A stretch of 64,000 nt of DNA from Halorhodospira halochloris (GTDB taxonomy: Bacteria; Pseudomonadota; Gammaproteobacteria; Nitrococcales; Halorhodospiraceae), in the NCBI RefSeq assembly GCF_002356555.2, contig NZ_AP017372.2, positions 2,462,501 to 2,526,500 on the forward strand, read 5' to 3'. Of the stretch, positions 1 through 64,000 are shown piece by piece; position 1 is the stretch's first letter; every line of letters begins with the position of its first letter. The notes beneath the pieces were generated by a model that ran no database searches, was not told the DNA's origin, and worked only from the letters and a program-made list of their open reading frames with translations. Made by a program: the position numbers and the translations under genes.

Positions 1-1
1 C

Positions 2-1102
2 CGAGGAGACAGTCTGGCGCGGATTATCGCCCGAGCAGGTTTCTCAGCCAGGGTATCTCACCAAGTGATGAACTCGGGTGACGCCGCCAGCCATCTGAGG
101 AACATTCATCCTGGGCAGAAGCTGACCATTTTCCGCGACAACAAGGAGCGGTTCGCTGGGTTAGAGTACCACGTAGACACTCGACGAACACTTAAGGTTA
201 AAAGGTCCGTGGAGCAGGACCCCGAGCAGGGACTGCAGTCCTCCTTAGTGTCGCGCCAGGTTCAGCGGCACAGAATTCGGACCGAGGAACCATTGCTAGG
301 ATCGCTTTACCTAACTGCGCGACGCGCTGGACTCTCCGACCAGATGACCATGAATCTAGCCGGCATCCTTAGCTGGGAAATAGACCTAGGGCGACAACTG
401 CGCAAGAACGATCGCTTGGCGATCATCTATGACAAAATCAAGAGCCCCGACGGGGAGCTGCTTGACACAGAGATACAAGCGGTTAGTTACCGCGGCAGAA
501 ACGCAGAACTTGAGGCAATAAGATTTGAGAGAGCCGATGGCCAATCAAGTTACTACAACCCCGACGGGGACAATCTGCGCCGTGAGTTAAAGCGCTACCC
601 GGTTGATTACACACGCATCAGTTCGCATTTTGATCTTAATCGCCGCCATCCTATACTCGGGGTTAGACGCCCCCACCTCGGCGTAGACCTTGCCGCCCCC
701 ACAGGAACTCCAGTTTATGCAGCGGGCGATGGCAGAGTGGTTGAACGAGGGCGCAATGGCGGTTACGGCCGCGTAGTCTCCATAGAGCACGGTTCGGGAT
801 ATAAGACGCTATACGCACACCTAAATGGTTACGCCCGTGGGCTTAGAGTTGGCGACAGGGTTCAGCGAGGGCAGTTGATAGGATACGTCGGCCAATCCGG
901 AACTGCCACGGGTCCCCACTTGCACTATGAAGTGATAGTCAACGGCCGTCACCGTGATCCGGTTAAAGTTGATCTACCTAAGGCTGAACCCTTGACTGAT
1001 GATTACCTAGCCAAATTCCTTAGTCACGCAAAACCATTAGTACAGGCTCTGCGCGACCCGGATAGCGGGGATGATGAGATAAAGATTGCCTCCAACGACT
1101 AA
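2..1102 (+). CDS. M23-family peptidoglycan endopeptidase, 5' partial
   Basis: The frame is open from base 2 and reads GDSLARIIARAGFS before the first Met codon at 65, so the gene begins upstream of the window. That N-terminal stretch resembles the OapA/LysM-like opening of envelope metallopeptidases. The C-terminal half is a LytM/M23 domain: HLGVDLAAPTGTPVYA supplies the first zinc His and Asp, and GPHLHYEV supplies the HxH. The family cleaves peptide cross-links in murein in the periplasm. The next gene, anmK (murein recycling), starts 5 bases after the stop, which suggests a shared transcript. The order M23 peptidase-anmK-erpA-argC is familiar from pseudomonads and relatives. Confidence 0.9.
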   Translation, partial: RGDSLARIIARAGFSARVSHQVMNSGDAASHLRNIHPGQKLTIFRDNKERFAGLEYHVDTRRTLKVKRSVEQDPEQGLQSSLVSRQVQRHRIRTEEPLLGSLYLTARRAGLSDQMTMNLAGILSWEIDLGRQLRKNDRLAIIYDKIKSPDGELLDTEIQAVSYRGRNAELEAIRFERADGQSSYYNPDGDNLRRELKRYPVDYTRISSHFDLNRRHPILGVRRPHLGVDLAAPTGTPVYAAGDGRVVERGRNGGYGRVVSIEHGSGYKTLYAHLNGYARGLRVGDRVQRGQLIGYVGQSGTATGPHLHYEVIVNGRHRDPVKVDLPKAEPLTDDYLAKFLSHAKPLVQALRDPDSGDDEIKIASND

Positions 1103-1107
1103 CGAAC

Positions 1108-2235
1108 ATGGCTAACAACAATCTCAGCGGCGGTTTGTATATTGGTCTCTTGTCCGGGACCAGCATTGACGGCGTAGACAGCGCGCTCGTTAGACTCTCA
1201 GACCAAGGAATGGTTGAGAAAACCTTAGCAACTGCAACCACTCCTTTCCCGAGGGGGATGGCAGAAGAGATACGCTCTCTTGGGGCGAAGACGCCTCTGG
1301 AAAGGGTTTGCGAAATCGACTACCGCCTCGCAGACGCCTTCGCTGCAGCCGCCACCAGCATGCTGGAACAGGCACCTGCGAATGAGGTTGTTACTGCCAT
1401 TGGCTGTCACGGCCAGACGATCTGGCACAACAGTCAGTCCTATCCACCAACTTCTGTACAACTCGGTGATGCCAACCGCATAGCCGCCCAAACTGGAGTA
1501 CAAGTTGTAACCGACTTTCGCCGCCGCGATATAGCCGAAGGCGGACAAGGCGCACCGCTAGCGCCTGCCTTTCATAAGCACTGTCTCAGCAAACCCCATG
1601 AATCCAAGGCCATTCTCAATTTAGGCGGCATCGCTAACATAACTTTACTTCCCATAGAAGCTCCCGCATCAACCCCAGTATCAGGTTTTGACACCGGACC
1701 AGCCAACACCCTTCTTGATGCCTGGATTAGGAAATGCCACGGCATAAGCTACGACGGCGGTGGCAGATGGGCAGCAACGGGCAATGTTGACGGTAACCTG
1801 CTTACACGCCTGCTAGAAGACCCATACTTCATACAACCCCCCCCGAAAAGCACCGGGCCCGAACACTTCTCCCTGGAGTGGTTACTTAAGCATCTTGATC
1901 AGTCGTTTGCGGCTGAAGATGTGCAGGCAACTTTAGTTGAATTAACTGCAGCCTCGGTAGCCGAGTCCATTAACCGCTGGGGAGGGGCAGATATTGATCG
2001 TATATATGTCTGCGGGGGCGGGGCACATAATCAACTATTGATGCAACGGCTGAGAGAGTGGTGCCATCCAACAGATGTGACAACCACCGCGTCAATCGGC
2101 ATCGACCCCGATTATGTGGAGGCACTGGCATTCGCTTGGCTAGCCTGGGCTCGCCTGAACCACCTGCCAGGCAACCTACCTTGCGTGACCGGGGCACATC
2201 GCCCTGCTGTGCTGGGCAGTTTGTACGCAATATAA
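1108..2235 (+). CDS. anmK: Anhydro-N-acetylmuramic acid kinase
   Basis: The 375-residue product matches the AnmK family in length and opens with the ATP-site signature GLLSGTSIDGVDSALV. Other family blocks are GCHGQTIWH, DFRRRDIAEGGQGAPLAPAFH, LNLGGIANIT, FDTGPAN and CGGGAHN. The enzyme phosphorylates and opens 1,6-anhydroMurNAc released during cell-wall turnover, giving MurNAc-6-phosphate in the cytoplasm. It follows the M23 peptidase gene by 5 bases. Its stop lies just before a palindromic intergenic repeat. Confidence 0.95.
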   Translation: MANNNLSGGLYIGLLSGTSIDGVDSALVRLSDQGMVEKTLATATTPFPRGMAEEIRSLGAKTPLERVCEIDYRLADAFAAAATSMLEQAPANEVVTAIGCHGQTIWHNSQSYPPTSVQLGDANRIAAQTGVQVVTDFRRRDIAEGGQGAPLAPAFHKHCLSKPHESKAILNLGGIANITLLPIEAPASTPVSGFDTGPANTLLDAWIRKCHGISYDGGGRWAATGNVDGNLLTRLLEDPYFIQPPPKSTGPEHFSLEWLLKHLDQSFAAEDVQATLVELTAASVAESINRWGGADIDRIYVCGGGAHNQLLMQRLREWCHPTDVTTTASIGIDPDYVEALAFAWLAWARLNHLPGNLPCVTGAHRPAVLGSLYAI

Positions 2236-2296
2236 ATTCCGCTTGCCACCCATACTTGCCCCCTCCCCACGAGAAGGGAGTGTTGCGTGTCCCGAT

Positions 2297-2446
2297 AGAA
2301 ACCTCTACCCCCTGAGCCATTTTAGCTGCCCCCGACTGGAGGACGCCGTGAAAACATCCCTGGAGTTTCATGGTGCCATCCCTGACACCAAGAACTCCAC
2401 GCCGGAACAGGAAAATGTAAATTGCTCAGGGGGGTTAGAGGCGCCC
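2297..2446 (-). repeat. Palindromic MITE-like element, copy 1
   Basis: This is an approximately 150-bp non-coding element between anmK and erpA. The ends are imperfect inverted repeats starting at CCTCTA and running through CCCTGAGC. The centre, read on the minus strand, carries the family core CAGGGATGGCACCATGAAA followed by a TTCACGGCG block. It is in reverse orientation relative to the copies at 21.8 and 31.9 kb. No transposase is encoded. Edges are approximate because no flanking duplication is visible. Confidence 0.6.
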
Positions 2447-2501
2447 TAAGGGGATATTATAGGCCTACCTAAACACGGCGGCGCGTCTATCAAAGCAGCC
2501 G

Positions 2502-2882
2502 TTAGAATCTCCCTCCAGCAGCGCCGCAACCTCCGCAAGTTGTGGTTACATTGGGGTTACGGATCACAAATTGCTCGCCATTCTCGCCTGCCACATAGTC
2601 AACTTCGGCCCCATCCAGGTACATGCTGCTAAACGGATCAACTACTATCTGCACGCCCCGCCTCTGGGTAACCAAATCATCATCTTCGACCTCTTCCTCT
2701 AATGTGAAACCATACTGAAATCCTGAGCATCCGCCGCCGCTGATAAATACCCGCAACTTAAGGTCGTCACTCTGCTCCGACTCAATCAATTCACGAATTT
2801 TATCTGCTGCGGCGTCTCTAAATACCAGCGGTATATCCAAACTGGGCTCGGAAGTATTATCAGCTTGAGGTGATCCTGCCAT
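2502..2882 (-). CDS. erpA: A-type iron-sulfur carrier, ErpA-like
   Basis: The product is a 126-residue HesB/IscA-family protein with the fold motifs [26 protein letters not shown] and NPNVTTTC. These proteins carry Fe-S clusters to apoproteins, with ligands from one central and two C-terminal cysteines. Its position between anmK and argC is the usual place of erpA in gammaproteobacteria. The C-terminal ligand motif reads CGGCG (Cys-x2-Cys) rather than the usual CGCG (Cys-x-Cys), and the tail is AAGGRF rather than the common SSFxx. The start at 2882 is an ATG. Family assignment is firm; the ErpA subtype rests on synteny. Confidence 0.85.
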
Positions 2883-2978
2883 CTGTCTTGACCTCTTTTG
2901 TTGATAGTCATCCCGTCTCAGGGGATCTTATATAAACCTGTCCATCACTGACATCCTACTTTGGTGCTAACGGTTCCC

Positions 2979-4013
2979 CTAAGCAGAACACTCTGCAGAT
3001 ACCAAGCCAGTCTCTTCTTTGAAGCCAAACATCAAGTTAAGGTTTTGGATCGCTTGACCTGAAGCACCCTTGGTAAGGTTGTCAATAACCGCTAATATCA
3101 CCAGTCGGTCACGCCTCGATGCCGACTGATGCAGGGCCACCAAAGACCTGTTGCTACCTGCTACCCAGCGGGTCTCGGGGTGCTCTCCCGAATCCATAAG
3201 ATCGACAAATGGTTCATCTGCATAGCGCTGAGCATACAGCGCATGAAACTGTTCAAGGGATCCGTCAACAGGAACGTGCAAGGTGGCCTGCATGCCTCTA
3301 GTCATAGGCACTAAATGAGGAACGAAGGAAATGTCGACGCAACCGCCTAGGGCATCGCCGAGAACCTGTTCAATCTCCGGCAAATGCCTATGCCCACTCG
3401 CCCCATAAGCTTTGAAGCTCTCATTTGCTTCGCAGAACAGAGTCTGCAACTTCAAGGCCCTGCCCGCTCCAGATACCCCCGATTTACAGTCAGCTACTAT
3501 ATGCCCCAAATCAAACTGTTGAGACTCCAGCAACGGCAACAACCCCAAGGCCACGGCCGTCGGATAACAACCAGGATTGGCAACCAACTTAGCCTCTGCT
3601 ATGGCGGCTCGATTAAGCTCAGCAAGACCATATACCGCCTCTGCAAGCAGATCGGGACAAGCATGCTCCATTCCGTACCATTGCTGCCACCTCGAGGCAT
3701 CGCGCAGGCGAAAGTCAGCGCCCAGATCAATAACTTTACAACCTGCATCTAGCAACTCTCGGGTAGACTGCATGGCTATGCCGTTGGGCGTTGCAAAGAG
3801 AACCACATCACACCTGGATAGCCTCACAGGATCAGGCTCCTGAAAGACCAGATCAGTTACACCGCGCAGCCCAGGGAATATTTCATCTACCCGGCGCCCA
3901 GCCTCACCGCGTGAGGTTATCTCAGCGATGTGCAAATGCGGATGGGCAGCAATCAGCCGCAACAACTCAATGCCTGTATATCCCGTCCCGCCTACGATAC
4001 CAACATTAACCAT
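2979..4013 (-). CDS. argC: N-acetyl-gamma-glutamyl-phosphate reductase
   Basis: From the ATG at 4013 the protein is 344 residues and starts [20 protein letters not shown], the NADP-binding Rossmann loop. The active-site cysteine sits in [15 protein letters not shown], and [13 protein letters not shown] and [13 protein letters not shown] are family blocks. It catalyses the NADPH-dependent third step of arginine synthesis. The frame stays open upstream to 4115, but the 34 extra residues do not look like ArgC. A GAGGGAAG ribosome-binding site precedes the 4013 ATG. It is divergent from hemJ. Confidence 0.95.
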
Positions 4014-4107
4014 ATACTTCCCTCGCTCCCGAGGCCTCAAAGGCCTACAATAACCGTTGTCGAAACCCAAATACCCGTTTAACCAGGAACAGCAAAGAGG
4101 TATAGAC

Positions 4108-4530
4108 GTGTACACATGGATTGAAGCCTTTCATATAATAGTCGTGGTCACATGGTTCGCTGCTCTCTTCTACCTGCCTCGACTGTTTGTCTATCACGCC
4201 ATGACCGACGACCGGCCAGGTATTGAGCGTTTTAAGGTAATGGAGAGAAAGCTAAACAGAGGCATAATGCTACCCAGCGCTATCGCCGTGGTTGCATTAG
4301 GTGTGACGCTGCTCACCTTGGCGCCGTCCTTGCTAACCCAGGGCTGGATGATCGTGAAGCTCGTCCTCGTCGCTCTGTTAATCGCCTATCACGCCTACTG
4401 CCACTACCTGGTCAAGGTGTTTGAGCGCGACGAGAATCAGCGCAGCCATGTCTGGTTCCGAGTATTCAACGAATTGCCAGTCCTGGTGCTGATACCTGTC
4501 GTAATACTTGCTGTAGTAAAACCGTTCTGA
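4108..4530 (+). CDS. hemJ: Protoporphyrinogen IX oxidase HemJ
   Basis: The protein is a four-helix membrane protein of the HemJ/UPF0093 family. With the GTG at 4108 it has 140 residues, the family length, and starts just before [20 protein letters not shown]. The His in AFHI and the Lys in MIVKLVLV match conserved residues of the family. It oxidises protoporphyrinogen IX to protoporphyrin IX for haem synthesis in the inner membrane. AAAGAGG lies about 7 bases before the GTG. An ATG at 4057 would add a hydrophilic leader unlike the family, so I prefer 4108. Confidence 0.85.
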
Positions 4531-4559
4531 CCAAAAAAGTGGTTCAAACAGTACCAGGA

Positions 4560-4716
4560 GGAGCTCTTAAACACCTTTTGCGCCCTGCAACCCTGCTGTG
4601 GAGAGTCGGTTAGCCACTCCCTAGAGATCTCAAATCGCTAATCCCGGCTCGCTAACCGCGGCGCCACGCCCTCCACAACGGGGTTGCCAGTAGCGCAAGT
4701 GAAGTTATTAAAGAGG
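4560..4716. repeat. Palindromic MITE-like element, diverged copy 2
   Basis: This intergenic element lies between hemJ and the bacterioferritin gene. The outer arms pair imperfectly: CTCTTAAACACC with CTGCTGTGGAG on the left, and CCTCCACAACGGGG with TTATTAAAGAGG on the right. They share the TGTGGAGG/CCTCCACA inner arm ends of the other copies. The core has diverged and instead contains a smaller inverted pair, CGGTTAGC and GCTAACCG. The convergent genes on either side end close to it, so it could also help terminate both transcripts. Confidence 0.5.
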
Positions 4717-4718
4717 AT

Positions 4719-5204
4719 CTATTCTCCTTCGCTGGCTCCGCCGACCAACGTCTGCAGGTAATTCGCCTCGCCCAGCTGATCCATCAGCTCCAACTGCGTC
4801 TCCAGCCAATCAGCGTGGCCCTCTTCATCGCCAATGAGCTTAATGAATAATTCCCGTGACGCATAATCGCGGACGCTATCGCAGTAGGCAGCTGCTTCAC
4901 GATAAAGCTCAAGGCTTGCCTGCTCACCAGCCAGATCGGCTTGGAACATCTCCCGTACATTCTCACCAATATTCAGTTTCTCAAGCTCCTGGAGGTTAGG
5001 AAGCCCGCCGAGGAAGAGTATACGCTGCATGAACTCATCAGCATGGCGCATCTCATCAATCGACTCCTCGTATTCCTTGGCCCCCAACACATCGTAGCCC
5101 CAGTCGTATGCCAATCTAGAGTGGAGGAAATACTGATTTATGGCAGTAAGCTCCATCTTCAAACCGCGATTCAAATACTCGATAACCTTCTGATCGCCCT
5201 GCAT
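4719..5204 (-). CDS. bfr: Bacterioferritin
   Basis: From the ATG at 5204 the protein has 161 residues. It shows every di-iron ligand at the same number as E. coli Bfr: Glu18, Glu51, His54, Glu94, Glu127 and His130, plus the haem-ligating Met52. It therefore should be a catalytically competent haem-containing iron-storage ferritin that forms a 24-subunit cytoplasmic shell. An upstream in-frame start at 5243 would add 13 residues absent from the family, and AAAGGGGT precedes the 5204 ATG. The bfd gene lies immediately upstream on the same strand, which suggests one transcript for iron storage and release. Confidence 0.95.
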   Translation of the reverse strand: MQGDQKVIEYLNRGLKMELTAINQYFLHSRLAYDWGYDVLGAKEYEESIDEMRHADEFMQRILFLGGLPNLQELEKLNIGENVREMFQADLAGEQASLELYREAAAYCDSVRDYASRELFIKLIGDEEGHADWLETQLELMDQLGEANYLQTLVGGASEGE

Positions 5205-5230
5205 AGCCGGTACCCCTTTCTGTTTAGTGC

Positions 5231-5428
5231 TTATGTCAAGCATTCTTTCTCAGCTTTTTGCTGACACGCTGAGCATTCACCTACGACTTTACTGACATGC
5301 GCAGCGCATTTACCACAACAGTCCATAACGCCTAACCGCGATTTAAGATCCTTTACCGAGGCAGACCCAGTGGCCACCGCTTCCTTTATCTGCCCGTCAG
5401 TAACCGCTTTACAGATACAAACGTACAT
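5231..5428 (-). CDS. bfd: Bacterioferritin-associated ferredoxin
   Basis: The 65-residue BFD-type [2Fe-2S] protein has ligands in MYVCICKAV (Cys-x-Cys) and in DCCGKCAAHV (Cys-x2-Cys). Bfd passes electrons to the haem of bacterioferritin to release stored iron. It is followed by bfr on the same strand. A good ribosome-binding site (GGGAGGAAT) precedes the ATG. An AT-rich promoter with a Fur-like sequence lies upstream. Confidence 0.93.
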   Translation of the reverse strand: MYVCICKAVTDGQIKEAVATGSASVKDLKSRLGVMDCCGKCAAHVSKVVGECSACQQKAEKECLT

Positions 5429-5454
5429 CGGATTCCTCCCTCAGCCTGGGGAGA

Positions 5455-5484
5455 ATCTTACAACATAATAATTTTAATTTGCAA
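5455..5484 (-). promoter_or_regulatory. bfd promoter with possible Fur box
   Basis: Read on the minus strand, TTGCAA (-35), an 18-base spacer and TAAGAT (-10) lie about 30 bases before the bfd ATG. The spacer region, 5464-5482, matches the 19-bp Fur consensus at about 13 positions by eye. Iron repression of bfd is known in other bacteria. The site here is an inference. Confidence 0.4.
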
Positions 5485-5495
5485 CAAGGCAGGAA

Positions 5496-7772
5496 TTACT
5501 TACCTGCCCTAATGAGCCCGCCTAGCTCATACTCCTCTAGTGTCCGGCGCAGCATCCTGCGCACCTCCTCGGGGGAGTCCATCTCTATTGCACGGTTGAC
5601 CAGTTCCGCAGCACGCGAAACCGGGACTCTCCGTACCACCCACTTAATCCGCAGCAGGCTTGATACACTCATCGATAAGCCCTGCACACCCAGCCCCATA
5701 AGGAGTATAGCCCCCGCCGGATCACCGGCCATGCCACCGCACACCGTGAGCCGCTTGCCGTGACGGCGGGCTGCCCAAACAACCTCGCGCACAGCGGCGA
5801 GGACAGCAGGATGCAATTCATCGTATAAGTTGGCTACCCTGCTGTTATTCCTATCAACCGCGAGCAGATACTGAGTGAGATCGTTGGATCCTAGCGAGAG
5901 GAAATCGGCTTGATCACAATATCGATCAATCTGATAAATGGTCGCGGGCACCTCTATCATCACCCCTAGGGGCGGAGTGCGCGCCTCGATACCATCCTCC
6001 GCGAGTTCCTCCTTAGCGCGCGCTAGCAACTCACGGACATCCCCTATCTCCTCAAGGCGACTGACCATGGGCAAAAGAATCTGCAGGTTATTGAGCCCAA
6101 CATCGGCGCGCAACATGGCGCGCAACTGGGTCAAAAAGATCTCCGGGTGATCAAGGGTCAACCGAATGCCGCGCCAGCCGAGGAATGGGTTCTCTTCGTG
6201 TATCGGGAAGTAGGGCAGCGACTTATCGCCACCAACATCAAGGGTTCTTAACACCACGGGGCGTGGACTGAATTGCTCAAGGACCTGGCGATACAGGAGA
6301 ACCTGATCTTCTTCACCTGGAAAACGGTCGCGAATTAGGAAGGGGAACTCGGTACGATGTAAGCCAATGCCTTCGCAACCAGCGGCAATGGACAGATTGA
6401 TATCCGATATCAGCCCGGTATTGGCATACAAGGAGATATGTCGACCATCCGGGCTAACAGATGGCTTCTCTTTAACCGCCTCAAGCCCTTGGGTGAACTC
6501 CGCCTCATCGTCGAGCAGGCGCTGATATTCTTGCTCTATGGTTGTTGACGGATCCACGTAAAAACGCCCCGAATAACCATCAACAACCGTTTTACAGCCC
6601 TCCAGTTGGCGAACGCGGAGGTCATCTACGCCCATAACGGCGGGAATACCTAAGGCACGCGCCAGTATCGCGACATGCGAATTGCGTGAACCCGTTGCGG
6701 AAACAACCGCTACCAGATTTTCCTGCGGTATCTCTGCCAACTGCGAAGCACTGACCTCATGACCTACCAAGACCGAATGGTCCGGCACCTGACGCACCTG
6801 TTCTCCCTCGTCACGCAGGCGGGATAGTATCCTTCTGCCCAAGTCACGGATATCACTGGCGCGCTCGCTTAGGTAGGGGTCTTCCATGTCCTCGAAAACC
6901 TTGACGTGTTCGAGTATAACCTGACGCAGTGCGCCTGGCGCCCAATTACCCGCACGGATCCGCTCTATGGTCTCGCGCACCAAGCTGTCGCCCTCAAGAA
7001 TGCGCAGATAGACATCGAAAAGCATCTGCTCATCAGGAGTTACCGAATCAGCTATCCTCTCACTAAGCTCTTTTAGCTCTCTTTTGACTTGGCCAACCGC
7101 AGCCTGAAATGACTCCAATTCCAGGTCTATGTCCAACGGACAACGATCGGGTATGGCGTTAAGGTCAGCCTGGGTATAGGAAACTACTGCTGTACCTATA
7201 GCGACGCCCGGCGCCCCGGGAAGCCCCCTGAGAACGCGCCCCGCCGCTGCATCCGAGCTGGCTCCCAAAGAGTCGAAGCCATCTATACCACCACTCGCCC
7301 GAGCGTGAGCAATGGCGCCAGCGAGCTGAGCCGCCAAGGTCACCAAAAACGCAACCTCGTTCTCTTCGAACCGCCTTTGATCAGACTGCTGAACGACTAA
7401 GACCCCGAGCACCGAGCGATAGTGTATAACCGGCACACCGAGAAATGAGCTGTAACGCTCCTCTCCTGTCTCCGGGAAATAAAGAAAGCGGGAATGGGCC
7501 GGGGCATTCTCGAGGTTAATCGGTTCTTCTCGCTCAGCAACGAGGCCCACAAGGCCTTCCGAGGTGGTTAAGCGAACCTGGCCAACGGCCTCCTGATGCA
7601 GCCCTCTGGTGTGCATCAGGACAAAATCACCTTGTTTGGTATCGCGCAGGTAGACCGAGCAGACATCCACGGACATCGTATCGGCGACCCGATCGACGAT
7701 GATCCGCAGGGCTTCACGCAGTCCTGGAGCGGCGTTAACCTCCCTGGTTACCCGATGTAGGATATCCAGCAT
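5496..7772 (-). CDS. ptsP: PEP-protein phosphotransferase PtsP (EI-Ntr)
   Basis: The 758-residue protein has an N-terminal GAF domain (about residues 15-150), then the PEP-utilising enzyme I domains. The phosphorylated histidine lies in GSRNSHVAILARALG. The C-terminal barrel contains GIGLHRTEFPFL, LRTLDVGGDKSLPYF, SLGSNDLTQYLLAVDRN and the active-site Cys in TVCGGMAGDP. It starts the nitrogen phosphotransferase relay, which is regulatory rather than sugar-transporting. Its neighbour rppH lies 9 bases upstream, the same arrangement as nudH-ptsP in E. coli. Confidence 0.95.
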   Translation of the reverse strand: MLDILHRVTREVNAAPGLREALRIIVDRVADTMSVDVCSVYLRDTKQGDFVLMHTRGLHQEAVGQVRLTTSEGLVGLVAEREEPINLENAPAHSRFLYFPETGEERYSSFLGVPVIHYRSVLGVLVVQQSDQRRFEENEVAFLVTLAAQLAGAIAHARASGGIDGFDSLGASSDAAAGRVLRGLPGAPGVAIGTAVVSYTQADLNAIPDRCPLDIDLELESFQAAVGQVKRELKELSERIADSVTPDEQMLFDVYLRILEGDSLVRETIERIRAGNWAPGALRQVILEHVKVFEDMEDPYLSERASDIRDLGRRILSRLRDEGEQVRQVPDHSVLVGHEVSASQLAEIPQENLVAVVSATGSRNSHVAILARALGIPAVMGVDDLRVRQLEGCKTVVDGYSGRFYVDPSTTIEQEYQRLLDDEAEFTQGLEAVKEKPSVSPDGRHISLYANTGLISDINLSIAAGCEGIGLHRTEFPFLIRDRFPGEEDQVLLYRQVLEQFSPRPVVLRTLDVGGDKSLPYFPIHEENPFLGWRGIRLTLDHPEIFLTQLRAMLRADVGLNNLQILLPMVSRLEEIGDVRELLARAKEELAEDGIEARTPPLGVMIEVPATIYQIDRYCDQADFLSLGSNDLTQYLLAVDRNNSRVANLYDELHPAVLAAVREVVWAARRHGKRLTVCGGMAGDPAGAILLMGLGVQGLSMSVSSLLRIKWVVRRVPVSRAAELVNRAIEMDSPEEVRRMLRRTLEEYELGGLIRAGK

Positions 7773-7781
7773 AAGCCTGCC

Positions 7782-8336
7782 TCAGCGCACCCGGCGTTTT
7801 GCCGCTGGAGGGATGCATACAGCTCTACCCTCGACAGTGCCGCCAGCGCTGGGCAAATCCTGTCTCAAGTATATAGAGAGCTCCTCCAGCGCCTGGCGGT
7901 AGACGCGACGCTTAAAGAAAATGACCTCTTCGACCGGGCGCCAGTAATCCACCCACCGCCAATTGTCGAATTCCGGATGAGGACAGCCATCCAACCGCAC
8001 TTGCTGCTCGTCAGCCAGTAGTCGCAACAAAAACCATATCTGCTTCTGGCCAATGCAGCGCTTCCCGGTACGCCGTATCATCCTCCTCGGTAAGCGATAC
8101 TTTAGCCACCTTTGAGTCGCACCGAGAATGGCGACATCTTCCTCACTTAAACCGATCTCTTCGGCGAGCTCACGATATAGTGCATCTAGGGGGGTTTCGT
8201 TCCCCTCTATGCCACCCTGGGGAAACTGCCACGCATCCTGACCACAGCGACGCGCCCACAACAGCATTCCGTCGCTGTTAGCAACTATGATGCCTACATT
8301 AGGACGAAAGCCGTCAGAATCTACCACCCCAGGCAC
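7782..8336 (-). CDS. rppH: RNA pyrophosphohydrolase
   Basis: This is a 184-residue Nudix protein. The Nudix box G-x5-E-x7-REUxEExGU is complete (GGIEGNE, then RELAEEIGL). The [12 protein letters not shown] start and [15 protein letters not shown] block are RppH signatures. The enzyme removes pyrophosphate from 5'-triphosphorylated mRNA and so opens the way to RNase E decay. The GTG at 8336 has GGGAGG only one base away, so the GTG at 8327, which aligns with the start of E. coli RppH, may be the real start. ptsP follows. Confidence 0.93.
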
Positions 8337-8458
8337 GCCTCCCTACGCGTATACAACCGGAGTTATTCTTGCATAGTAGCTATCAAATGGGCAATCTCGG
8401 CTATGCTGGATGATAATGGCGAGCGGAGCCGAGACTAAACTTTTACTGGAGGATAGAC

Positions 8459-9142
8459 GTGGCTATTGCGTTGTTCGACCTTGACAACACACTTATTGCC
8501 GGCGACAGCGACTGTCTGTGGGGCGAGTACCTGGTCTCCTGCGGGGCTGTAGATGATCAGCAATTTGCTGCCGCGCATAGGCAGTTCCACGAGCAATACG
8601 TACAAGGAAATCTCGATATAGACTCATTCCTTGAGTTTGCACTAAGGCCCTTAGCTGAGAACAGCATTGATGACCTGCTAAAGTGGCGTGAAGACTTCAT
8701 GCGCAGCCTTATCGAGCCAATAGTACTGCCTGCTGCAGAAAGGCTTATTGAGTCGCATCGCAGCGCCGGGGACCATTTGGCAATTGTTACCGCCACGAAC
8801 AGCTTCGTAACGACTCCGATAGCTCACCGCCTCGGCATCAACTCGCTTATGGCAACTGAGCCAGAGGTCGTCAATGAGCGCTATACCGGCCGCTATACCG
8901 GCACGCCAACCTTTCAGGAAGGAAAGATAGCTGTCGTGAACAATTGGCTGCAAAAAAACGACTTAATCAACTTGAGTTGCTACTTTTACAGTGACTCACT
9001 TAACGATATACCGCTTTTGGAAAGTGTCGAGCACCCTGTAGCAGTAGACCCTGATGAGAAACTGGCAGATGTGGCCAACAAAAGAGGGTGGCGGATCTTG
9101 ACTTTGCGTGCCGGTGAGCAACCGGTAGATATCGATTACTAG
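8459..9142 (+). CDS. HAD-superfamily phosphatase, SerB-like subfamily IB
   Basis: The 227-residue protein begins ALFDLDNTLIAGD, the HAD motif I with nucleophile Asp and second Asp. VTATNSFVT is motif II, and FYSDSLNDIPLL is the motif III/IV acidic pair. The cap and length resemble phosphoserine-phosphatase-like HAD-IB enzymes. Its substrate cannot be read from the sequence. It uses a GTG start with GGAGGATAG nearby. Its TAG stop shares a CTAG tetranucleotide with the convergent stop of lnt, so the two coding regions overlap by four bases. Confidence 0.85.
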   Translation: MAIALFDLDNTLIAGDSDCLWGEYLVSCGAVDDQQFAAAHRQFHEQYVQGNLDIDSFLEFALRPLAENSIDDLLKWREDFMRSLIEPIVLPAAERLIESHRSAGDHLAIVTATNSFVTTPIAHRLGINSLMATEPEVVNERYTGRYTGTPTFQEGKIAVVNNWLQKNDLINLSCYFYSDSLNDIPLLESVEHPVAVDPDEKLADVANKRGWRILTLRAGEQPVDIDY

Positions 9143-10671
9143 TCCTGTTTACCCTGCTCAAGCCAATGCCTTTTCCTGGTGCGTAGCGCTATCGCCGCCA
9201 GCAACACCAGCACAGCTATGACCACTGGCCAGTCACCAATGACCATGTACGGGGTCGGGCCGCTACGCTTATCAACTTGCGCGACAACACTAGTCTGATC
9301 AAACTGAGGGGCTTGCTCAACTATCTCGCCATACGGGTTTATCACTGCTGTTATCCCGGTATTAGTTGAGCGAAGCATCCAGCGTCTCGACTCAGCGGCG
9401 CGCTGCCGAGCCTTCTGTAGGTGTTGATGAGGCGCCAGTGAGTCGCCAAACCAGGCATCATTGCTGACATTGACGAGAACATCCGCACCATGCGCACCCC
9501 GAGCAACAGCCTGTGGATAAGCAGCTTCATAGCAAATGGTGATGCCTAGCTTTAACTCACTATCTAGCGGAACTGCCGCGGGCACAGGACCGCGCTCATA
9601 ATCAGCCATGGGCGCCCCAAGAAAATCGAGGCTACGCCCAAAAATATCCCTGAACGGCACGTACTCACCGTAGGGAACCAAATGGTGCTTGGCATAAAAA
9701 GTCGGCTCTTCACCAAGTACCGCCACGCTGTTATGTAGCGGCTCACCCTCGGCCTGCCTGTCGCGCCGTGGAATACCTAGCAGCAGAGTCCCACCAGCAT
9801 CTCTGACCTGCTCAGCCAAGGGCTTTAAGAAGCCTTCCGCAACATGCTCATACAGCTCGGGCAGAGCAGTCTCAGGCCAGATGATCAGATCTGCGCCGAG
9901 ATGCTCGGCAGTCATTTGCGCATAGCTTTGCCGTATAGTCTGCCGATATGCCGGATCCCACTTCAGGTCCTGGGGGTGATTGCCCTGCAATAGCGCCACC
10001 TCGAGTGGCTCACCTACCACCTCACTCCACGAACGATCGATTACTAAACCAACTGCAATTACTGCTGTGGCACCCCCCAAAAAGGCAACTAAAGAGAGCT
10101 TGCGCGGCTGCAACAAGAGATATGCCAATAGCCCAGCGAGCCAGGCGATAAGAGCCGAAACGCCTAATACGCCGATAACCGGTGACCACCCAGACAGAGG
10201 CGTTCCCAGCCCTGCATAGCCTAGGTACAGCCAAGGAAAACCGGTGAACAACCAGGTGCGCACCCACTCAAATAATACCCATGCTGCTGGCAATGCCGCC
10301 AGCAGTTGAAGCCTTGGAGAGCTAACTACCCAACGGCCTAACCAGACAGCCGCTAACGGGAAAAGCGCCAACAAAGCGACAAAACCGGCCGTAACCAAAC
10401 CTGACAGAACAGGCCCAGCACCACCATATTCATTTATGCTTACAAAAACCCAAGACGCCCCCAACCCGAACATACCTAAGCCAAAGGCGTAACCGGCCTG
10501 CAGGGCGCGCTTAAAAGAGGCGCTAGCGGCAATATAGAACAGGATGGCAGGGGCCACTAGGGCAGTTAGTGACCAATCGAACGGGGCAAAAGATAGCGGC
10601 AGGCAGGCGCCAGCCACGCCAGCTAAGAGAACGCCTAGCTTGCCTTGCAAGTGGCTCTTAAGCGCTGTCAT
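9139..10671 (-). CDS. lnt: Apolipoprotein N-acyltransferase
   Basis: The 510-residue inner-membrane protein has about six hydrophobic segments in the first 230 residues, followed by a nitrilase-fold domain. The catalytic triad is recognisable: Glu in IIWPETALPEL, Lys in YAKHHLVPYGEYVPFR and Cys in GITICYEAAYP. It adds the third acyl chain to the N-terminal cysteine of lipoproteins. It overlaps corC by 14 bases at the end of the miaB-phoH-ybeY-corC-lnt run, the order seen in E. coli. Confidence 0.96.
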   Translation of the reverse strand: MTALKSHLQGKLGVLLAGVAGACLPLSFAPFDWSLTALVAPAILFYIAASASFKRALQAGYAFGLGMFGLGASWVFVSINEYGGAGPVLSGLVTAGFVALLALFPLAAVWLGRWVVSSPRLQLLAALPAAWVLFEWVRTWLFTGFPWLYLGYAGLGTPLSGWSPVIGVLGVSALIAWLAGLLAYLLLQPRKLSLVAFLGGATAVIAVGLVIDRSWSEVVGEPLEVALLQGNHPQDLKWDPAYRQTIRQSYAQMTAEHLGADLIIWPETALPELYEHVAEGFLKPLAEQVRDAGGTLLLGIPRRDRQAEGEPLHNSVAVLGEEPTFYAKHHLVPYGEYVPFRDIFGRSLDFLGAPMADYERGPVPAAVPLDSELKLGITICYEAAYPQAVARGAHGADVLVNVSNDAWFGDSLAPHQHLQKARQRAAESRRWMLRSTNTGITAVINPYGEIVEQAPQFDQTSVVAQVDKRSGPTPYMVIGDWPVVIAVLVLLAAIALRTRKRHWLEQGKQD

Positions 10672-11539
10672 CGCTGCTCTCTTCCCCTACCCGTATAACC
10701 CTCAGCAAATGGATGCGCCTATTATCAGCCCTGAGAACGCGAAACTCGAAACCGGCAAAGATTATTCGCTCGCCGCGGCGTGGAACGTGGCCAAAACGTT
10801 GAGCGACCATGCCGCCAACGGTATCCAAATCATCATCTTTTAAGTCGGCACCAAGCGCTTCATTAAATGCATCGATTGGAGCTACAGCCTTAACTATCCA
10901 ACTGCCATCGGAGCGCGAAAGAATTGGCGCATCTTCATCAAAGTCATGCTCATCATCAATTTCACCGACTATCTGCTCTATCACATCTTCAATTGTCACG
11001 ATGCCGGCCAAACCACCGTACTCATCTACTACTACGGACATGTGATTACGGCTCTCCCGGAACTGCTTTAATAAAGCATCCAAGCGTTTACTCTCGGGAA
11101 TAAACAAAACCGGGCGCAGCACCTCACGGATCCGGAACCCGGGGCCCTCTTCATGGAAAATGCGCAGCAGATCTTTGGCTAGGAGGATGCCTATTACATC
11201 GTCCTTGGTCTCACCGCTGACCGGGAAGCGCGAATAACCGGTCTGAACGATGGTAGGCAACAGCTCCTTGGGTTCACTGTCACGCTCTAGAGTGGTGACC
11301 TGCGAGCGTGGGATCATAATATCCCGCGCCTGCAGTTCAGAGACGTGGAGCACGCCCTCAATCATGGAAAGGCCGTCGGCGTCGATCAGGCCCTTTGCCT
11401 CACTACTGCGCAGCTGCTCAACCAATTCATCCCGCGAGCGCGGCTGTGCAACTCCAATACGCCGCCGCACCTTTTCCATCCAGGAGTCTTGGACCAAAGA
11501 GCGGTCTTGAGCAGGGTCGTCAGCACTCGCCATATTCAC
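10658..11539 (-). CDS. corC: CBS/CorC-HlyC domain protein (YbeX type)
   Basis: The 293-residue protein contains two CBS repeats (around VLHVSELQARDIMIPRSQV and ESRNHMSVVVDEYGGLAGIVTIEDV), then a C-terminal CorC_HlyC domain (RRGERIIFAGFEFRVLRADNR). YbeX/CorC was linked to magnesium and cobalt efflux and more recently to ribosome and RNA metabolism; the exact role is unsettled. Its start overlaps the ybeY stop by 4 bases (ATGA) and its end overlaps lnt by 14, so translation is probably coupled. Confidence 0.92.
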   Translation of the reverse strand: MNMASADDPAQDRSLVQDSWMEKVRRRIGVAQPRSRDELVEQLRSSEAKGLIDADGLSMIEGVLHVSELQARDIMIPRSQVTTLERDSEPKELLPTIVQTGYSRFPVSGETKDDVIGILLAKDLLRIFHEEGPGFRIREVLRPVLFIPESKRLDALLKQFRESRNHMSVVVDEYGGLAGIVTIEDVIEQIVGEIDDEHDFDEDAPILSRSDGSWIVKAVAPIDAFNEALGADLKDDDLDTVGGMVAQRFGHVPRRGERIIFAGFEFRVLRADNRRIHLLRVIRVGEESSDDSA

Positions 11540-12018
11540 CCCAATCTTAGGCCTTCACGATAGGGGTCAGGGATCCCAAGTTGGGCAAGAATCACCCGCT
11601 CAAGCGCCTCCATATCCTCCGCCTCCCGCTCACCCTGTTCATGATCGTAGCCAGCCAGATGCAACACTCCATGCACCACCAGATGGACCCAATGATGCTG
11701 CTCTCTCTTACCTTGGTGGGATGCCTCAATTGCTACTAGCGGCGCACAGATCACTATATCCCCGAGTATAGCGGGGTAATCGCATGCAGGAATATCCGGC
11801 GCTGGCCCAGCTGGAAATGAAAGAACATTGGTAGGTGCATCGCGACCACGAAAGCGGCTGTTTAGGGCCCTAGATTCGCCCTCTCCCACTAACCGTAATG
11901 TCACTTCGCCACTCGCCCCCACATGCTCGGCCGCGTGCTCAAGCCAGCCCACAAATTCTTCCTCAGCGGGCGAGGTGACGCCAACTACATTCTGAATAAC
12001 TGGTTCTAACGCGCCCAA
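11536..12018 (-). CDS. ybeY: Endoribonuclease YbeY
   Basis: The 160-residue protein has the zinc motif HGVLHLAGYDH (H-x3-H-x5-H) and the RGRDAPTNVLSFP block. YbeY is a metal-dependent RNase involved in 16S rRNA 3'-end maturation and ribosome quality control. It overlaps phoH by 13 bases upstream and corC by 4 bases downstream, as part of a tightly packed operon. Confidence 0.95.
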   Translation of the reverse strand: MGALEPVIQNVVGVTSPAEEEFVGWLEHAAEHVGASGEVTLRLVGEGESRALNSRFRGRDAPTNVLSFPAGPAPDIPACDYPAILGDIVICAPLVAIEASHQGKREQHHWVHLVVHGVLHLAGYDHEQGEREAEDMEALERVILAQLGIPDPYREGLRLG

Positions 12019-13073
12019 TTGCGTTTATCCCCAGTAGCTGAAGAGTGGGGCGACCCCCCCTGCTCGAGCCGACTCTGGCTGTCATAGGCCTCGACAATGC
12101 GCTGCACCAGCGAGTGACGCACCACATCAGTCGCCGAGAAGAAGGTGAAGCTGACCCCTTCCACGTTATGTAGCACATCAATCGCATCCCGCAAGCCAGA
12201 CTGTTTATCTGGAGGTAGATCAATCTGGGTTACATCTCCAGTGACAACGGCGGTGGATCCAAAGCCAATCCTGGTAAGGAACATCTTCATCTGTTCTACA
12301 GTCGAATTCTGTGCCTCATCGAGTATGATGAATGAGTGATTCAGAGTCCGGCCGCGCATGAATGCCAACGGCGCTACCTCAATTACATTGCGCTCAATCA
12401 GCCGCCCCACCCGTTCAAAACCGAGCATCTCGAAGAGTGCATCATAGAGCGGTCGCAGATAGGGATCGACCTTCTGAGCCATATCACCAGGCAAAAAGCC
12501 GAGCCTTTCCCCCGCTTCGACTGCCGGTCGAACCAGGACAACACGGCGCACAGCCTCGCTTTCCAGCGCTTCCACAGCGCAGGCGACAGCTAGGTAGGTC
12601 TTGCCTGTACCAGCCGGGCCAATACCGAAACTCAAATCATGTTTACGAATGCGCTCCAAATAGGCTCGTTGTCCCGGCCCGCGACCACTTACCCGCACTT
12701 TGCGGGTTCGGATGGCTGCCTGATCATCTTTCTCGCTATCATCCGGCCCAAGATTCCCAGCTTGGCGGCCACCATCAGCGATCTCATCTATCCGGGCCTG
12801 TTGCAGGTGCAAATGCACGTTTTCTGGAGCCAAGTGTTGATGGGCTGCAGCACTGTAGAGTTCCTCAATGATCTGGCTAGCCACATCAACGGAGCGCTCA
12901 CTGCCAATAACCCTAAAGCGGTGGCCTTGATTTTTGATCTCAACACCGAGCCGCCTTTCAAGCTGGCGAATGTTCTCATCGAACTGTCCACACAACCGAG
13001 CTAAACGCTCGTTATCGGCTGGCTCCAGCTCAAGATCTATAGCACCAGGACGTGTATTCAAAACTTCAACCAT
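12006..13073 (-). CDS. phoH: PhoH-like ATPase (YbeZ)
   Basis: The 355-residue protein has a PhoH P-loop domain with Walker A GPAGTGKT in [15 protein letters not shown], the block [18 protein letters not shown], and Walker B IILDEAQN. The N-terminal part is the KH-like region typical of YbeZ. YbeZ is associated with YbeY in RNA processing. It overlaps miaB by 8 bases at its start and ybeY by 13 at its end. Confidence 0.94.
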
Positions 13074-14463
13074 CCGTCACCACGAAGCTTGTTTTACTCT
13101 TACCCTCAAACTCAGTCGCCACTACTTTGCCGCGCAGCGAGTGGCTCCGGGCATCTTCTATCTGCACATTGACAAACTGGCCTTGCAGTTTAATGTCACC
13201 GGGGAAATTAACCACCCGGTTGCATGAAGTGCGCCCGCTGAGCTCATGCGCATTGCGCCGCGAGGCACCTTCAACTAGGATCCTTTGAGTGGTACCTATC
13301 AGTCCTCGTGCAGCCCTCTCTCTATGCCACTCAAGGCGGTTCTGGAGTCGCTGCAGTCGCGCGCTTTTCTCAGCACGCGGGGTAGGGTCGGTCAGCTCAG
13401 CAGCCGGTGTGCCTGGGCGAGCACTGTAGGCAAAAGAGAAGGCACCGGCTTCGAAACCGATCCTGTCTACCAATTCAAGCGTCTCAGCAAACTCTCGCTC
13501 CCCCTCGCCCGGGAAGCCGACAATGAAATCAGTCGCAAGGGCAATGCCCGGCCGAGCTTGGCGCACCCGCTCGATCAGCTCCTCATACTCCGCAACGCTA
13601 TGCCCGCGCTTCATCAGCTTGAGCACCATATCTGAGCCGCTCTGCACCGGCAGATGGAGAAAATCTGCCAATTCCGGAACGTCACGGTAGGCCTCAATCA
13701 AGTCGTCATTGAACTCCACCGGGTGAGATGTAGTAAAACGCACCCTGCCGATCCCATCCACCGCCGCCACCGCTTCAATCAAAAGCCCCAGATCAGCGCT
13801 CCCGCCATCTCCCATCGGGCCGGCATAAGCATTAACATTCTGTCCCAGCAGGGTAACTTCACGAACTCCCCGCTCCGCCAGGCCTTTGACCTCCGCCAGC
13901 ACATCTGCAAACGGCCGGCTTATCTCATCCCCGCGGGTATAAGGAACAACACAGAAAGAGCAGTATTTACTGCACCCCTCCATTACCGAAACGTACGCTG
14001 TAGGCCCTTGAACCTTGGGCTCGGGAAGGGAGTCGAATTTTTCTATCTCGGGAAAACTTATATCAACCTGCGCCCCCGCGCCAGCGCGTACGGCTGCTAC
14101 CATGCTAGGCAAGCGGTGGTATGTCTGCGGCCCGACAACCAAATCCACATAAGGCGCCCGCTTAAGGATAGCGTCACCTTCCTGGCTAGCCACACAACCA
14201 CACACACCGATGATAACCCCAGGTGATCGCTGCTTATAGGTGCGCCATCGACCCAGGCGCGAGAAGACCTTCTCTTGTGCCTTCTCCCTTACTGAACAAG
14301 TATTAAGCAACAACAGATCGGCTTCTTCCGGCTCATATACACGACGCATCGCCGCCTGCTTGCTGAGTACATCAGCCATACGCCCGGCATCGTACTCATT
14401 CATTTGGCAGCCCTGAGTCTCTATGTATACCTTTCCACTCACCCTATTCGCAGCCCTCGGCAT
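13066..14463 (-). CDS. miaB: tRNA-2-methylthio-N6-dimethylallyladenosine synthase
   Basis: The 465-residue radical-SAM methylthiotransferase has three N-terminal cluster cysteines ([22 protein letters not shown]). The radical-SAM motif is CSKYCSFC (C-x3-C-x2-C), and a TRAM domain lies at the C-terminus. It adds the 2-methylthio group to i6A37 of tRNAs that read UNN codons. It heads the miaB-phoH-ybeY-corC-lnt group. Only 21 bases separate it from pgpA, so it may be read through from the riboflavin operon. Confidence 0.96.
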
Positions 14464-14484
14464 AAAAGGATAACCTGATCACCA

Positions 14485-14973
14485 TCAAAACAATAACAGC
14501 ATCAAGAAGACGGCAGCCGCCGCTCCCCCTGCTGCCACATCATCTACCATAATACCCAAACCGCCCCCCAGGTTGTTATCCAGCCAGCTAATCGGCCACG
14601 GCTTGAGCGCATCGAAAATGCGGAACAATGCAAATAGGATCGCCACATCTACCAACAGATTAACAAACTCCAGCCCCAAGGCTAACGGCAGCGCGGCAAC
14701 CAGAAAACCGGCAATCTCATCCCAAACGATAGCAGAGTGGTCGTGAACCCCTATGTCCTCAGAGGCTTTGGCACATATCCAGACGCCAGTTATCAAGGCC
14801 AAAGCTGTACCGACAACATAAACAGCCACCGGCAACCAGAGCAACACCGCTACAAGAGGCAAAGCGGCCAGTGTACCGAACGTCCCCGGGGCTATAGGGG
14901 CTAAACCCGAGCCAAATCCCAAAGCTAGAAAATGGATAGGGTTAGACAATTTAAACTGAGCGGCCATAATCAA
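14485..14973 (-). CDS. pgpA: Phosphatidylglycerophosphatase A
   Basis: The 162-residue membrane protein has LGFGSGLAPIAPGTFGTLAALP, AIVWDEIAGF and FRIFDALKPWPISWLD, all PgpA signatures including conserved acidic residues. It dephosphorylates phosphatidylglycerol phosphate in the inner membrane. The start overlaps the thiL stop by 4 bases. The thiL-pgpA pairing is the normal gammaproteobacterial arrangement. Confidence 0.95.
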   Translation of the reverse strand: MIMAAQFKLSNPIHFLALGFGSGLAPIAPGTFGTLAALPLVAVLLWLPVAVYVVGTALALITGVWICAKASEDIGVHDHSAIVWDEIAGFLVAALPLALGLEFVNLLVDVAILFALFRIFDALKPWPISWLDNNLGGGLGIMVDDVAAGGAAAAVFLMLLLF

Positions 14974-15941
14974 CTCGAAAAGTGATCGTAGCCATCACTT
15001 TGCAGCGCACAAACGTTACCCGCACCATCTACACCTCGCAAGCCCGGAGTTGCATCCACTGTGCCAATCCTAGTCAGGCTCGTGCCGGCCTGTTGAGATA
15101 ACTGTTCCACCATTTCGGCGGATAGCGGCGGGCTGCAGAAACAAAGCTCATAGTCATCACCACCGTGCAGCATGGTAGCCAAATCGCCTCCCTCAGCGAT
15201 GTACGCCTCTGACCGGGGCAAATCATCCAATATCAGAGTAGCCCCGACACCACTCTCCTCTAATAGGCGGGAAAGATCAACGGCAATGCCGTCAGAGATA
15301 TCTATGGCCGCGCTAGCTACACCACGCAGCGCTCGCCCGGCAGCTACACGCGGCTCGGGACGAAACAGCTGCGCAGCTAAGAGCGCTGGATCACCACTGA
15401 GGGGCACCCCTGCCCGGTCATGCCATCTTTTCAACCCAAGCGCCGCATCACCCAGTGTGCCGGTAACCCATATACCATCACCGGGTTGCGCACCTGATCT
15501 TAGTATGCCGCCACCTTTCGGCAGCCTCCCGATGACTGTTACAGTAACCGCCAGTGAGCCACGCGTGGTGTCTCCGCCTATCAAAGCTACTCCATAGCGG
15601 TCTGCTAGAAGCTTGAAACCATCAGCAAACCCCTCTAGCCAATGGGAGTCATCAGCGGGCAGAGTCAACGAGAGCACCGCCCAAAGCGGCTCACCGCCGA
15701 CTGCGGCTATGTCGCTCAAATTAACCGCAAGAGCACGGTGACCAAGCGCCTCTGCCGGTATATCAGCGGGGAAATGAACCCCTTCCACCAGGGTATCGCA
15801 GCAAACAGCAAGACAGCCTTCAGCAGGCGGCTCGACAACGGCAGAGTCGTCGCCAATGCCGTTAACAATGCCTTCGCGCTGACTGGTCAAACCCTGAAAA
15901 TAGCGGCGAATCAATGCCGCTTCGCCTCCTCCTGCAAACAC
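14970..15941 (-). CDS. thiL: Thiamine-monophosphate kinase
   Basis: The 323-residue protein carries the AIR-synthase-like fold motifs GIGDDSAVV, VNLSDIAAVGGEPLWAVLSL, GGDTTRGSL, ISDGIAVDLSRL and HGGDDYELCF. It phosphorylates thiamine monophosphate to the active pyrophosphate cofactor. Its start overlaps the nusB stop by one base and its end overlaps pgpA by four. Confidence 0.96.
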   Translation of the reverse strand: MFAGGGEAALIRRYFQGLTSQREGIVNGIGDDSAVVEPPAEGCLAVCCDTLVEGVHFPADIPAEALGHRALAVNLSDIAAVGGEPLWAVLSLTLPADDSHWLEGFADGFKLLADRYGVALIGGDTTRGSLAVTVTVIGRLPKGGGILRSGAQPGDGIWVTGTLGDAALGLKRWHDRAGVPLSGDPALLAAQLFRPEPRVAAGRALRGVASAAIDISDGIAVDLSRLLEESGVGATLILDDLPRSEAYIAEGGDLATMLHGGDDYELCFCSPPLSAEMVEQLSQQAGTSLTRIGTVDATPGLRGVDGAGNVCALQSDGYDHFSS

Positions 15942-16393
15942 TAACTGCGCCCCCTCATCGCTCGCTCACTAGCGCGGAGTTCGATCTGTCCGGCAAACTT
16001 ATCCAAAACACCATTTACATAACGGTGCGACTGTTCAGCCCCGAAGCGCCGGGCCAACTCAACTGCTTCATCAATGATTACGCTGCGCGGTATCTCATAG
16101 CGCTCCATAAGCTCATAAGCTCCCAGCCTAAGTATCGATCGCTCTACCGGGTCGAGCTGGACAAGGGGCCTGTCGAGCAGTAGCTCGAGAAGCCGGTCAA
16201 TCTCCTGCGCACGTTCTATAATCGCGTAGATAAGGTCTCTGAAATAAGCAACATCTATTTCACCCAAGCCTTCAGCGATGAACTGACGCTCTATCTCTTG
16301 CGCCGTCTGACCAGCGACAGCGTACTGGTATAACGCCTGGACCAGGCGTGAACGTGCTCGACTGCGGTTGGCATTCTCCTTTGCACTCCCCAT
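15941..16393 (-). CDS. nusB: Transcription antitermination factor NusB
   Basis: The 150-residue all-helical protein has the N-terminal arginine-rich RSRARSRLVQALYQY and the C-terminal IIDEAVELARRFG and YVNGVLDKFA blocks of NusB. With NusE it binds boxA in rRNA leaders to support antitermination. It starts on the last base of the ribH stop, in the usual ribH-nusB-thiL order. Confidence 0.96.
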   Translation of the reverse strand: MGSAKENANRSRARSRLVQALYQYAVAGQTAQEIERQFIAEGLGEIDVAYFRDLIYAIIERAQEIDRLLELLLDRPLVQLDPVERSILRLGAYELMERYEIPRSVIIDEAVELARRFGAEQSHRYVNGVLDKFAGQIELRASERAMRGRS

Positions 16394-16866
16394 CAGAGTT
16401 CAAGCTGCCGCATCAGATCGACCATCTCCAGAGCAGAAAGCGCGGCCTCTGCGCCTTTGTTGCCAGCTTTAGTTCCCGCCCTCTCTATCGCCTGCTCTAG
16501 GGTATCTACAGTCAAAACACCGTGAGCGACCGGGACGCCAGTCACCATCATGGCCTGAGCAATACCCTTAGTACACTCAGCGGCAACATGCTGATGGTGG
16601 TCCGTACCCCCGCGTATGACTGTTCCCAACGCCACTATCGCGTCTGCCCGACCGGTATCGGCCACCCTTTGCACTGCGAGCGGCAACTCAAAAGCCCCCG
16701 GCACACGGATGACTTCTATCTGCTCTTCAGGCACCCCGTGGCGACGCAAGGCATCAGCCGCGCCCTCGATAAGCCGCTCGACAATCATGTCGTTAAACCT
16801 TGCTGCCACAAGAGCGAAGCGCGAATCTGGCAACCCGATCAGGTGTCCTTCGGTCTTTTGCATCAA
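16393..16866 (-). CDS. ribH: 6,7-dimethyl-8-ribityllumazine synthase
   Basis: The 157-residue protein matches RibH in length and in the blocks [37 protein letters not shown] and [16 protein letters not shown]. The catalytic His is in TDHHQHV. It condenses the ribityl-uracil intermediate with DHBP, the penultimate step of riboflavin synthesis. The gap to ribBX upstream is 39 bases. Confidence 0.96.
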
Positions 16867-16905
16867 TTTAACCTTATGTTTGTGTTGCGGAGAATGCTGT
16901 GAGAT

Positions 16906-18030
16906 TCAAGCTGGCTGCACATACTCAACAACTTCCATACCAAAACCTGATAAAGCGTGCATCTTCTTTGGCGCACTTAGTACCCGCATGCGCTTCACCC
17001 CTAGATCGGTCAGTATTTGGGCTCCCAAGCCGTAAGTGCGCAGATCAGGCGCAACGGGGGCATCATCCTCGCACCCATCACTATGCAAATCGCGATAACA
17101 GCGCATATGGTCGAGGATTTCCGTACTCGGCTCGGAACTGCGTAAAACCACGATTACGCCGGCCCCGGCTTCTGCGACCTGACGCAATGCTGAACGCAGC
17201 GGGAAACCGCAGCGCGGCCCCATAGCCCCGAGCATATCAGCTAAAGGGCTCTCTACGTGCACTCTCACCAAAGGGGCCTCATCAGGCCTGATGCGCCCCT
17301 TGACCAAACCAAAGTGAAGCGTGCCGTTAACATTATCCCTATAGGCATGCAGCTCAAAGGTGCCAAATTCTGTCGGCAATTCACAGCGATCTGCGTACTC
17401 CACAGAACGCTCATTGCGGACCCGGTAAGCGATCAAATCCGCAACTGTACCGATCTTCAGGCCATGTAAACGCGCGAACTCCATCAGGTCGTCACGCCTA
17501 GCCATACTGCCGTCTTCCTTCAAGATCTCGACTATCACCGCCGCCGGCTCAAAACCGGCCAGGCGGGCGAGATCACAACCTGCCTCGGTATGGCCGGCGC
17601 GGGTCAAGACCCCTCCAGGTTGAGCCATAAGCGGGAAGATATGCCCTGGCTGAACCAAATCCTGGGGCTGCGCCCCCGGTGCAACTGCAGCCTGGACGGT
17701 ACGGGCACGATCAGCCGCAGATATACCTGTGGTAACTCCTTCTGCCGCCTCTATAGAGACCGTGAAACTAGTAAACCGCTCCTCATTGCCGTTCGGCCGC
17801 ACCATTAGCGGCAGTTCTAGCTGTTCGCAGCGCTCACGAGTCAAGGTCAAGCAGATCAGTCCCCGTCCGTAGCGGGCCATAAAATTGATATCTTCGGGTC
17901 TGACCAGGCTGGCTGGCATAACCAAGTCGCCTTCGTTCTCCCGGTCTTCATCGTCAAGGATGACTGCCATGCGCCCCTGGCGCAGATCCTCAACTATCTC
18001 CTCAATGCTGTTGAACTTCACCTCTGTCAC
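16906..18030 (-). CDS. DHBP synthase with degenerate GTP cyclohydrolase II-like domain (RibBX type)
   Basis: The N-terminal domain is 3,4-dihydroxy-2-butanone-4-phosphate synthase, with DDEDRENEGDLVMPA, HTEAGCDLARLAG and the RibB active-site Glu/His residues. The C-terminal half aligns with GTP cyclohydrolase II, but the zinc motif C-x10-C-x-C is broken: the region reads VESPLADMLGAMGPRCGFPL with only one cysteine. GTP cyclohydrolase activity is therefore unlikely. RibB fusions with a RibA-like domain lacking activity have been described in proteobacteria as RibBX. I choose the GTG at 18030 because GAGAGGAT precedes it; an ATG at 18048 is the alternative. It overlaps or abuts the end of ribE. 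Confidence 0.88.
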   Translation of the reverse strand: MTEVKFNSIEEIVEDLRQGRMAVILDDEDRENEGDLVMPASLVRPEDINFMARYGRGLICLTLTRERCEQLELPLMVRPNGNEERFTSFTVSIEAAEGVTTGISAADRARTVQAAVAPGAQPQDLVQPGHIFPLMAQPGGVLTRAGHTEAGCDLARLAGFEPAAVIVEILKEDGSMARRDDLMEFARLHGLKIGTVADLIAYRVRNERSVEYADRCELPTEFGTFELHAYRDNVNGTLHFGLVKGRIRPDEAPLVRVHVESPLADMLGAMGPRCGFPLRSALRQVAEAGAGVIVVLRSSEPSTEILDHMRCYRDLHSDGCEDDAPVAPDLRTYGLGAQILTDLGVKRMRVLSAPKKMHALSGFGMEVVEYVQPA

Positions 18031-18040
18031 ATTATCCTCT

Positions 18041-18697
18041 CTAAACATCACCAAAGCCGGTACGCCGCAGGTCATCCATGGTCAGCCCAGAACTACCGCT
18101 GGCTGCTTGGCAACTCAGTAGCCGCTCTACATAACGCGCGATCAAATCGACCTCTATGTTTACCGGGTCACCGCTCGACAGATCGCCTAGATTAGTTGCC
18201 GCTAATGTATGCGGGATAAGGTTCAGCTCGAAATCGCATCCCTCAACACAGTTAATGGTCAGGCTGACCCCCGCAATGGCGATGGACCCCTTCGCTGCAA
18301 TGTATTTCTCTAAACCCTCGGGGACCCGACAGCGCCACCGCTCCGAGCCACCCGCAGGAGAACGTGATAAAATCTGCCCCACGCCGTCAACATGGCCGGT
18401 AACCAAATGACCGCCTAGAGGTGTAGACGGGGTAACAGCCTTTTCCAGATTTACCTTACTACCAGCCCGGAGCTGGCCAAGGGTCGTACACCTCAGGGTC
18501 TCATCCGAGACGTCGGCATAAAAATAATCCGCGGTCAAGTCGGTTACGGTAAGGCAGACACCATCTACAGCGATACTATCTCCTATCCCACTCTGTTCTA
18601 GGTGCATGTCCGGTGCAAATATTTGCAGTCTACAGGCACTACCGTGAATGGTTGCTTCCCGGATCACTCCTGTAGACTCAACAATACCGGTAAACAT
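18041..18697 (-). CDS. ribE: Riboflavin synthase, alpha subunit
   Basis: The 218-residue protein has two internally repeated lumazine-binding domains. The first begins MFTGIVESTGVI and contains DSIAVDGVCLTVTDL; the second contains GSIAIAGVSLTINCVEG and FELNLIPHTLAATNLG. It dismutates two lumazines to riboflavin. It lies 9 bases after ribD in the operon. Confidence 0.96.
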   Translation of the reverse strand: MFTGIVESTGVIREATIHGSACRLQIFAPDMHLEQSGIGDSIAVDGVCLTVTDLTADYFYADVSDETLRCTTLGQLRAGSKVNLEKAVTPSTPLGGHLVTGHVDGVGQILSRSPAGGSERWRCRVPEGLEKYIAAKGSIAIAGVSLTINCVEGCDFELNLIPHTLAATNLGDLSSGDPVNIEVDLIARYVERLLSCQAASGSSGLTMDDLRRTGFGDV

Positions 18698-18706
18698 AGG
18701 GCTCTC

Positions 18707-19822
18707 TCACCTCGGTTGCGCCGTTACCCTAATCTCCTCACCCACCCGGCGGACGTCGGTGATGGATAAGTCGCGGCGTTGGTCCATGCTTGTCAATTCC
18801 CCTATTTGCAGCAATGGTTGCGCTGCTTCACCTAGGAGGCAGGGCGCCAGATAGACTATCAGTTCATCAAGCAGTCGCGAATCTAGCCACGCACCAGCCA
18901 TTGTCGCTCCTGCCTCAACCCACACCGAATTTATTTCGCGTTCGCCAAGCTCGCTCAGCACCGCCCCTAGATCAAGCCGCCTATTCCCTGCCATAGGAAC
19001 CTCGGCGAGCTCCACTCCGGCTGCCTCCAACCTCGCTCGGTCAGCTTGCTGGGCAGCCTCACCATGAAAAATCAAGACAGGAGCTGACACAGAAAACAGT
19101 TTTGCCTTTGTCGACAGCTTGAGCAGTGGATCCAAAATCACCCGCAGTGGCTGCTGAGCGTCATCGAGCGGAGGCTCAAGACGTGTGTTCAGCAGCGGGT
19201 CATCCCTTTTAACTGTCGCCGAACTGCTTAATATAGCCGCTGCTTCGCCCCGCAGACGATGAACGTCATAACGCGCCGCCGCAGAAGTAATCCAGCGACT
19301 CTCGCCCGAGGCCAAAGCCGTACGGCCATCAATGCTAGCGGCCAGCTTTACGGTCACCCAAGGCATACCCGTTTCGACGCGGCGCAAAAAACCCCGGTTT
19401 AGGCTTACGGCCTCCTGTTCAAGGACCCCGGTCTCAACCTCAAGTCCTGCCTGACGCAGCCTCTCGATACCTCGTCCGGCAACCTGGCAGCTCGGGTCGA
19501 CGTGACCAACGACGACCCGCCTTATGCCGGCATTGATCAAGGCATCTGCACAAGGAGGAGTACGCCCGAAGTGGCTACAAGGCTCAAGAGTCACATAAGC
19601 GGTAGCACCAAGAGATGGCTCGGTACAATTGCCAAGGGCGTGGCTTTCGGCATGGGGGGTGCCTGCTCGAAGATGAGTTCCTTCACCTATCGGTCGACCA
19701 TCTTTTACAATTACGCAACCAACTCGAGGATTTGGATGCGGCGGAGGAAAGGTGTCCGCCGCCAGCCTAACTGCACGCGCCATCCACCTGTGATCGGCGC
19801 GACTTTGCTCACTTGTGGCCAC
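18707..19822 (-). CDS. ribD: Bifunctional riboflavin deaminase/reductase
   Basis: The 371-residue protein has an N-terminal cytidine-deaminase-like zinc domain (HAESHAL, then [19 protein letters not shown]) and a C-terminal reductase domain ([24 protein letters not shown] and [21 protein letters not shown]). It performs two successive steps of riboflavin synthesis. It overlaps nrdR upstream by 14 bases. Confidence 0.96.
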
Positions 19823-20276
19823 TATTCCCCTGCTCTAGCCCCTCAATAACACGGCGGAACGCCCCGACATCCTCAAAGCGCCGGTAAACGGATGCAAATC
19901 TCACATAAGCGACAGCATCAAGCTCGCGCAACTCTGCCATTACATGTTCACCCACCGTAGCGGCCTCTATCTCGCGCTCACCAGCAGCCGAGACCCTTTT
20001 GCACAACCTCTGAATTGCCGCCTCTACCGCCTCGGTCGGCACGGGACGCTTCTCTAAAGCTCGCCGCAGGCCAGCCCGCAGTTTGCCCTCATCAAAAGGC
20101 TCGCGTCTGCCATCCGCCTTAACCACCTTGGGCATAACCAGATCGGGCACCTCGTGAGTGGTGAATCTCTCCCCACACGAAGGGCATTGCCGCCTTCTGC
20201 GCACCTGATCTCCGTCCCCTGCCAGGCGCGAATCGACAACTCGTGTATCGGCAAACTGGCAGTACGGGCAGTACAT
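19809..20276 (-). CDS. nrdR: Transcriptional repressor NrdR
   Basis: The 155-residue protein has an N-terminal zinc ribbon (MYCPYC and CPSCGERF) and an ATP-cone domain ([20 protein letters not shown]). NrdR senses ATP/dATP and represses ribonucleotide reductase genes. No nrd gene is present in the window. It lies between glyA and ribD, its usual place. Confidence 0.95.
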
Positions 20277-20305
20277 ATCGGGCGTTTACCTAAGCCATTA
20301 CGTAC

Positions 20306-20326
20306 GGGGCCACATGCACAGGCCCC
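20306..20326 (-). terminator. GC hairpin after glyA
   Basis: A perfect 6-bp stem, GGGGCC paired with GGCCCC, encloses a 9-base loop and begins about 7 bases after the glyA stop. No T-run follows on the minus strand. It may attenuate transcription or stabilise the glyA 3' end rather than act as a full terminator before nrdR. Confidence 0.35.
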
Positions 20327-20332
20327 AAACAG

Positions 20333-21586
20333 TTACTTACCATAGACCGGAAACTGGCGACAGATTTCCTGCACCTCGCCCCGCACCCTTTCAATGGTGC
20401 TTTCATCGCCCATATTATCAAGCACATCGCATATCCAATCGGCCAACCTTTGAGCCTCGCCTTCCTTAAACCCGCGCGTTGTGATAGCCGGTGTCCCTAT
20501 GCGCAAGCCACTAGTGACAAATGGTGACTGCGGGTCGTTGGGAATGGCGTTTTTGTTAACCGTAATATGCGCCCTGCCCAATGCGGCATCCGCATCTTTA
20601 CCAGTCAAGGACTTGGGAGTCAGGTCCATCAGGAACAGGTGGTTATCCGTACCCCCCGACACGACATTGTAACCACGCTCTATAACGCGCTTCGCCATAG
20701 CTCTAGCATTGGTTACCACCTGCTTTTGATAGGCCTTATAGTCGGGCTCCATCGCCTCTTTAAAGGCAACCGCCTTACCGGCTATGGCGTGCATTAATGG
20801 GCCACCCTGAGTTCCAGGGAAGACCAGCGATTGGAACTTCTTCTCGATATCTGGATTAGAGCGCGCCAGGATAAGGCCGCCACGAGGGCCACGCAGGGTC
20901 TTGTGGGTAGTGGAAGTTACTGCATCCGCATAAGGGACCGGATTAGGATAGACGTCTGCGGCGACCAAGCCGGCCACATGAGCCATATCAACCACCAGGT
21001 AAGCGCCTACCGAATCAGCTATCTCGCGCAGCCAGGCCCAGTCAACCACCTGTGAATAGGCAGAAAACCCACCGATGATCAGCTTGGGCCGATGTTCTGT
21101 AGCCAGGCGCTGGATCTGTGCGTAATCAATCTGCCCGTTGTCATCTATGCCATACTGAATCGCATTAAACAGCTTGCCTGAGAAGTTTACCTTGGCACCG
21201 TGGGTAAGGTGGCCGCCGTGATCCAGGCTCATGCCCAAGATCGTATCACCAGGCTGCAACAACGCGTGGAACACAGCAGCGTTGGCCTGTGATCCGGAGT
21301 GCGGTTGCACATTGGCGTAATCTGCACCAAATAGAGATTTGGCCCGATCTATGGCGAGCTGTTCGACAACGTCAACATGTTCGCACCCGCCATAGTAGCG
21401 CTTATCCGGATAGCCTTCGGCATACTTATTGGTAAGCACACTGCCCTGAGCCTCAAGCACCCTGGGGCTTGCATAGTTTTCAGAGGCAATCAACTCGATG
21501 TGATCTTCTTGACGGCGGCGCTCGTCCTCAATGGCAGCAGCCAGCTCGGGATCGAAACTCGCTATGTTCATATCGTTGGAGAACAT
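20333..21586 (-). CDS. glyA: Serine hydroxymethyltransferase
   Basis: The 417-residue protein has the full set of SHMT blocks: [40 protein letters not shown] and the PLP lysine motif [18 protein letters not shown]. It interconverts serine and glycine with tetrahydrofolate and supplies one-carbon units. The start could be the ATG at 21586 or the next Met five codons later. The 452 bases upstream hold two nested palindromic elements. Confidence 0.96.
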
Positions 21587-21697
21587 ACCTGCTCCTGTTC
21601 TGGGAATGGATCATGCGGTCGAATTTGCAATCGTACCGCCAATCGGCCATTTTAGCCTGTTTTATGTCTGATTTGAAGCGCAAACCGGCTACCATAT

Positions 21698-22006
21698 GGA
21701 AACGTTAAGAACTCCCCTCGAGCAATTTGACCGCCCCGACGTGGAGGTCATGGGAACTTCTCAAAACTTCGCCGGCGCCATCAGCTACCCCGGTGTGGAG
21801 GTCTTAGCGCCAGGGAAGGCGCCATGAAGACTCCAGGGATGGATCCACGGCGTCCTCCACACCGGGGCGGATGGTGGCGTCGGCGAAGTTTTTAGAGGCA
21901 CCCTCATGGCGCCAGATACGCTGCCATAAAGCCTCCGGGGGTGGATTCACGGTATCCTCCACACTAGGGCAACCAATTGGCTAGAGGGGAGATGCATAGA
22001 GGCACC
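21698..22006 (+). repeat. Palindromic MITE-like element, copy 3, interrupted by copy 4
   Basis: The outer copy has arms CTCCCCTCGAGC to GACGTGGAGG on the left (from 21712) and CCTCCACACTAGGG to CTAGAGGGGAG on the right (to about 21990). The family core is split at 21751/21904 by a second copy. Removing the inner 152 bases and one TCAT restores a core of exactly the length seen in the 31.9-kb copy (38 bases between GGAGG and CCTCC ends). It fills most of the glyA to antiporter intergenic space; I see no gene there. Confidence 0.65.
21752..21903 (+). repeat. Palindromic MITE-like element, copy 4, nested
   Basis: This 152-bp element is flanked by the direct repeat TCAT (21748-21751 and 21904-21907). 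The ends are inverted: GGGAACTTCT on the left and AGAGGCACCC on the right. Longer arms pair through AACTTCGCCG and CGGCGAAGTT, and the inner arm ends are GTGTGGAGG and CCTCCACAC. The core reads CAGGGAAGGCGCCATGAAG. The clean restoration of the host copy upon excision supports transposition. Confidence 0.7.
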
Positions 22007-22038
22007 TCGAAGAGGCCGCCAGCAGCTTAACGGCTAAT

Positions 22039-22974
22039 ATGCTTGCATTGACACTATTTTTCGCTGGACTTGCCATTCTGCTTATCGGGGCAGATCTACT
22101 GGTCAGAATGGCCAGCCAAGCAGCCGCCCATTGGCAGGTGCCTCCCCTGGTTGTCGGCCTGACCATAGTAGCTTTTGGCACCAGCGCGCCTGAGCTAGCT
22201 ATAACACTCCGGGCCAGCCTTACTGACCATGCAGCTGACATCGCCATAGGCAATGTCATCGGCAGCAACATCGCCAACACCTTTCTGATACTAGGGGTTT
22301 CAGCAGTTATTGCGCCACTTATCGTGACCCGGCTGATGGCTCAATTCCACATCCCGGCAATGCTCGTCGCCTCTTTGCTCACCGCAGCCTTCGCCTTAAG
22401 CGGCAATATAGGTAATCTTGAGGGTGGAATCCTGTTAACGTGCTTAACCCTATATCTGCTTATAACCATCCTGCGCAAGGATCCTTCTATCCCTTCAGAG
22501 GCTTCGCCCACCCCTGATAGCCGGTTCAGCATTGCCAAAGGGCTATTACTAATCTTGAGCATTATTGTGTTAGGCGTTGGCGCATACGTAGCCATTGAGG
22601 CGGCAGTCTCTTTAGCTACATCGATCGGAGTCAGCGAGTTGGTCATCGGCCTGACTGTGGTTGCAGTAGCCACGTCTCTGCCTGAATTAGCCACATCTGT
22701 AATTGCCACCTGGCGCGGACAGAGGCAAATGGCCCTCGCCAACCTTATCGGCAGCAACATCCTCAATCTTCTTGCAGTGCTAGGTGCCGCCGCGCTGATC
22801 TCCCCTCAGGGCATCAGCGTTGCTAGCGAAGCGATCTATTTCGATATACCAATCATGCTACTCGCCGCCTTAGCATGCTTTTTTGCAGCATCCAGGGGCA
22901 TGGCAGTAACCCGCCGCGCAGGAGCCATTTTCTTGGTGTTTTATGGCGCCTATTGCGCTTATCTCCTAGCTTAG
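22039..22974 (+). CDS. Calcium/sodium antiporter (CaCA family, YrbG-like)
   Basis: The 311-residue membrane protein has about ten hydrophobic segments in two homologous halves. Each half has the alpha-repeat signature: FGTSAPELAITL followed by GNVIGSNIANTFLILG, and VATSLPELATSV followed by ANLIGSNILNLLAVLG. These motifs line the cation path of Na+/Ca2+ exchangers. The substrate preference is not readable. It is preceded by the nested repeats and followed by convergent small-membrane-protein genes. Confidence 0.9.
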   Translation: MLALTLFFAGLAILLIGADLLVRMASQAAAHWQVPPLVVGLTIVAFGTSAPELAITLRASLTDHAADIAIGNVIGSNIANTFLILGVSAVIAPLIVTRLMAQFHIPAMLVASLLTAAFALSGNIGNLEGGILLTCLTLYLLITILRKDPSIPSEASPTPDSRFSIAKGLLLILSIIVLGVGAYVAIEAAVSLATSIGVSELVIGLTVVAVATSLPELATSVIATWRGQRQMALANLIGSNILNLLAVLGAAALISPQGISVASEAIYFDIPIMLLAALACFFAASRGMAVTRRAGAIFLVFYGAYCAYLLA

Positions 22975-23001
22975 CGCCAACTTGCATCTGCTAGTTGGCG
23001 C

Positions 23002-23463
23002 CTAACCATTATCCTTGCCCAACCACAAAGATCTCGGCTGTGCTATCGGTTCGCTTCTGTTAAGGGATGCCATGCCAGATACTGCGCGCAATATCACCCA
23101 GATCATCCAGGCAACATAGACGAGCGGGCCCACGAACCAGGACCACGCAAAAAGCGCAATGAGCACTGCTGCCGCCGATATCGCTATTGCGGTTAGCATA
23201 TTACTGTAGTGACTCGCGAGGATATGGCCCCCTTGACGTAGACCCAGAACCGCCAACGCCCCACCAAAAAGCAAACTGATGCCAGCCGTCATAGGGGCTA
23301 CCAGCAGCATAATATAAGCCAACATAGGCAATGTCCTATCAAGCTGCTCCTTGGCGGCCCCTCGGTTTGCTGAACCGCCACCACCCTCACGAGCTGAACT
23401 ACTTGCCGAGATACCGCTGCCGCTGAGCTGTTCAGTGCTGCTACCTTCTCTGTCTACCATCAA
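23002..23463 (-). CDS. Small membrane protein, DUF4870-like, function unknown
   Basis: The 153-residue product has a Ser/Gly-rich polar N-terminus of about 45 residues, then three or four hydrophobic segments. The last ends YVAWMIWVILRAVSGMASLN, which resembles the end of the Tic20/DUF4870-type membrane proteins found in many bacteria. I do not recognise a precise family. It lies 82 bases downstream of another tiny membrane-protein gene on the same strand, so the two may be co-transcribed. Confidence 0.6.
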   Translation of the reverse strand: MMVDREGSSTEQLSGSGISASSSAREGGGGSANRGAAKEQLDRTLPMLAYIMLLVAPMTAGISLLFGGALAVLGLRQGGHILASHYSNMLTAIAISAAAVLIALFAWSWFVGPLVYVAWMIWVILRAVSGMASLNRSEPIAQPRSLWLGKDNG

Positions 23464-23545
23464 TAACCCCTCTAGTCTGTATCAGACTGAATTCAAAGCG
23501 AGAAGACCTCTATACTTGGCCTGTATGTGCCTCCCAGCGTTTATA

Positions 23546-23698
23546 CTAAACCCAACCCATAAATGCCAGCACGGCCAAAACAAAAAGGACTCCAGCGAGC
23601 ATAAACGCCGCATTGCTGATCACCGGCGAACCTTCTCGCACGTACATCCCCGCAGCTACCAACAGCACAACACCCAAGATAAATACAACGCCCGGCAC
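23546..23698 (-). CDS. 50-residue single- or double-span membrane peptide
   Basis: A GTG at 23698 opens a 50-codon frame ending in TAG at 23546. AAGGAG lies 7 bases before the GTG, an ideal ribosome-binding site. The peptide begins VPGVVFILGVVLLVAAGMYV, has a short polar link REGSPVISN, and ends with a second hydrophobic stretch finishing FMGWV. It is predicted to be an inner-membrane hairpin of unknown function. Evidence is the ribosome-binding site, hydrophobic pattern and clean stop; no homologue is recalled. Confidence 0.6.
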   Translation of the reverse strand: MPGVVFILGVVLLVAAGMYVREGSPVISNAAFMLAGVLFVLAVLAFMGWV

Positions 23699-23858
23699 TA
23701 GAGTTCTCCTTTAAGTGCTTACCTATTGTCTATCAGTTACCATACCCGAGGTTGACGCATTAGGTGAGCAGAGCGGTTATCATGTTAGCAACCAAGAACC
23801 AGCCCTAGGCAGCCTCAACGCACAGTAGATCATAATCAACAGCGAACAGACGGTAGAT

Positions 23859-25526
23859 ATGGCCCAATACGTATACACAATGAACAAGGTATCCAAGGTG
23901 GTACCTCCTAAACGCGAGATCCTCAAGGACATCTCACTATCCTTCTTCCCCGGCGCCAAGATAGGCGTTCTCGGCCTTAACGGCGCTGGCAAATCCTCGT
24001 TACTGCGCATCATGGCTGGGGAAGATAAGGAGTTCGACGGCGAGGCGCGCCCTCAGCCGGGACTCAAAGTTGGCTACTTGCCGCAGGAGCCGCGCCTGGA
24101 CGACAGCAAGGATGTTCGCGGCAACGTCGAGGAGGGGGTCGCCGAAACTAAAGCGCTGGTAGAACGTTTCAACCAGGTCTCAGCCCAATTCGCTGACCCG
24201 GAGGCAGATTTTGATGCGCTTATAGCAGAGCAATCTAAACTGCAAGACCAAATCGAAGCGGCAGGCGCTTGGGATCTGGATCGCAAGCTTGAACAAGCCG
24301 CTGACGCCTTGCGCCTTCCGCCCTGGGATGCTCAGGTCAGCAATCTTTCCGGCGGTGAAAGGCGACGAGTTGCGCTGTGCCGACTACTGCTTTCAGCCCC
24401 CGACATGTTGTTGCTCGATGAGCCTACCAACCACCTTGACGCTGAGAGCGTCGCTTGGCTAGAACAGTTTCTTGCCGAATTCCCCGGCACTGTCGTAGCT
24501 GTAACCCACGATCGCTACTTCTTAGACAATGTCGCTGGTTGGATCCTCGAGCTCGACCGCGGGCGCGGCATACCCTTCCAAGGCAACTACTCGGCATGGC
24601 TGGAGTACAAAGAAAAACGCCTTGAGCAGGAGGCTCGGGAAGAGAAGGCTCACCGCAAAGCGGTCCAACAGGAGCTTGAGTGGGTTCAGCAGAACCCTAA
24701 AGGTCGCCAAGCCAAGAACAAGGCTCGCATCAAACAGTTTGAAGAGCTCCAATCGCAGGAGTTTCAACAGCGCAATGAAACTCAGCAGCTCTATATACCC
24801 CCTGGGCCCCGGCTCGGCAACAAGGTCATCATCGCCGAACATGTTCAAAAGGGCTATAGGGACGAACTCCTCTATGAAGATTTGAACATGAATGTACCCC
24901 CTGGGGCGATTGTCGGCATTATCGGCCCTAACGGCGCAGGTAAAACGACCCTTTTCCGCATGATCACCGGAGAAGAACAACCGGATTCAGGACACATAGA
25001 GGTAGGTGACACCGTCGAGCTAGCCTACGTCGACCAAAGCCGCGATGCACTGGATGACAGCAAAACGGTATGGGAGGAGATCTCCGGCGGCCAAGACATC
25101 ATCCAGGTCGGCAAGTATGAGACACCCTCACGAGCCTACGTCGGCAAGTTCAATTTCCGCGGCTCTGAGCAACAAAAATACATAGGCGACCTCTCCGGAG
25201 GCGAGCGCAACCGCGTCCACCTAGCCAAATTGCTCCAGCGCGGCGGCAACACTTTACTGCTCGACGAGCCCACCAACGATCTCGACGTAGAGACCCTGCG
25301 TGCGCTAGAGGATGCCCTGCTAACGTTTCCCGGGGTGATCTTGGTCATCTCCCACGACCGCTGGTTCCTTGACCGTATCGCCACCCACATCCTCGCGTTC
25401 GAGGGCGAAAGTCAGACGACCTTTATCGAAGGCAACTATCAAGACTACGAAGAGGACCGCAAGAAGCGATTGGGCGCCGAAGCAGCCCAACCACACCGCA
25501 TCAAGTACAAAAGGATTCGTACATAG
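23859..25526 (+). CDS. ettA: Energy-dependent translational throttle protein EttA
   Basis: The 555-residue ABC-F protein begins [20 protein letters not shown], nearly the same as E. coli EttA. It has two ATPase domains (GLNGAGKSS and GPNGAGKTT as Walker [12 protein letters not shown] and [11 protein letters not shown] as signatures). The arm and linker regions typical of EttA are present. It binds the ribosomal E site and gates the first elongation step according to ATP/ADP level. It stands alone on the plus strand. Confidence 0.97.
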
Positions 25527-25552
25527 GTCAGTATCCACGCACCTTCAGGCCG

Positions 25553-25625
25553 CAATGTGCCAGGCAAAGCTACCCGTGGAGATTTCTCGGCGCCAGGGAA
25601 GGCGCCAGGAATGTTCAGCAAGGGG
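25553..25625 (+). repeat. Fragment of the palindromic element family
   Basis: The stretch between ettA and metY contains CGTGGAGATTTCTCGGCGCC and CAGGGAAGGCGCCAGGAATG, matching the left inner arm and first half of the core of copies 3-5. The rest is missing. It is best read as a decayed remnant. Confidence 0.4.
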
Positions 25626-25630
25626 TTTGC

Positions 25631-26911
25631 TTAACTAGCTTGTGCCGCAGCCAGGGCCTGATTGATGTCTGCCAGGATATCGTCGACATGCTCAAGGCCG
25701 ATTGACAATCTCACCATGTCCCTACTGACCCCTGCGCTCTCCAGCTCCTGCTCACTCAACTGACGGTGCGTCGTGCTCGCCGGATGGCATGCCAGCGATT
25801 TGGCATCGCCTATATTGACCAGCCTGGTGATCAACTGCAGGGCATCGATAAAGCGGGCCCCGGCCTCATAACCACCTTCCACACCGAAGCTTAAGATGCT
25901 TGAGGCCTTGCCGCCCATAAACCTATCCACCCGCTCTCGGTAAGGGCTATCTTCCAGACCGGCAAACTTAACCCAAGTCACCTGCGGATGCTTACTCAAA
26001 TACTCTGCCACCTGTTGAGCATTCTCGCAGTGTCTGTCCATACGCACCGGCAGGGTCTCTATGCCTTGCAACAGCAGAAAGGCATTAAAAGGCGACAATG
26101 CTGCGCCCATATTCCTCAACGGCACCACCCGGCAGCGGGCAATAAACGCTGCAGCGCCCATTGCCTCGGTATAGACCACACCATGATATGAGGGATCGGG
26201 CTCTACCATCATAGGAAAACGTTGCGGATAATCCGCCCATGGGAAGTTGCCTGAATCTACGATCACCCCCCCTACCGAAGTACCATGCCCACCCATATAC
26301 TTTGTTAATGAATGGATGACGATGTCGGCCCCATCATCTATCGGCCGCCACAAGTAGGGTGTTGGCACGGTATTGTCGACAATCAACGGCACGCCGTTAC
26401 GATGGGCTATTTCTGCCAGTTGCTCGACATCTACGACCTCGCCGGAGGGGTTACCAACGCTCTCGCAGAATATTGCCTTGGTCCGGCCATCGATCTGAGC
26501 CTCTATCTGCTCAAAGTCATCCTGGCCGGCAAAACGCACATCTATACCGTGCACTGGCAAGGAGTGAGCGAACAGATTGTAAGTGCCCCCGTAAAGCTTC
26601 GATGTCGAAACAATATCGTCACCAGCTCGGGTTATACACTGGATGGCGTAGGTTATCGCGGCCATCCCCGAAGCCACCGCCAACCCGCCTATCCCGCCTT
26701 CCATCTCGGCAACACGCTGCTCGAGCACAGCATTTGTCGGGTTCATGATGCGCGTATAAATATTACCTTCGACCTTAAGATCGAACAGGTCAGCGCCATG
26801 CTGGGTGTCATCAAAGGCGTATGAGGTGGTCTGGTAAATTGGTACCGCCACAGCCTTGGTTGTCGGGTCGGGAGCAAATCCAGCGTGAATGGCTTGGGTC
26901 TCGAGCTTCAC
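25631..26911 (-). CDS. metY: O-acetylhomoserine sulfhydrylase
   Basis: The 426-residue PLP enzyme of the Cys/Met metabolism family has its PLP lysine in HSLTKYMGGHGTSVGG. AVPIYQTTSYAF, NPTNAVLEQRVAEMEGG and the C-terminal LACHPASTTHRQLSEQE blocks point to the OAH-sulfhydrylase branch. It converts O-acetylhomoserine and sulfide to homocysteine, the substrate of MetH encoded 5 kb away. It starts with GTG, with AGGAGA five bases before. Confidence 0.92.
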   Translation of the reverse strand: MKLETQAIHAGFAPDPTTKAVAVPIYQTTSYAFDDTQHGADLFDLKVEGNIYTRIMNPTNAVLEQRVAEMEGGIGGLAVASGMAAITYAIQCITRAGDDIVSTSKLYGGTYNLFAHSLPVHGIDVRFAGQDDFEQIEAQIDGRTKAIFCESVGNPSGEVVDVEQLAEIAHRNGVPLIVDNTVPTPYLWRPIDDGADIVIHSLTKYMGGHGTSVGGVIVDSGNFPWADYPQRFPMMVEPDPSYHGVVYTEAMGAAAFIARCRVVPLRNMGAALSPFNAFLLLQGIETLPVRMDRHCENAQQVAEYLSKHPQVTWVKFAGLEDSPYRERVDRFMGGKASSILSFGVEGGYEAGARFIDALQLITRLVNIGDAKSLACHPASTTHRQLSEQELESAGVSRDMVRLSIGLEHVDDILADINQALAAAQAS

Positions 26912-26929
26912 CGCAATCTCCTGATTAGT

Positions 26930-26958
26930 TTTAGACCGGCATAATTGCTAATTATCAA
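26930..26958 (-). promoter_or_regulatory. Candidate metY promoter
   Basis: On the minus strand TTGATA, a 17-base spacer and TCTAAA lie just before the metY ribosome-binding site. This fits a housekeeping sigma promoter with a leader of only about 20 bases. The short leader leaves no room for a riboswitch downstream of this promoter. Confidence 0.45.
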
Positions 26959-27078
26959 CATGACCTGCTAAAAAAGCAATCCTGTATTGAGGGTCAGGAG
27001 TCAGATGATACTTGTGATACTTGAGGCCCCGGTAAGTCTCCCCTCAAAAATCCACACTGGCACCCCGCGTTGTGCCAT

Positions 27079-29130
27079 TCAAATACGAAATCGCTGACTG
27101 TGGCTTCTCAACCTGGCAGCCACCTCGCTGAGCTTGGCACCTCCCTCATTCAACCGCTCAATAACGTGGGCATTTTCGCTGGCCAAATCATTAAGCCCCT
27201 GCACATTGCGGTTGACTTCTTCAGCGGTGTTGCTCTGTTCTTCCGCTGCGGAGGCAATCAAGGCCACCTGCTCCTCGAGGCCACTTAATGAGTTATGGAC
27301 ATTTTCCACGGCAGCCTTAATACGCTCGACCTCCTCGGCACTGCGAGCGGCCTGCTCACGACCATTGTGGATAGTTTGCGCTGACTCCTTGGCATCCTCT
27401 CGCAGCCCCTCAATCACAGCATGGATCTGCTTGGTCAAATCCTGAGTATTTGTGGCAAGGTTGCGCACCTCTTCGGCTACCACTGCAAATCCTCTACCTT
27501 CAGACCCGGCGCGAGCCGCTTCAATGGCCGCATTAAGTGAGAGCAGATTGGTCTGATCGGCTATCTCTTGAATGCTCGCGGTGATCTTGCCAACCTCCTC
27601 AGAGCGCTCAGCAAGTCTATCCACCACCGAGCGGGAGTTGTCCATAGTGCTCGAAAGGCGGCCCATCTCATTGACACCAGCCTCAGCCAAGTCCTTTATC
27701 TCCAGGCCTTTTTCTGCAGCCTGGGTGGTATGCTGATGGGCAACCTGAGTATTACTAGAGACCTCTTGCACGGTTGAGGCCATTTCATTCATAGCCGTAG
27801 CTATCTCATCAGTTTGCGAACTCTGCGTCTGCGCCATCTCGCGCGACCGCTGAGTCGACTCGCTTGTTTGTTTGGCCTGCTTCTCTACCTCTTGAGACGC
27901 CTCCAAAACCTCACCGACGGCGCTCCTGACGGTACGCAAAACCTCGTTAAAAGATGCTGCTAGATTGCTTAGTTCGTTATTACCAATAACAGTCAGTTCA
28001 CGACTAATATCGATGGTTGAGGCATCAGGCTGCATCGCATTTACTTCATCACGTAGTTGCTTGATCCGTTCATGTAGCCGTCTTGAAACGATATACAGCG
28101 GCACCGTCATAGTCAGGGCAACCAAAATCCCTGCTAGCACGAAATAGACCAGGCTACTTTGCACCTGCGCCTCGGATTCAGCAGTACGCTCCACAACTGC
28201 TTGATCAACGCTATTAGCAAGCTCCAGCGCGGCATCCCGCAGCTGTTGGTGATGATCTTCGTTAGCAGCGACGGCCTCATTGACACTCTCAAGCGCCTCT
28301 ACTTCCTGCTCCTTTGCGACCAAAACCGAGCCCTGATCGGCGAACATCCAGGCGTTAAAGGCACCCACCGCCGCCAGCAAATCCTGGGCCACCGATGCCA
28401 TATCCGCTGCGGCAATCCTCTCGAATGACTCTAGGTTGGCTACCATGGCCTCGAAAGAGGGTACTAAATCCTCGTCGTGTATCTGTTCGAGCTCATCGAG
28501 AGAAGACGCCTCGACCACATCGCGTAGCGCCCTTGAGACCTCTATTGCCCGCGCCAAGGCACGGGCCGCGTGATCTACTTGACCGATATCGGCAACCCCC
28601 GCTCGCTGCTCGTAGTCGGCCAAAGCCTCTCCAAACAGCCCTTCGATATCCCCCTCAACGCTATCGAAAAATTCCACTATGCCGTCCACCTGGCTCACTA
28701 AATCGGCGCGCAAACTGAGCAACCTTTCCAACTCAGGTCTTAGCTGTTGATAACTTTCCGAGAAACCCTCGAACCTATCGCGCAGCTCAGTTACATCGCT
28801 ACCATAGTTATCCATAAACCTGGTTGAACTCTCGAACACCTCCAGCTGCTGGACAAATGCCTGACTATATTCATCGGCACTGGGGACACTCTGTAATTGA
28901 TCAACGGAATCAGCATTAGCCATCTGGCCGCGCAGCTGCGAATACCCATCCAGGGATTCCGCTATCACCCGGCCTGCTTCGTCGAGCGGACGTGTCTCTT
29001 CCCGCAACTGCTGCTGATTAGATAGAGTGGAGGTCACTGATACCCAACCTATACCAATTACCAGGACCACACCGGCAAGGGCGAGGGCGACTAGGGAACG
29101 CAGCTGAGAGGCGATTGACATGCTGTTCAT
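27079..29130 (-). CDS. Transmembrane methyl-accepting chemotaxis protein
   Basis: The 683-residue receptor has a first membrane span at about 11-33, a periplasmic helical region of some 290 residues, and a second span at about 327-349. A HAMP segment follows, then a methyl-accepting coiled coil with the hairpin tip [20 protein letters not shown]. The periplasmic part is long and helical, rich in Glu/Leu/Ser, with no cysteine or recognised cofactor motif. It lacks a C-terminal CheR-docking pentapeptide (ends HSQRFRI). It lies 72 bases downstream of kaiC on the same strand. Confidence 0.9.
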
Positions 29131-29202
29131 AAAACTGACTCTTGGTTATTAAGCTGCCTTAGTTATTTCGCTAAACATCATCAGGGGTTGTCAAAGTCTC
29201 CC

Positions 29203-30696
29203 CTAGTTGCCGACGTTGCCCAAGACCCGGTTAGGGTGGCCCTCAAGTATCCCTTCGACGCCCCTGAACTGCTCACCAATGTGCATACCCTGATGGTCAA
29301 TGGTGAACTGGCGAATACTCTTCTCGTGACCGGCGCCGCGCATCTTCAGGACGGTTAGGCCACGCTGCACTTCACCGCCCATCTCGACATAGCGCAAGAG
29401 TATTATTGAGTCAGTGAGAGTAGATATATGCGCCTCAGTAACCGAAGACCCGCCCATCAGCGACGGGGTACTGGCTGTAAAAAGCCCGGCTGTTTCACGC
29501 GCCTTAATGAAGGAAGTCAAACTGATGACAAACTCGCGAAAACCCCGCGGCGTTGCAACCCGCTCAAGCGCCGTAAGGCTATCAAGGGCAATTCTATGCG
29601 GCTTAAACTCATCAATGGTCTCTTTGATACGCACCAGGTGATCTTCCAGACCCTCCGATTCGGGGTAGCTGCAGCGAATTTGCAAATCTCCCCTCTGTTC
29701 AGCTGGCAGATAATCAACATTCCAGCCGTGGGCATTACGGATGATCTGATCACGGCTCTCCTCGAAGGCGAACAGCAGACAACGCTCTCCGGATTTAAGC
29801 CCGCCGGAAGTAAACTCAGTAGCAAGCAGGGTCTTACCAGTCCCGGTTGCCCCGGAGACCAGAACTATGGAGTCACGGTATATCCCGCCACCACACATAT
29901 CATCCAGCCGCTCGTTACCAGAGCTTATCCGCAGTTCAGATGAGCGCTGGGTAAGCTCCATGGCCGACAGCGGAATGGCTACAATCCCTCCCTCGGGCAG
30001 GATTGTAAAAGGGTATTCACCCTTCTGATGGGTGGTGCCTCGAAACTTCAGCACCTCTAAAGTGCGCCGTCTAGTCTCGGCTTCAAGGACATTGCGCAAA
30101 ATGACTACATTATCAGAAACAAACTCTTCCACCCCATGACGCGCGATGCTGCCGTACTCGGCTTCACGCTCGGCAGTCATTATCGAGGTTACTCCGATCT
30201 TTTTCATCTGCGCCGAAATCCGGTAGAGATCCCAGCGCACCTGTCGGGAATCAGGGAAGCGTGAAAACATAGCCCCCAGCGAATCGATCGCCAAGCGCTG
30301 GGCGCCAATCCGATTTACAGCCCCGCGAATGCGAGCAATAAGCCCGCCCAAATCATAGCTACCGGCCTCAATCGCCTCCGGGTCATTGTCCGGTGAGGCA
30401 TCTAGAAAGACCCAGTAACCCTGATCCTCCCAGCTCTGTATATCCCAACCGAAGGCCTGCAGGTTCTGGCGCAGATCATCCGCCGACTCTTCACAGGTTA
30501 CAAAGACCCCGGGCTCTGCGTATTGCTCGATACCAGCCGCCATAAATTGTGCGGCAAAGACCGTCTTAGCACTGCCAGGAGTACCAGCAACTAAAGTAGT
30601 CCGTCCGCAAGGCAAACCACCCTTGGCGATGGAATCAAAGCCAGCAATCCCGGTGGGTATCTTAGCAACGTTTCCATGTTTGGGCGCAGCACTCAT
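29203..30696 (-). CDS. kaiC: KaiC-type double-domain ATPase/autokinase
   Basis: From the ATG at 30696 the protein has 497 residues and two RecA-like domains. CI has Walker A GTPGSAKT (38-45) and the catalytic pair Glu69-Glu70. CII has Walker A GATGTGKT (282-289) and Glu312-Glu313. The phosphorylation region TEAHIST keeps the residues equivalent to Thr426, Ser431 and Thr432 of cyanobacterial KaiC (here Thr420, Ser425, Thr426). The C-terminal KaiA-binding tail of the cyanobacterial protein is about 20 residues longer and is missing. The gene follows kaiB by 4 bases, with GGAGGATTG before the ATG. KaiC sets phase or timing through ATP hydrolysis and phosphorylation; whether it oscillates here is unknown. 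Confidence 0.9.
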   Translation of the reverse strand: MSAAPKHGNVAKIPTGIAGFDSIAKGGLPCGRTTLVAGTPGSAKTVFAAQFMAAGIEQYAEPGVFVTCEESADDLRQNLQAFGWDIQSWEDQGYWVFLDASPDNDPEAIEAGSYDLGGLIARIRGAVNRIGAQRLAIDSLGAMFSRFPDSRQVRWDLYRISAQMKKIGVTSIMTAEREAEYGSIARHGVEEFVSDNVVILRNVLEAETRRRTLEVLKFRGTTHQKGEYPFTILPEGGIVAIPLSAMELTQRSSELRISSGNERLDDMCGGGIYRDSIVLVSGATGTGKTLLATEFTSGGLKSGERCLLFAFEESRDQIIRNAHGWNVDYLPAEQRGDLQIRCSYPESEGLEDHLVRIKETIDEFKPHRIALDSLTALERVATPRGFREFVISLTSFIKARETAGLFTASTPSLMGGSSVTEAHISTLTDSIILLRYVEMGGEVQRGLTVLKMRGAGHEKSIRQFTIDHQGMHIGEQFRGVEGILEGHPNRVLGNVGN

Positions 30697-30700
30697 ATAA

Positions 30701-31009
30701 TCAATCCTCCTCGCAACCGGAATGCTGGAGCAGCAGCTCAGCAACTCGCTCGGCATTGGCTAGATCACCGATAACTCGCAACGGCGGGCGGGGCGCTTCC
30801 CTTATGAGGGTTGGCGTAGCAACAATCTTTTCACTGTCACCCTTTTCTGGCTCACAGCAAAGATCAATGACCTCGATGTGATAGGCCTGCTCGCATAAGT
30901 ACTCGTTGCAAAGCCAATGCAGATTCCTTATCGCCTTATATGCCTGCGGACTATCCCCAACAACAAAGATCCGCAACCAATATTCGGCGTGTTGATGATA
31001 TTCAACCAT
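30701..31009 (-). CDS. kaiB: KaiB-like protein
   Basis: The 102-residue thioredoxin-like protein aligns with KaiB over its length: RIFVVGDSPQAYKAI matches the first strand-helix, VIDLCCEP the third, and KIVATPTLI contains the cis-proline ATPT motif, with VIGDLANAERV near the end. KaiB binds phosphorylated KaiC CI in cyanobacteria. It sits between a PAS/receptor-tip gene (5 bases upstream) and kaiC (4 bases downstream), so all three are surely one transcript. Confidence 0.9.
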   Translation of the reverse strand: MVEYHQHAEYWLRIFVVGDSPQAYKAIRNLHWLCNEYLCEQAYHIEVIDLCCEPEKGDSEKIVATPTLIREAPRPPLRVIGDLANAERVAELLLQHSGCEED

Positions 31010-31014
31010 CTTAG

Positions 31015-31764
31015 CTAGCGGCGCTTGGATTGCGCGCTCCCCTCTTCAGGACCAGGTTTTTGTTCCTCACCATCACCGCGTGCAGCGCGCAATTCGGATT
31101 CCAGCTCATCCATCAACTCGCTTATTGAGCTTGCCGCCTTGCCGCTTTCGTCAGCGAGCTTTTTCACCTCATCGGCAACCACCCCAAAGCCACGTCCAGT
31201 CTCACCGATACGCGCCGCCTCGACGCTCGCATTCAAGCTAAGAATACGCAGTTTCTTCAGTGTCTTGAGAATATTGCGCGAGGCCTTGCCGATTTGCTGA
31301 CCGATCTCCCCGACGCGCTCCATACGCTTGCGCCGCCGCGCCTCTTCCAGGCGCTCACCGATATCAAATACAGCACCCTCTAGGTAAAGGACTTCGCCAT
31401 TGCTATCGTAGACCGCCCCGCCGCGTTCATTAACCCAGCGCACCTCCCGCTTAGCAGTCCGGATGCGGTAATCGATATTCCAGGCCTCACGCTCTCGTGA
31501 TCCTTTCTCAATCGCCCTATCAACCTGCGGGGAGTCCTCATCATGGATCAAGTCCATGTATGAATGACGCCTATTGTTGATCAAGTCTGCGGGCTGATAC
31601 CCGGTCAACCCAGTAACCGCGCCCGCCATAAACAACATCGTATATTTGTTATCATTCTTACACCGATACATGAAACCGTTCATGCGAGCGGCTATGCTCT
31701 CTAGGGCCTCTAATTTACCATTCTGCCCCGAACTATCCTGGCTCCGCGCCTCCGCGCTACTCAT
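31015..31764 (-). CDS. Soluble PAS sensor with chemoreceptor signalling tip
   Basis: The 249-residue protein has no membrane span. A PAS fold covers about residues 30-135 ([56 protein letters not shown]). A shortened receptor hairpin with the tip [31 protein letters not shown] follows at about 140-235. The tip is the part of chemoreceptors that contacts CheA and CheW. It lacks long methylation helices. As the first gene before kaiBC it may feed a sensory input to the Kai proteins, or connect them to a chemosensory array. Confidence 0.85.
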
Positions 31765-31815
31765 CTGGCCCCCCTTGACTGGTAAGATTCACGCTCCTCA
31801 AGGTTAACTTGATTT

Positions 31816-31841
31816 ACCAATATCATGCCAGCATGAATGGT
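31816..31841. promoter_or_regulatory. Inverted repeat upstream of the kai operon
   Basis: ACCAATATCATGC and GCATGAATGGT flank a 2-base centre, with the core TCATGC/GCATGA perfectly symmetric. It lies 50-80 bases before the PAS-gene ATG and could be an operator for it. No regulator is known. Confidence 0.3.
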
Positions 31842-31887
31842 ATTGCTACAGAGTTTATTTGGCCCAACTGCACACAATGTTACAGAT

Positions 31888-32036
31888 GGGAACCTCTCAA
31901 CTCCCCTAGCGCCATCATCTGCCCCGCTGTGGAGGTCTTGACGCCAGGGATGGCGCCATGAAGCCTCCAGGGATAGATTCACGGCGCCCTCCACACCGGG
32001 GCAGATGATGGCGCTAGGGAGGTTTTAGAGGATCCG
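31888..32036 (+). repeat. Palindromic MITE-like element, copy 5 (best preserved)
   Basis: Two 35-bp arms (31901-31935 and 31988-32022) are inverted copies of each other with about two or three mismatches, separated by 52 bases. The arm carries GCGCCATCATCTGCCCCG and ends GTGGAGG. The loop is the family core CAGGGATGGCGCCATGAAG followed by GGATAGATTCACGGCG. Outer ends are GGGAACCTCT and AGAGGATCC. It lies in the divergent space between the kai operon and metH. Confidence 0.7.
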
Positions 32037-32253
32037 GAGTAAGCGGTGACTTGATTCGATGCAGCCAAGATGCGATGATGTCGTGTTAAACATCGCGACT
32101 TTTCGGCGCCGCCAGCCTCGCCAGGACAATAGAGTCTGCTTTCTCCCTATCCACACAGTTTCAGCTCACGGACAGCAGCCATGCCGAGGCGGCACGCTAG
32201 TGTGTCAACGGCTGGCGCCGGTTGAACCCCTGAAGCAACAGAGCGAATAAGCT
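32037..32253 (+). promoter_or_regulatory. metH leader region
   Basis: This is about 215 non-coding bases before metH. A short hairpin, TCAACGGC paired with GCCGGTTGA (32207-32227), lies 26 bases before the ATG. I looked for the conserved cores of S-adenosylhomocysteine and cobalamin riboswitches and did not find a convincing match. The region presumably holds the metH promoter. Confidence 0.3.
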
Positions 32254-35200
32254 ATGACGATTGATCGCAGCGAACGTATTCGAGCGCAGCTTGCAGAACG
32301 CATCCTCATCCTCGATTGCGGGATGGGAACTGAGATACAGAAATACCCGCTCGGCGAAGACGACTTTCGCGGTGAACGCTTCGCTGACCATCCGTGCGAA
32401 CTGCAAGGCAACAACGACCTGCTTGTATTGACGCGCCCAGACATCATCCGCGAGATCACCCGGGCCAACCTCGACGCCGGCGCTGACATTGTCGAGACCA
32501 ACACCTTCAACTCCCAGATCTTATCTCAAGCCGACTACCAGACCGAAGCGCTAGTCGACGAGCTCAATATCGAAGCGACCAAGCTCGCCCGCGCTGTCTG
32601 CGACGAAGTAGAGCAGGAGACCGGGATCCCGCGCTTTGTCGCCGGGACCATGGGCCCTACCGGTAAGACGGCGTCGATCTCACCTGATGTGAACAACCCA
32701 GGGCATCGTGACATCTCTTTCGATCAGCTCTTTGAGGCTTATGCCCAACAGGCCCGGGCGCTAGCCCAGGGCGGGGTCGACCTAATCCTAATCGAGACGG
32801 TCTTCGACACCCTCAACGCCAAGGCCGCCATCTATGCCCTAGAGACCGTCTGCGCTGAGATCGGCCGGCGCATCCCGGTGATGATCTCCGGCACCATTAC
32901 CGATGCCTCCGGACGGACCCTCTCCGGACAGACCGCGGCGGCATTTTGGAACTCTATACGCCACGCCCAACCGCTGTCGATCGGCCTAAACTGCGCCTTA
33001 GGCGCGGAAGACCTGCGCCCTCACCTGCAAGAATTATCCAAGATCGCCGACACCTTCATCTCCAGCCACCCCAACGCTGGCCTGCCGAACGAATTCGGTG
33101 AGTACGATCAGCCCCCGGAGGAGATGGCAGCCATTATCCGCTCCTTCGCGGAAGAGGGCCTGATCAACATCATTGGCGGTTGCTGCGGCACCACTCCAGA
33201 ACACATCGCCGCCATCCGCGATGCTGTCAAAGAGTTCGCCCCGCGCCAACCACCGGCCCCCAACCCCGACCTGCTGCCTCTCTCGGGGCTTGAGCCTTGC
33301 AACATCGACAGCAACTCGCTGTTTGTGAACATCGGCGAGCGCGCCAACGTAACCGGCTCGGCTCGGTTTCGCCGCCTGATCAAAGAGGGTGACTACGAAA
33401 CAGCGCTCGACGTTGCCCGCGAACAGGTCGAGAACGGCGCCCAGATCATCGACATCAATATGGACGAGGGCATGCTCGATTCCAAGCAGGCGATGATCGA
33501 CTTCCTCAACCTGGTCGCTGCAGAGCCGGACATCTCCCGGGTCCCGATTATGATCGACTCCTCAAAGTGGGACATTATCGAGGAAGGCCTGAAGCGCGTC
33601 CAGGGCAAGGGACTGGTCAACTCCATCTCGCTCAAGGAGGGTGAGGAGGCCTTCCTGGAGCAGGCGCGAACACTGTACCGCTACGGCGCAGCTCCGGTGA
33701 TCATGCTATTCGACGAAAAGGGTCAGGCAGACACCTATGAACGGCGCCTGGAGATAGCCGAAAGGGCCTACAATCTGTTAGTCAAAGAAGGCTTCTCGCC
33801 CGGCGAGATCATATTCGATCTCAACATCTTCGCCGTTGCCACCGGCATGGCCGAGCACAACAACTACGCCGTTGACTTCATCGAAGCAACCCGGTGGGTT
33901 AAACAGAATCTGCCGCACGCCAAGATTTCCGGTGGCCTTTCCAACCTCTCCTTCTCGTTCCGCGGTAACGAGGCGGTTCGCGAAGCGATGCACTCGGTCT
34001 TTCTCTACCACGCCATAGATGCCGGGCTCGACATGGCTATCGTTAATGCCGGGCAGATCGAGGTCTACGATGAGATCGACCCGGAACTGCGCGAGATGTG
34101 CGAGGACGTAATCCTCAACCGCCGTGAAGACGCCACGGAACGCCTGCTTGACTTAGCCGACCGCTACAAAGAGCAAGGCGGTAAGAAGAAGGAAGAAGAC
34201 CTGGCCTGGCGCGAGCAGCCGGTCGCCAAGCGCCTTGAGCACGCACTGATCAAGGGCATCACCGACTACATAGAAGAAGACGTCGAAGAGGCCCGGCAAC
34301 AGCATGAGCGCCCCATCCACGTCATTGAGGGGCCGCTGATGGATGGTATGAACACCATCGGCGACCTATTCGGCGAAGGCAAGATGTTCCTGCCGCAGGT
34401 GGTTAAATCGGCGCGCGTAATGAAACAGGCCGTCGCCCATCTCATGCCTTACATAGAAGCCGAGAAATCGGGCAGTGACGAGCCGGCGGGGCGCTTTCTC
34501 ATCGCCACCGTCAAAGGCGATGTCCACGATATCGGCAAGAACATTGTCGCCGTGGTGCTACAGTGTAACAACTTCGAGGTGCACGACATCGGCGTCATGG
34601 TGCCGGTCGATCAGATAATCAGTGAGGCCAAGGCCAAAAACGTCGACATGATCGGCCTATCCGGGCTGATCACCCCCTCCCTCGACGAAATGGTCAATGT
34701 GGCCAAAGAGATGGAACGTCAAGGACTGAACATTCCGCTGCTGATCGGCGGTGCCACAACCTCCCGGGTACACACTGCGGTAAAGATCGCGCCCAATCTC
34801 TCCGCTCCGAGCATCTACGTCAAGGACGCCTCACGGGCTGTGGGGGTGGCTTCCAAACTAGTCAGCGAGGCCCACGCGGCAACCTACAAGCAGGAACTAG
34901 CCGCTGAATACCAGCAGGTGCGCGAGCAATATCAAGAGCGCCAGCAGAAGGTCAACTGGGTAAGCCTGGAGCAGGCCCGCGCCAACCGCACCCCGATCGA
35001 CTGGTCCGACTACCAGGTCAAGCCACCTGCCGAGCCGGGTGTCCACACCTGGAACGACTTCCCGCTTGAGGATCTAGTCGAGCGCATCGACTGGACACCC
35101 TTTTTCAAGGCTTGGGAACTGGCAGGTCGATTCCCCCAAATCCTTGACGATGAGGTGGTCGGCGAAGAGGCGACCAAGCTCTATAACGATGCCCAACAGA

Positions 35201-35943
35201 TGCTCCAACGCATTGTTGACGAGCAGTGGCTGACTGCCCGGGCAGTCTTCGGTTTATTCCCAGCCAACGGTGTCGGTGACGATACTGAAGTTTACGCCGA
35301 TGATAGTCGCAGCCAGGTAATGACCACACTGCGCCATCTTCGCCAACAGACCGAGAAGCCCGAAGGCAAACCGCACCAGAGCCTAGGTGACTTTGTTGCT
35401 CCTAAAGAGACGGGGCTTGAGGATTGGATAGGTGCATTTGCCGTGACCGCCGGAATCGGCATTGATGAGCACTTAGAGCGTTTTGAGGCCGAAGGCGATA
35501 CCTACAGCTCGATCCTGCTCAAGGCACTCGCCGACAGACTCGCGGAGGCCTTTGCCGAACGGCTTCACGAGTTGGTTCGCAAAGATGTCTGGGGATATGC
35601 CGCGGAGGAGGATCTGTCCAACGACGATCTAATCAAGGAGCGCTATCAAGGCATCCGCCCGGCTCCAGGCTATCCAGCCTGTCCTGATCACACGGAGAAA
35701 GATCGCCTGTGGCAGATACTGGATGTCGAAAACAGGATCGGCCTCTCCTTGACTGAGTCGCGCGCGATGTGGCCCAGTGCCGCCGTATCCGGCTGGTACT
35801 TCGCTCACCCACAAGCACGCTACTTTGCGGTTGGCAAGATATTCCGCGACCAGGTCGAAGACTACGCCAAGCGCAAAGGCATGTCACAAAAAGAGGTCGA
35901 GCGCTGGCTCGGGCCCAACCTCGGCTACGAGCCGGAGGATTAA
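32254..35943 (+). CDS. metH: Cobalamin-dependent methionine synthase
   Basis: The 1229-residue protein has all MetH modules in order. These are the homocysteine-binding barrel (zinc cysteines in IGLNCALG and [10 protein letters not shown]), the methyltetrahydrofolate (pterin) domain from about 345 to 620, the helical cap, the B12 domain with the His ligand in GDVHDIGKN, and the C-terminal reactivation domain with [21 protein letters not shown]. It methylates homocysteine to methionine. It is divergent from the kai operon and about 5 kb from metY, which supplies homocysteine. Confidence 0.97.
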
Positions 35944-36021
35944 CGAGGCGCCTTCGGCAACTCCTACCACCACAGCCCCATGCCTTTATCGCGGATATGG
36001 GGCACCTTGGAAACTGTCCGA

Positions 36022-36043
36022 GCCGGCCTCCTTTGAGGCCGGC
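36022..36043 (+). terminator. Hairpin after metH
   Basis: A perfect 9-bp stem GCCGGCCTC/GAGGCCGGC with a CTTT loop lies 78 bases after the metH stop. There is no run of T after it, so it resembles a terminator only in its stem. The remaining bases up to the next gene show nothing else. Confidence 0.4.
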
Positions 36044-36170
36044 CTGTACTCCTAAGAAGCGGACCCGCCCCACCTTAAGCTCACCACTACCAAAATATTA
36101 CGTGGAGCCAGCCGCTACTTAATGCTATTATTCATGTGGGAAAAGTAGGCAACTCAGAGTCCCCCCGAAT

Positions 36171-37376
36171 ATGAGTCAAGTCCCCCTTTATAATCACGTC
36201 CGCAGCGGTGATCTGGTTGTAGGCAAGCCAGTCCCGTATTCCATATATGACACATACGATCGACTACTGCTGCGCCGCGGCAAGGTGCTTAAAAGCGAGC
36301 AGCAGAGAAAGCTGCTCCGCGTCGTGGGGCGCACCCGGGCAGTTTCACCATCAGAACAGCCAAGCCCGACCCGTAGAGCGGCAAAACTGGAAAGCATAGA
36401 GCTTAACCAGCATGAACACTTCGATCCGTTCGAGCAGTTCTTCTATTGTGCCACCAATCTCCAGCGAGCTATCAAAGCCGTTTGGCTAGGCAAAAAAGAC
36501 GAGTTCCGCGAAAGGTTGAGCGGGATGATCAGCCGCTTAGGCAACCTAATTGATCGTGACGCTGACGCCGCGCTTGGGGCAGCTCAGTTAACCAAGGATT
36601 TCCCTAACCGGGTCCTTCACCCGATGCGCAAGGCAATAATTTGCGATCTTCTATCTCGTTCCGCAGGCATGGATGGTCAACAGCGGTGTTCAGTGGTAGG
36701 CGCTGCATTAACTGCCAACTTGGGCATGCTCGAGTTGCAGGACGTGCTTGACAACCAGCATGGCGGGTTAAGCGACGAGCAGCTGAACAAGCTCCACGAG
36801 CACCCTCTGCTATCAGCCAACATGCTGCGCAGAGCCGGGGTTGAGGATGTTTCCTGGTTAAGAGCGGTGCTCGAGCATCATGAACGCATGGATGGATCGG
36901 GGTACCCGAGGGGAATAGGCAAAGGCCAGATTTGCGATGAGGCATGTCTACTCATGCTAGCCGACAGCTTTATGGCCATGGTCACGCCGCGCTCTTACCG
37001 TGAAGCGCTAACCGTGCGCAGCGCACTAAGAGAACTGCTTGGCGGCAAAACCGTGCGCTATCATTCCGGGTATGCCAAGTTGTTGGTAAAGGAACTTGGC
37101 ATCTACTCACCCGGGACTTACCTGCGCCTAAGCAACGATGAGATATCCGTCGTGGCTCGAAGGGGTAAAGACCCCACCTCTTCCCCACAGGTCTATTCAT
37201 TCGCCGTAGCGGGCCATGAAAAAACCGGACAACCACACCAACGCCTTGACAATCCACGACACCGCAATCTAGCCGAAGAGGATGTAGCTATCCGCGGCAT
37301 TTACCGCAGCGAGGATATTAAGATTCCTTTCTCCATGAACGAGGTCTGGGGCTACTCGCATGTAGCGGAAAAGTGA
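36171..37376 (+). CDS. HD-GYP-like protein with degenerate metal site
   Basis: The 401-residue protein has an N-terminal domain of unknown type (about 1-90) and an HD-GYP-like domain (about 140-330). The GYP motif is intact: EHHERMDGSGYPRGIGKG. The preceding HPLLSANML His is also present. However, where the metal-binding HD of HDIGK should be, the sequence reads ALTANLGMLELQ. Without His-Asp, cyclic-di-GMP hydrolysis is doubtful, so it may be a binding or scaffold protein. It lies 38 bases before moeA and could be in the molybdenum-cofactor transcript. Confidence 0.75.
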   Translation: MSQVPLYNHVRSGDLVVGKPVPYSIYDTYDRLLLRRGKVLKSEQQRKLLRVVGRTRAVSPSEQPSPTRRAAKLESIELNQHEHFDPFEQFFYCATNLQRAIKAVWLGKKDEFRERLSGMISRLGNLIDRDADAALGAAQLTKDFPNRVLHPMRKAIICDLLSRSAGMDGQQRCSVVGAALTANLGMLELQDVLDNQHGGLSDEQLNKLHEHPLLSANMLRRAGVEDVSWLRAVLEHHERMDGSGYPRGIGKGQICDEACLLMLADSFMAMVTPRSYREALTVRSALRELLGGKTVRYHSGYAKLLVKELGIYSPGTYLRLSNDEISVVARRGKDPTSSPQVYSFAVAGHEKTGQPHQRLDNPRHRNLAEEDVAIRGIYRSEDIKIPFSMNEVWGYSHVAEK

Positions 37377-37414
37377 TATAACGCACTGCCAGCCACTTTT
37401 TAGGGCAGCAGAAT

Positions 37415-38701
37415 ATGATCCCTTTCCCACAAGCTATTTACTCGGTAATCCAATCTGCCAACCAACTCGACCTCCCCACTCAAAGGACTGACCTCACTGC
37501 TTTATCAGGGCGTATCTGTGCTGAGCGCATCACCGCACCCCGCCCTTTGCAACCATTCACCAACTCTGCCATGGATGGCTTCGCCTTTCGCCATCAAGAC
37601 CACTGCAGTAGCCACGAGCACCAACCCTATTTGAGGGTAAGATCAACCATTGCAGCTGGGGAAACCCCACCAGCGCAGCCGTTACCTGCCGGAGAGTGCG
37701 ACAGGATCCTTACCGGGGCCGTTCTGCCCAATGGCGCCGATAGCGTAATACCGCTAGAGCAAACCGAAACATCTGCAGATGGGTACGTATCTTTTCACCA
37801 CATGCCAAAGTTGGGGGCCAACGTTCGTAAAGCCGGAGAAGATATAGCAGCGGAACAGTTGATAATTGAACCCGGCACTTTGCTCGATCCTGGCCACATA
37901 ATGCCGCTTGCCGCACTCGGCATTGAGAACCTTGCTGTCTACCGCAAACCGCGCGTTGCAACCATTACTACCGGGAACGAGGTAACTCAAGACCTTGGCA
38001 CTCAGCTCAAGCAGGGCCAGATATTCGACTCTAACCATTTTTATACTCAAGCCTTGCTCCGCCACTTAAGCTGCGATTTAGTCGACAACCGCCACTTGCA
38101 AGACGATAAAAAACTCTTCGTTAACCACCTACACTATCTGCTCAGTCTAGATCTAGACATGGTCATCTCCAGTGGTGCAGTCTCAGCAGGGGCCGAATAT
38201 GACTTTGTGCGCGAGGGACTACAGGCTATCGGCGCTGAGATAATCTTCCATAAGGTGGCAATTAGGCCTGGCAAACCCAACCTATTTGCGCACCTGCCCA
38301 ATGGCGCTCTCTACTTCGGCCTGCCCGGCAATCCATTGGCTACCGCTGCCGGGCTGCGTTTCCTCGTCGCTGCCGCTTTACGCGCTATGACCAACCAGCC
38401 TGTTGAACAGCCGCTAATCGGACAGTGCACCACAACGCATAGCAAAAAAAGTGGGATTAGCCGCGCCTTACTCTGCACCTGTGTGGGCGGCCAAGATCAA
38501 CGGCTTCTAGTGAATATTCCCGATTCGCAATCCTCTTTCATGACCAACCCACTTCTAACCGCAAACAGCTGGGTTTTGCTCAACGAAGACAAGGATGATT
38601 ACAAACCCGGGGATAAGGTTGACACCTACCCCTTGCTGCCCGGGCAACGGTCCTGGCCGAAACCCGCCGCACCCAAGCAGAAAAAAGATAAGGGCGGATA
38701 A
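37415..38701 (+). CDS. moeA: Molybdopterin molybdenumtransferase
   Basis: The 428-residue MoeA has the signatures NSAMDGFAF, RILTGAVLPNGADSVIPLEQ, RKAGEDI, TTGNEV and the MoeA/MogA-fold motif VISSGAVSAGAEYD, then FGLPGNPLAT. It inserts molybdate into adenylated molybdopterin. It heads a seven-gene molybdenum-cofactor cluster on the plus strand. The Lys-rich tail (PKQKKDKGG) is slightly unusual. Confidence 0.95.
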   Translation: MIPFPQAIYSVIQSANQLDLPTQRTDLTALSGRICAERITAPRPLQPFTNSAMDGFAFRHQDHCSSHEHQPYLRVRSTIAAGETPPAQPLPAGECDRILTGAVLPNGADSVIPLEQTETSADGYVSFHHMPKLGANVRKAGEDIAAEQLIIEPGTLLDPGHIMPLAALGIENLAVYRKPRVATITTGNEVTQDLGTQLKQGQIFDSNHFYTQALLRHLSCDLVDNRHLQDDKKLFVNHLHYLLSLDLDMVISSGAVSAGAEYDFVREGLQAIGAEIIFHKVAIRPGKPNLFAHLPNGALYFGLPGNPLATAAGLRFLVAAALRAMTNQPVEQPLIGQCTTTHSKKSGISRALLCTCVGGQDQRLLVNIPDSQSSFMTNPLLTANSWVLLNEDKDDYKPGDKVDTYPLLPGQRSWPKPAAPKQKKDKGG

Positions 38702-38703
38702 AC

Positions 38704-38818
38704 CCGATGTGCAGATCTTGACGCCTGGAATGGAATAATGATGGAGTTTGCTTTGGATGAGCCGCCTAGCCCACACATGATGGGGCATTAGCTCAAATGG
38801 TTTCTAAAACCTCCCCCT
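38704..38818 (+). repeat. Degenerate palindromic element, copy 6
   Basis: Between moeA and moaC lies a decayed copy. ATCTTGACGCCTGGAATGG matches the start of the family core, and TTTCTAAAACCTCCCC matches an outer end. The pairing between arms is largely lost. Confidence 0.35.
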
Positions 38819-38855
38819 GGGGAGTAGTCACAAATAGCCCGAAGAACCGCTTGGG

Positions 38856-39350
38856 ATGAGAGAACACAACCAGCTCCAGATGATAGATGTCAGCTCCAAG
38901 CGGGCTACCCCGAGGCGGGCCGTAGCTTGCGGGACAATTTGGCTCGGTCCAATTGCATACCCTCAGGTCAGAGATCGCACCCTCCCCAAAGGCGACGCCT
39001 TGGCGCTTGCCGAGACAGCCGGGATTCAGGCAAGCAAACGCTGTTCCGATTGGATCCCCCTCTGCCATCCCCTCGCCCTCGATGGGGCGCGAGTCGACTG
39101 CGAGCTAAACGACACCAACGCCAGCGTGACTATATACGCTCAAGTGGCTGCCCATACCAAAACTGGTGTAGAGATGGAGGCCTTAACCGCCGTTCAGGCG
39201 GCGCTGATAACCATTTGGGATCTCGCCAAGCAGGTCGAAGCAAATCTTATCATTGGCAATACTCGACTGCTCCTTAAGGAAGGAGGCAAACAGGGGCGCT
39301 GGCTAAATCCTGATGGCGTACCGGAGTGGATAAAAAATGAGCACGACTAA
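38856..39350 (+). CDS. moaC: Cyclic pyranopterin monophosphate synthase
   Basis: The 164-residue MoaC has the family blocks LPKGDALALAETAGIQASKR, IPLCHPLAL, TGVEMEALTAVQAA and LIIGNTRLLLKEGGKQGRW. With MoaA it converts GTP to cyclic pyranopterin monophosphate, the first stage of cofactor synthesis. The start codon at 38856 could alternatively be a few codons later at Met9. It overlaps moaD by 14 bases. Confidence 0.95.
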   Translation: MREHNQLQMIDVSSKRATPRRAVACGTIWLGPIAYPQVRDRTLPKGDALALAETAGIQASKRCSDWIPLCHPLALDGARVDCELNDTNASVTIYAQVAAHTKTGVEMEALTAVQAALITIWDLAKQVEANLIIGNTRLLLKEGGKQGRWLNPDGVPEWIKNEHD

Positions 39351-39600
39351 GGAGCATATTGCTGTCTACATTGAGTTTTTCGGGGCGTTTAGAGAATATG
39401 GCACAGGCGTTGAGTTGTCTCTTGAAAGCGGCTGCCGAGCCGAGCAAGTCAAACTAGCACTTGAAAGTACCATCGGATCCGGCGCAGCAAATCTGCTGAC
39501 ACATTCGGTCCTGGCAGACGAAGAACAGATCCTCGGCCCCGACTGGCAACTGGATAAGCCCGCCCACCTGGCAATACTCCCCCCGGTAAGCGGCGGTTAG
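39337..39600 (+). CDS. moaD: Molybdopterin synthase sulfur-carrier subunit
   Basis: The 87-residue ubiquitin-like protein ends in the required Gly-Gly (PPVSGG), which is thiocarboxylated. The middle contains IEFFGAFREYG and LADEEQILGPDWQL. It delivers sulfur to MoaE during molybdopterin synthesis. It overlaps moaC, and moaE starts 39 bases later. No moeB activator is in the window. Confidence 0.92.
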   Translation: MSTTKEHIAVYIEFFGAFREYGTGVELSLESGCRAEQVKLALESTIGSGAANLLTHSVLADEEQILGPDWQLDKPAHLAILPPVSGG

Positions 39601-39639
39601 ACCGACTAACCCGCGAGTGAGCGCCATAACGAGCAATCG

Positions 39640-40074
39640 ATGAGCAATATTCAAGCCTTTACAACCACTGAACCGATTCAAGTCGATCGGGCAGTATCTT
39701 TCGTCACCAGTTCCAGCTACGGAGCTACCAATCTTTTCACCGGTACAGTGCGCAACTCACACAACAATCGTCAAGTTGAAGGTATCACGTACGACGGCCA
39801 CCGCGTACTCGCCGACAAGACCCTGCAAAGCATTGCTGCTGAGGCCCACGATAAGTGGCCTGAGATAAGTATCTACCTTAGTCACTTTATTGGTAGGTTA
39901 GGAGTAGGTGAGATAAGCGTCATTATAGCCATCGGTTCACCCCATCGTGAGCCTAGCTTCGCCGCTTGCAGGTTCATTATTGAACAGCTCAAGATGCGTG
40001 CACCAATCTGGAAGCAGGAACACTATGTCGACGGATCTAGCGACTGGCTGCCCGGCCACTCACTCAATAAGTAG
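39640..40074 (+). CDS. moaE: Molybdopterin synthase catalytic subunit
   Basis: The 144-residue MoaE has GATNLFTGTVRNSHNNRQVEG, the HFIGRLGVGEISVIIAIGSPHRE block and APIWKQEHYVDGSSDW, containing the conserved Arg and Lys residues of the active site. It forms the heterotetramer with MoaD that makes molybdopterin from the cyclic precursor. Confidence 0.95.
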   Translation: MSNIQAFTTTEPIQVDRAVSFVTSSSYGATNLFTGTVRNSHNNRQVEGITYDGHRVLADKTLQSIAAEAHDKWPEISIYLSHFIGRLGVGEISVIIAIGSPHREPSFAACRFIIEQLKMRAPIWKQEHYVDGSSDWLPGHSLNK

Positions 40075-40110
40075 GCTTAGTCCAGTATGGCCTGACAAAC
40101 ACCTTCTCTT

Positions 40111-40659
40111 ATGTCCGCTTGCAACCGCGCCAAGCCCATAACCGGGGTTGTCCTAGCTGGTGGCAAATCCTCACGGATGGGCACGGACAAGGCGGCGCTC
40201 AGCTGGCACGGGCGCCCTCTGCTAGATCACATGATGGACAAACTCAAGGAGGCAGGCATTGAGAGCAGGTGGGTAAGCGGCAACAGCCACAACTACCCCT
40301 GTTTTAACGACCCAACCCCCTTCGCCGGCCCGGGGCGTGCCATAGCCAGCGTATTACGCCGACTACCCGATGATTCATATGGCTTACTTGCCGTGCCCGT
40401 AGATATGCCACTACTCCCTGTCGCAGCGCTACGCAGGCTCATTGAATATCCAAGCGGGGCTTTTTTTAGTGGCCAACCGTTACCTGCTTTTTTCCCCAAC
40501 CACACACCAGCGCCAGACCTTGACAGCGTCTATAAAATCCATGCCGATCTTGATACTCGTGAGCTCGAACTGCCCGATGAATGGCAATTTTATATGCAAA
40601 ACATAAATACTCCTGAACAGTGGGAAAGACTGATAAAGCTTACCATGGAAGTGACTTGA
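40111..40659 (+). CDS. mobA: Molybdenum cofactor guanylyltransferase
   Basis: The 182-residue protein opens with the nucleotidyltransferase motif VVLAGGKSSRMGTDKAAL and includes GPGRAIASVL and VPVDMPLLP. It links GMP to molybdenum cofactor to form the bis-MGD used by DMSO-reductase-family enzymes. No molybdoenzyme is encoded in the window. It lies 36 bases after moaE. Confidence 0.93.
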   Translation: MSACNRAKPITGVVLAGGKSSRMGTDKAALSWHGRPLLDHMMDKLKEAGIESRWVSGNSHNYPCFNDPTPFAGPGRAIASVLRRLPDDSYGLLAVPVDMPLLPVAALRRLIEYPSGAFFSGQPLPAFFPNHTPAPDLDSVYKIHADLDTRELELPDEWQFYMQNINTPEQWERLIKLTMEVT

Positions 40660-40707
40660 CCTCACAAAATTGGTGCTATTGCACATAAAAACGAACGAGG
40701 TGCGCCT

Positions 40708-41235
40708 ATGGGAAGCCACAACGCAAAAGATTTTCAGGCCCTATCAATGGCGTTGTTGACCGTCTCAGATACTCGTGGCTTAGCCGAAGACACCTCCGGT
40801 GCCGCCTTAGCCGAGCGCATTGAGGAGAGCGGCCACAAGCTTAATGCCAGGGATATTGTGACTGATGATCTATATAGTCTCCGAGCCGTGGTCGCCGCTT
40901 GGATTGCTGATAAGTCAATCGACGCAATAATTATTAATGGCGGCACCGGGATGACGCAGCGGGATGTAACTCCTGAAGCTATATCACCACTCTTTGACCG
41001 CTGTATAGAGGGCTTTGGTGAACTATTCCGGCATATCTCCTTCACCGAGATAGGGCCAGCTACGCTGCAGTCACGCGCTTTAGCTGGCATTGCCAATGCC
41101 ACTCTCATATTTGCTGTACCCGGCTCGCCTGGGGCATGCTGCACAGCTTGGGACAAGATTCTTGCCCATCAGCTAGACGCTCGCAGCAAGCCATGCAACT
41201 TCGCCAATCTGCTGCCACGTATCCGTGTCGCTTAA
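40708..41235 (+). CDS. moaB: Molybdopterin adenylyltransferase, MoaB/Mog family
   Basis: The 175-residue protein has the MoaB signature LTVSDTRGLAEDTSGAALAERIEESGH and the substrate motif IINGGTGMTQRDVTPEAI, plus FAVPGSPGACCTAWDKIL. The family adenylylates molybdopterin before molybdenum insertion. Its stop TAA overlaps the moaA ATG in TAATG, so the two are translationally coupled. Confidence 0.92.
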   Translation: MGSHNAKDFQALSMALLTVSDTRGLAEDTSGAALAERIEESGHKLNARDIVTDDLYSLRAVVAAWIADKSIDAIIINGGTGMTQRDVTPEAISPLFDRCIEGFGELFRHISFTEIGPATLQSRALAGIANATLIFAVPGSPGACCTAWDKILAHQLDARSKPCNFANLLPRIRVA

Positions 41236-42248
41236 TGAAACGGCCGGCACAGCTGACAGATAGGTTTGGCAGGCATATAAACTACCTGCGCCTGTCAGTA
41301 ACAGATCGCTGCAACCTGCGTTGTTTTTATTGCGTTGCAAATAAACCAATACAACGCCACAAGCGCCACGAGGTGCTTAGCCTTGAGGAGCTCGAACGCC
41401 TCGCTAATGCCTTTATTCAACTCGGCATCACCAAGATCCGGGTCACAGGCGGGGAGCCTTTAGTCCGCCGAGGGGTAATCGGGCTGATTGAAAACCTTGG
41501 CAGGTCGAGCCAGCTTAACGAGCTGACCCTCACCACCAACGGCACCCAGCTTTGCAAGTATGCTCAACAGCTCAGAGAAGCTGGGGTCGATCGTCTCAAT
41601 GTAAGCCTCGACACTCTAAGTCGAAAACGTTTCAAAAGCCGCACAGGTGGCAACCTGGATCAAGCACTCCAAGGCCTCGAGAAGGCGCGACAGTGCAATT
41701 ATAAGCGCATCAAGATCAACGCCCTTATCAACGCTAGTGACAACGACGACGAGGTTGTTCAGCTAATTGATTTTGCCACCGCGAATGGCTTCGATATAAC
41801 TTTCATAGAAGAGATGCCCCTTACCGGCAGCTTGCACGACCCCTCAGAAGATCAAAGATTTGTTAGCTCTCAGGACATTCGCTCACTATTACCAATCTCA
41901 TATCGGCTTATTCCCACCCAAATCAGCACTGGTGGACCAGCGCGTTACTATCAACTAGCCGATAGTAACACCGCGAGCCTGATAGGTTTCATCTCCGCAC
42001 GCACTGAGCATTTTTGTCACAATTGTAATCGCGTCCGGCTGACCGCTACCGGCAAAATGGTACCCTGCCTAGGCCAAGCTCATGAAGTAGATCTACGCCA
42101 TACAATCCGCAACCATCCTAACGATCAAAGTACTTTATTCGAGATAATACGCAGCGGGATTTACCGCAAGCCCTGGGGGCACAACTTCAATCAACCAGGT
42201 TATGTTGCCGAGACTCAACTAAGGCCTATGAGTACCACCGGCGGATAA
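41235..42248 (+). CDS. moaA: GTP 3',8-cyclase
   Basis: From the ATG at 41235 the 337-residue radical-SAM protein has the N-terminal cluster CNLRCFYC (C-x3-C-x2-C). The C-terminal cluster lies in HFCHNCNRVRLTATGKMVPC. It ends in the Gly-Gly (MSTTGG) needed for activity in this family. The ORF is open upstream to 41136, but those 33 residues overlap moaB and look unlike MoaA. It ends convergently with the superoxide dismutase gene. Confidence 0.95.
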   Translation: MKRPAQLTDRFGRHINYLRLSVTDRCNLRCFYCVANKPIQRHKRHEVLSLEELERLANAFIQLGITKIRVTGGEPLVRRGVIGLIENLGRSSQLNELTLTTNGTQLCKYAQQLREAGVDRLNVSLDTLSRKRFKSRTGGNLDQALQGLEKARQCNYKRIKINALINASDNDDEVVQLIDFATANGFDITFIEEMPLTGSLHDPSEDQRFVSSQDIRSLLPISYRLIPTQISTGGPARYYQLADSNTASLIGFISARTEHFCHNCNRVRLTATGKMVPCLGQAHEVDLRHTIRNHPNDQSTLFEIIRSGIYRKPWGHNFNQPGYVAETQLRPMSTTGG

Positions 42249-42322
42249 GACTTACCCCCAACAACAAAGCTGGGGATAATCCTATCCTGGGCATTGGTAA
42301 GCCGAGTTTATGAAAGCTTTGA

Positions 42323-42928
42323 CTAATTGGCAGCATCAAAACGCCGTGCTACCTCTTCCCAGTTGACCACATCCCACCAGGCCTCAACATAATCCGGGCG
42401 ACGATTTTGATAGCGCAGATAGTAAGCGTGCTCCCATACATCAATCGTCAGCAGCGGTGTGCCCTGTTTAGCCGCAACATCCATTAAAGGGTTATCCTGA
42501 TTCGGAGTATCAGTTATTTCTAACCCTTTGTTGGTTTTGATTAGCCAAGCCCAACCCGAACCAAAACGCCCCACTGCTGCTTGTGTGAACTCCTCACGAA
42601 ACTGATCAAAAGAGCCAAAATCGCGCTCAATCGACTCTGCCAGGGCGCCTGCAGGCTTGCCGCCGCCGTTAGGCGACATCATCTGCCAAAACATTGAGTG
42701 ATTCCAATGCCCACCGCCATTGTTGCGCACAGCGACTGGTAGTGATGAGACGTTGGGAAAAAGCTCCTCAAGCGGCTTATCTTCCAGCTCGGTACCGCCA
42801 ACCGCGTCATTGAGCTTAGTCACGTAAGTATTATGGTGTTTGCTATGGTGTAGCTCCATTGTCTGTGCATCAATAGAGCGCTCCAACTCGCCATAGTCGT
42901 AATCTAAATCAGGTAGTTGGTGAGCCAT
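42323..42928 (-). CDS. sodA: Superoxide dismutase, Mn-type
   Basis: The 201-residue Fe/Mn-family SOD has metal ligands His in LHHSKHH, His in HWNHSMFW, and Asp and His in [13 protein letters not shown]. The residues [12 protein letters not shown] and NQDNPLM match the manganese-type pattern rather than NAAQxWNH of iron SODs. Cambialistic use cannot be excluded. It removes superoxide in the cytoplasm. GGAGGAAATACC precedes the ATG. Confidence 0.9.
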
Positions 42929-43065
42929 GGTATTTCCTCCTTCAAGTCTACCTAGGCTATCAGCAGTGCCTAGATACGGTGGAGTGCTGTGTAGGCAGAT
43001 AACTTAGTGTTCCCTTCGGTGTACGTCCATGTAGCCGGCGCGCCCTTTAAAATTGTTGTTGTGTT

Positions 43066-43086
43066 TAGAATAATTATCATTCAATG
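43066..43086 (-). promoter_or_regulatory. Possible Fur box upstream of sodA
   Basis: The minus-strand sequence GAATGATAATTATTCTA matches the 19-bp Fur consensus at about 13 positions by eye. It lies about 140 bases upstream of the sodA start. Iron-Fur repression of Mn-SOD genes is known in enterobacteria. The function here is inferred. Confidence 0.4.
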
Positions 43087-43125
43087 AGGAGTCAACAGAC
43101 TTGAGCAATTGAACCTTCGCAGACT

Positions 43126-43782
43126 CTACTTACCCTGTTCACTGCTTTCTGCCTCTTCCCTGTTCACAAACCAATGCCGTAATGCAGCCCCGCTGAGGAA
43201 CAACACAAACAGGACAAATACTACACCGATAGCGCCCCTATCTATACGCCCCTCCTCCGCCACCTCAACAGCCTCATAAACCGCAAAACTGTATACACCA
43301 CTTTTAAGGCCCAAGCCAATACAGGCTGCCAAGGCAAAAGAGAACAGCGGCAACTTGAGCAGCCCCCCAGCGTAATTGATTGGGGCGTGAGGGAACCCGG
43401 GCATGGCTCGCACCGCACACTGGCTTAAAAAATCACCATGCCTTGACAGCAGCCTAACCCATCTACTCTCTGGGGTGATCGCTGCGCGGCCAAAGTGAAG
43501 TGAAAAGTGATAAGCGCCTACAGCTCCAAGGGTGCTACCTAATGTGAGCGTAATGGTGCTCAGCAAGGGCGGGTAGAAAGGCGCAACCACCCACAAAGCC
43601 AGGCTGCCCGGCAGGGCCAGCGTAAACAAAGCTGCCTGAGCCACAACCACCACGAGCAGCAACCACTGCCTCTCTGCCATTGCATCGCCAAGGGCCACAA
43701 AATCTTCGACCTCCCAAGGGGAAAAGATTGCTATAGCAGTACCCGCTGCCAGGACAACAACCAGTATCGCAAGTCGTAGCAG
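43126..43782 (-). CDS. TVP38/TMEM64 (DedA-like) membrane protein with probable CTG start
   Basis: The first ATG/GTG-type start is the GTG at 43698 (190 residues), but the frame continues upstream for another membrane span reading LLRLAILVVVLAAGTAIAIF. That N-terminal span is expected in the family. No ATG, GTG or TTG occurs in that extension. A perfect GGAGGT (43789-43794) lies 6 bases before a CTG at 43782, giving 218 residues. The VTT domain is recognisable in SLGAVGAYHFSLHFGR-like and AMPGFPHAPINYAGGLLK regions (glycine-rich re-entrant loops). The family is proposed to move or scramble lipids. It is the last gene of the che-linked run. Confidence 0.75.
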   Translation of the reverse strand: MLRLAILVVVLAAGTAIAIFSPWEVEDFVALGDAMAERQWLLLVVVVAQAALFTLALPGSLALWVVAPFYPPLLSTITLTLGSTLGAVGAYHFSLHFGRAAITPESRWVRLLSRHGDFLSQCAVRAMPGFPHAPINYAGGLLKLPLFSFALAACIGLGLKSGVYSFAVYEAVEVAEEGRIDRGAIGVVFVLFVLFLSGAALRHWFVNREEAESSEQGK

Positions 43783-43794
43783 TGCTCTACCTCC
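43783..43794 (-). promoter_or_regulatory. Shine-Dalgarno site that favours a CTG start
   Basis: GGAGGT followed by AGAGCA directly precedes CTG at 43782-43780. No other start codon within reach uses it; the GTG at 43698 has no comparable site. This decides the start chosen for the membrane protein. Confidence 0.55.
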
Positions 43795-43804
43795 GCGATC
43801 TTCA

Positions 43805-45517
43805 CTATGCCGAACTTTTATAACGTACTCTCACCCGATTACCCGGAGGGAAATACTCAACATCCTCACAAAGGGCGCGGACCAGCATTATGCCTCGACC
43901 CGCTGCTATCGCTGAGGCAACATCGCGACTATCCGAGGCGGCGAGAATACGCTCGTAATCGAACCCCGGACCGGTGTCTTCCACCTCAATCACCACGCCC
44001 CTTCCCGAGGCATCAGGATCGTAGTGCAAACGGATATATACTTCGCCGGCATCCAAATCAGCCATGGCCTGAGCGCGGCGCTGATAGTAGCTATCAAACC
44101 CCTCTTCATTGCGCTTTAGGCTCGAATCAAGGCCCAACACGCCATGCTCAAGGGCGTTAGTAAAAAGTTCAGCGATGACAACGTAGAGGCTTTGGCGATC
44201 CTCTTCCAAGGCTCCCAGATCGGCCAGCAGATTCATCATCGGGGGCACCGGGTTGACGTGCGCTAGCGTGCGCGCATCCAAGACCAGCTCCGTCTTCCAA
44301 CTAACGGCCTCGGCAGCGCCATAACCAATACAGCTGCTATTGGAGATCAAGCTGTCAAAGTCCAGCTGAATGAGTGTAGTATCGTCACTCGGCTCACTCG
44401 CCGAGCGGAAGTCATTTACCTGCTTAAGCAGGTCGTCGAAGCCACTGCCAGGCGAGGCATTCTTCAGTGTCTGCTCCAGTCTTTCATCGCCATACAGCGA
44501 GCCACCTTCGCCAGCCACCTCAACTATCCCGTCAGAGCAGGCGTAAAGATAACTGCGCTCAGGGATATCAAGATAACTCAATTGGCGACGTCCAGGAGCG
44601 CTGTTACGCTCTACCCCCAACGGCAAATCGCTGGATGTAAATGTCGCTACAAGCTCACCATCACTAATAAGCATGACGGGCGGCATACCGGCGTTCCAAA
44701 CGCCAACCCGGCGCCTACCGCTGTCTACCTCGATTAAAGCGGCGGTCAAAAACATATCCGGGGGCAGACTGCGGAACAGCTTTTCGTTGATAGCATCAAG
44801 CATCTCAGCAGGATGGGTCCCCCGGGCTACTAAATCATAGTAGACAGCCGCTAAACCCGGCACTCCAACCGCAGCGCCAATACCATGACCGGTAAAATCG
44901 CCAATTAATATCAGCAAATTACCGTTAGGGCGACGGCCAGCTAAGAGGATATCGCCACTTAGTATGGCAGCTGGTGAATAAAAGTAGCGCAACCCCGGCG
45001 TATTCAAGGCATTTGATGAGGTGGCCCTCGCCACTATCCGCTCTGCAGTCTCTTGTTCATGCTCGAGGCGTGCCTGATGGCTGCGCAGCACATCGCGCTG
45101 AGCCACTACCGTTCGGTACAGTTCCCTAGTGCGAAGCCAAGCCTCTATTTTCGCATTAAGCTGCACACGGCTGATCGGCTTAGTAATGAAATCATCGCCA
45201 CCGGCCTCTACACACTGCGCCAAGCGCTGTTCATCGGTTAGCGCAGTAACAAACAGAACCGGTACAAAACCGCCTCTATCGAGGGCCTTGATCCGACGGG
45301 TAGCCTCGTAGCCATCAATGCCCGGCATCATGATATCCATCAATACCATGTCTATCGGGTGCTCTTTGAAGCGCTCTACCGCCTCTTCGCCATTGGCTGC
45401 GGTAATAACTTTAAAACCGCGAGCTACCAGAACTGTTTCCAGTAGCATGGCATTGACGGGCTCATCATCGACAACCAAAAAAGTTGATTGATCCTGCTTT
45501 GCTATGCCGTCATCCAC
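43805..45517 (-). CDS. Response regulator with PP2C phosphatase and HATPase (HsbR-like)
   Basis: The 570-residue protein has an N-terminal receiver with phospho-acceptor Asp61 (MVLMDIMMPGIDGYEA), a short helix linker, and a SpoIIE/PP2C phosphatase domain at about 185-385 (GDFTGHGIGAAVG, YACSDGIVEV, SDDTTLIQLD). A C-terminal anti-sigma-type HATPase lies at about 430-565 (ELFTNALEHGVLG, EDTGPGFDYERI). This matches the HsbR architecture of Pseudomonas, which dephosphorylates and phosphorylates a STAS partner. The STAS gene 38 bases upstream is the likely partner. Confidence 0.92.
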   Translation of the reverse strand: MDDGIAKQDQSTFLVVDDEPVNAMLLETVLVARGFKVITAANGEEAVERFKEHPIDMVLMDIMMPGIDGYEATRRIKALDRGGFVPVLFVTALTDEQRLAQCVEAGGDDFITKPISRVQLNAKIEAWLRTRELYRTVVAQRDVLRSHQARLEHEQETAERIVARATSSNALNTPGLRYFYSPAAILSGDILLAGRRPNGNLLILIGDFTGHGIGAAVGVPGLAAVYYDLVARGTHPAEMLDAINEKLFRSLPPDMFLTAALIEVDSGRRRVGVWNAGMPPVMLISDGELVATFTSSDLPLGVERNSAPGRRQLSYLDIPERSYLYACSDGIVEVAGEGGSLYGDERLEQTLKNASPGSGFDDLLKQVNDFRSASEPSDDTTLIQLDFDSLISNSSCIGYGAAEAVSWKTELVLDARTLAHVNPVPPMMNLLADLGALEEDRQSLYVVIAELFTNALEHGVLGLDSSLKRNEEGFDSYYQRRAQAMADLDAGEVYIRLHYDPDASGRGVVIEVEDTGPGFDYERILAASDSRDVASAIAAGRGIMLVRALCEDVEYFPPGNRVRVRYKSSA

Positions 45518-45555
45518 TTTACACCCCTATACCAGACCGTGGCTAAGCCGGACCA

Positions 45556-45861
45556 TCACTCCTCAATCTGGAAGAGGCGCTGGAAGTTAGCAATTTCCAA
45601 AATCTTCCGCACTTCGCGGGTGCAATTGCGTAATACCACCTCACCGCCCTGGTCAGTAGCAAACTCCCTTAGCAGCAACAACATCCCAAGGGCTGAACTG
45701 TCCATGTACTCGGTCTCACGCAGATCGACAACGAAGCGGCGCACCCCCTCGGAACCCTTGTAAGCCTGCCTAAAATCCTTATGGAGGCTGAAATCGAAGT
45801 AGCCACTAACGTTCAAGACCAAGGTTTTGCCGCCATCTTCGGTGCTAGTATGAATCGCCAT
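45556..45861 (-). CDS. STAS-domain anti-anti-sigma factor (HsbA-like)
   Basis: The 101-residue STAS protein carries YMDSSALGMLLLLR, with the canonical phosphorylatable Ser56. It begins with a beta-strand stretch typical of SpoIIAA-like proteins. Unphosphorylated forms bind an anti-sigma factor or another target. Its place directly before the receiver-phosphatase-kinase gene suggests a partner-switching pair. In Pseudomonas the analogous HsbA works with FlgM and a diguanylate cyclase; no such partner lies in this window. Confidence 0.9.
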   Translation of the reverse strand: MAIHTSTEDGGKTLVLNVSGYFDFSLHKDFRQAYKGSEGVRRFVVDLRETEYMDSSALGMLLLLREFATDQGGEVVLRNCTREVRKILEIANFQRLFQIEE

Positions 45862-45918
45862 ATTCGTAGTTACTCCTAAATTGGAAAGTTTTCAGTTTTA
45901 CCGAATGGGCTGTTGAGT

Positions 45919-47169
45919 TTAAAACAGCTCCACATCACCGTGATCCATCGACGCCTGTTCGACCTTCCTTTGCTTTGCTCGCTGCTCCTCGCGAGTAGCC
46001 CGTTTTGAGGCAAGCATCTCCCTTGCCTCGCGCAGTCGGGCGGCATATTCGCTACCATGAACATCCTCTTCTGCTATCTCCTGCAGCACCCCGCGCACCC
46101 CATCAAGATAGACATTCAGGCCCTCTACCCCGGTCCGGGAACTCTCGACCAACTGGGTAACGATATCCTCAAACTGCAAGGCCCGCACCGCATCTGCCAC
46201 ATGCCCATCAATCTGCCTACTTACATTGGATATCTTGGTGACCTGCTGCTCTACTTCCTTATCAAGATTGCGCAGGGTCTCCATCATTTGCGATATCTGC
46301 TCTTTGGTAGAGAGCGTGACGTTCATATCAGTTGAGGCCATCTCACCGACTTCACGCCGTGTGATCTCGACAAGCTCATTGATGCTGGTGACCTCATCAG
46401 CAATTTGCTGATTGAAGACGTTCGATTTTTCAGCCAGTTTACGCACCTCTTCTGCGACAACTGAAAAGCCCCTGCCCGACTCACCTGCCCTTGCCGCCTC
46501 TATACTAGCATTAAGGGCTAACAAGTCGGTCTGATCCGCAATTCCCTTAAGGTCGCCCAGCAGGTTATCTATGTTAGACATCTGAGCAAGTATGTCATCG
46601 ATGCGGGAAACCGTCTTCACGCTCCGCCGGCTCATATCGACGATAAGGTCGACGTAGGTGTTTAAAAAACTCTCGGTCTCCGATACAAACTCACTGATGC
46701 CAAACTCATCCATAGCCGAATCTGTACCGGTGCGCTCAATCACCGCCCGGGCTAAACGCTCCTGCTCGTCAGTAGCTCTATCCATGCCGTTGAAGCTCTC
46801 ATTGAGCGATTGAATAGCGTCGCGAACCAAGCCATGGATCTGCTCAAGATCACCTGATACATTGCGGAACTCGGCATTCAGGCTGTCATCAATATCATGA
46901 AGAAGGTCACGCAAGGCCTCTTCAAGCTCGCTTGCGGTCTGTTCCGCCTGCTCCCGCCCTGACTGATGTTCGGCAACTATGCCCACAGCTCCCCAAGCAA
47001 CCGCCACCACAATCACAGCGACTGAACCGATAGCAGGCCAAACATACGCCGCAACAGCAGCAGCTACGGTTATAATCAACAGCGGTATTGCGTAGCGCCA
47101 CAATCTGGAGATGAGGTAGGTTGCCTCCAGGCTCTCTTTAAAGCCACTCTGTTGCCCAGGATCGCTCAT
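45919..47169 (-). CDS. Membrane-anchored chemoreceptor-like protein
   Basis: From the ATG at 47169 (AAAGGT before it) the protein has 416 residues. Two close hydrophobic helices (about 26-44 and 45-65) leave no periplasmic sensor. The rest is a receptor coiled coil with the tip [20 protein letters not shown]. The C-terminus is a charged helix ending MDHGDVELF. It lies 4 bases after cheB and so belongs to the chemotaxis operon. It may sense membrane or cytoplasmic state, or act as an adaptor. A longer frame from 47205 would overlap cheB. Confidence 0.85.
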
Positions 47170-47173
47170 AAAT

Positions 47174-48229
47174 CTACCTTTCGCCACTGCTAGTTGATGC
47201 AGCACTGGCTGCCTGAATTATCGCGCCAGCAATACTGCCAATAGGCAAAACCCGTTCGGCTGCCCCAGCCTTAACCGCTGCACCCGGCATACCCCAAACT
47301 ACGCTACTCGCCTCGTCTTGGGCGATTGTGTGGGCCCCAGCTGCACGCATCCGCCCCAGGGCCTCTGCACCGTCGGTCCCCATCCCGGTCAACAGCACTC
47401 CGATTCCATGTCGGCCGGCGACACTGGCCATTGAGTCAAACAGAACCTCTACCGATGGGCGATGCCTTTTGACCAACTCCCCTGCACGTAAACGGCAGCT
47501 ATACCGGCTACCATCGCGAGTCAACTCCAAGTGTTTCTCGCCTCCCGGAGCAATGTAGACATGGCCGGGCAAGATGCGCTGACCATCCTTCGCTTCGCAG
47601 ACTGATGCTTCACATATACCATCCAAGCGCTGAGCAAAGGCTGCAGAAAACCCTGGCGGCATGTGCTGCGTTATCAGAATAGGCGGCGCTGTTTGCGGCA
47701 TCTCTTCGAGCACTTGCTGAATTGCTACGGTGCCGCCGGTAGACGCACCTATAGCTATAACCTTGGAGCTGCCAATCTTGGCAACAGGATGCTGGGGACG
47801 CGGCTTACCCGCTCTCTGATCCGATCTACCGACTTTGGCTCGTGCCGCCGCCCGTACCTTGGCTACAATCTCCTCGGCATAGGACTCCAAGCCATGGGCG
47901 ATATCCATGCGCGGTTTGCAAACAAAATCTATCGCGCCCAGTGACAACGCCTCAATGGTCTCTTGCGCGCCTTCCGCGGTAAGCGTGGAAACCATTACCA
48001 CCGGCATCGGGCGCAACCGCATCAGGTTACGCAGGAAAGTGATGCCGTCCATGCGCGGCATCTCTATATCCAGAGTAAGGACGTCGGGGTTGAGCTGCTT
48101 TATCTTTTCACGGGCGTCATAAGGATCATGGGCCGTTCCCACAACCTCAATATCGTCCGCCTGTTCAAGAATCTCGGTCAGCAGGCGGCGCACCAGTGAC
48201 GAGTCATCAACTATTAACGCCCGAATCAT
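47174..48229 (-). CDS. cheB: Protein-glutamate methylesterase/deamidase CheB
   Basis: The 351-residue protein has a receiver domain with Asp54 ([12 protein letters not shown]) and a methylesterase domain with catalytic Ser in GASTGGT, His in [10 protein letters not shown] and Asp in [10 protein letters not shown]. It demethylates receptors when phosphorylated by CheA. It follows cheD by 13 bases. Confidence 0.96.
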
Positions 48230-48242
48230 AAGTATCAGTCAC

Positions 48243-48932
48243 TCAAAAAAGATCGATGTCACCGGCCTTCGGTGACTCATCAATCTCATGGAGATAGTGC
48301 TCTTCGCGTCGCACAACGGTGTTATTACGCGTAGTATAGAGCTTCTTCGAACGCGCCCGCCCACTCTCAGGAAAGTACTGCACCTTGCGTGGGTAATCGC
48401 CACCTAAATCCTCGCTTAGCAAACGCAGGCCCTCGGTGGCGATATATTCGCGAGCAAACTCAATATTCCGCTTGCCTATGTCGGTTACTGCATCCAACAC
48501 TCGGCCACCGCCGAAGAGTTTAACCTCAAGATCACTGCGTTTGCCTCCTAAAGCCATGATGCGGTTGATCAGCTGCTCCATAGCGTAGTTGCCGTAGCGG
48601 GCCGACTCACTCAGAGGATCGTTGACCCGACCTGCCCCGCCGCGCAACGGCAGCATGAAGTGGTTCATGCCCCCTACCGCTAGGCGCCGATCACGTACAC
48701 AGGCTGAGACGCACGACCCCAGGGTTGTCACAACCATCTCCCCACCTCGAGTCACATAAAACTCGCCCGGCAGCAACTTGGCAGCAAAAACCCCATGTTG
48801 AGGATCCCAGTAACGGTTAATATGCTCAAATCCGGGCATGCTCGGTGGCGGTTCGGCGGACCGATTACCCCCGGCAGTGCCATAGCTGTTATCAGTGCGT
48901 CTTCTTGTAGATAGTTCGGCCATGGGATTCAA
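48243..48932 (-). CDS. cheD: Chemoreceptor glutamine deamidase CheD
   Basis: The 229-residue CheD has the catalytic Cys in TTLGSCVSACVRD and the conserved His in GGMNHFMLP. CheD deamidates receptor glutamines and can act with CheC-type phosphatases. The C-terminus is PKAGDIDLF, close to the GDVELF tail of the receptor-like protein two genes downstream. The ATG at 48932 overlaps cheR by 41 bases; the Met at 48923 is an alternative. Confidence 0.95.
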   Translation of the reverse strand: MNPMAELSTRRRTDNSYGTAGGNRSAEPPPSMPGFEHINRYWDPQHGVFAAKLLPGEFYVTRGGEMVVTTLGSCVSACVRDRRLAVGGMNHFMLPLRGGAGRVNDPLSESARYGNYAMEQLINRIMALGGKRSDLEVKLFGGGRVLDAVTDIGKRNIEFAREYIATEGLRLLSEDLGGDYPRKVQYFPESGRARSKKLYTTRNNTVVRREEHYLHEIDESPKAGDIDLF

Positions 48933-49740
48933 ATCTATCGCTGACCTTCCACAGCGTCTCGGAATGACCTATGTATAACCATGCAGGATCGGTCATTATC
49001 TCGGCTACGCGCTCAAAAAGTCGGCTCTGAATCTCCTTATTAAAGTAGATAATTACGTTACGACAGAAAACTATCTCGAACTGTTCACGGAAGGGCCAGT
49101 CATGGAGCAAGTTAAGCTGATCGAACTCGACCAAACGCTTTAGCTCCGGTCGCACCCGCACTAGCCCGTCGTTGTTTCCTTTGCCGCGCAGGAAGTTCTC
49201 GCGCAACCGCTGTTGACTTATACCATCAACCCGGCGCCGGTCGTAGATCCCCCTAGCGGCGTGCTCGAGGACATTGCTATCCAGATCGGTGCCAATAATT
49301 TTGACACGGTCAGGAGCACGGGCGCCGAAGACTTCGCGAGCGGTTATCGCTATCGAGTAAACCTCCTCCCCGGTTGAGCATCCTGCTGACCAGATCCGCA
49401 CCTTCCCCGGAGCAGCCTTTAGCACTCCGGCAAGATGGTCAAAGTGGTGCGACTCGCGAAAGAAAGCCGTCAGATTTGTCGTCAAGGCATTGACGAAATG
49501 CGCCATCTCGCGACGCTGCGGGTCATTGACGAGCTGCTTACGATACGAAGCAAAATCGCGCAAGCCGAGTGCCCTTAGCCGCCTAGCAAGGCGCGAGTAG
49601 ACCATATCGCTCTTCGCCTCACTGAGCTGGATACCGGTCTCACGCCCTACCGTTTCGCGAATCCACTCAAAATCATCCCAGGTGAAGTGGAACTCGCGCT
49701 CAGCTTCAGCCGCCTCCCCCCGTGCCGCGGTTCTTGCCAT
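48892..49740 (-). CDS. cheR: Chemoreceptor methyltransferase CheR
   Basis: The 282-residue CheR has an N-terminal helical domain and a SAM-binding domain with VRIWSAGCSTGEEVYSIAI, IIGTDLDSNVLEHAARGIYD, DQLNLLHDWPF and VFCRNVIIYFN. It methylates receptor glutamates. It lies 34 bases after the soluble PAS receptor whose C-terminal EWEEF is a likely docking site for it. Confidence 0.96.
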   Translation of the reverse strand: MARTAARGEAAEAEREFHFTWDDFEWIRETVGRETGIQLSEAKSDMVYSRLARRLRALGLRDFASYRKQLVNDPQRREMAHFVNALTTNLTAFFRESHHFDHLAGVLKAAPGKVRIWSAGCSTGEEVYSIAITAREVFGARAPDRVKIIGTDLDSNVLEHAARGIYDRRRVDGISQQRLRENFLRGKGNNDGLVRVRPELKRLVEFDQLNLLHDWPFREQFEIVFCRNVIIYFNKEIQSRLFERVAEIMTDPAWLYIGHSETLWKVSDRFESHGRTIYKKTH

Positions 49741-49774
49741 ATCTTCTCAGGCTCTCCCTATCCCCTGCTCCGGC

Positions 49775-51856
49775 TTAAAACTCTTCCCACTCGCTGTCCT
49801 CCTGTTGCGCGGCTGAGCTACGCTTGGAAGACTGCGTCTGGCGCTGCTGCGTCCCTCCTGATGGGGCAGTAGTGGTGCCTTTTGCTCCGCCCTGCGCAGC
49901 ACCGCCCGCCTTACTGCCCCCCGTTCGCCCAGCACCCGCACCATTCCCTGATCCAGCCCTTGACCCAGAGCTAGAGCCATATTGGCCGCGCCCGGACTGG
50001 CTTGAACCGCGGGAAGAAGAACTAGCACTGCTATGGCTAGACTTAGCGGCAGAGCGCTTCTTGGTCCCGCCGTTCTGATTGCCACCAAAGAAGCTCATCA
50101 GCTGAACCAGCGAGGTCGACTGCTCATCCAGCGACTCAGCTGCTGATGCCATCTCTTCGACAAGCGCCGCATTCTGCTGAGTCACCTCATCAAGCTGACT
50201 TACCGCCTTGTTTATCTCATCAATTCCCGAGGACTGCTCTTCGGTAGCCGAGGCAATCTCTTCGATCTTGTCGTTGACCGACTGGAAGGCAGTTACTATC
50301 TCTTGCAGGGTTTCACTAGACTCACTGACCAGCTGAGTTCCGTCTTCCACCTTTTGACCGCTATCGTTTATAAGCCGTTTGATATCTTTGGCTGCAGTAG
50401 CACTGCGCTGGGCCAAGTTGCGCACCTCGGCAGCCACCACCCCGAAACCGCGGCCATGCTCACCGGCCCGTGCCGCCTCAACCGCGGCGTTAAGGGCCAG
50501 TAAGTTGGTCTGGAAGGCGATCTCATCAATAACCGTAATAATATCCGATATTTCGCGGCTAGACTGCTTGATCGCCGACATCGCCTCGACAACCTGGCCG
50601 GATATCTCGCCTCCGCGCTCGGCCTTTTGCCGTGCCGTACCAGCCATCTGGAGTGATTCCCGAGCATTCTCGGCGGTCTGCTGTACCGTGCTAGTGAGTT
50701 CCTCGATGCTTGAGGCAGTCTCCTCGAGTGAACTCGCCTGCTCTTCGGTACGCTGCGAAAGGTCTTGGTTGCCCTGGGCAATCTCCGAAGATGCCGAATC
50801 CAAGCTATCGGCCGTTTCGCGCACCTCATTAACGGTGCGCCGCAACACACCGATAGTCGAGTTAACGTAGTCTTGCAGCTCTCCAAAATCGCCCTTGAAC
50901 TCACCTTCCATGCTCTGGTTAAGGTCACCTTTGGCAACCAAGTTCATCACCCTAATGACCTCACGCACCGGGGCTTGGGTCACATCGAGAACCAGGTTTA
51001 TATCCTCACTGAGGGTACGAATGAACCCCTCAGACATATGTGAAGTCTCGACCCTCTCACTCAACTGGCCGGCTTGAATGCGTTCGATAAGACCCTCGAC
51101 ATCCTTTTGGGCCTTTTTCTCATCTTCGCGACGATGCCACTCTTCAGTTATGTCGAAGACTTCCAGTGTATTGCCGAGGAATGTGCCATCATTAGCGTCC
51201 TCGCCAGTAATGTGAACATCAAAGCGCAACTCACCAATATCGAGACGCTCATGCATGGCGTCGTCGCGAACCTTCTTCATCTGCTCGGCAAAAGGTACCA
51301 ATTGCGGCAGCAGCTCAAGCAATGAGCGACCTTTGAGATTGCGCGCCGAGAACCCCCGGTTTACCTCGCTTATCTCGCGCTCGCGGCGCGATAGCATCCG
51401 CTCCATAGGGTCATTGACATAGGTAATTACCCCATCCGGGTCGGTCATTAAAAAGGGAGTGGTGCATGTCTGCATCGCCAGCATGAACCGGTAATAGCGG
51501 TTGAACTCCTCACTGCTGACGGTTATCTGATCACCTTGGTTATTGCTCGCCATCTCTGTACTGCTCCCGCTTGGTTGACCACCCGAGGTAGCCGCCTCCG
51601 GCTGCTCAGGCTGTTGTTGCTCATCTTGGCGCGACTCTCGGTGAGAACCCGGGTTAAAATCCGGTGACGATTCACTGGCAGCTGCTGCTCCCTGCCCATC
51701 ATGAGAGTGCCCATCAGTAGAATTCTCATCAGCAGAGCTATCATCGCCGCTCGGAGGATCTTCTTTCATCCACGCTAGCGGATCGCGGCCAAGCTTTTTA
51801 TCGCCATTGCTAGCCCCACTCTTCTTACTACCTTTCGAGCCACCGCTACTCGCCAC
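49775..51856 (-). CDS. Soluble PAS chemoreceptor with C-terminal CheR-docking pentapeptide
   Basis: The 693-residue protein has no membrane span. The first ~115 residues are Ser/Gly/Asp-rich and look disordered. A PAS domain follows (about 120-240, [19 protein letters not shown]), then one or two HAMP-like segments ([19 protein letters not shown] and [12 protein letters not shown]), and the receptor coil with tip [21 protein letters not shown]. The C-terminal ~95 residues are Ser/Gly/Ala-rich, finishing DSEWEEF, which resembles the NWETF-type tether for CheR and CheB. A GTG at 51856 follows AGGAGGGAGGAGCC. It sits next to parA, as the soluble receptor TlpT does next to PpfA in Rhodobacter. 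Confidence 0.9.
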
Positions 51857-51907
51857 GGCTCCTCCCTCCTATATAGCTACTCGCCGCCGGCTTAAAGTCA
51901 CAACTAT

Positions 51908-52693
51908 TCATCCGTTCACCTCGGCTGGTTCCAGGACGCGCCGATGGCGGATATCTTCAGCCAGGGCGGCATAGTCTTTGGCTCCGTTGCTGTCAGCACG
52001 GTACTCAAACACCGTCTGCCCAAATCCCGGTGCCTCAGCCAGAGACACGTTATCTCTGATTGCCGTACGCAGTACCTGGCCTGGGAAATACTCTTCAAGT
52101 TTCCCTCTCACCTCGCGCGGCAACCGGCGCTGACCGTTGAAACGAGTCACCAGGACAAACTTGTTGCGCGATATGTGCAGCCCCTGTTCAACCCGCATCA
52201 GGGTCCGCATAAGCCCAGCTAGGCCTTCAAGGGCCAAGTAATCGCAGGAGACCGGCATGATCACATCATCAGTCGCCAACAACGCATTGATTGCTAGCAG
52301 ACCAGATGAGGGCGGACAATCAATAATGACGAAGTCGAACCCCCCGCCGATCTGCTCCAAGGCATTGGCCAAAATCCAACCCCGCTCCCTGCCGCCAGAC
52401 ATCTGCTCTACCTCAGGCAACCGCGGCCCGGGCGGCACCAATAGCAGGCCATCACGAGCCTGCTGAGCCCTATCATTGATAGCCACGCCATTGAAAAAGA
52501 CATCATCAAGCCCCGGGTCAAGGCCTTCAATCCCCATGCTGGCGGCGAAATGACCCTGCGGATCAAGATCTAGCCCGAGCACCCTGTGACCGCTGCGGAC
52601 CAAAGCATGAGCGACATTGACCGCGGAGGTGGTCTTGCCAACACCCCCCTTCTGATTAAGAAAAACCAGGCAGCGTGGCTGTTGAGCGCTCAT
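51908..52693 (-). CDS. ParA-family ATPase in the chemotaxis operon
   Basis: The 261-residue ParA/MinD-type ATPase has the deviant Walker A FLNQKGGVGKTTSAVNVA, LDLDPQGHFAASMG and FVIIDCPPSSG. No parB or parS is nearby. Its location between two soluble receptor genes and among che genes suggests a role like PpfA or ParC in positioning and segregating chemosensory arrays. Confidence 0.9.
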   Translation of the reverse strand: MSAQQPRCLVFLNQKGGVGKTTSAVNVAHALVRSGHRVLGLDLDPQGHFAASMGIEGLDPGLDDVFFNGVAINDRAQQARDGLLLVPPGPRLPEVEQMSGGRERGWILANALEQIGGGFDFVIIDCPPSSGLLAINALLATDDVIMPVSCDYLALEGLAGLMRTLMRVEQGLHISRNKFVLVTRFNGQRRLPREVRGKLEEYFPGQVLRTAIRDNVSLAEAPGFGQTVFEYRADSNGAKDYAALAEDIRHRRVLEPAEVNG

Positions 52694-52724
52694 GCTAGTG
52701 CCCTTTCCCTACCGGTCGCAGCAA

Positions 52725-54113
52725 TCATTTGAGCCTATCCATTTCGCTAGCTAGACGATCAAGCAGTTCAACTACCGTCTGGGAATTATCAGCTAGGTGC
52801 TCCAGCTCGCCGGCCGCAGCATCTACATCACCGCGCTGATAGAGTGCTGCTGCCTTTTTACCGTGGGCATGGACTGCGGCATGCGGCTCATCAAGTTCGC
52901 CAAAGGCCGGCAACTGGCGGATAGCTTGATCATCAACCGCATCGTACCATTTGCCCAACCGGCACTGATGGTGATCAGTCAGCTCGGCACTATCGACCTC
53001 TTCGCGACCGGCAAGCATCGAAGCAATGCGCATCTTCCACATTACGTGGTCGAACTTACTCCGGTGGATAAATACCTTAGGCAGATTGAGATCGGTCATC
53101 TCATCCATCTCGCGGGAGAGGATGCCGCGCGAGTCGCCTAGCACATCCAAGGTGTTTTCGACATCATTGACATTGCGCTCGGTTCGATCAGTAACCGCAC
53201 TGATCGACTCGGCGACCTGGGTCACCGCCCCCTTCTGCTCATTGATCACCGAAGAGACATTCTGCACGTGCTCGGTAACCCCGCGCATGCGCTCTGCAAC
53301 CTGCTGCATGGTCTCGCTAGTCTCCACAGTTGCCTCCCGGCCACGCTCGACCGCGCTGCCCATATCTTCCACCGACTTTGATATCCCTTCGGTCTCATCC
53401 CGCAAGACGCGAATGCGCTGAGCTATATCGACAGTGGCGTTCTTGGTCTGATCAGCCAAGCGCCTGACCTCCTGAGCTACTACAGAGAAGCCAGCCCCGG
53501 CTTGGCCTGCCCTAGCCGCTTCGACCGAGGCATTTAGGGCAAGCATATTGGTCTGGAAGGCGATCTCCTCGATGAGCTCTATAATGGAGCCTATCTCATC
53601 CGAAGCCTTATTAAGCTGCTTGACTTTTTGCGATGCTGTGTCAGCCAACTCGGCGATCTCTTGGACTGTCTCATTAGTCCGCCGCGAGGACTGATCGCCG
53701 GAATCAACCAGCTTCTGCACCGCCTCAGTCTCGGTAGCCACGGCACTGCTGTTCTCGGCCACTGTATCAATACTCGCGGCCAACTCCTCTGATGTAGAGG
53801 CAATCGTCTGGCTGCGCTCGCTTGTCTCGCGGATAGTCATGCGCATTTCTGAAGCCGCAACAAGGCTATCAGCGATGTTGCTGGTCAAGGCGACAACATC
53901 CTTGAGATTTTGTGACTCCTTACGGCCAATAACACCCGCGAGGTCATGGAGCGCTCGGGATAGCTTGCAGTCTCCTTTAGGCACAGCCAGATAGTCGCCA
54001 CTGGCTATCTGCTCAACCATCTTCAGCATCTGCTCTACGCGCTGCGGGCTAACCCAACCCTGAGCTTCAAGGTCGCTCTCGTTGGAGGTGGAGTGCAGGC
54101 TATCCATTATCAT
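52725..54113 (-). CDS. Soluble chemoreceptor with C-terminal zinc-binding CZB domain
   Basis: The 462-residue protein lacks membrane spans. The receptor coil (tip [21 protein letters not shown]) fills about residues 60-330. A CZB domain follows: [29 protein letters not shown] and [11 protein letters not shown] contain the conserved His and Cys residues. CZB domains bind zinc and can sense zinc or oxidants such as hypochlorite. It overlaps cheW by 14 bases. Confidence 0.92.
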
Positions 54114-54717
54114 TACCCTCGCTGTCTTGGGTTACTGAGCGGACCACATCGGCGACTTGGCTATGGTCGTCAGCAACGGCCAGATCCTCGTCGCTAAGTA
54201 ATTCATCAACATCGAGGACGATCACCATCTTGTTGTCTTCTACTGTAGCCAAGCCGCGGATAAAATCTGTGCGGATATGGGCACCAAAATCGGGTGCGGG
54301 GCGTATCTGCTCAGACTGAAAGGTATAGACCTCGGATAAGGCATCAACTACCAGTCCAATTATCCTGTCACGTTCCCCGCAAACCACCCTTACCATCACC
54401 ACAACGGTAAACTTGCTGTACTCCTGCGCTTGCATACCGAAACGCTCACGCAGATCTATCACCGGCACAATAGTGCCACGCAGGTTTATTACCCCCTTCA
54501 CATAGTGTGGCGTATTGGGGATCGGGGTCGCCTTTTGCCAGCCCTTGATCTCCTGCACCCGCAGGATATCAACGCCATACTCCTCATCACCGAGGGTAAA
54601 GGTCAGATACTGCTCGCCATCTGCTGCCGCCTGCATAGCATCAACCGTGTCCGCACCGCTGCCTAAGGCCGCGGTTCGTTCGCTTGCCAAATTCTGTTGC
54701 TCGCTTTGCTCTGTCAT
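54100..54717 (-). CDS. cheW: Chemotaxis coupling protein CheW
   Basis: The 205-residue CheW has a ~35-residue polar N-terminal extension, then the two SH3-like subdomains: [43 protein letters not shown] and [23 protein letters not shown]. It links CheA to receptors. A ~30-residue acidic tail is also present. It follows cheA by 57 bases. Confidence 0.95.
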
Positions 54718-54774
54718 CTTCGCTCCCGTACCCGGTGACCATGCTACGTCTGACCAACCATTTTCTAGCCAGTA

Positions 54775-57009
54775 CTAGTCGGCCTCTTCACGCTCAGGTA
54801 TTACCGGCTGCCGAGGACCGCCTCGACTCATCTCGACCAGCCCCGCTATATCGAGTATTAGCGCTACTGTTCCATCACCCAGTATGGTTGCGCCGGCTAT
54901 ACCTGGAACCCGTAAGTAGTTGGCTTCAAGGCTCTTTATAACCACTTGCTGCTGATCCAGCAAATCATCCACAAATACCCCGATGTAGGAGTCCTCATCC
55001 TCGACGATAACCATCAAACCGCCAGCGAGTTCGTTGCGCGACGGCTCGGTATCAAAAAGCTCATGCAGGCGCACTATCGGCACATAACCCTCGCGCCAGT
55101 GGTAGACTTCGCCTCTACTGGTAACCCGACTAACCTTGCTGCTATCAATTTGCAGCGACTCGATAACCGAGACCAGCGGCACAATAAAGGTCTGATCACC
55201 AACCCGGAACAGCTGCCCATCAAGTATTGAGAGGGTTAACGGTAACGAGATGGTAATGGTTGTCCCCACCCCGGCGCTCGAGCGAACATTGAGACTGCCA
55301 GAGAGAGAGCGGATGTTGCGCTTGACGACATCCATGCCCACGCCCCGCCCGGAGTACTCCGTGGCTTGGTCGTGGGTAGACAGGCCGGGGTGAAAAATCA
55401 GATCAAAGACCTCGCTATCGGCGAGTTCAGCTCCATCCTCTACCAAACCCGCTTGGCGCGCCTTATTGAGCAGCTTGTCGCGGTCTATGCCCTTGCCATC
55501 ATCGCCTATCTCAATGATTATATTGCCGCCCTTATGGTAGGCATCAATAGTTATCTGGCCTTTTTGCGGCTTACCCAAGGCCTGACGTTCTTCGGGCATT
55601 TCTATGCCATGATCGACGCTATTGCGGACCAAGTGGACCAGCGGGTCGATAATCTTTTCCATGACCGTCTTGTCCAGCTCGGTCTGTTCACCTTCCATGT
55701 TGAAGTCGACTTCTTTGCCCAAGGCCCTGCTTGTATCATGGACTATCCGCGGCAGACGCGAGTAGGCAAAGCTGATCGGGACCATGCGAATACGCATGAC
55801 ACTCTCCTGCAGCTCGCGCGTATTACGCTCAAGCTGAGCTAGGCCATCCTGTAACTCCTCGAGGCGCTCCTGAGTAAATTCCTTGCCGATCTGGCTGAGC
55901 ATAGACTGAGTAATCACCAGCTCGCCAACCATGTCTATCAGGGCGTCAATCTTGCCGGTGTCTACTCTTATAGAACTGGAACTCTTGGACTTCTTAGCGG
56001 TGCCATCGCCCCCTTTAGCTCCCGCCTGCGCCTTGGCCGCAGAGGCCTTGGCATCAGTTGCTGGCGCAGCGTCCGCCGCATTCGCTGACTGATTGGCAGG
56101 CACAGATGCAGCAGCGGGCGCATCTCCCCCGGCTGCGGAGTGCGATTCGTTAGCTTGCTCGAGCTCTTCATCTTTGGCTGCAGAGGCTGAAGATTGGGCC
56201 TTTCCAGCTAGTGGCTCAATTTCTATAACGGCGTCGTCTTCAACCCATTCGAAGACCTCGCGGATATCCTCACGTGAAACCTTGCCGTGCAGCTGCAGAT
56301 CCCAGGAGAGGTAGCAAGACTCAGGATCGAGTTCTTCAAAAGGAACCAGACCAGAACTATTGCACTCAACCTTCAACTCGCCCAGATCGGCTAGGGCTCT
56401 GAACAAGCGGGCCGGATCGTTCCCGGTAGTTAGCAGATGCGGCTCTGGCTCAAAGTGAATGCGCCAGCCGTGATGGTTATCTCCATTACCTTTACCGCCG
56501 CCAGCGCCAGCGCTCCCATCACCACCGCTGCGCGCACCGCCGGCAGCTGCCCCATTGCTGTCAGCACCCGGACTTGAGGCAGCACCCCCATCTTTGCCAT
56601 TGCTCCCAGTGCCTGAACTGCCTATTGCAAGCTGCTCGTCCAAGCTCCGCTGAGCCGCACTTAGGGCATCACTATCGAGCTGTTGATCGGCCTGGATCGC
56701 CTCTAACATACTGCGCAGGCAATCAACCGCAGATAGTAGGGCGCTTACCGCTTCCGCGGTAACTGCCTGTTCGCCGCTGCGCAGGCGATCAAGAAGTGTT
56801 TCCATCCGGTGAGTAAAATCGGATATGGCGGTAAGCCCGAAGGTCCCGGCCCCACCTTTGATTGAGTGTGCTGCGCGGAATACCGTGTTAAGGTTTTCCT
56901 TGTCGGGCTGTTGCGGGTCTAGCTCAAGCAGACCCGACTCCATCGTATCTAGACCCTCGAAGCTCTCTTCAAAAAAGGTCTGCAGAAACTGGCTGAGATC
57001 AACGCTCAT
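54775..57009 (-). CDS. cheA: Chemotaxis histidine kinase CheA
   Basis: The 744-residue kinase has a P1 Hpt domain with His48 (FRAAHSIKGGAGTFG) and a long Gly/Ser/Ala-rich linker. A P2-like domain at about 180-265 (GWRIHFEPEPHLLTTGNDP) is followed by a second Ala-rich linker, then P3 dimerisation (IRVDTGKIDALIDMVGELVI) and a P4 ATPase with N box LVRNSVDHGIE and G boxes GDDGKGID and GRGVGMDVV. The P5 CheW-like domain closes the protein. It autophosphorylates and passes phosphate to CheY and CheB. Confidence 0.96.
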   Translation of the reverse strand: MSVDLSQFLQTFFEESFEGLDTMESGLLELDPQQPDKENLNTVFRAAHSIKGGAGTFGLTAISDFTHRMETLLDRLRSGEQAVTAEAVSALLSAVDCLRSMLEAIQADQQLDSDALSAAQRSLDEQLAIGSSGTGSNGKDGGAASSPGADSNGAAAGGARSGGDGSAGAGGGKGNGDNHHGWRIHFEPEPHLLTTGNDPARLFRALADLGELKVECNSSGLVPFEELDPESCYLSWDLQLHGKVSREDIREVFEWVEDDAVIEIEPLAGKAQSSASAAKDEELEQANESHSAAGGDAPAAASVPANQSANAADAAPATDAKASAAKAQAGAKGGDGTAKKSKSSSSIRVDTGKIDALIDMVGELVITQSMLSQIGKEFTQERLEELQDGLAQLERNTRELQESVMRIRMVPISFAYSRLPRIVHDTSRALGKEVDFNMEGEQTELDKTVMEKIIDPLVHLVRNSVDHGIEMPEERQALGKPQKGQITIDAYHKGGNIIIEIGDDGKGIDRDKLLNKARQAGLVEDGAELADSEVFDLIFHPGLSTHDQATEYSGRGVGMDVVKRNIRSLSGSLNVRSSAGVGTTITISLPLTLSILDGQLFRVGDQTFIVPLVSVIESLQIDSSKVSRVTSRGEVYHWREGYVPIVRLHELFDTEPSRNELAGGLMVIVEDEDSYIGVFVDDLLDQQQVVIKSLEANYLRVPGIAGATILGDGTVALILDIAGLVEMSRGGPRQPVIPEREEAD

Positions 57010-57042
57010 ACTGTCTCCCCTGGCGGTTGCAGCGCCTGCCCC

Positions 57043-57405
57043 CTAGCTGACCACTTTTTTGATGGTATTAATCAGCTGGTCAGGGTCAAAGGGTTTCACC
57101 AGCCAACCAGTAGCACCGGCCTGCTTACCCTCTTGCTTTTTCTCCGGCGCCGACTCGGTCGTCAGCAGCAAGATTGGCTTAAATTTAAAAGCCGGCAGGG
57201 CACGAAGCTCTTTTACCAGGGTAATGCCGTCCATATTAGGCATGTTTACGTCAGTAATTACCAGATCAAAGCTGCCGCCCTTGGCTTTCGTCAAAGCATC
57301 TTTACCATCAACCGCTTCAGTAACCTCAAAGCCACTCTGTTTAAGGGTATAAGTGACCATCTGGCGCATTGATGCTGAATCATCTACAGCAAGGATCTTT
57401 ACCAT
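57043..57405 (-). CDS. cheY: Chemotaxis response regulator CheY
   Basis: The 120-residue single receiver has the acidic pair in VDDSASMR, phospho-acceptor Asp52 (VITDVNMPNMDG), the Thr in LLLTTES and Lys in WLVKPFDPD. When phosphorylated it would bind the flagellar switch or another target. It lies 33 bases before cheA. Confidence 0.95.
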   Translation of the reverse strand: MVKILAVDDSASMRQMVTYTLKQSGFEVTEAVDGKDALTKAKGGSFDLVITDVNMPNMDGITLVKELRALPAFKFKPILLLTTESAPEKKQEGKQAGATGWLVKPFDPDQLINTIKKVVS

Positions 57406-57507
57406 TTCAGCTCACGCCCCGCACCTCAAAATTTAAAAATACGTTGTTCAGTTCCATCTCTTCGGCCTCAACCCAAAAAGTCCCAGGCGCCCCCTGCCTA
57501 TTCCATT

Positions 57508-57798
57508 TCACACGGAATCACCGCGCACCTCTTCTACTACACCCAGATAGCGTGCCGCCGAATCAACCTTATCCGGCACTTCACCACCGTGCCAGCCCCA
57601 GCCCGGCCCCTCAGCCGCGGCTCGCGAAAAGGCCATCAGTATTTGTACGCCCGCCGTATCAACTCTCTCCAGGCTACTGCCGTCAAGTACCACCGGCTGC
57701 TCATCGGCGAGTGCGCTACTAAGCTTCTGTTTCAACTCAGAGACAATCGTAATGTCGAGTTGCTCTCCCAAGTTAATAACACCCGAAGCTTCAGCCAT
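57508..57798 (-). CDS. STAS-domain protein, MlaB-like motif
   Basis: The 96-residue STAS protein has the motif VDTAGVQILMAF. The residue normally phosphorylated in SpoIIAA-type STAS proteins is Ala here, with Thr just before. This is the MlaB-like pattern, so kinase control is less likely. Start 57798 is preceded by AAGGGTAAGG; TTG at 57828 and ATG at 57813 are alternatives. It sits between an Hpt gene and cheY. STAS genes before cheY-cheA occur in several proteobacterial che clusters; the role is not settled. Confidence 0.8.
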   Translation of the reverse strand: MAEASGVINLGEQLDITIVSELKQKLSSALADEQPVVLDGSSLERVDTAGVQILMAFSRAAAEGPGWGWHGGEVPDKVDSAARYLGVVEEVRGDSV

Positions 57799-57879
57799 TG
57801 CCTTACCCTTCATGATTTTATTCTTCAACAGTGCCTAAAAATCTTTCCTCAGGCAAGCATTTTGTTTTGTTGATATTTG

Positions 57880-58245
57880 TCATCTTCCCGCAGAGAGGGA
57901 AGGATTTGTTTGTTCTTTGATAAAACCATCCAGCCTGTCTATTGCCTCTTCCAACTGCGACATTAGGCTGCGAGCTGTCTCTAAATCACCGTCGCGCGCA
58001 GCATCATCGATGAGCCTGGCAACACTCTGCGCCTCGGAGGCGCGGATGCTCGCCAAACCGCCTTTCAGCGGGTGCGTTGAGGCGTGAGCTGTCTCGCAGT
58101 CGCCATTCGCTAAAGCGGCACGAATCTCTGCCATGCGCTGCGGCATATCCTGACGCATCCGCGCCAGGAGCATGTTAGCCAGATTCTCGTCACCGCCAAC
58201 ATTATCAAGCAGCTGCTGCATATCGACGATCGGCTCTTCAGCCAT
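57880..58245 (-). CDS. Histidine phosphotransfer (Hpt) protein
   Basis: From the ATG at 58245 (GGGAGG six bases before) the protein has 121 residues and is a single Hpt helical bundle with the phospho-His at about 58 in STHPLKGGLASI. Hpt proteins carry phosphate between receivers. No hybrid kinase is present nearby. The frame is open upstream to 58323, but that part overlaps the isochorismatase gene and looks unlike Hpt. It overlaps the upstream stop by 8 bases. Confidence 0.85.
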   Translation of the reverse strand: MAEEPIVDMQQLLDNVGGDENLANMLLARMRQDMPQRMAEIRAALANGDCETAHASTHPLKGGLASIRASEAQSVARLIDDAARDGDLETARSLMSQLEEAIDRLDGFIKEQTNPSLSAGR

Positions 58246-58804
58246 CATTGACCTCCCACCCTTGACGCAAACGGGGCAGCAACGCTCGGAAAGAGTCGGT
58301 ACCAGCCCGTTGGAGCCATTCAAAGGCCACCATCTCGTTGCTTACAACGACAATGCCGGCATCGCGCATCCTTTGCAGCGCTAGTTCGCGATCACTTGGC
58401 CGCCGTGAACCAACCGCATCGGCCACCACAAATACCTGACGGCCACTCGCTTTGAGACCCAGGGCGCTCTGCAGCACACAGACATGAGCCTCAGTCCCCA
58501 CTACCACCACCTGTTTGGGTAAACCTGCATGGAGCGGCTCAGGCTCGCTCATCCACCCAAAGCAGTTTTTGTTATAAAGCCTCGTTTCATCTACCCAAGG
58601 CGCTATCTCAGCAACTGTTTTACCTATGCTCTCGGGAGATTGCTCTGTGGTAAATATGGGCACCTCTAACTGGCTAGCTACTGCGGCCAACCACTCAGCC
58701 GCCGCTATCACTTGCTGCCCCTGGTATATCTTGGGCAGTAACTGCTGCTGTAGATCAACGATCAATAAGGCACTGCGCCGTGGATCAATAATTCCATTAT
58801 TCAT
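58238..58804 (-). CDS. Isochorismatase-family cysteine hydrolase
   Basis: From the ATG at 58804 (TTTGGAG eight bases before) the protein has 188 residues. The catalytic triad of the family is visible: Asp in ALLIVDLQQQL, Lys in YNKNCFGWM and Cys in GTEAHVCVLQSALGLKA. The pattern resembles YcaC-like or MAR1-type hydrolases rather than true siderophore isochorismatases. The substrate is unknown. It overlaps the Hpt gene. Confidence 0.85.
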   Translation of the reverse strand: MNNGIIDPRRSALLIVDLQQQLLPKIYQGQQVIAAAEWLAAVASQLEVPIFTTEQSPESIGKTVAEIAPWVDETRLYNKNCFGWMSEPEPLHAGLPKQVVVVGTEAHVCVLQSALGLKASGRQVFVVADAVGSRRPSDRELALQRMRDAGIVVVSNEMVAFEWLQRAGTDSFRALLPRLRQGWEVNDG

Positions 58805-58834
58805 TGAAAAATCTCCAAATGGCATCAATAAGTA

Positions 58835-59386
58835 CTATCTACACCACGGCGACCTCGGATCATATCCCGGTGATCGCGGATCGCAGTACCACCGATCACC
58901 ATAACAGTGGCCATAGAATACCCCCCTAGTAGCACTAGGCTCACTCAGCTCTGCCCAGAGATGGTAATCCTCAGCCTCGACAACTGGGTAGGTGTACTCA
59001 TGCTCATCAATCCTACCTTCACGCTCACCCGCAACCTCACCCAATACGGTAATGTAACGGCCTGGAGAGTATGTGGTCGGCTCTAAAAAGCCATCAACCC
59101 TAAACATAAACCTGCCTTGGGTCTCATCTCTATCCTGCGGCCGGCCATGGCGCCCCAGCGGCCGCTCGACTATCTCGATCTCGGTGTAATCCGGCTTATT
59201 GTGGACATCGGCTATCGCCCCACCCCAACGAACCCGCTTACCTTGATACTCTTGCGGGGCATCACGCACCTGCGTCAAGGTTGGCGCATCATCAGGCGCA
59301 GAACGTAACTGCTCAGGAACAGGCGATGCGCAGCCTGCCAAAAGGCCAACCAAGCCAAACAGTATAATCAGCGCCACTAGCCTCAT
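58835..59386 (-). CDS. Slp-family outer-membrane lipoprotein
   Basis: From the ATG at 59386 (GGAGGG eight bases before) the 183-residue protein has a lipoprotein signal: MRLVALIILFGLVGLLAGC, cysteine at 19. The mature part contains VRWGGAIADVHNKPDYTEIEIVERPL and GRYITVLGEV, the Slp-family fold. The Tyr/Arg/Pro-rich C-terminus (CYGDRWYCDPRSPGYDP) is distinctive. Its start overlaps the permease stop, suggesting coupled translation. The function of Slp proteins is poorly known, with links to stationary phase and acid stress. Confidence 0.85.
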   Translation of the reverse strand: MRLVALIILFGLVGLLAGCASPVPEQLRSAPDDAPTLTQVRDAPQEYQGKRVRWGGAIADVHNKPDYTEIEIVERPLGRHGRPQDRDETQGRFMFRVDGFLEPTTYSPGRYITVLGEVAGEREGRIDEHEYTYPVVEAEDYHLWAELSEPSATRGVFYGHCYGDRWYCDPRSPGYDPRSPWCR

Positions 59387-60294
59387 GAGGCAACCCTCCA
59401 CTGCCAGAACCGCGCCAATAGGCCGTGCCGCGGAGCCAGCAACAGGCTGAGCAGAAACAGCCCCGCAGCCACCAGTACCATTGCGCCACCCGAGGCCAAG
59501 TCAAAGTAGTATGCCAGATAGAGGCCGATAACTGTCGATAGAACACCACACAAGGCAGCCAACCCAATCATCCGTGAGAGCCTGTCAGTGAGCAGATAAG
59601 CAGTAGCGCCAGGGATAATCAGCATAGCCACAACCAGAATGATGCCCACCGTCTCGAGACTGGCAACAATGGTCAGGGTAAGCAGGAGGATTAAACCGTA
59701 GTGAATTGCGGCTGTATTCAAACCCAAGGCTTGGGCATGGATCTCATCAAAGGCATAGGCGAAGAGCGCCTTATAACCAAGCAGGACAGCTAGCAAAGCT
59801 ATAACACCGGCCACCAGAGTCAGCAGTAGAGCACCTTTATCAACGCCCAGAACATTGCCAAAGAGTATGTGCATCAGGTGGGTAGAGGTAGCAATCTTGC
59901 CGATAATAACCACCCCAAGGGCGAATGCGGCGGTAAACATTATCCCTATAGCGGTATCAGACTTGATCCTCGTAGTACGCTCGATAAACCCAATACCCAA
60001 CGAAGTCAAGGCGCCGGCAATGAAAGCACCGACAAAAAAAGGCCAACCCAGCAGGTAGGCAATAGCGACTCCTGGCAAGACGGCATGCGATATGGCATCT
60101 CCCAGCAGTGCCCAGCGCTTGAGCACGACAAAACAGGAGAGAACCCCACAAACCAAGCCTACAACTATGGAGGTAAGCAGCGCCCGCTGCATAAACTGAT
60201 ATTCAAACGGCGTGGCCATTGACTCGGGGAGCAACCCGACACAGGCCATCAAGACTGCCAGCAAGCTGTCGACCAGCGCCTCGCCCCACTCCAT
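59383..60294 (-). CDS. Metal ABC transporter permease (Mn/Fe type)
   Basis: The 303-residue membrane protein of the ZnuB/MntB family has about eight hydrophobic segments and the characteristic ALLGDAISHAVLPGVAIAYL and GIMFTAAFALGVVIIGK motifs. It forms the channel for the substrate-binding protein and ATPase encoded just upstream. Its ATG overlaps the ATPase stop (TGATG). Confidence 0.93.
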   Translation of the reverse strand: MEWGEALVDSLLAVLMACVGLLPESMATPFEYQFMQRALLTSIVVGLVCGVLSCFVVLKRWALLGDAISHAVLPGVAIAYLLGWPFFVGAFIAGALTSLGIGFIERTTRIKSDTAIGIMFTAAFALGVVIIGKIATSTHLMHILFGNVLGVDKGALLLTLVAGVIALLAVLLGYKALFAYAFDEIHAQALGLNTAAIHYGLILLLTLTIVASLETVGIILVVAMLIIPGATAYLLTDRLSRMIGLAALCGVLSTVIGLYLAYYFDLASGGAMVLVAAGLFLLSLLLAPRHGLLARFWQWRVAS

Positions 60295-61133
60295 CAGCGA
60301 TCTATCTCCCGAACACTCCGGGCAAACGAAGGGTCTGCAGTCTGCATCAGCAACTCATCACTGAGCACCTCTTCCGGCTTACCCGAGGCGATAACCCGGC
60401 GGTTGAACAAAATAATCCGATCGGCATACCGCCTCGCCCCAGCTACGTCGTGGGTTACCAGAACTACCGTGCGCCCGGCAGCACGTAGCTCGCGCAGTAC
60501 ACCGAAGATCATCTGTTCACTTGCCGCATCCACCCCGACCAAGGGCTCATCCAGCAGGAGCAGCTCAGCTCCCTGCGCCAGGGCCCTTGCTAACAGCACC
60601 CGTTTGCGTTGCCCGCCGGAAAGGGCGCTGATGTGTCGAGGCGCGCAAGCGCTCATATCTGTCGATGATAAGGCCTGCTCGACCGCTCGATGGTGCTCTT
60701 TAGCACACCAACGCTGAGGGAGAAAACGGCACATCCCGGAACTTCTCATCCGCGTATAGCGCGCCGAAAAGACCACATCCCAGACCGATGCTGGGAAATC
60801 CCAATCTAAGGTCTCCTGCTGCGGCATGTAAGCAATGTTTCCAGCTCGGCGCTGCTTGGATGCCGACAAGCCCTTGATAAAGAGCCAACCTTGACGAGGC
60901 TGCAGCAATCCCATAACCAACTTAAGCAAGGTTGACTTGCCAGCACCATTAGGGCCCACCAAGGCAACCAACTCACCTTGCGGTATATTCAGGTCTACGC
61001 CAGCTACTGCATCAAAGCCCTGATAACCGGCATAAAGCCCGCGCCCCTCTACGGCAGACGGCTCAACTGCCGCAGCGTTGTCGCCACTTCCTGACCCGTT
61101 AGGGCGCTCAGCAATCAAGCTTCCGGCCAACAA
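60294..61133 (-). CDS. Metal ABC transporter ATP-binding protein
   Basis: The 279-residue ATPase has Walker A VGPNGAGKST, signature ALSGGQRKRVLLARAL, Walker B LLLLDEPLVGVD and the switch His in VTHD. A ~25-residue polar N-terminal leader precedes the domain. It energises uptake with the permease (1-base overlap) and binding protein (8-base gap). Confidence 0.94.
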   Translation of the reverse strand: MLAGSLIAERPNGSGSGDNAAAVEPSAVEGRGLYAGYQGFDAVAGVDLNIPQGELVALVGPNGAGKSTLLKLVMGLLQPRQGWLFIKGLSASKQRRAGNIAYMPQQETLDWDFPASVWDVVFSARYTRMRSSGMCRFLPQRWCAKEHHRAVEQALSSTDMSACAPRHISALSGGQRKRVLLARALAQGAELLLLDEPLVGVDAASEQMIFGVLRELRAAGRTVVLVTHDVAGARRYADRIILFNRRVIASGKPEEVLSDELLMQTADPSFARSVREIDR

Positions 61134-61141
61134 GCCGCCCC

Positions 61142-62095
61142 CTAGTCATCGCCTACTTCATCACCCACGTCACCGCCTTCGCCATCCCCCAGCGCAGCAA
61201 CTATCACATTTGCGTTATGGCGCATCATACTAAGATAGTGACCGGCCACACCGTCAGGCTCACCTAGCGAATCGACATATAGTGGACCGGCAACAGCAAC
61301 CCCGGTGTCTGATGCCACCGACCTTACATAGCGATCAGATATAGTGCTCTCCCAAAATATGGCCCCGGGACGCCACTCATTAACCAGATCGACTACCCGC
61401 ATCATCTGCCGCGGCGAGCCCTCTTCCTCGGCATTACTGCCCCAAATACCGTCGTGCCGAAAGTCGTATGCATGAGCGAAATAGGGGAAAGCCGCTTCAC
61501 TGGTAATCAAAATACGGCGCTCTTCCTCGATTGTTGCAAGTTTCTCTTCCAAGTCCGCATACAACTCCTTGAGCTCAGCTTGGTACTCATCTGCTCGATC
61601 CCGGTATAGCTCTTCGCCATCTGGGTCCAATTCGGCAAGGGTTTGGTAAATCACCTCTATGTAACGTTCGACCGCACGCGGGTCCATCCACATGTGCGGA
61701 TCAGGCTCGCCTTCTAACTCACCTATTCGGATCGGTTTAGTGGGATAGCCGCTCTTCTCGGCTACTGCAATTAGATCGACATCGCCGCCGACCGTCGCCC
61801 GCACTTGGCGAATCCACTGTTCCAGACCGTAACCGTTGTAAAAAAAGACCTCGGCACGCTCAAGATCACGAAAGTTTCGCGGGCGCAGTTCCCACTCATG
61901 GACCTCGGCGCCCACCGGGGCGAGGCTGACCACCTCGACCCTGTCGCCGCCCACAGCAGTGACAAGATCGGCCAAGATAGTAAAAGAAGCCACTGCCTTA
62001 ATACGCTGCTCAGCCCCCAACGTCAGCGGTGCGAGCATAATAAGCAAAGGCAATGATAGCTTCGCAGCCCACAATAGGCGGCGTTGTTTTACCAT
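61142..62095 (-). CDS. Metal ABC transporter substrate-binding protein, Mn/Fe type
   Basis: The protein has a signal peptide (KQRRLLWAAKLSLPLLIMLAPLTLGA) and a cluster A-I fold. Counted from the GTG at 62113, the metal ligands are His72 (EVHEWELRP), His140 (DPHMWMDP), Glu206 (TSEAAFPYF) and Asp281 (YVDSLGEPDG). This His-His-Glu-Asp set is that of Mn/Fe binders such as PsaA and not the three-His zinc set of ZnuA. The tail is acidic (GDVGDEVGDD). I chose the ATG at 62095; the GTG at 62113 adds six residues and overlaps pgi. Confidence 0.9.
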   Translation of the reverse strand: MVKQRRLLWAAKLSLPLLIMLAPLTLGAEQRIKAVASFTILADLVTAVGGDRVEVVSLAPVGAEVHEWELRPRNFRDLERAEVFFYNGYGLEQWIRQVRATVGGDVDLIAVAEKSGYPTKPIRIGELEGEPDPHMWMDPRAVERYIEVIYQTLAELDPDGEELYRDRADEYQAELKELYADLEEKLATIEEERRILITSEAAFPYFAHAYDFRHDGIWGSNAEEEGSPRQMMRVVDLVNEWRPGAIFWESTISDRYVRSVASDTGVAVAGPLYVDSLGEPDGVAGHYLSMMRHNANVIVAALGDGEGGDVGDEVGDD

Positions 62096-62103
62096 ACCCA
62101 CCG

Positions 62104-63699
62104 TTAGCCCCACCTCTTAATCCAGTCGATAGCCCCGGCTGTAGCCGGATTCAACTGATCTACCCCAGATTCGCCGCGTAGCACCGGCACCAATTGCTTA
62201 GCCAGCTGCTTACCCAGTTCGACCCCCCACTGGTCAAACGGATTAATCCCCCAGATTGCTGCCTGGACAAAGACCCTATGCTCATGCATCGCCACCAAAC
62301 GGCCGAGGGTGCGGGGATCGAGCCGTTTGAACAATACCAAGGTTACCGGGCGATTACCGCTATAGTGCCTATGCTCGGCGGCAGCTTCAGCAGCTGAGGG
62401 CGTGCGGCCGAGCGCCAGAGCCTCCGCTTGACCAAGCACATTGGAGAGGATCAAGGCTTGGTGATCAATTGGACAGTCCTGCTCATCAACCGGGCTAACT
62501 AGCTCGGTTATCACACGCCCGGTGCCTTGATGCAGCCACTGGAAAAAGGAGTGCTGGGCATTAGAGCCGATCTCGCCCCAGAATATTGCCCCCGTACTGC
62601 AGTCGACCTGCTCACCCGTTTGGGTAACCGACTTACCCAAGCTCTCCATATCAAGCTGCTGCACATAGGCCGGGAAGCGTCGCAAGCCCGGATGGTAGGG
62701 CAGTAAGGCATGGCCACTAGCCCCACGCAGGCTAATCTGCCAGACCCCCAGCAGACCGAGCATGACCGGTATATTCTCCGCCATCGGGGCGCTGCGAAAA
62801 TGGGTATCCATATCGTGCATACCCTGCAGCAGCTCGCGGAAGTTCTCCATGCCGATCACAGCTGCTAAGGGTAGACCCATGGCCGAAGGCAGCGAGTAGC
62901 GTCCCCCAACCCACTCCCAGACAAAGAAGCGGTTCTGAGGTGGAATACCGAAATCTGCCATGGCCTGATCATCTACCGATATCCCCACGAATTGCTCGGC
63001 AACCGCATGACCTGCTGCCTGCTCCAGCCATTGCCATGCACTGCGCGCATTGGTCAATGTCTCTTGGGTAGTAAAAGACTTGGAAGCCACCACGAACAGG
63101 GTCGTAGCCGGGTCGATCCGGGACCATGCCGCAAGCAACTCCCGGCCATCCACCCCGGATACTGTATGCAGACGTAAACCGCCCTGAGCATAAGGGGCCA
63201 AAGCCTCATAAGCCATGGTGACACCACACTCAGAGCCGCCAATACCAATACTGACAATGTCGGTGATCGGCCTACCATCAAAGCCGAACACCTGACCGGC
63301 CCGCAACGCAGTCACCAACTCACCCATGCGCGCGAGCTGCTCATGGACCTGCGCAGTGATATCCTCACCTTCCACCTGCAGTGTTGCATCTGCAGGCTGT
63401 CGCAACGCCGTATGGAGAGCCGGCCGACCCTCCGACAAATTAACCACATTGCCGCTGAACAGCGCCTCCACCTGCTCGTTGAGCCGGCGCTGCTCAGCTA
63501 GGCGAAACAGCCCCTGCCAGTCTTGGTCATCAAGGGCGTGTCGCGAGAGATCTACCAACAGATCCTCCAGAGCACAGCTGTAGCGCCTAAACCGATCAGA
63601 ATCAGCGGCGAAAAGATCGCTTACCAGCGGCTCGCCATATTCCTCGATGCGTGAGATTAATTCGCGCCACGCAGAACACTGTCCAAGATGATTAGACAT
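62104..63699 (-). CDS. pgi: Glucose-6-phosphate isomerase
   Basis: The 531-residue protein has the PGI signatures SIGIGGSECGVTMAYEAL, VASKSFTTQETLTNA, FVWEWVGGRYSLPSAMGL and NPFDQWGVELGKQLAKQL. The catalytic Glu, His and Lys lie in these blocks. It interconverts glucose- and fructose-6-phosphate. Only 3 bases separate it from the ugd gene upstream. Confidence 0.96.
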   Translation of the reverse strand: MSNHLGQCSAWRELISRIEEYGEPLVSDLFAADSDRFRRYSCALEDLLVDLSRHALDDQDWQGLFRLAEQRRLNEQVEALFSGNVVNLSEGRPALHTALRQPADATLQVEGEDITAQVHEQLARMGELVTALRAGQVFGFDGRPITDIVSIGIGGSECGVTMAYEALAPYAQGGLRLHTVSGVDGRELLAAWSRIDPATTLFVVASKSFTTQETLTNARSAWQWLEQAAGHAVAEQFVGISVDDQAMADFGIPPQNRFFVWEWVGGRYSLPSAMGLPLAAVIGMENFRELLQGMHDMDTHFRSAPMAENIPVMLGLLGVWQISLRGASGHALLPYHPGLRRFPAYVQQLDMESLGKSVTQTGEQVDCSTGAIFWGEIGSNAQHSFFQWLHQGTGRVITELVSPVDEQDCPIDHQALILSNVLGQAEALALGRTPSAAEAAAEHRHYSGNRPVTLVLFKRLDPRTLGRLVAMHEHRVFVQAAIWGINPFDQWGVELGKQLAKQLVPVLRGESGVDQLNPATAGAIDWIKRWG

Positions 63700-63702
63700 G
63701 GT

Positions 63703-64000
63703 TCACTCACCTTTATGTCGTATGCTCTCGCCTCTACCGATACCGTAGTAGGTAAAGCCCATGGCCTCCATAACTGAAGGGGTATAAACATTACGGCCGT
63801 CAATAATAACCGGTTGCCTAAGGGCCTGACGTATCCTCTCAAAGTCGGGGCTTCGAAATACCTGCCACTCAGTACAGACAACCAGTGCGTCCGCATCCTC
63901 TAGCGCATCGTACTGATTATCACACAGCTCCAAATCTGCCCGCTCACCATAGATCCGTTCCACCTCATCCATGGCCTCCGGATCATAGGCCTGAACCTGG
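63703..64000 (-). CDS. ugd: UDP-glucose 6-dehydrogenase, 5' partial
   Basis: The frame runs off the window edge and is open to base 64000, where it reads [17 protein letters not shown]. Further blocks are [40 protein letters not shown], all typical of the C-terminal NAD-linked domain of UDP-glucose/UDP-mannose dehydrogenases. It oxidises UDP-glucose to UDP-glucuronate for surface polysaccharides. Only the last ~99 codons are visible. Confidence 0.88.

Follow-up and report, generated by a model that had tools for sequence, protein, structure and literature searches.

KaiC proteins form autokinase/ATPase hexamers, and those operating without KaiA raise the question of how signals are taken in. 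In the KaiA3-KaiB3-KaiC3 system of Synechocystis and other bacteria, a regulator with a receiver and a KaiA-like domain is encoded upstream of kaiB, usually followed by kaiC (available part of PMC11372060). An hourglass timer of the KaiBC kind would be marked by slow dephosphorylation of KaiC that depends on KaiB. The KaiBC hourglass of Rhodobacter sphaeroides functions without KaiA, and its KaiC has a pair of Ser sites and is extended by about 50 residues at its C-terminus, as described in the portion of PMC10076222 at hand. Operons in which kaiC neighbours genes for histidine kinases, GGDEF/EAL or receiver proteins are described in the accessible text of PMC3164672, which includes a kaiC context lacking kaiB and, within that text, names no PAS or MCP-tip neighbour. 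The locus analysed here resembles these operons in placing a signalling protein gene beside kaiC. A literature search found no paper on KaiC in Halorhodospira.

Organization of the locus and its Kai proteins

Halorhodospira halochloris is a salt-loving purple sulfur bacterium. Within the window (the whole 64,000-nucleotide stretch of DNA analysed), a minus-strand operon was found in the order PAS protein gene, kaiB and kaiC, with gaps of 5 and 4 bases respectively, and a gene for a transmembrane methyl-accepting chemotaxis protein (MCP) lies 72 bases behind kaiC. This agrees with the gene order, the 4-5 base spacing and the transmembrane receptor directly downstream that had been read from the sequence alone. 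The start of kaiC was placed at the ATG following GAGGAGG; the mechanical open reading frame begins at 30756, within kaiB. The features are as follows.

31015-31764, minus strand: soluble 249-aa PAS protein ending in an MCP-like segment ('PAS-tip') (Pfam and H. abdelmalekii orthologue)
31363-31677, minus strand: PAS domain, residues 30-134 in the model (Pfam, AlphaFold, structure search)
31081-31353, minus strand: helical MCP-like segment, residues 138-228 (tip alignment, AlphaFold)
30701-31009, minus strand: kaiB, 102 aa, divergent (Pfam, NCBIfam)
29203-30696, minus strand: kaiC, 497 aa (Pfam, NCBIfam, alignment)
30562-30585, minus strand: Walker A of CI, GTPGSAKT, with Ala replacing Gly before Lys (alignment)
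29830-29853, minus strand: Walker A of CII, GATGTGKT, canonical (alignment)
29419-29439, minus strand: TEAHIST, equivalents of T426, S431 and T432 (alignment)
29206-29241, minus strand: KaiC C-terminus GHPNRVLGNVGN, lacking the [RQH][LIMVF]xx[ML]F tail (tail comparison)
27079-29130, minus strand: transmembrane MCP, 683 aa, ordinary tip (Pfam, tip alignment)
54100-54717, same strand as the cheA-like gene: cheW-like gene (named from translation)
54775-57009, same strand as the cheW-like gene: cheA-like gene (named from translation)

A promoter scan gave one promoter-like site where shuffled sequences averaged 3.4, a terminator scan gave six terminator-like sites where they averaged 4.6, and a search of phage records returned no match.

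The KaiC protein scored 376.8 bits against Pfam KaiC/ATPase (cut-off 26.6) and passed the NCBIfam circ_KaiC cut-off (610.7 against 546.25 bits). Its catalytic Glu pairs (CEES and FEES) and the equivalents of Ser431 and Thr432 are present, as the sequence-only reading had proposed. The accompanying claim that both Walker A motifs are kept held for CII, whereas CI departs from the GxxxxGK[ST] pattern. The Ala variant of CI occurs in 21 of the 55 KaiCs compared, 18 of these outside Halorhodospira, and on this count the Ala alone was rejected as the mark of a dead CI domain; because many KaiCs with this variant pass the circ_KaiC cut-off, the KaiC assignment was kept. KaiB scored 62.3 bits against its Pfam domain (cut-off 27) and fell far below the NCBIfam circ_KaiB equivalog cut-off (49.4 against 145.3 bits). 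By three-point arithmetic, its branch is approximately 2.2-2.5 times as long as those of two other Halorhodospira KaiBs, and the same arithmetic gave a ratio of approximately 1.3 for KaiC. A second kaiC of the H. halochloris genome (L112) is separate from this locus and distant in the KaiC tree.

The upstream gene position and its distribution

To place the operon among its relatives, 38 KaiC loci were compared, with 17 distant members of the 55-KaiC tree left out. At 25 of these loci kaiB/kaiC are preceded by a gene whose product joins a receiver domain to a KaiA-like C-terminus; 12 such proteins served as queries and therefore match their own loci by construction. The tail motif [RQH][LIMVF]xx[ML]F, a criterion of this analysis rather than a published one, ends 26 of the 38 KaiCs. 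All but one of these have the receiver-KaiA-like protein upstream (25 of 26), and for the remaining KaiC (L162) the sequence ends 295 bases upstream. None of the 12 tail-less KaiCs has such a protein within the 1.5 kb examined. The link between tail and neighbour predicts which non-cyanobacterial KaiCs use a KaiA3-type activator. Both tail and KaiA-like gene are missing for all four Halorhodospira KaiCs, no receiver or KaiA-like match lies within 1.5 kb upstream of the H. halochloris kaiBC, and a KaiA search of 12 family genomes, not all of them complete, gave no match.

In H. halochloris, the position held elsewhere by the receiver-KaiA-like gene is occupied by the PAS gene. A diverged KaiA3 was considered as the identity of the PAS protein and rejected (hhalign probability 0.1, E 0.48; domains PAS and MCP-like). 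The proposal that the PAS protein is an input replacing KaiA gains support from gene position and from the KaiA search, but finds neither homology to KaiA nor the KaiC tail. The lack of KaiA homology counts against an input role, as does a KaiC tree that separates the two species carrying the PAS gene: the H. abdelmalekii KaiC, 81% identical to that of H. halochloris, joins G004 instead, with support (0.67) so weak that no inference was drawn from branching inside the genus.

The PAS gene was found at two of the 38 KaiC loci, those of H. halochloris and H. abdelmalekii, that is, in two of the four Halorhodospira genomes with a circ_KaiC, and at none of the 34 other loci (flanks mostly of 1.5 kb). 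Conservation beside kaiBC, which the sequence-only reading had made its test, is consequently confined to half of these Halorhodospira genomes. Presence in two sister species only weighs against a role as KaiC input, since both may owe the association to a single ancestral event. The N-terminal 377 aa of the MCP were likewise matched only in these two species among 10 genomes searched, and a distribution as restricted as that of the PAS gene suits a role in chemotaxis equally well. Nine Halorhodospira genomes were searched, and five gave no KaiC above the circ_KaiC cut-off; completeness is 77-83% for three of these five. In three genome surveys the best 3-4, 3 and 9 candidates per genome were scored, and their match counts are lower bounds.

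In H. abdelmalekii, metH and metY flank the PAS gene, kaiC and the MCP gene on a single contig, with 63 bases separating the PAS gene from kaiC and no kaiB among them; the sole KaiB match of this genome is at a different locus. A contig break was rejected as the cause, given that all three genes lie on one contig of 60,651 bases. In two further Halorhodospira genomes kaiB precedes kaiC and neither the PAS gene nor the MCP is present; the kaiBC of one of them sits between the same metH and metY. For this reason kaiB was more likely lost from the H. abdelmalekii locus than never there. Retention of the sensor together with kaiC, without kaiB, hints at a partnership between the PAS protein and KaiC.

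The PAS protein and its chemoreceptor-like segment

The PAS protein matched Pfam PAS_3 with 66.2 bits (cut-off 25.6) and MCPsignal with 70.2 bits (cut-off 34.6), the latter covering only positions 23-108 of the 172 in the model. Residues 138-228 were predicted as a single unbroken helix (AlphaFold monomer from 5 or 30 aligned sequences, no control receptor). The description of this region as a shortened chemoreceptor hairpin is supported at the level of sequence similarity to MCPs only. A structure-database search with the first AlphaFold model returned mostly LOV/PAS proteins, matched through the PAS part, and included 9a72, a structure of YfmS, which we take to be a soluble B. subtilis receptor, with CheW. 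The H. abdelmalekii orthologue is 78% identical across residues 22-231. The helical segment is the best-conserved part, with 90% identity over residues 141-231 and a dN of 0.07, compared with 0.13 for KaiC and 0.25 for the PAS domain; these dN values are only relative because synonymous sites are saturated.

Stand-alone proteins with the same two-part architecture and tip type, approximately 35-45% identical to the PAS protein, occur in Rhizobium, Burkholderia and other proteobacteria. Most occurrences of the family are away from kai genes, which speaks against an input role. None of 11 PAS-plus-tip relatives examined has kaiB or kaiC in the flanks covered (the L010 sequence ends directly after the match), 93 of 148 plasmid records matching the family are from Rhizobium, and in all three annotated Rhizobium loci read the gene lies upstream of minCDE.

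At the tip of the PAS protein, K-L-R stands where Q-T-N is expected. Each of the nine full-length receptors detected in the H. halochloris genome carries Q-T-[NDEH], while 10 other members of the PAS-tip family (L109, L010, L143, L144 and L177-L182) likewise lack Q-T, and one alignment of 27 other tips contains 19 QTN, 2 QTT, 3 NTN and 3 KIN. When trimer-contact positions are placed by what we take to be the Tsr numbering, four of five are kept (equivalents of N381, E385, R388 and V398); the fifth, a Phe, is Lys in the PAS protein and varies among H. halochloris receptors too. The contact residues are those named in the available part of PMC8466855, where the last is printed as Val353. The distance from the kai operon to the CheA- and CheW-like genes is 22-25 kb. 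The presence of these genes and the retained contacts favour the suggestion that the tip couples to CheA, whereas the K-L-R replacement and the unbroken helix do not; the suggestion is weakened and such coupling unsupported, though still conceivable.

Candidate function and comparison with known systems

The reading we favour, although tentatively and short of calling it probable, is that the PAS protein serves as the input subunit of a KaiC switch that lacks KaiA. The operon would encode this KaiC-based switch, the PAS domain would sense a cytoplasmic cue, possibly redox, a ligand or energy state, and the helical segment, presumably dimeric, may relay the PAS state to KaiC either directly or via a shared partner. 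The PAS protein would in this way fill the gene slot of the receiver-KaiA-like protein (KaiA3 type), and KaiB would be an accessory, diverging in H. halochloris and already gone from the H. abdelmalekii locus. A stronger form makes the PAS protein a new substitute for KaiA without homology to it, namely a helical dimer, gated by the PAS domain and made with KaiC, that sets KaiC phosphorylation or ATPase state directly; the H. abdelmalekii switch would then run without a KaiB of its own, driven by sensory input instead of KaiA/KaiB timing, with output possibly passing to the adjacent chemoreceptor. This we consider rather improbable.

The genes may simply be neighbours, the PAS protein being an independent cytoplasmic sensor that is co-transcribed without a Kai-specific function. 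The breadth of the family outside kai loci, including the Rhizobium minCDE loci, and the kaiC linkage in two sister species only are what such an arrangement would give. It accounts poorly for the 5-base gap to kaiB, for a PAS gene and kaiC that remain joined where kaiB is missing, and for the strong constraint on the helical segment, and we regard it as somewhat unlikely. A soluble mini-receptor in a CheA/CheW array, which together with the MCP would make swimming respond to the state of KaiC or to a redox cue, is rather unlikely. The significant MCPsignal match, the four retained contact residues, the MCP that shares the restricted distribution, the same-strand cheA- and cheW-like genes and the YfmS-CheW fold match are consistent with it, and the NTN and KIN tips (three each of 27) indicate that Q-T-N is not universal. 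Set against these are K-L-R in the PAS protein, the lack of Q-T in 10 other family members when all nine full-length receptors found have Q-T-[NDEH], a segment spanning half of the MCPsignal model, and the unbroken helix.

It is also conceivable, if distinctly doubtful, that the locus is a decaying clock. In that case kaiB, and conceivably kaiC too, would be left over from a timer like KaiA3B3C3 that shed its KaiA-like gene and KaiC tail before kaiB, and the PAS gene would be a bystander. The four Halorhodospira KaiCs missing both tail and KaiA-like gene, the long kaiB branch with kaiB absent in the sister species, and the five of nine genomes without KaiC above the cut-off (three of them 77-83% complete) all fit such a course. 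Decay of kaiC itself is at odds with its 81% identity between both species and its intact catalytic and phosphorylation residues.

Should the PAS protein act on KaiC, the locus would provide a sensor-domain input independent of KaiA, and 'input instead of clock' could be put directly to the test with only two or three proteins in purified form. A single family offers a compact comparison of kaiBC alone, PAS gene with kaiBC and receptor, and PAS gene with kaiC and receptor but no kaiB.

The stand-alone PAS and tip proteins share the architecture of the H. halochloris protein and differ in that the flanks examined carry no kai genes. Short soluble chemoreceptors of the YfmS type (9a72) resemble it in being soluble with a short signalling segment, although the PAS protein has no Q-T-N motif. 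The R. sphaeroides hourglass is similar as a KaiBC pair without KaiA in a purple bacterium, according to the portion of PMC10076222 at hand; the H. halochloris KaiC differs in its Ser-Thr pair and in having no C-terminal extension. Unlike the KaiA3-KaiB3-KaiC3 system, kaiB is missing from the H. abdelmalekii locus, and the H. halochloris KaiC is without the tail that accompanies receiver-KaiA-like regulators in the loci compared. Within the available part of PMC11372060, the two systems share a regulator gene upstream of kaiB and a KaiC Ser/Thr phosphorylation pair, the regulator being a PAS domain with an MCP-like helix in H. halochloris and a receiver with a KaiA-like domain in the KaiA3 system.

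Organization of the kai locus

The kai locus of the window is encoded on the minus strand, with its genes in the following order of transcription:

31015-31764, minus strand, PAS protein with a C-terminal chemoreceptor-like segment, 249 aa
30701-31009, minus strand, kaiB
29203-30696, minus strand, kaiC
27079-29130, minus strand, transmembrane chemoreceptor (MCP), 683 aa

The order claimed by the sequence-only reading, a PAS protein gene followed by kaiB and kaiC with an MCP downstream, was borne out, with intergenic gaps of 5, 4 and 72 bases respectively. Domain assignments are firm, as PAS_3, partial MCPsignal, KaiB, KaiC and the MCP signalling domain all scored above Pfam cut-offs. KaiC passes the NCBIfam circ_KaiC cut-off (610.7 against 546.25 bits) and KaiB, at 49.4 bits, is far below the circadian-KaiB cut-off of 145.3. 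Alignment placed the catalytic glutamate pairs and the equivalents of T426, S431 and T432 in KaiC, as had been read earlier; the accompanying claim that both Walker A motifs are intact failed for the first, GTPGSAKT. The alanine of this motif occurs in 21 of the 55 KaiCs compared, among them three of the four from Halorhodospira.

The window has a G+C content of 54.9% and belongs to a single-contig genome of 2,834,560 bases. Between the PAS gene and metH lies a palindromic repeat of about 141 bases (31890-32030; arms 31899-31935 and 31988-32024, 92% complementary). It recurs across the genome in no fewer than 40 dispersed copies, 40 of 326 candidates having been scored; many of the 85 matches are the same copies on the opposite strand. 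A chemotaxis cluster occupies 43805-57009 on the same strand as the kai locus and, with names read from translations, runs cheA, cheW, two receptors flanking a ParA-like protein, cheR, cheD and cheB, with a third receptor and a receiver-phosphatase as well. Its five che genes and three receptors span 45919-57009. A second kai locus (L112, 6097-9829; about 244097-247829 of contig G000:C1) combines a distant kaiC (485 aa) with a kaiB (93 aa) and a gene for a 666-aa protein whose N-terminus resembles PAS; similarly distant kaiCs, scoring 217-262 bits against circ_KaiC, were present in all nine Halorhodospira genomes searched.

Conservation and constraint within Halorhodospira

Twelve genomes of the family were searched, nine of them from the genus, and four of these nine encode a KaiC above the circ_KaiC cut-off; three of the remaining five are 77-83% complete. 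The nearest named relative found was Halorhodospira abdelmalekii DSM 2110, which is grouped with H. halochloris as Halochlorospira in PMC8877833. Its locus runs metH, PAS gene, kaiC, MCP, metY, ettA, with just 63 bases between the PAS gene and kaiC; kaiB is absent there and the sole KaiB match of the genome is at a different locus. In G005, another Halorhodospira genome, kaiB-kaiC likewise lies between metH and metY, and the PAS gene and MCP are absent. The kaiBC stretch of G004, also of this genus, gave no match to metH, metY, ettA, the PAS gene or the MCP. In a search of 10 genomes, the N-terminal 377 residues of the MCP had matches solely in that of the window and that of H. abdelmalekii, and the PAS gene and MCP thus share one distribution. 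Outside the genus, the PAS gene was found in none of 34 KaiC loci (the tabulated loci minus the four from Halorhodospira, some of them with a genome in common), in flanks of mostly 1.5 kb. Linkage of the PAS gene to kaiC was found in the window and H. abdelmalekii and at none of the other loci in the flanks covered.

Between these two species, the helical segment of the PAS protein (residues 141-231) is 90% identical (dN 0.07), KaiC 81% (dN 0.13), the PAS domain 68% (dN 0.25) and the MCP 67% (dN 0.27), the dN values being meaningful in relative terms alone, as substitution at synonymous sites approaches or exceeds saturation. Three-point arithmetic on pairwise dN gave KaiB branches of about 0.39 for the window, 0.18 for G004 and 0.16 for G005, against KaiC branches of 0.09, 0.07 and 0.07, which points to faster KaiB evolution in the lineage whose sister lacks kaiB at the locus. 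Among 20 aligned KaiBs, that of the window is without the V-L-x-G-L motif near the C-terminus, which is present in G004, G005 and nine more and absent from eight others. The region of this motif presumably includes fold-switch residues.

The chemoreceptor-like helix and the proposed role of the PAS protein

The C-terminal segment had been read as a shortened chemoreceptor hairpin; this was not confirmed, since two AlphaFold monomer models (mean pLDDT 78 in both) each gave a PAS domain followed by a single unbroken helix at 138-228. All nine full-length receptors found in the window's genome carry Q-T-[NDEH] before L-x-L-N-A, where the PAS protein reads K-L-R. In its relatives the second and third of these residues are L-K, Q-K, L-S or M-R, with Q-T-N kept in two, from Stutzerimonas and Marinobacter. 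The motif is not universal, as 27 other tips in one alignment read QTN (19), QTT (2), NTN (3) and KIN (3). With trimer-contact positions placed on the PAS protein by Tsr numbering, four of five are kept. These five positions are named in PMC8466855.

We tentatively propose, with rather less than even confidence, that the PAS protein is an input subunit acting on KaiC. The PAS domain would sense, the helix would dimerize and transmit the signal, KaiC would be the target and the role of KaiB would be secondary. This is suggested by the close packing of the genes, the persistence of PAS gene and kaiC as a pair in the species whose locus lacks kaiB, the constraint on the helix, and the position of the PAS gene in a slot like that of KaiA3, in a lineage without a KaiA match or the KaiA-associated tail of KaiC. 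The main weakness of this putative role is that its grounds are confined to two sister species.

That the PAS gene is a bystander beside the kai genes is unlikely, and is favoured by a family that stands alone elsewhere. Relatives of the same architecture are mostly small (190-263 aa; the L179 frame is longer). A tblastn search of plasmids returned 148 records, 93 of them Rhizobium, with at least 80% query coverage in 20, and all three annotated Rhizobium loci read (L143, L187, L188) have the gene directly upstream of minCDE. Among 299 proteobacterial genomes, at least eight, the window's included, had a match at E <= 1e-28; of the other seven, one encodes a PAS protein without the tip (L183), and the matches at L180 and L182 each contain one in-frame TAG. 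Coupling of the PAS protein to chemotaxis is consistent with the co-occurring MCP and a che cluster within the same window, but the altered tip weakens it, and we consider it unlikely.

The gene slot before kaiB and the KaiC tail

Among the neighbours already described for kaiC are kinases, GGDEF/EAL proteins and receiver proteins (PMC3164672). Literature searches, with subscription journals mostly outside their reach, found nothing pairing Halorhodospira with KaiC and, among the titles listed, no PAS/MCP-tip-kai operon under Kai with methyl-accepting chemotaxis or CheA.

In many related loci the gene 5' of kaiB has a product of about 270-330 aa with a receiver domain. Response_reg was matched by all 12 such proteins examined and Pfam KaiA weakly by two, the best (E 0.00087) falling under the cut-off; they have a C-terminal motif GxL[VMAT]xxYR in common. 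The comparison covered 38 KaiC loci from the clade of the window's KaiC, with 17 distant KaiCs set aside; 26 of the 38 KaiCs carry a conserved C-terminal tail, [RQH][LIMVF]xx[ML]F. The motif search placed a KaiA-like protein upstream in 23 of the 26 tailed loci, with neither feature in 12 and the motif without the tail in none (Fisher p 1.7e-7, which overstates independence because many loci are closely related, the pattern also having been chosen on the same sequences). By tblastn the count rose to 25 of 26, the exception, L162, having just 295 upstream bases, and none of the 12 tail-less loci showed a KaiA-like part, L145 giving a weak receiver match. All four Halorhodospira KaiCs have neither the tail nor a KaiA-like upstream gene.

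In L167 and L168, from other classes of the phylum, a different substitute fills the slot. Encoded upstream of kaiBC and about 230 aa long, it resembles, as read from sequence alone, a PAS domain with a LuxR-type DNA-binding end and looks like another sensor in a KaiA3-like position. KaiA3 itself is a receiver-KaiA chimera whose gene lies upstream of kaiB3, according to PMC11372060. The receiver-type slot proteins fit KaiA3 when likened by its description rather than its sequence, and the tail, at loci L124-L168, is a candidate for the site at which KaiA3-type activators dock outside cyanobacteria.
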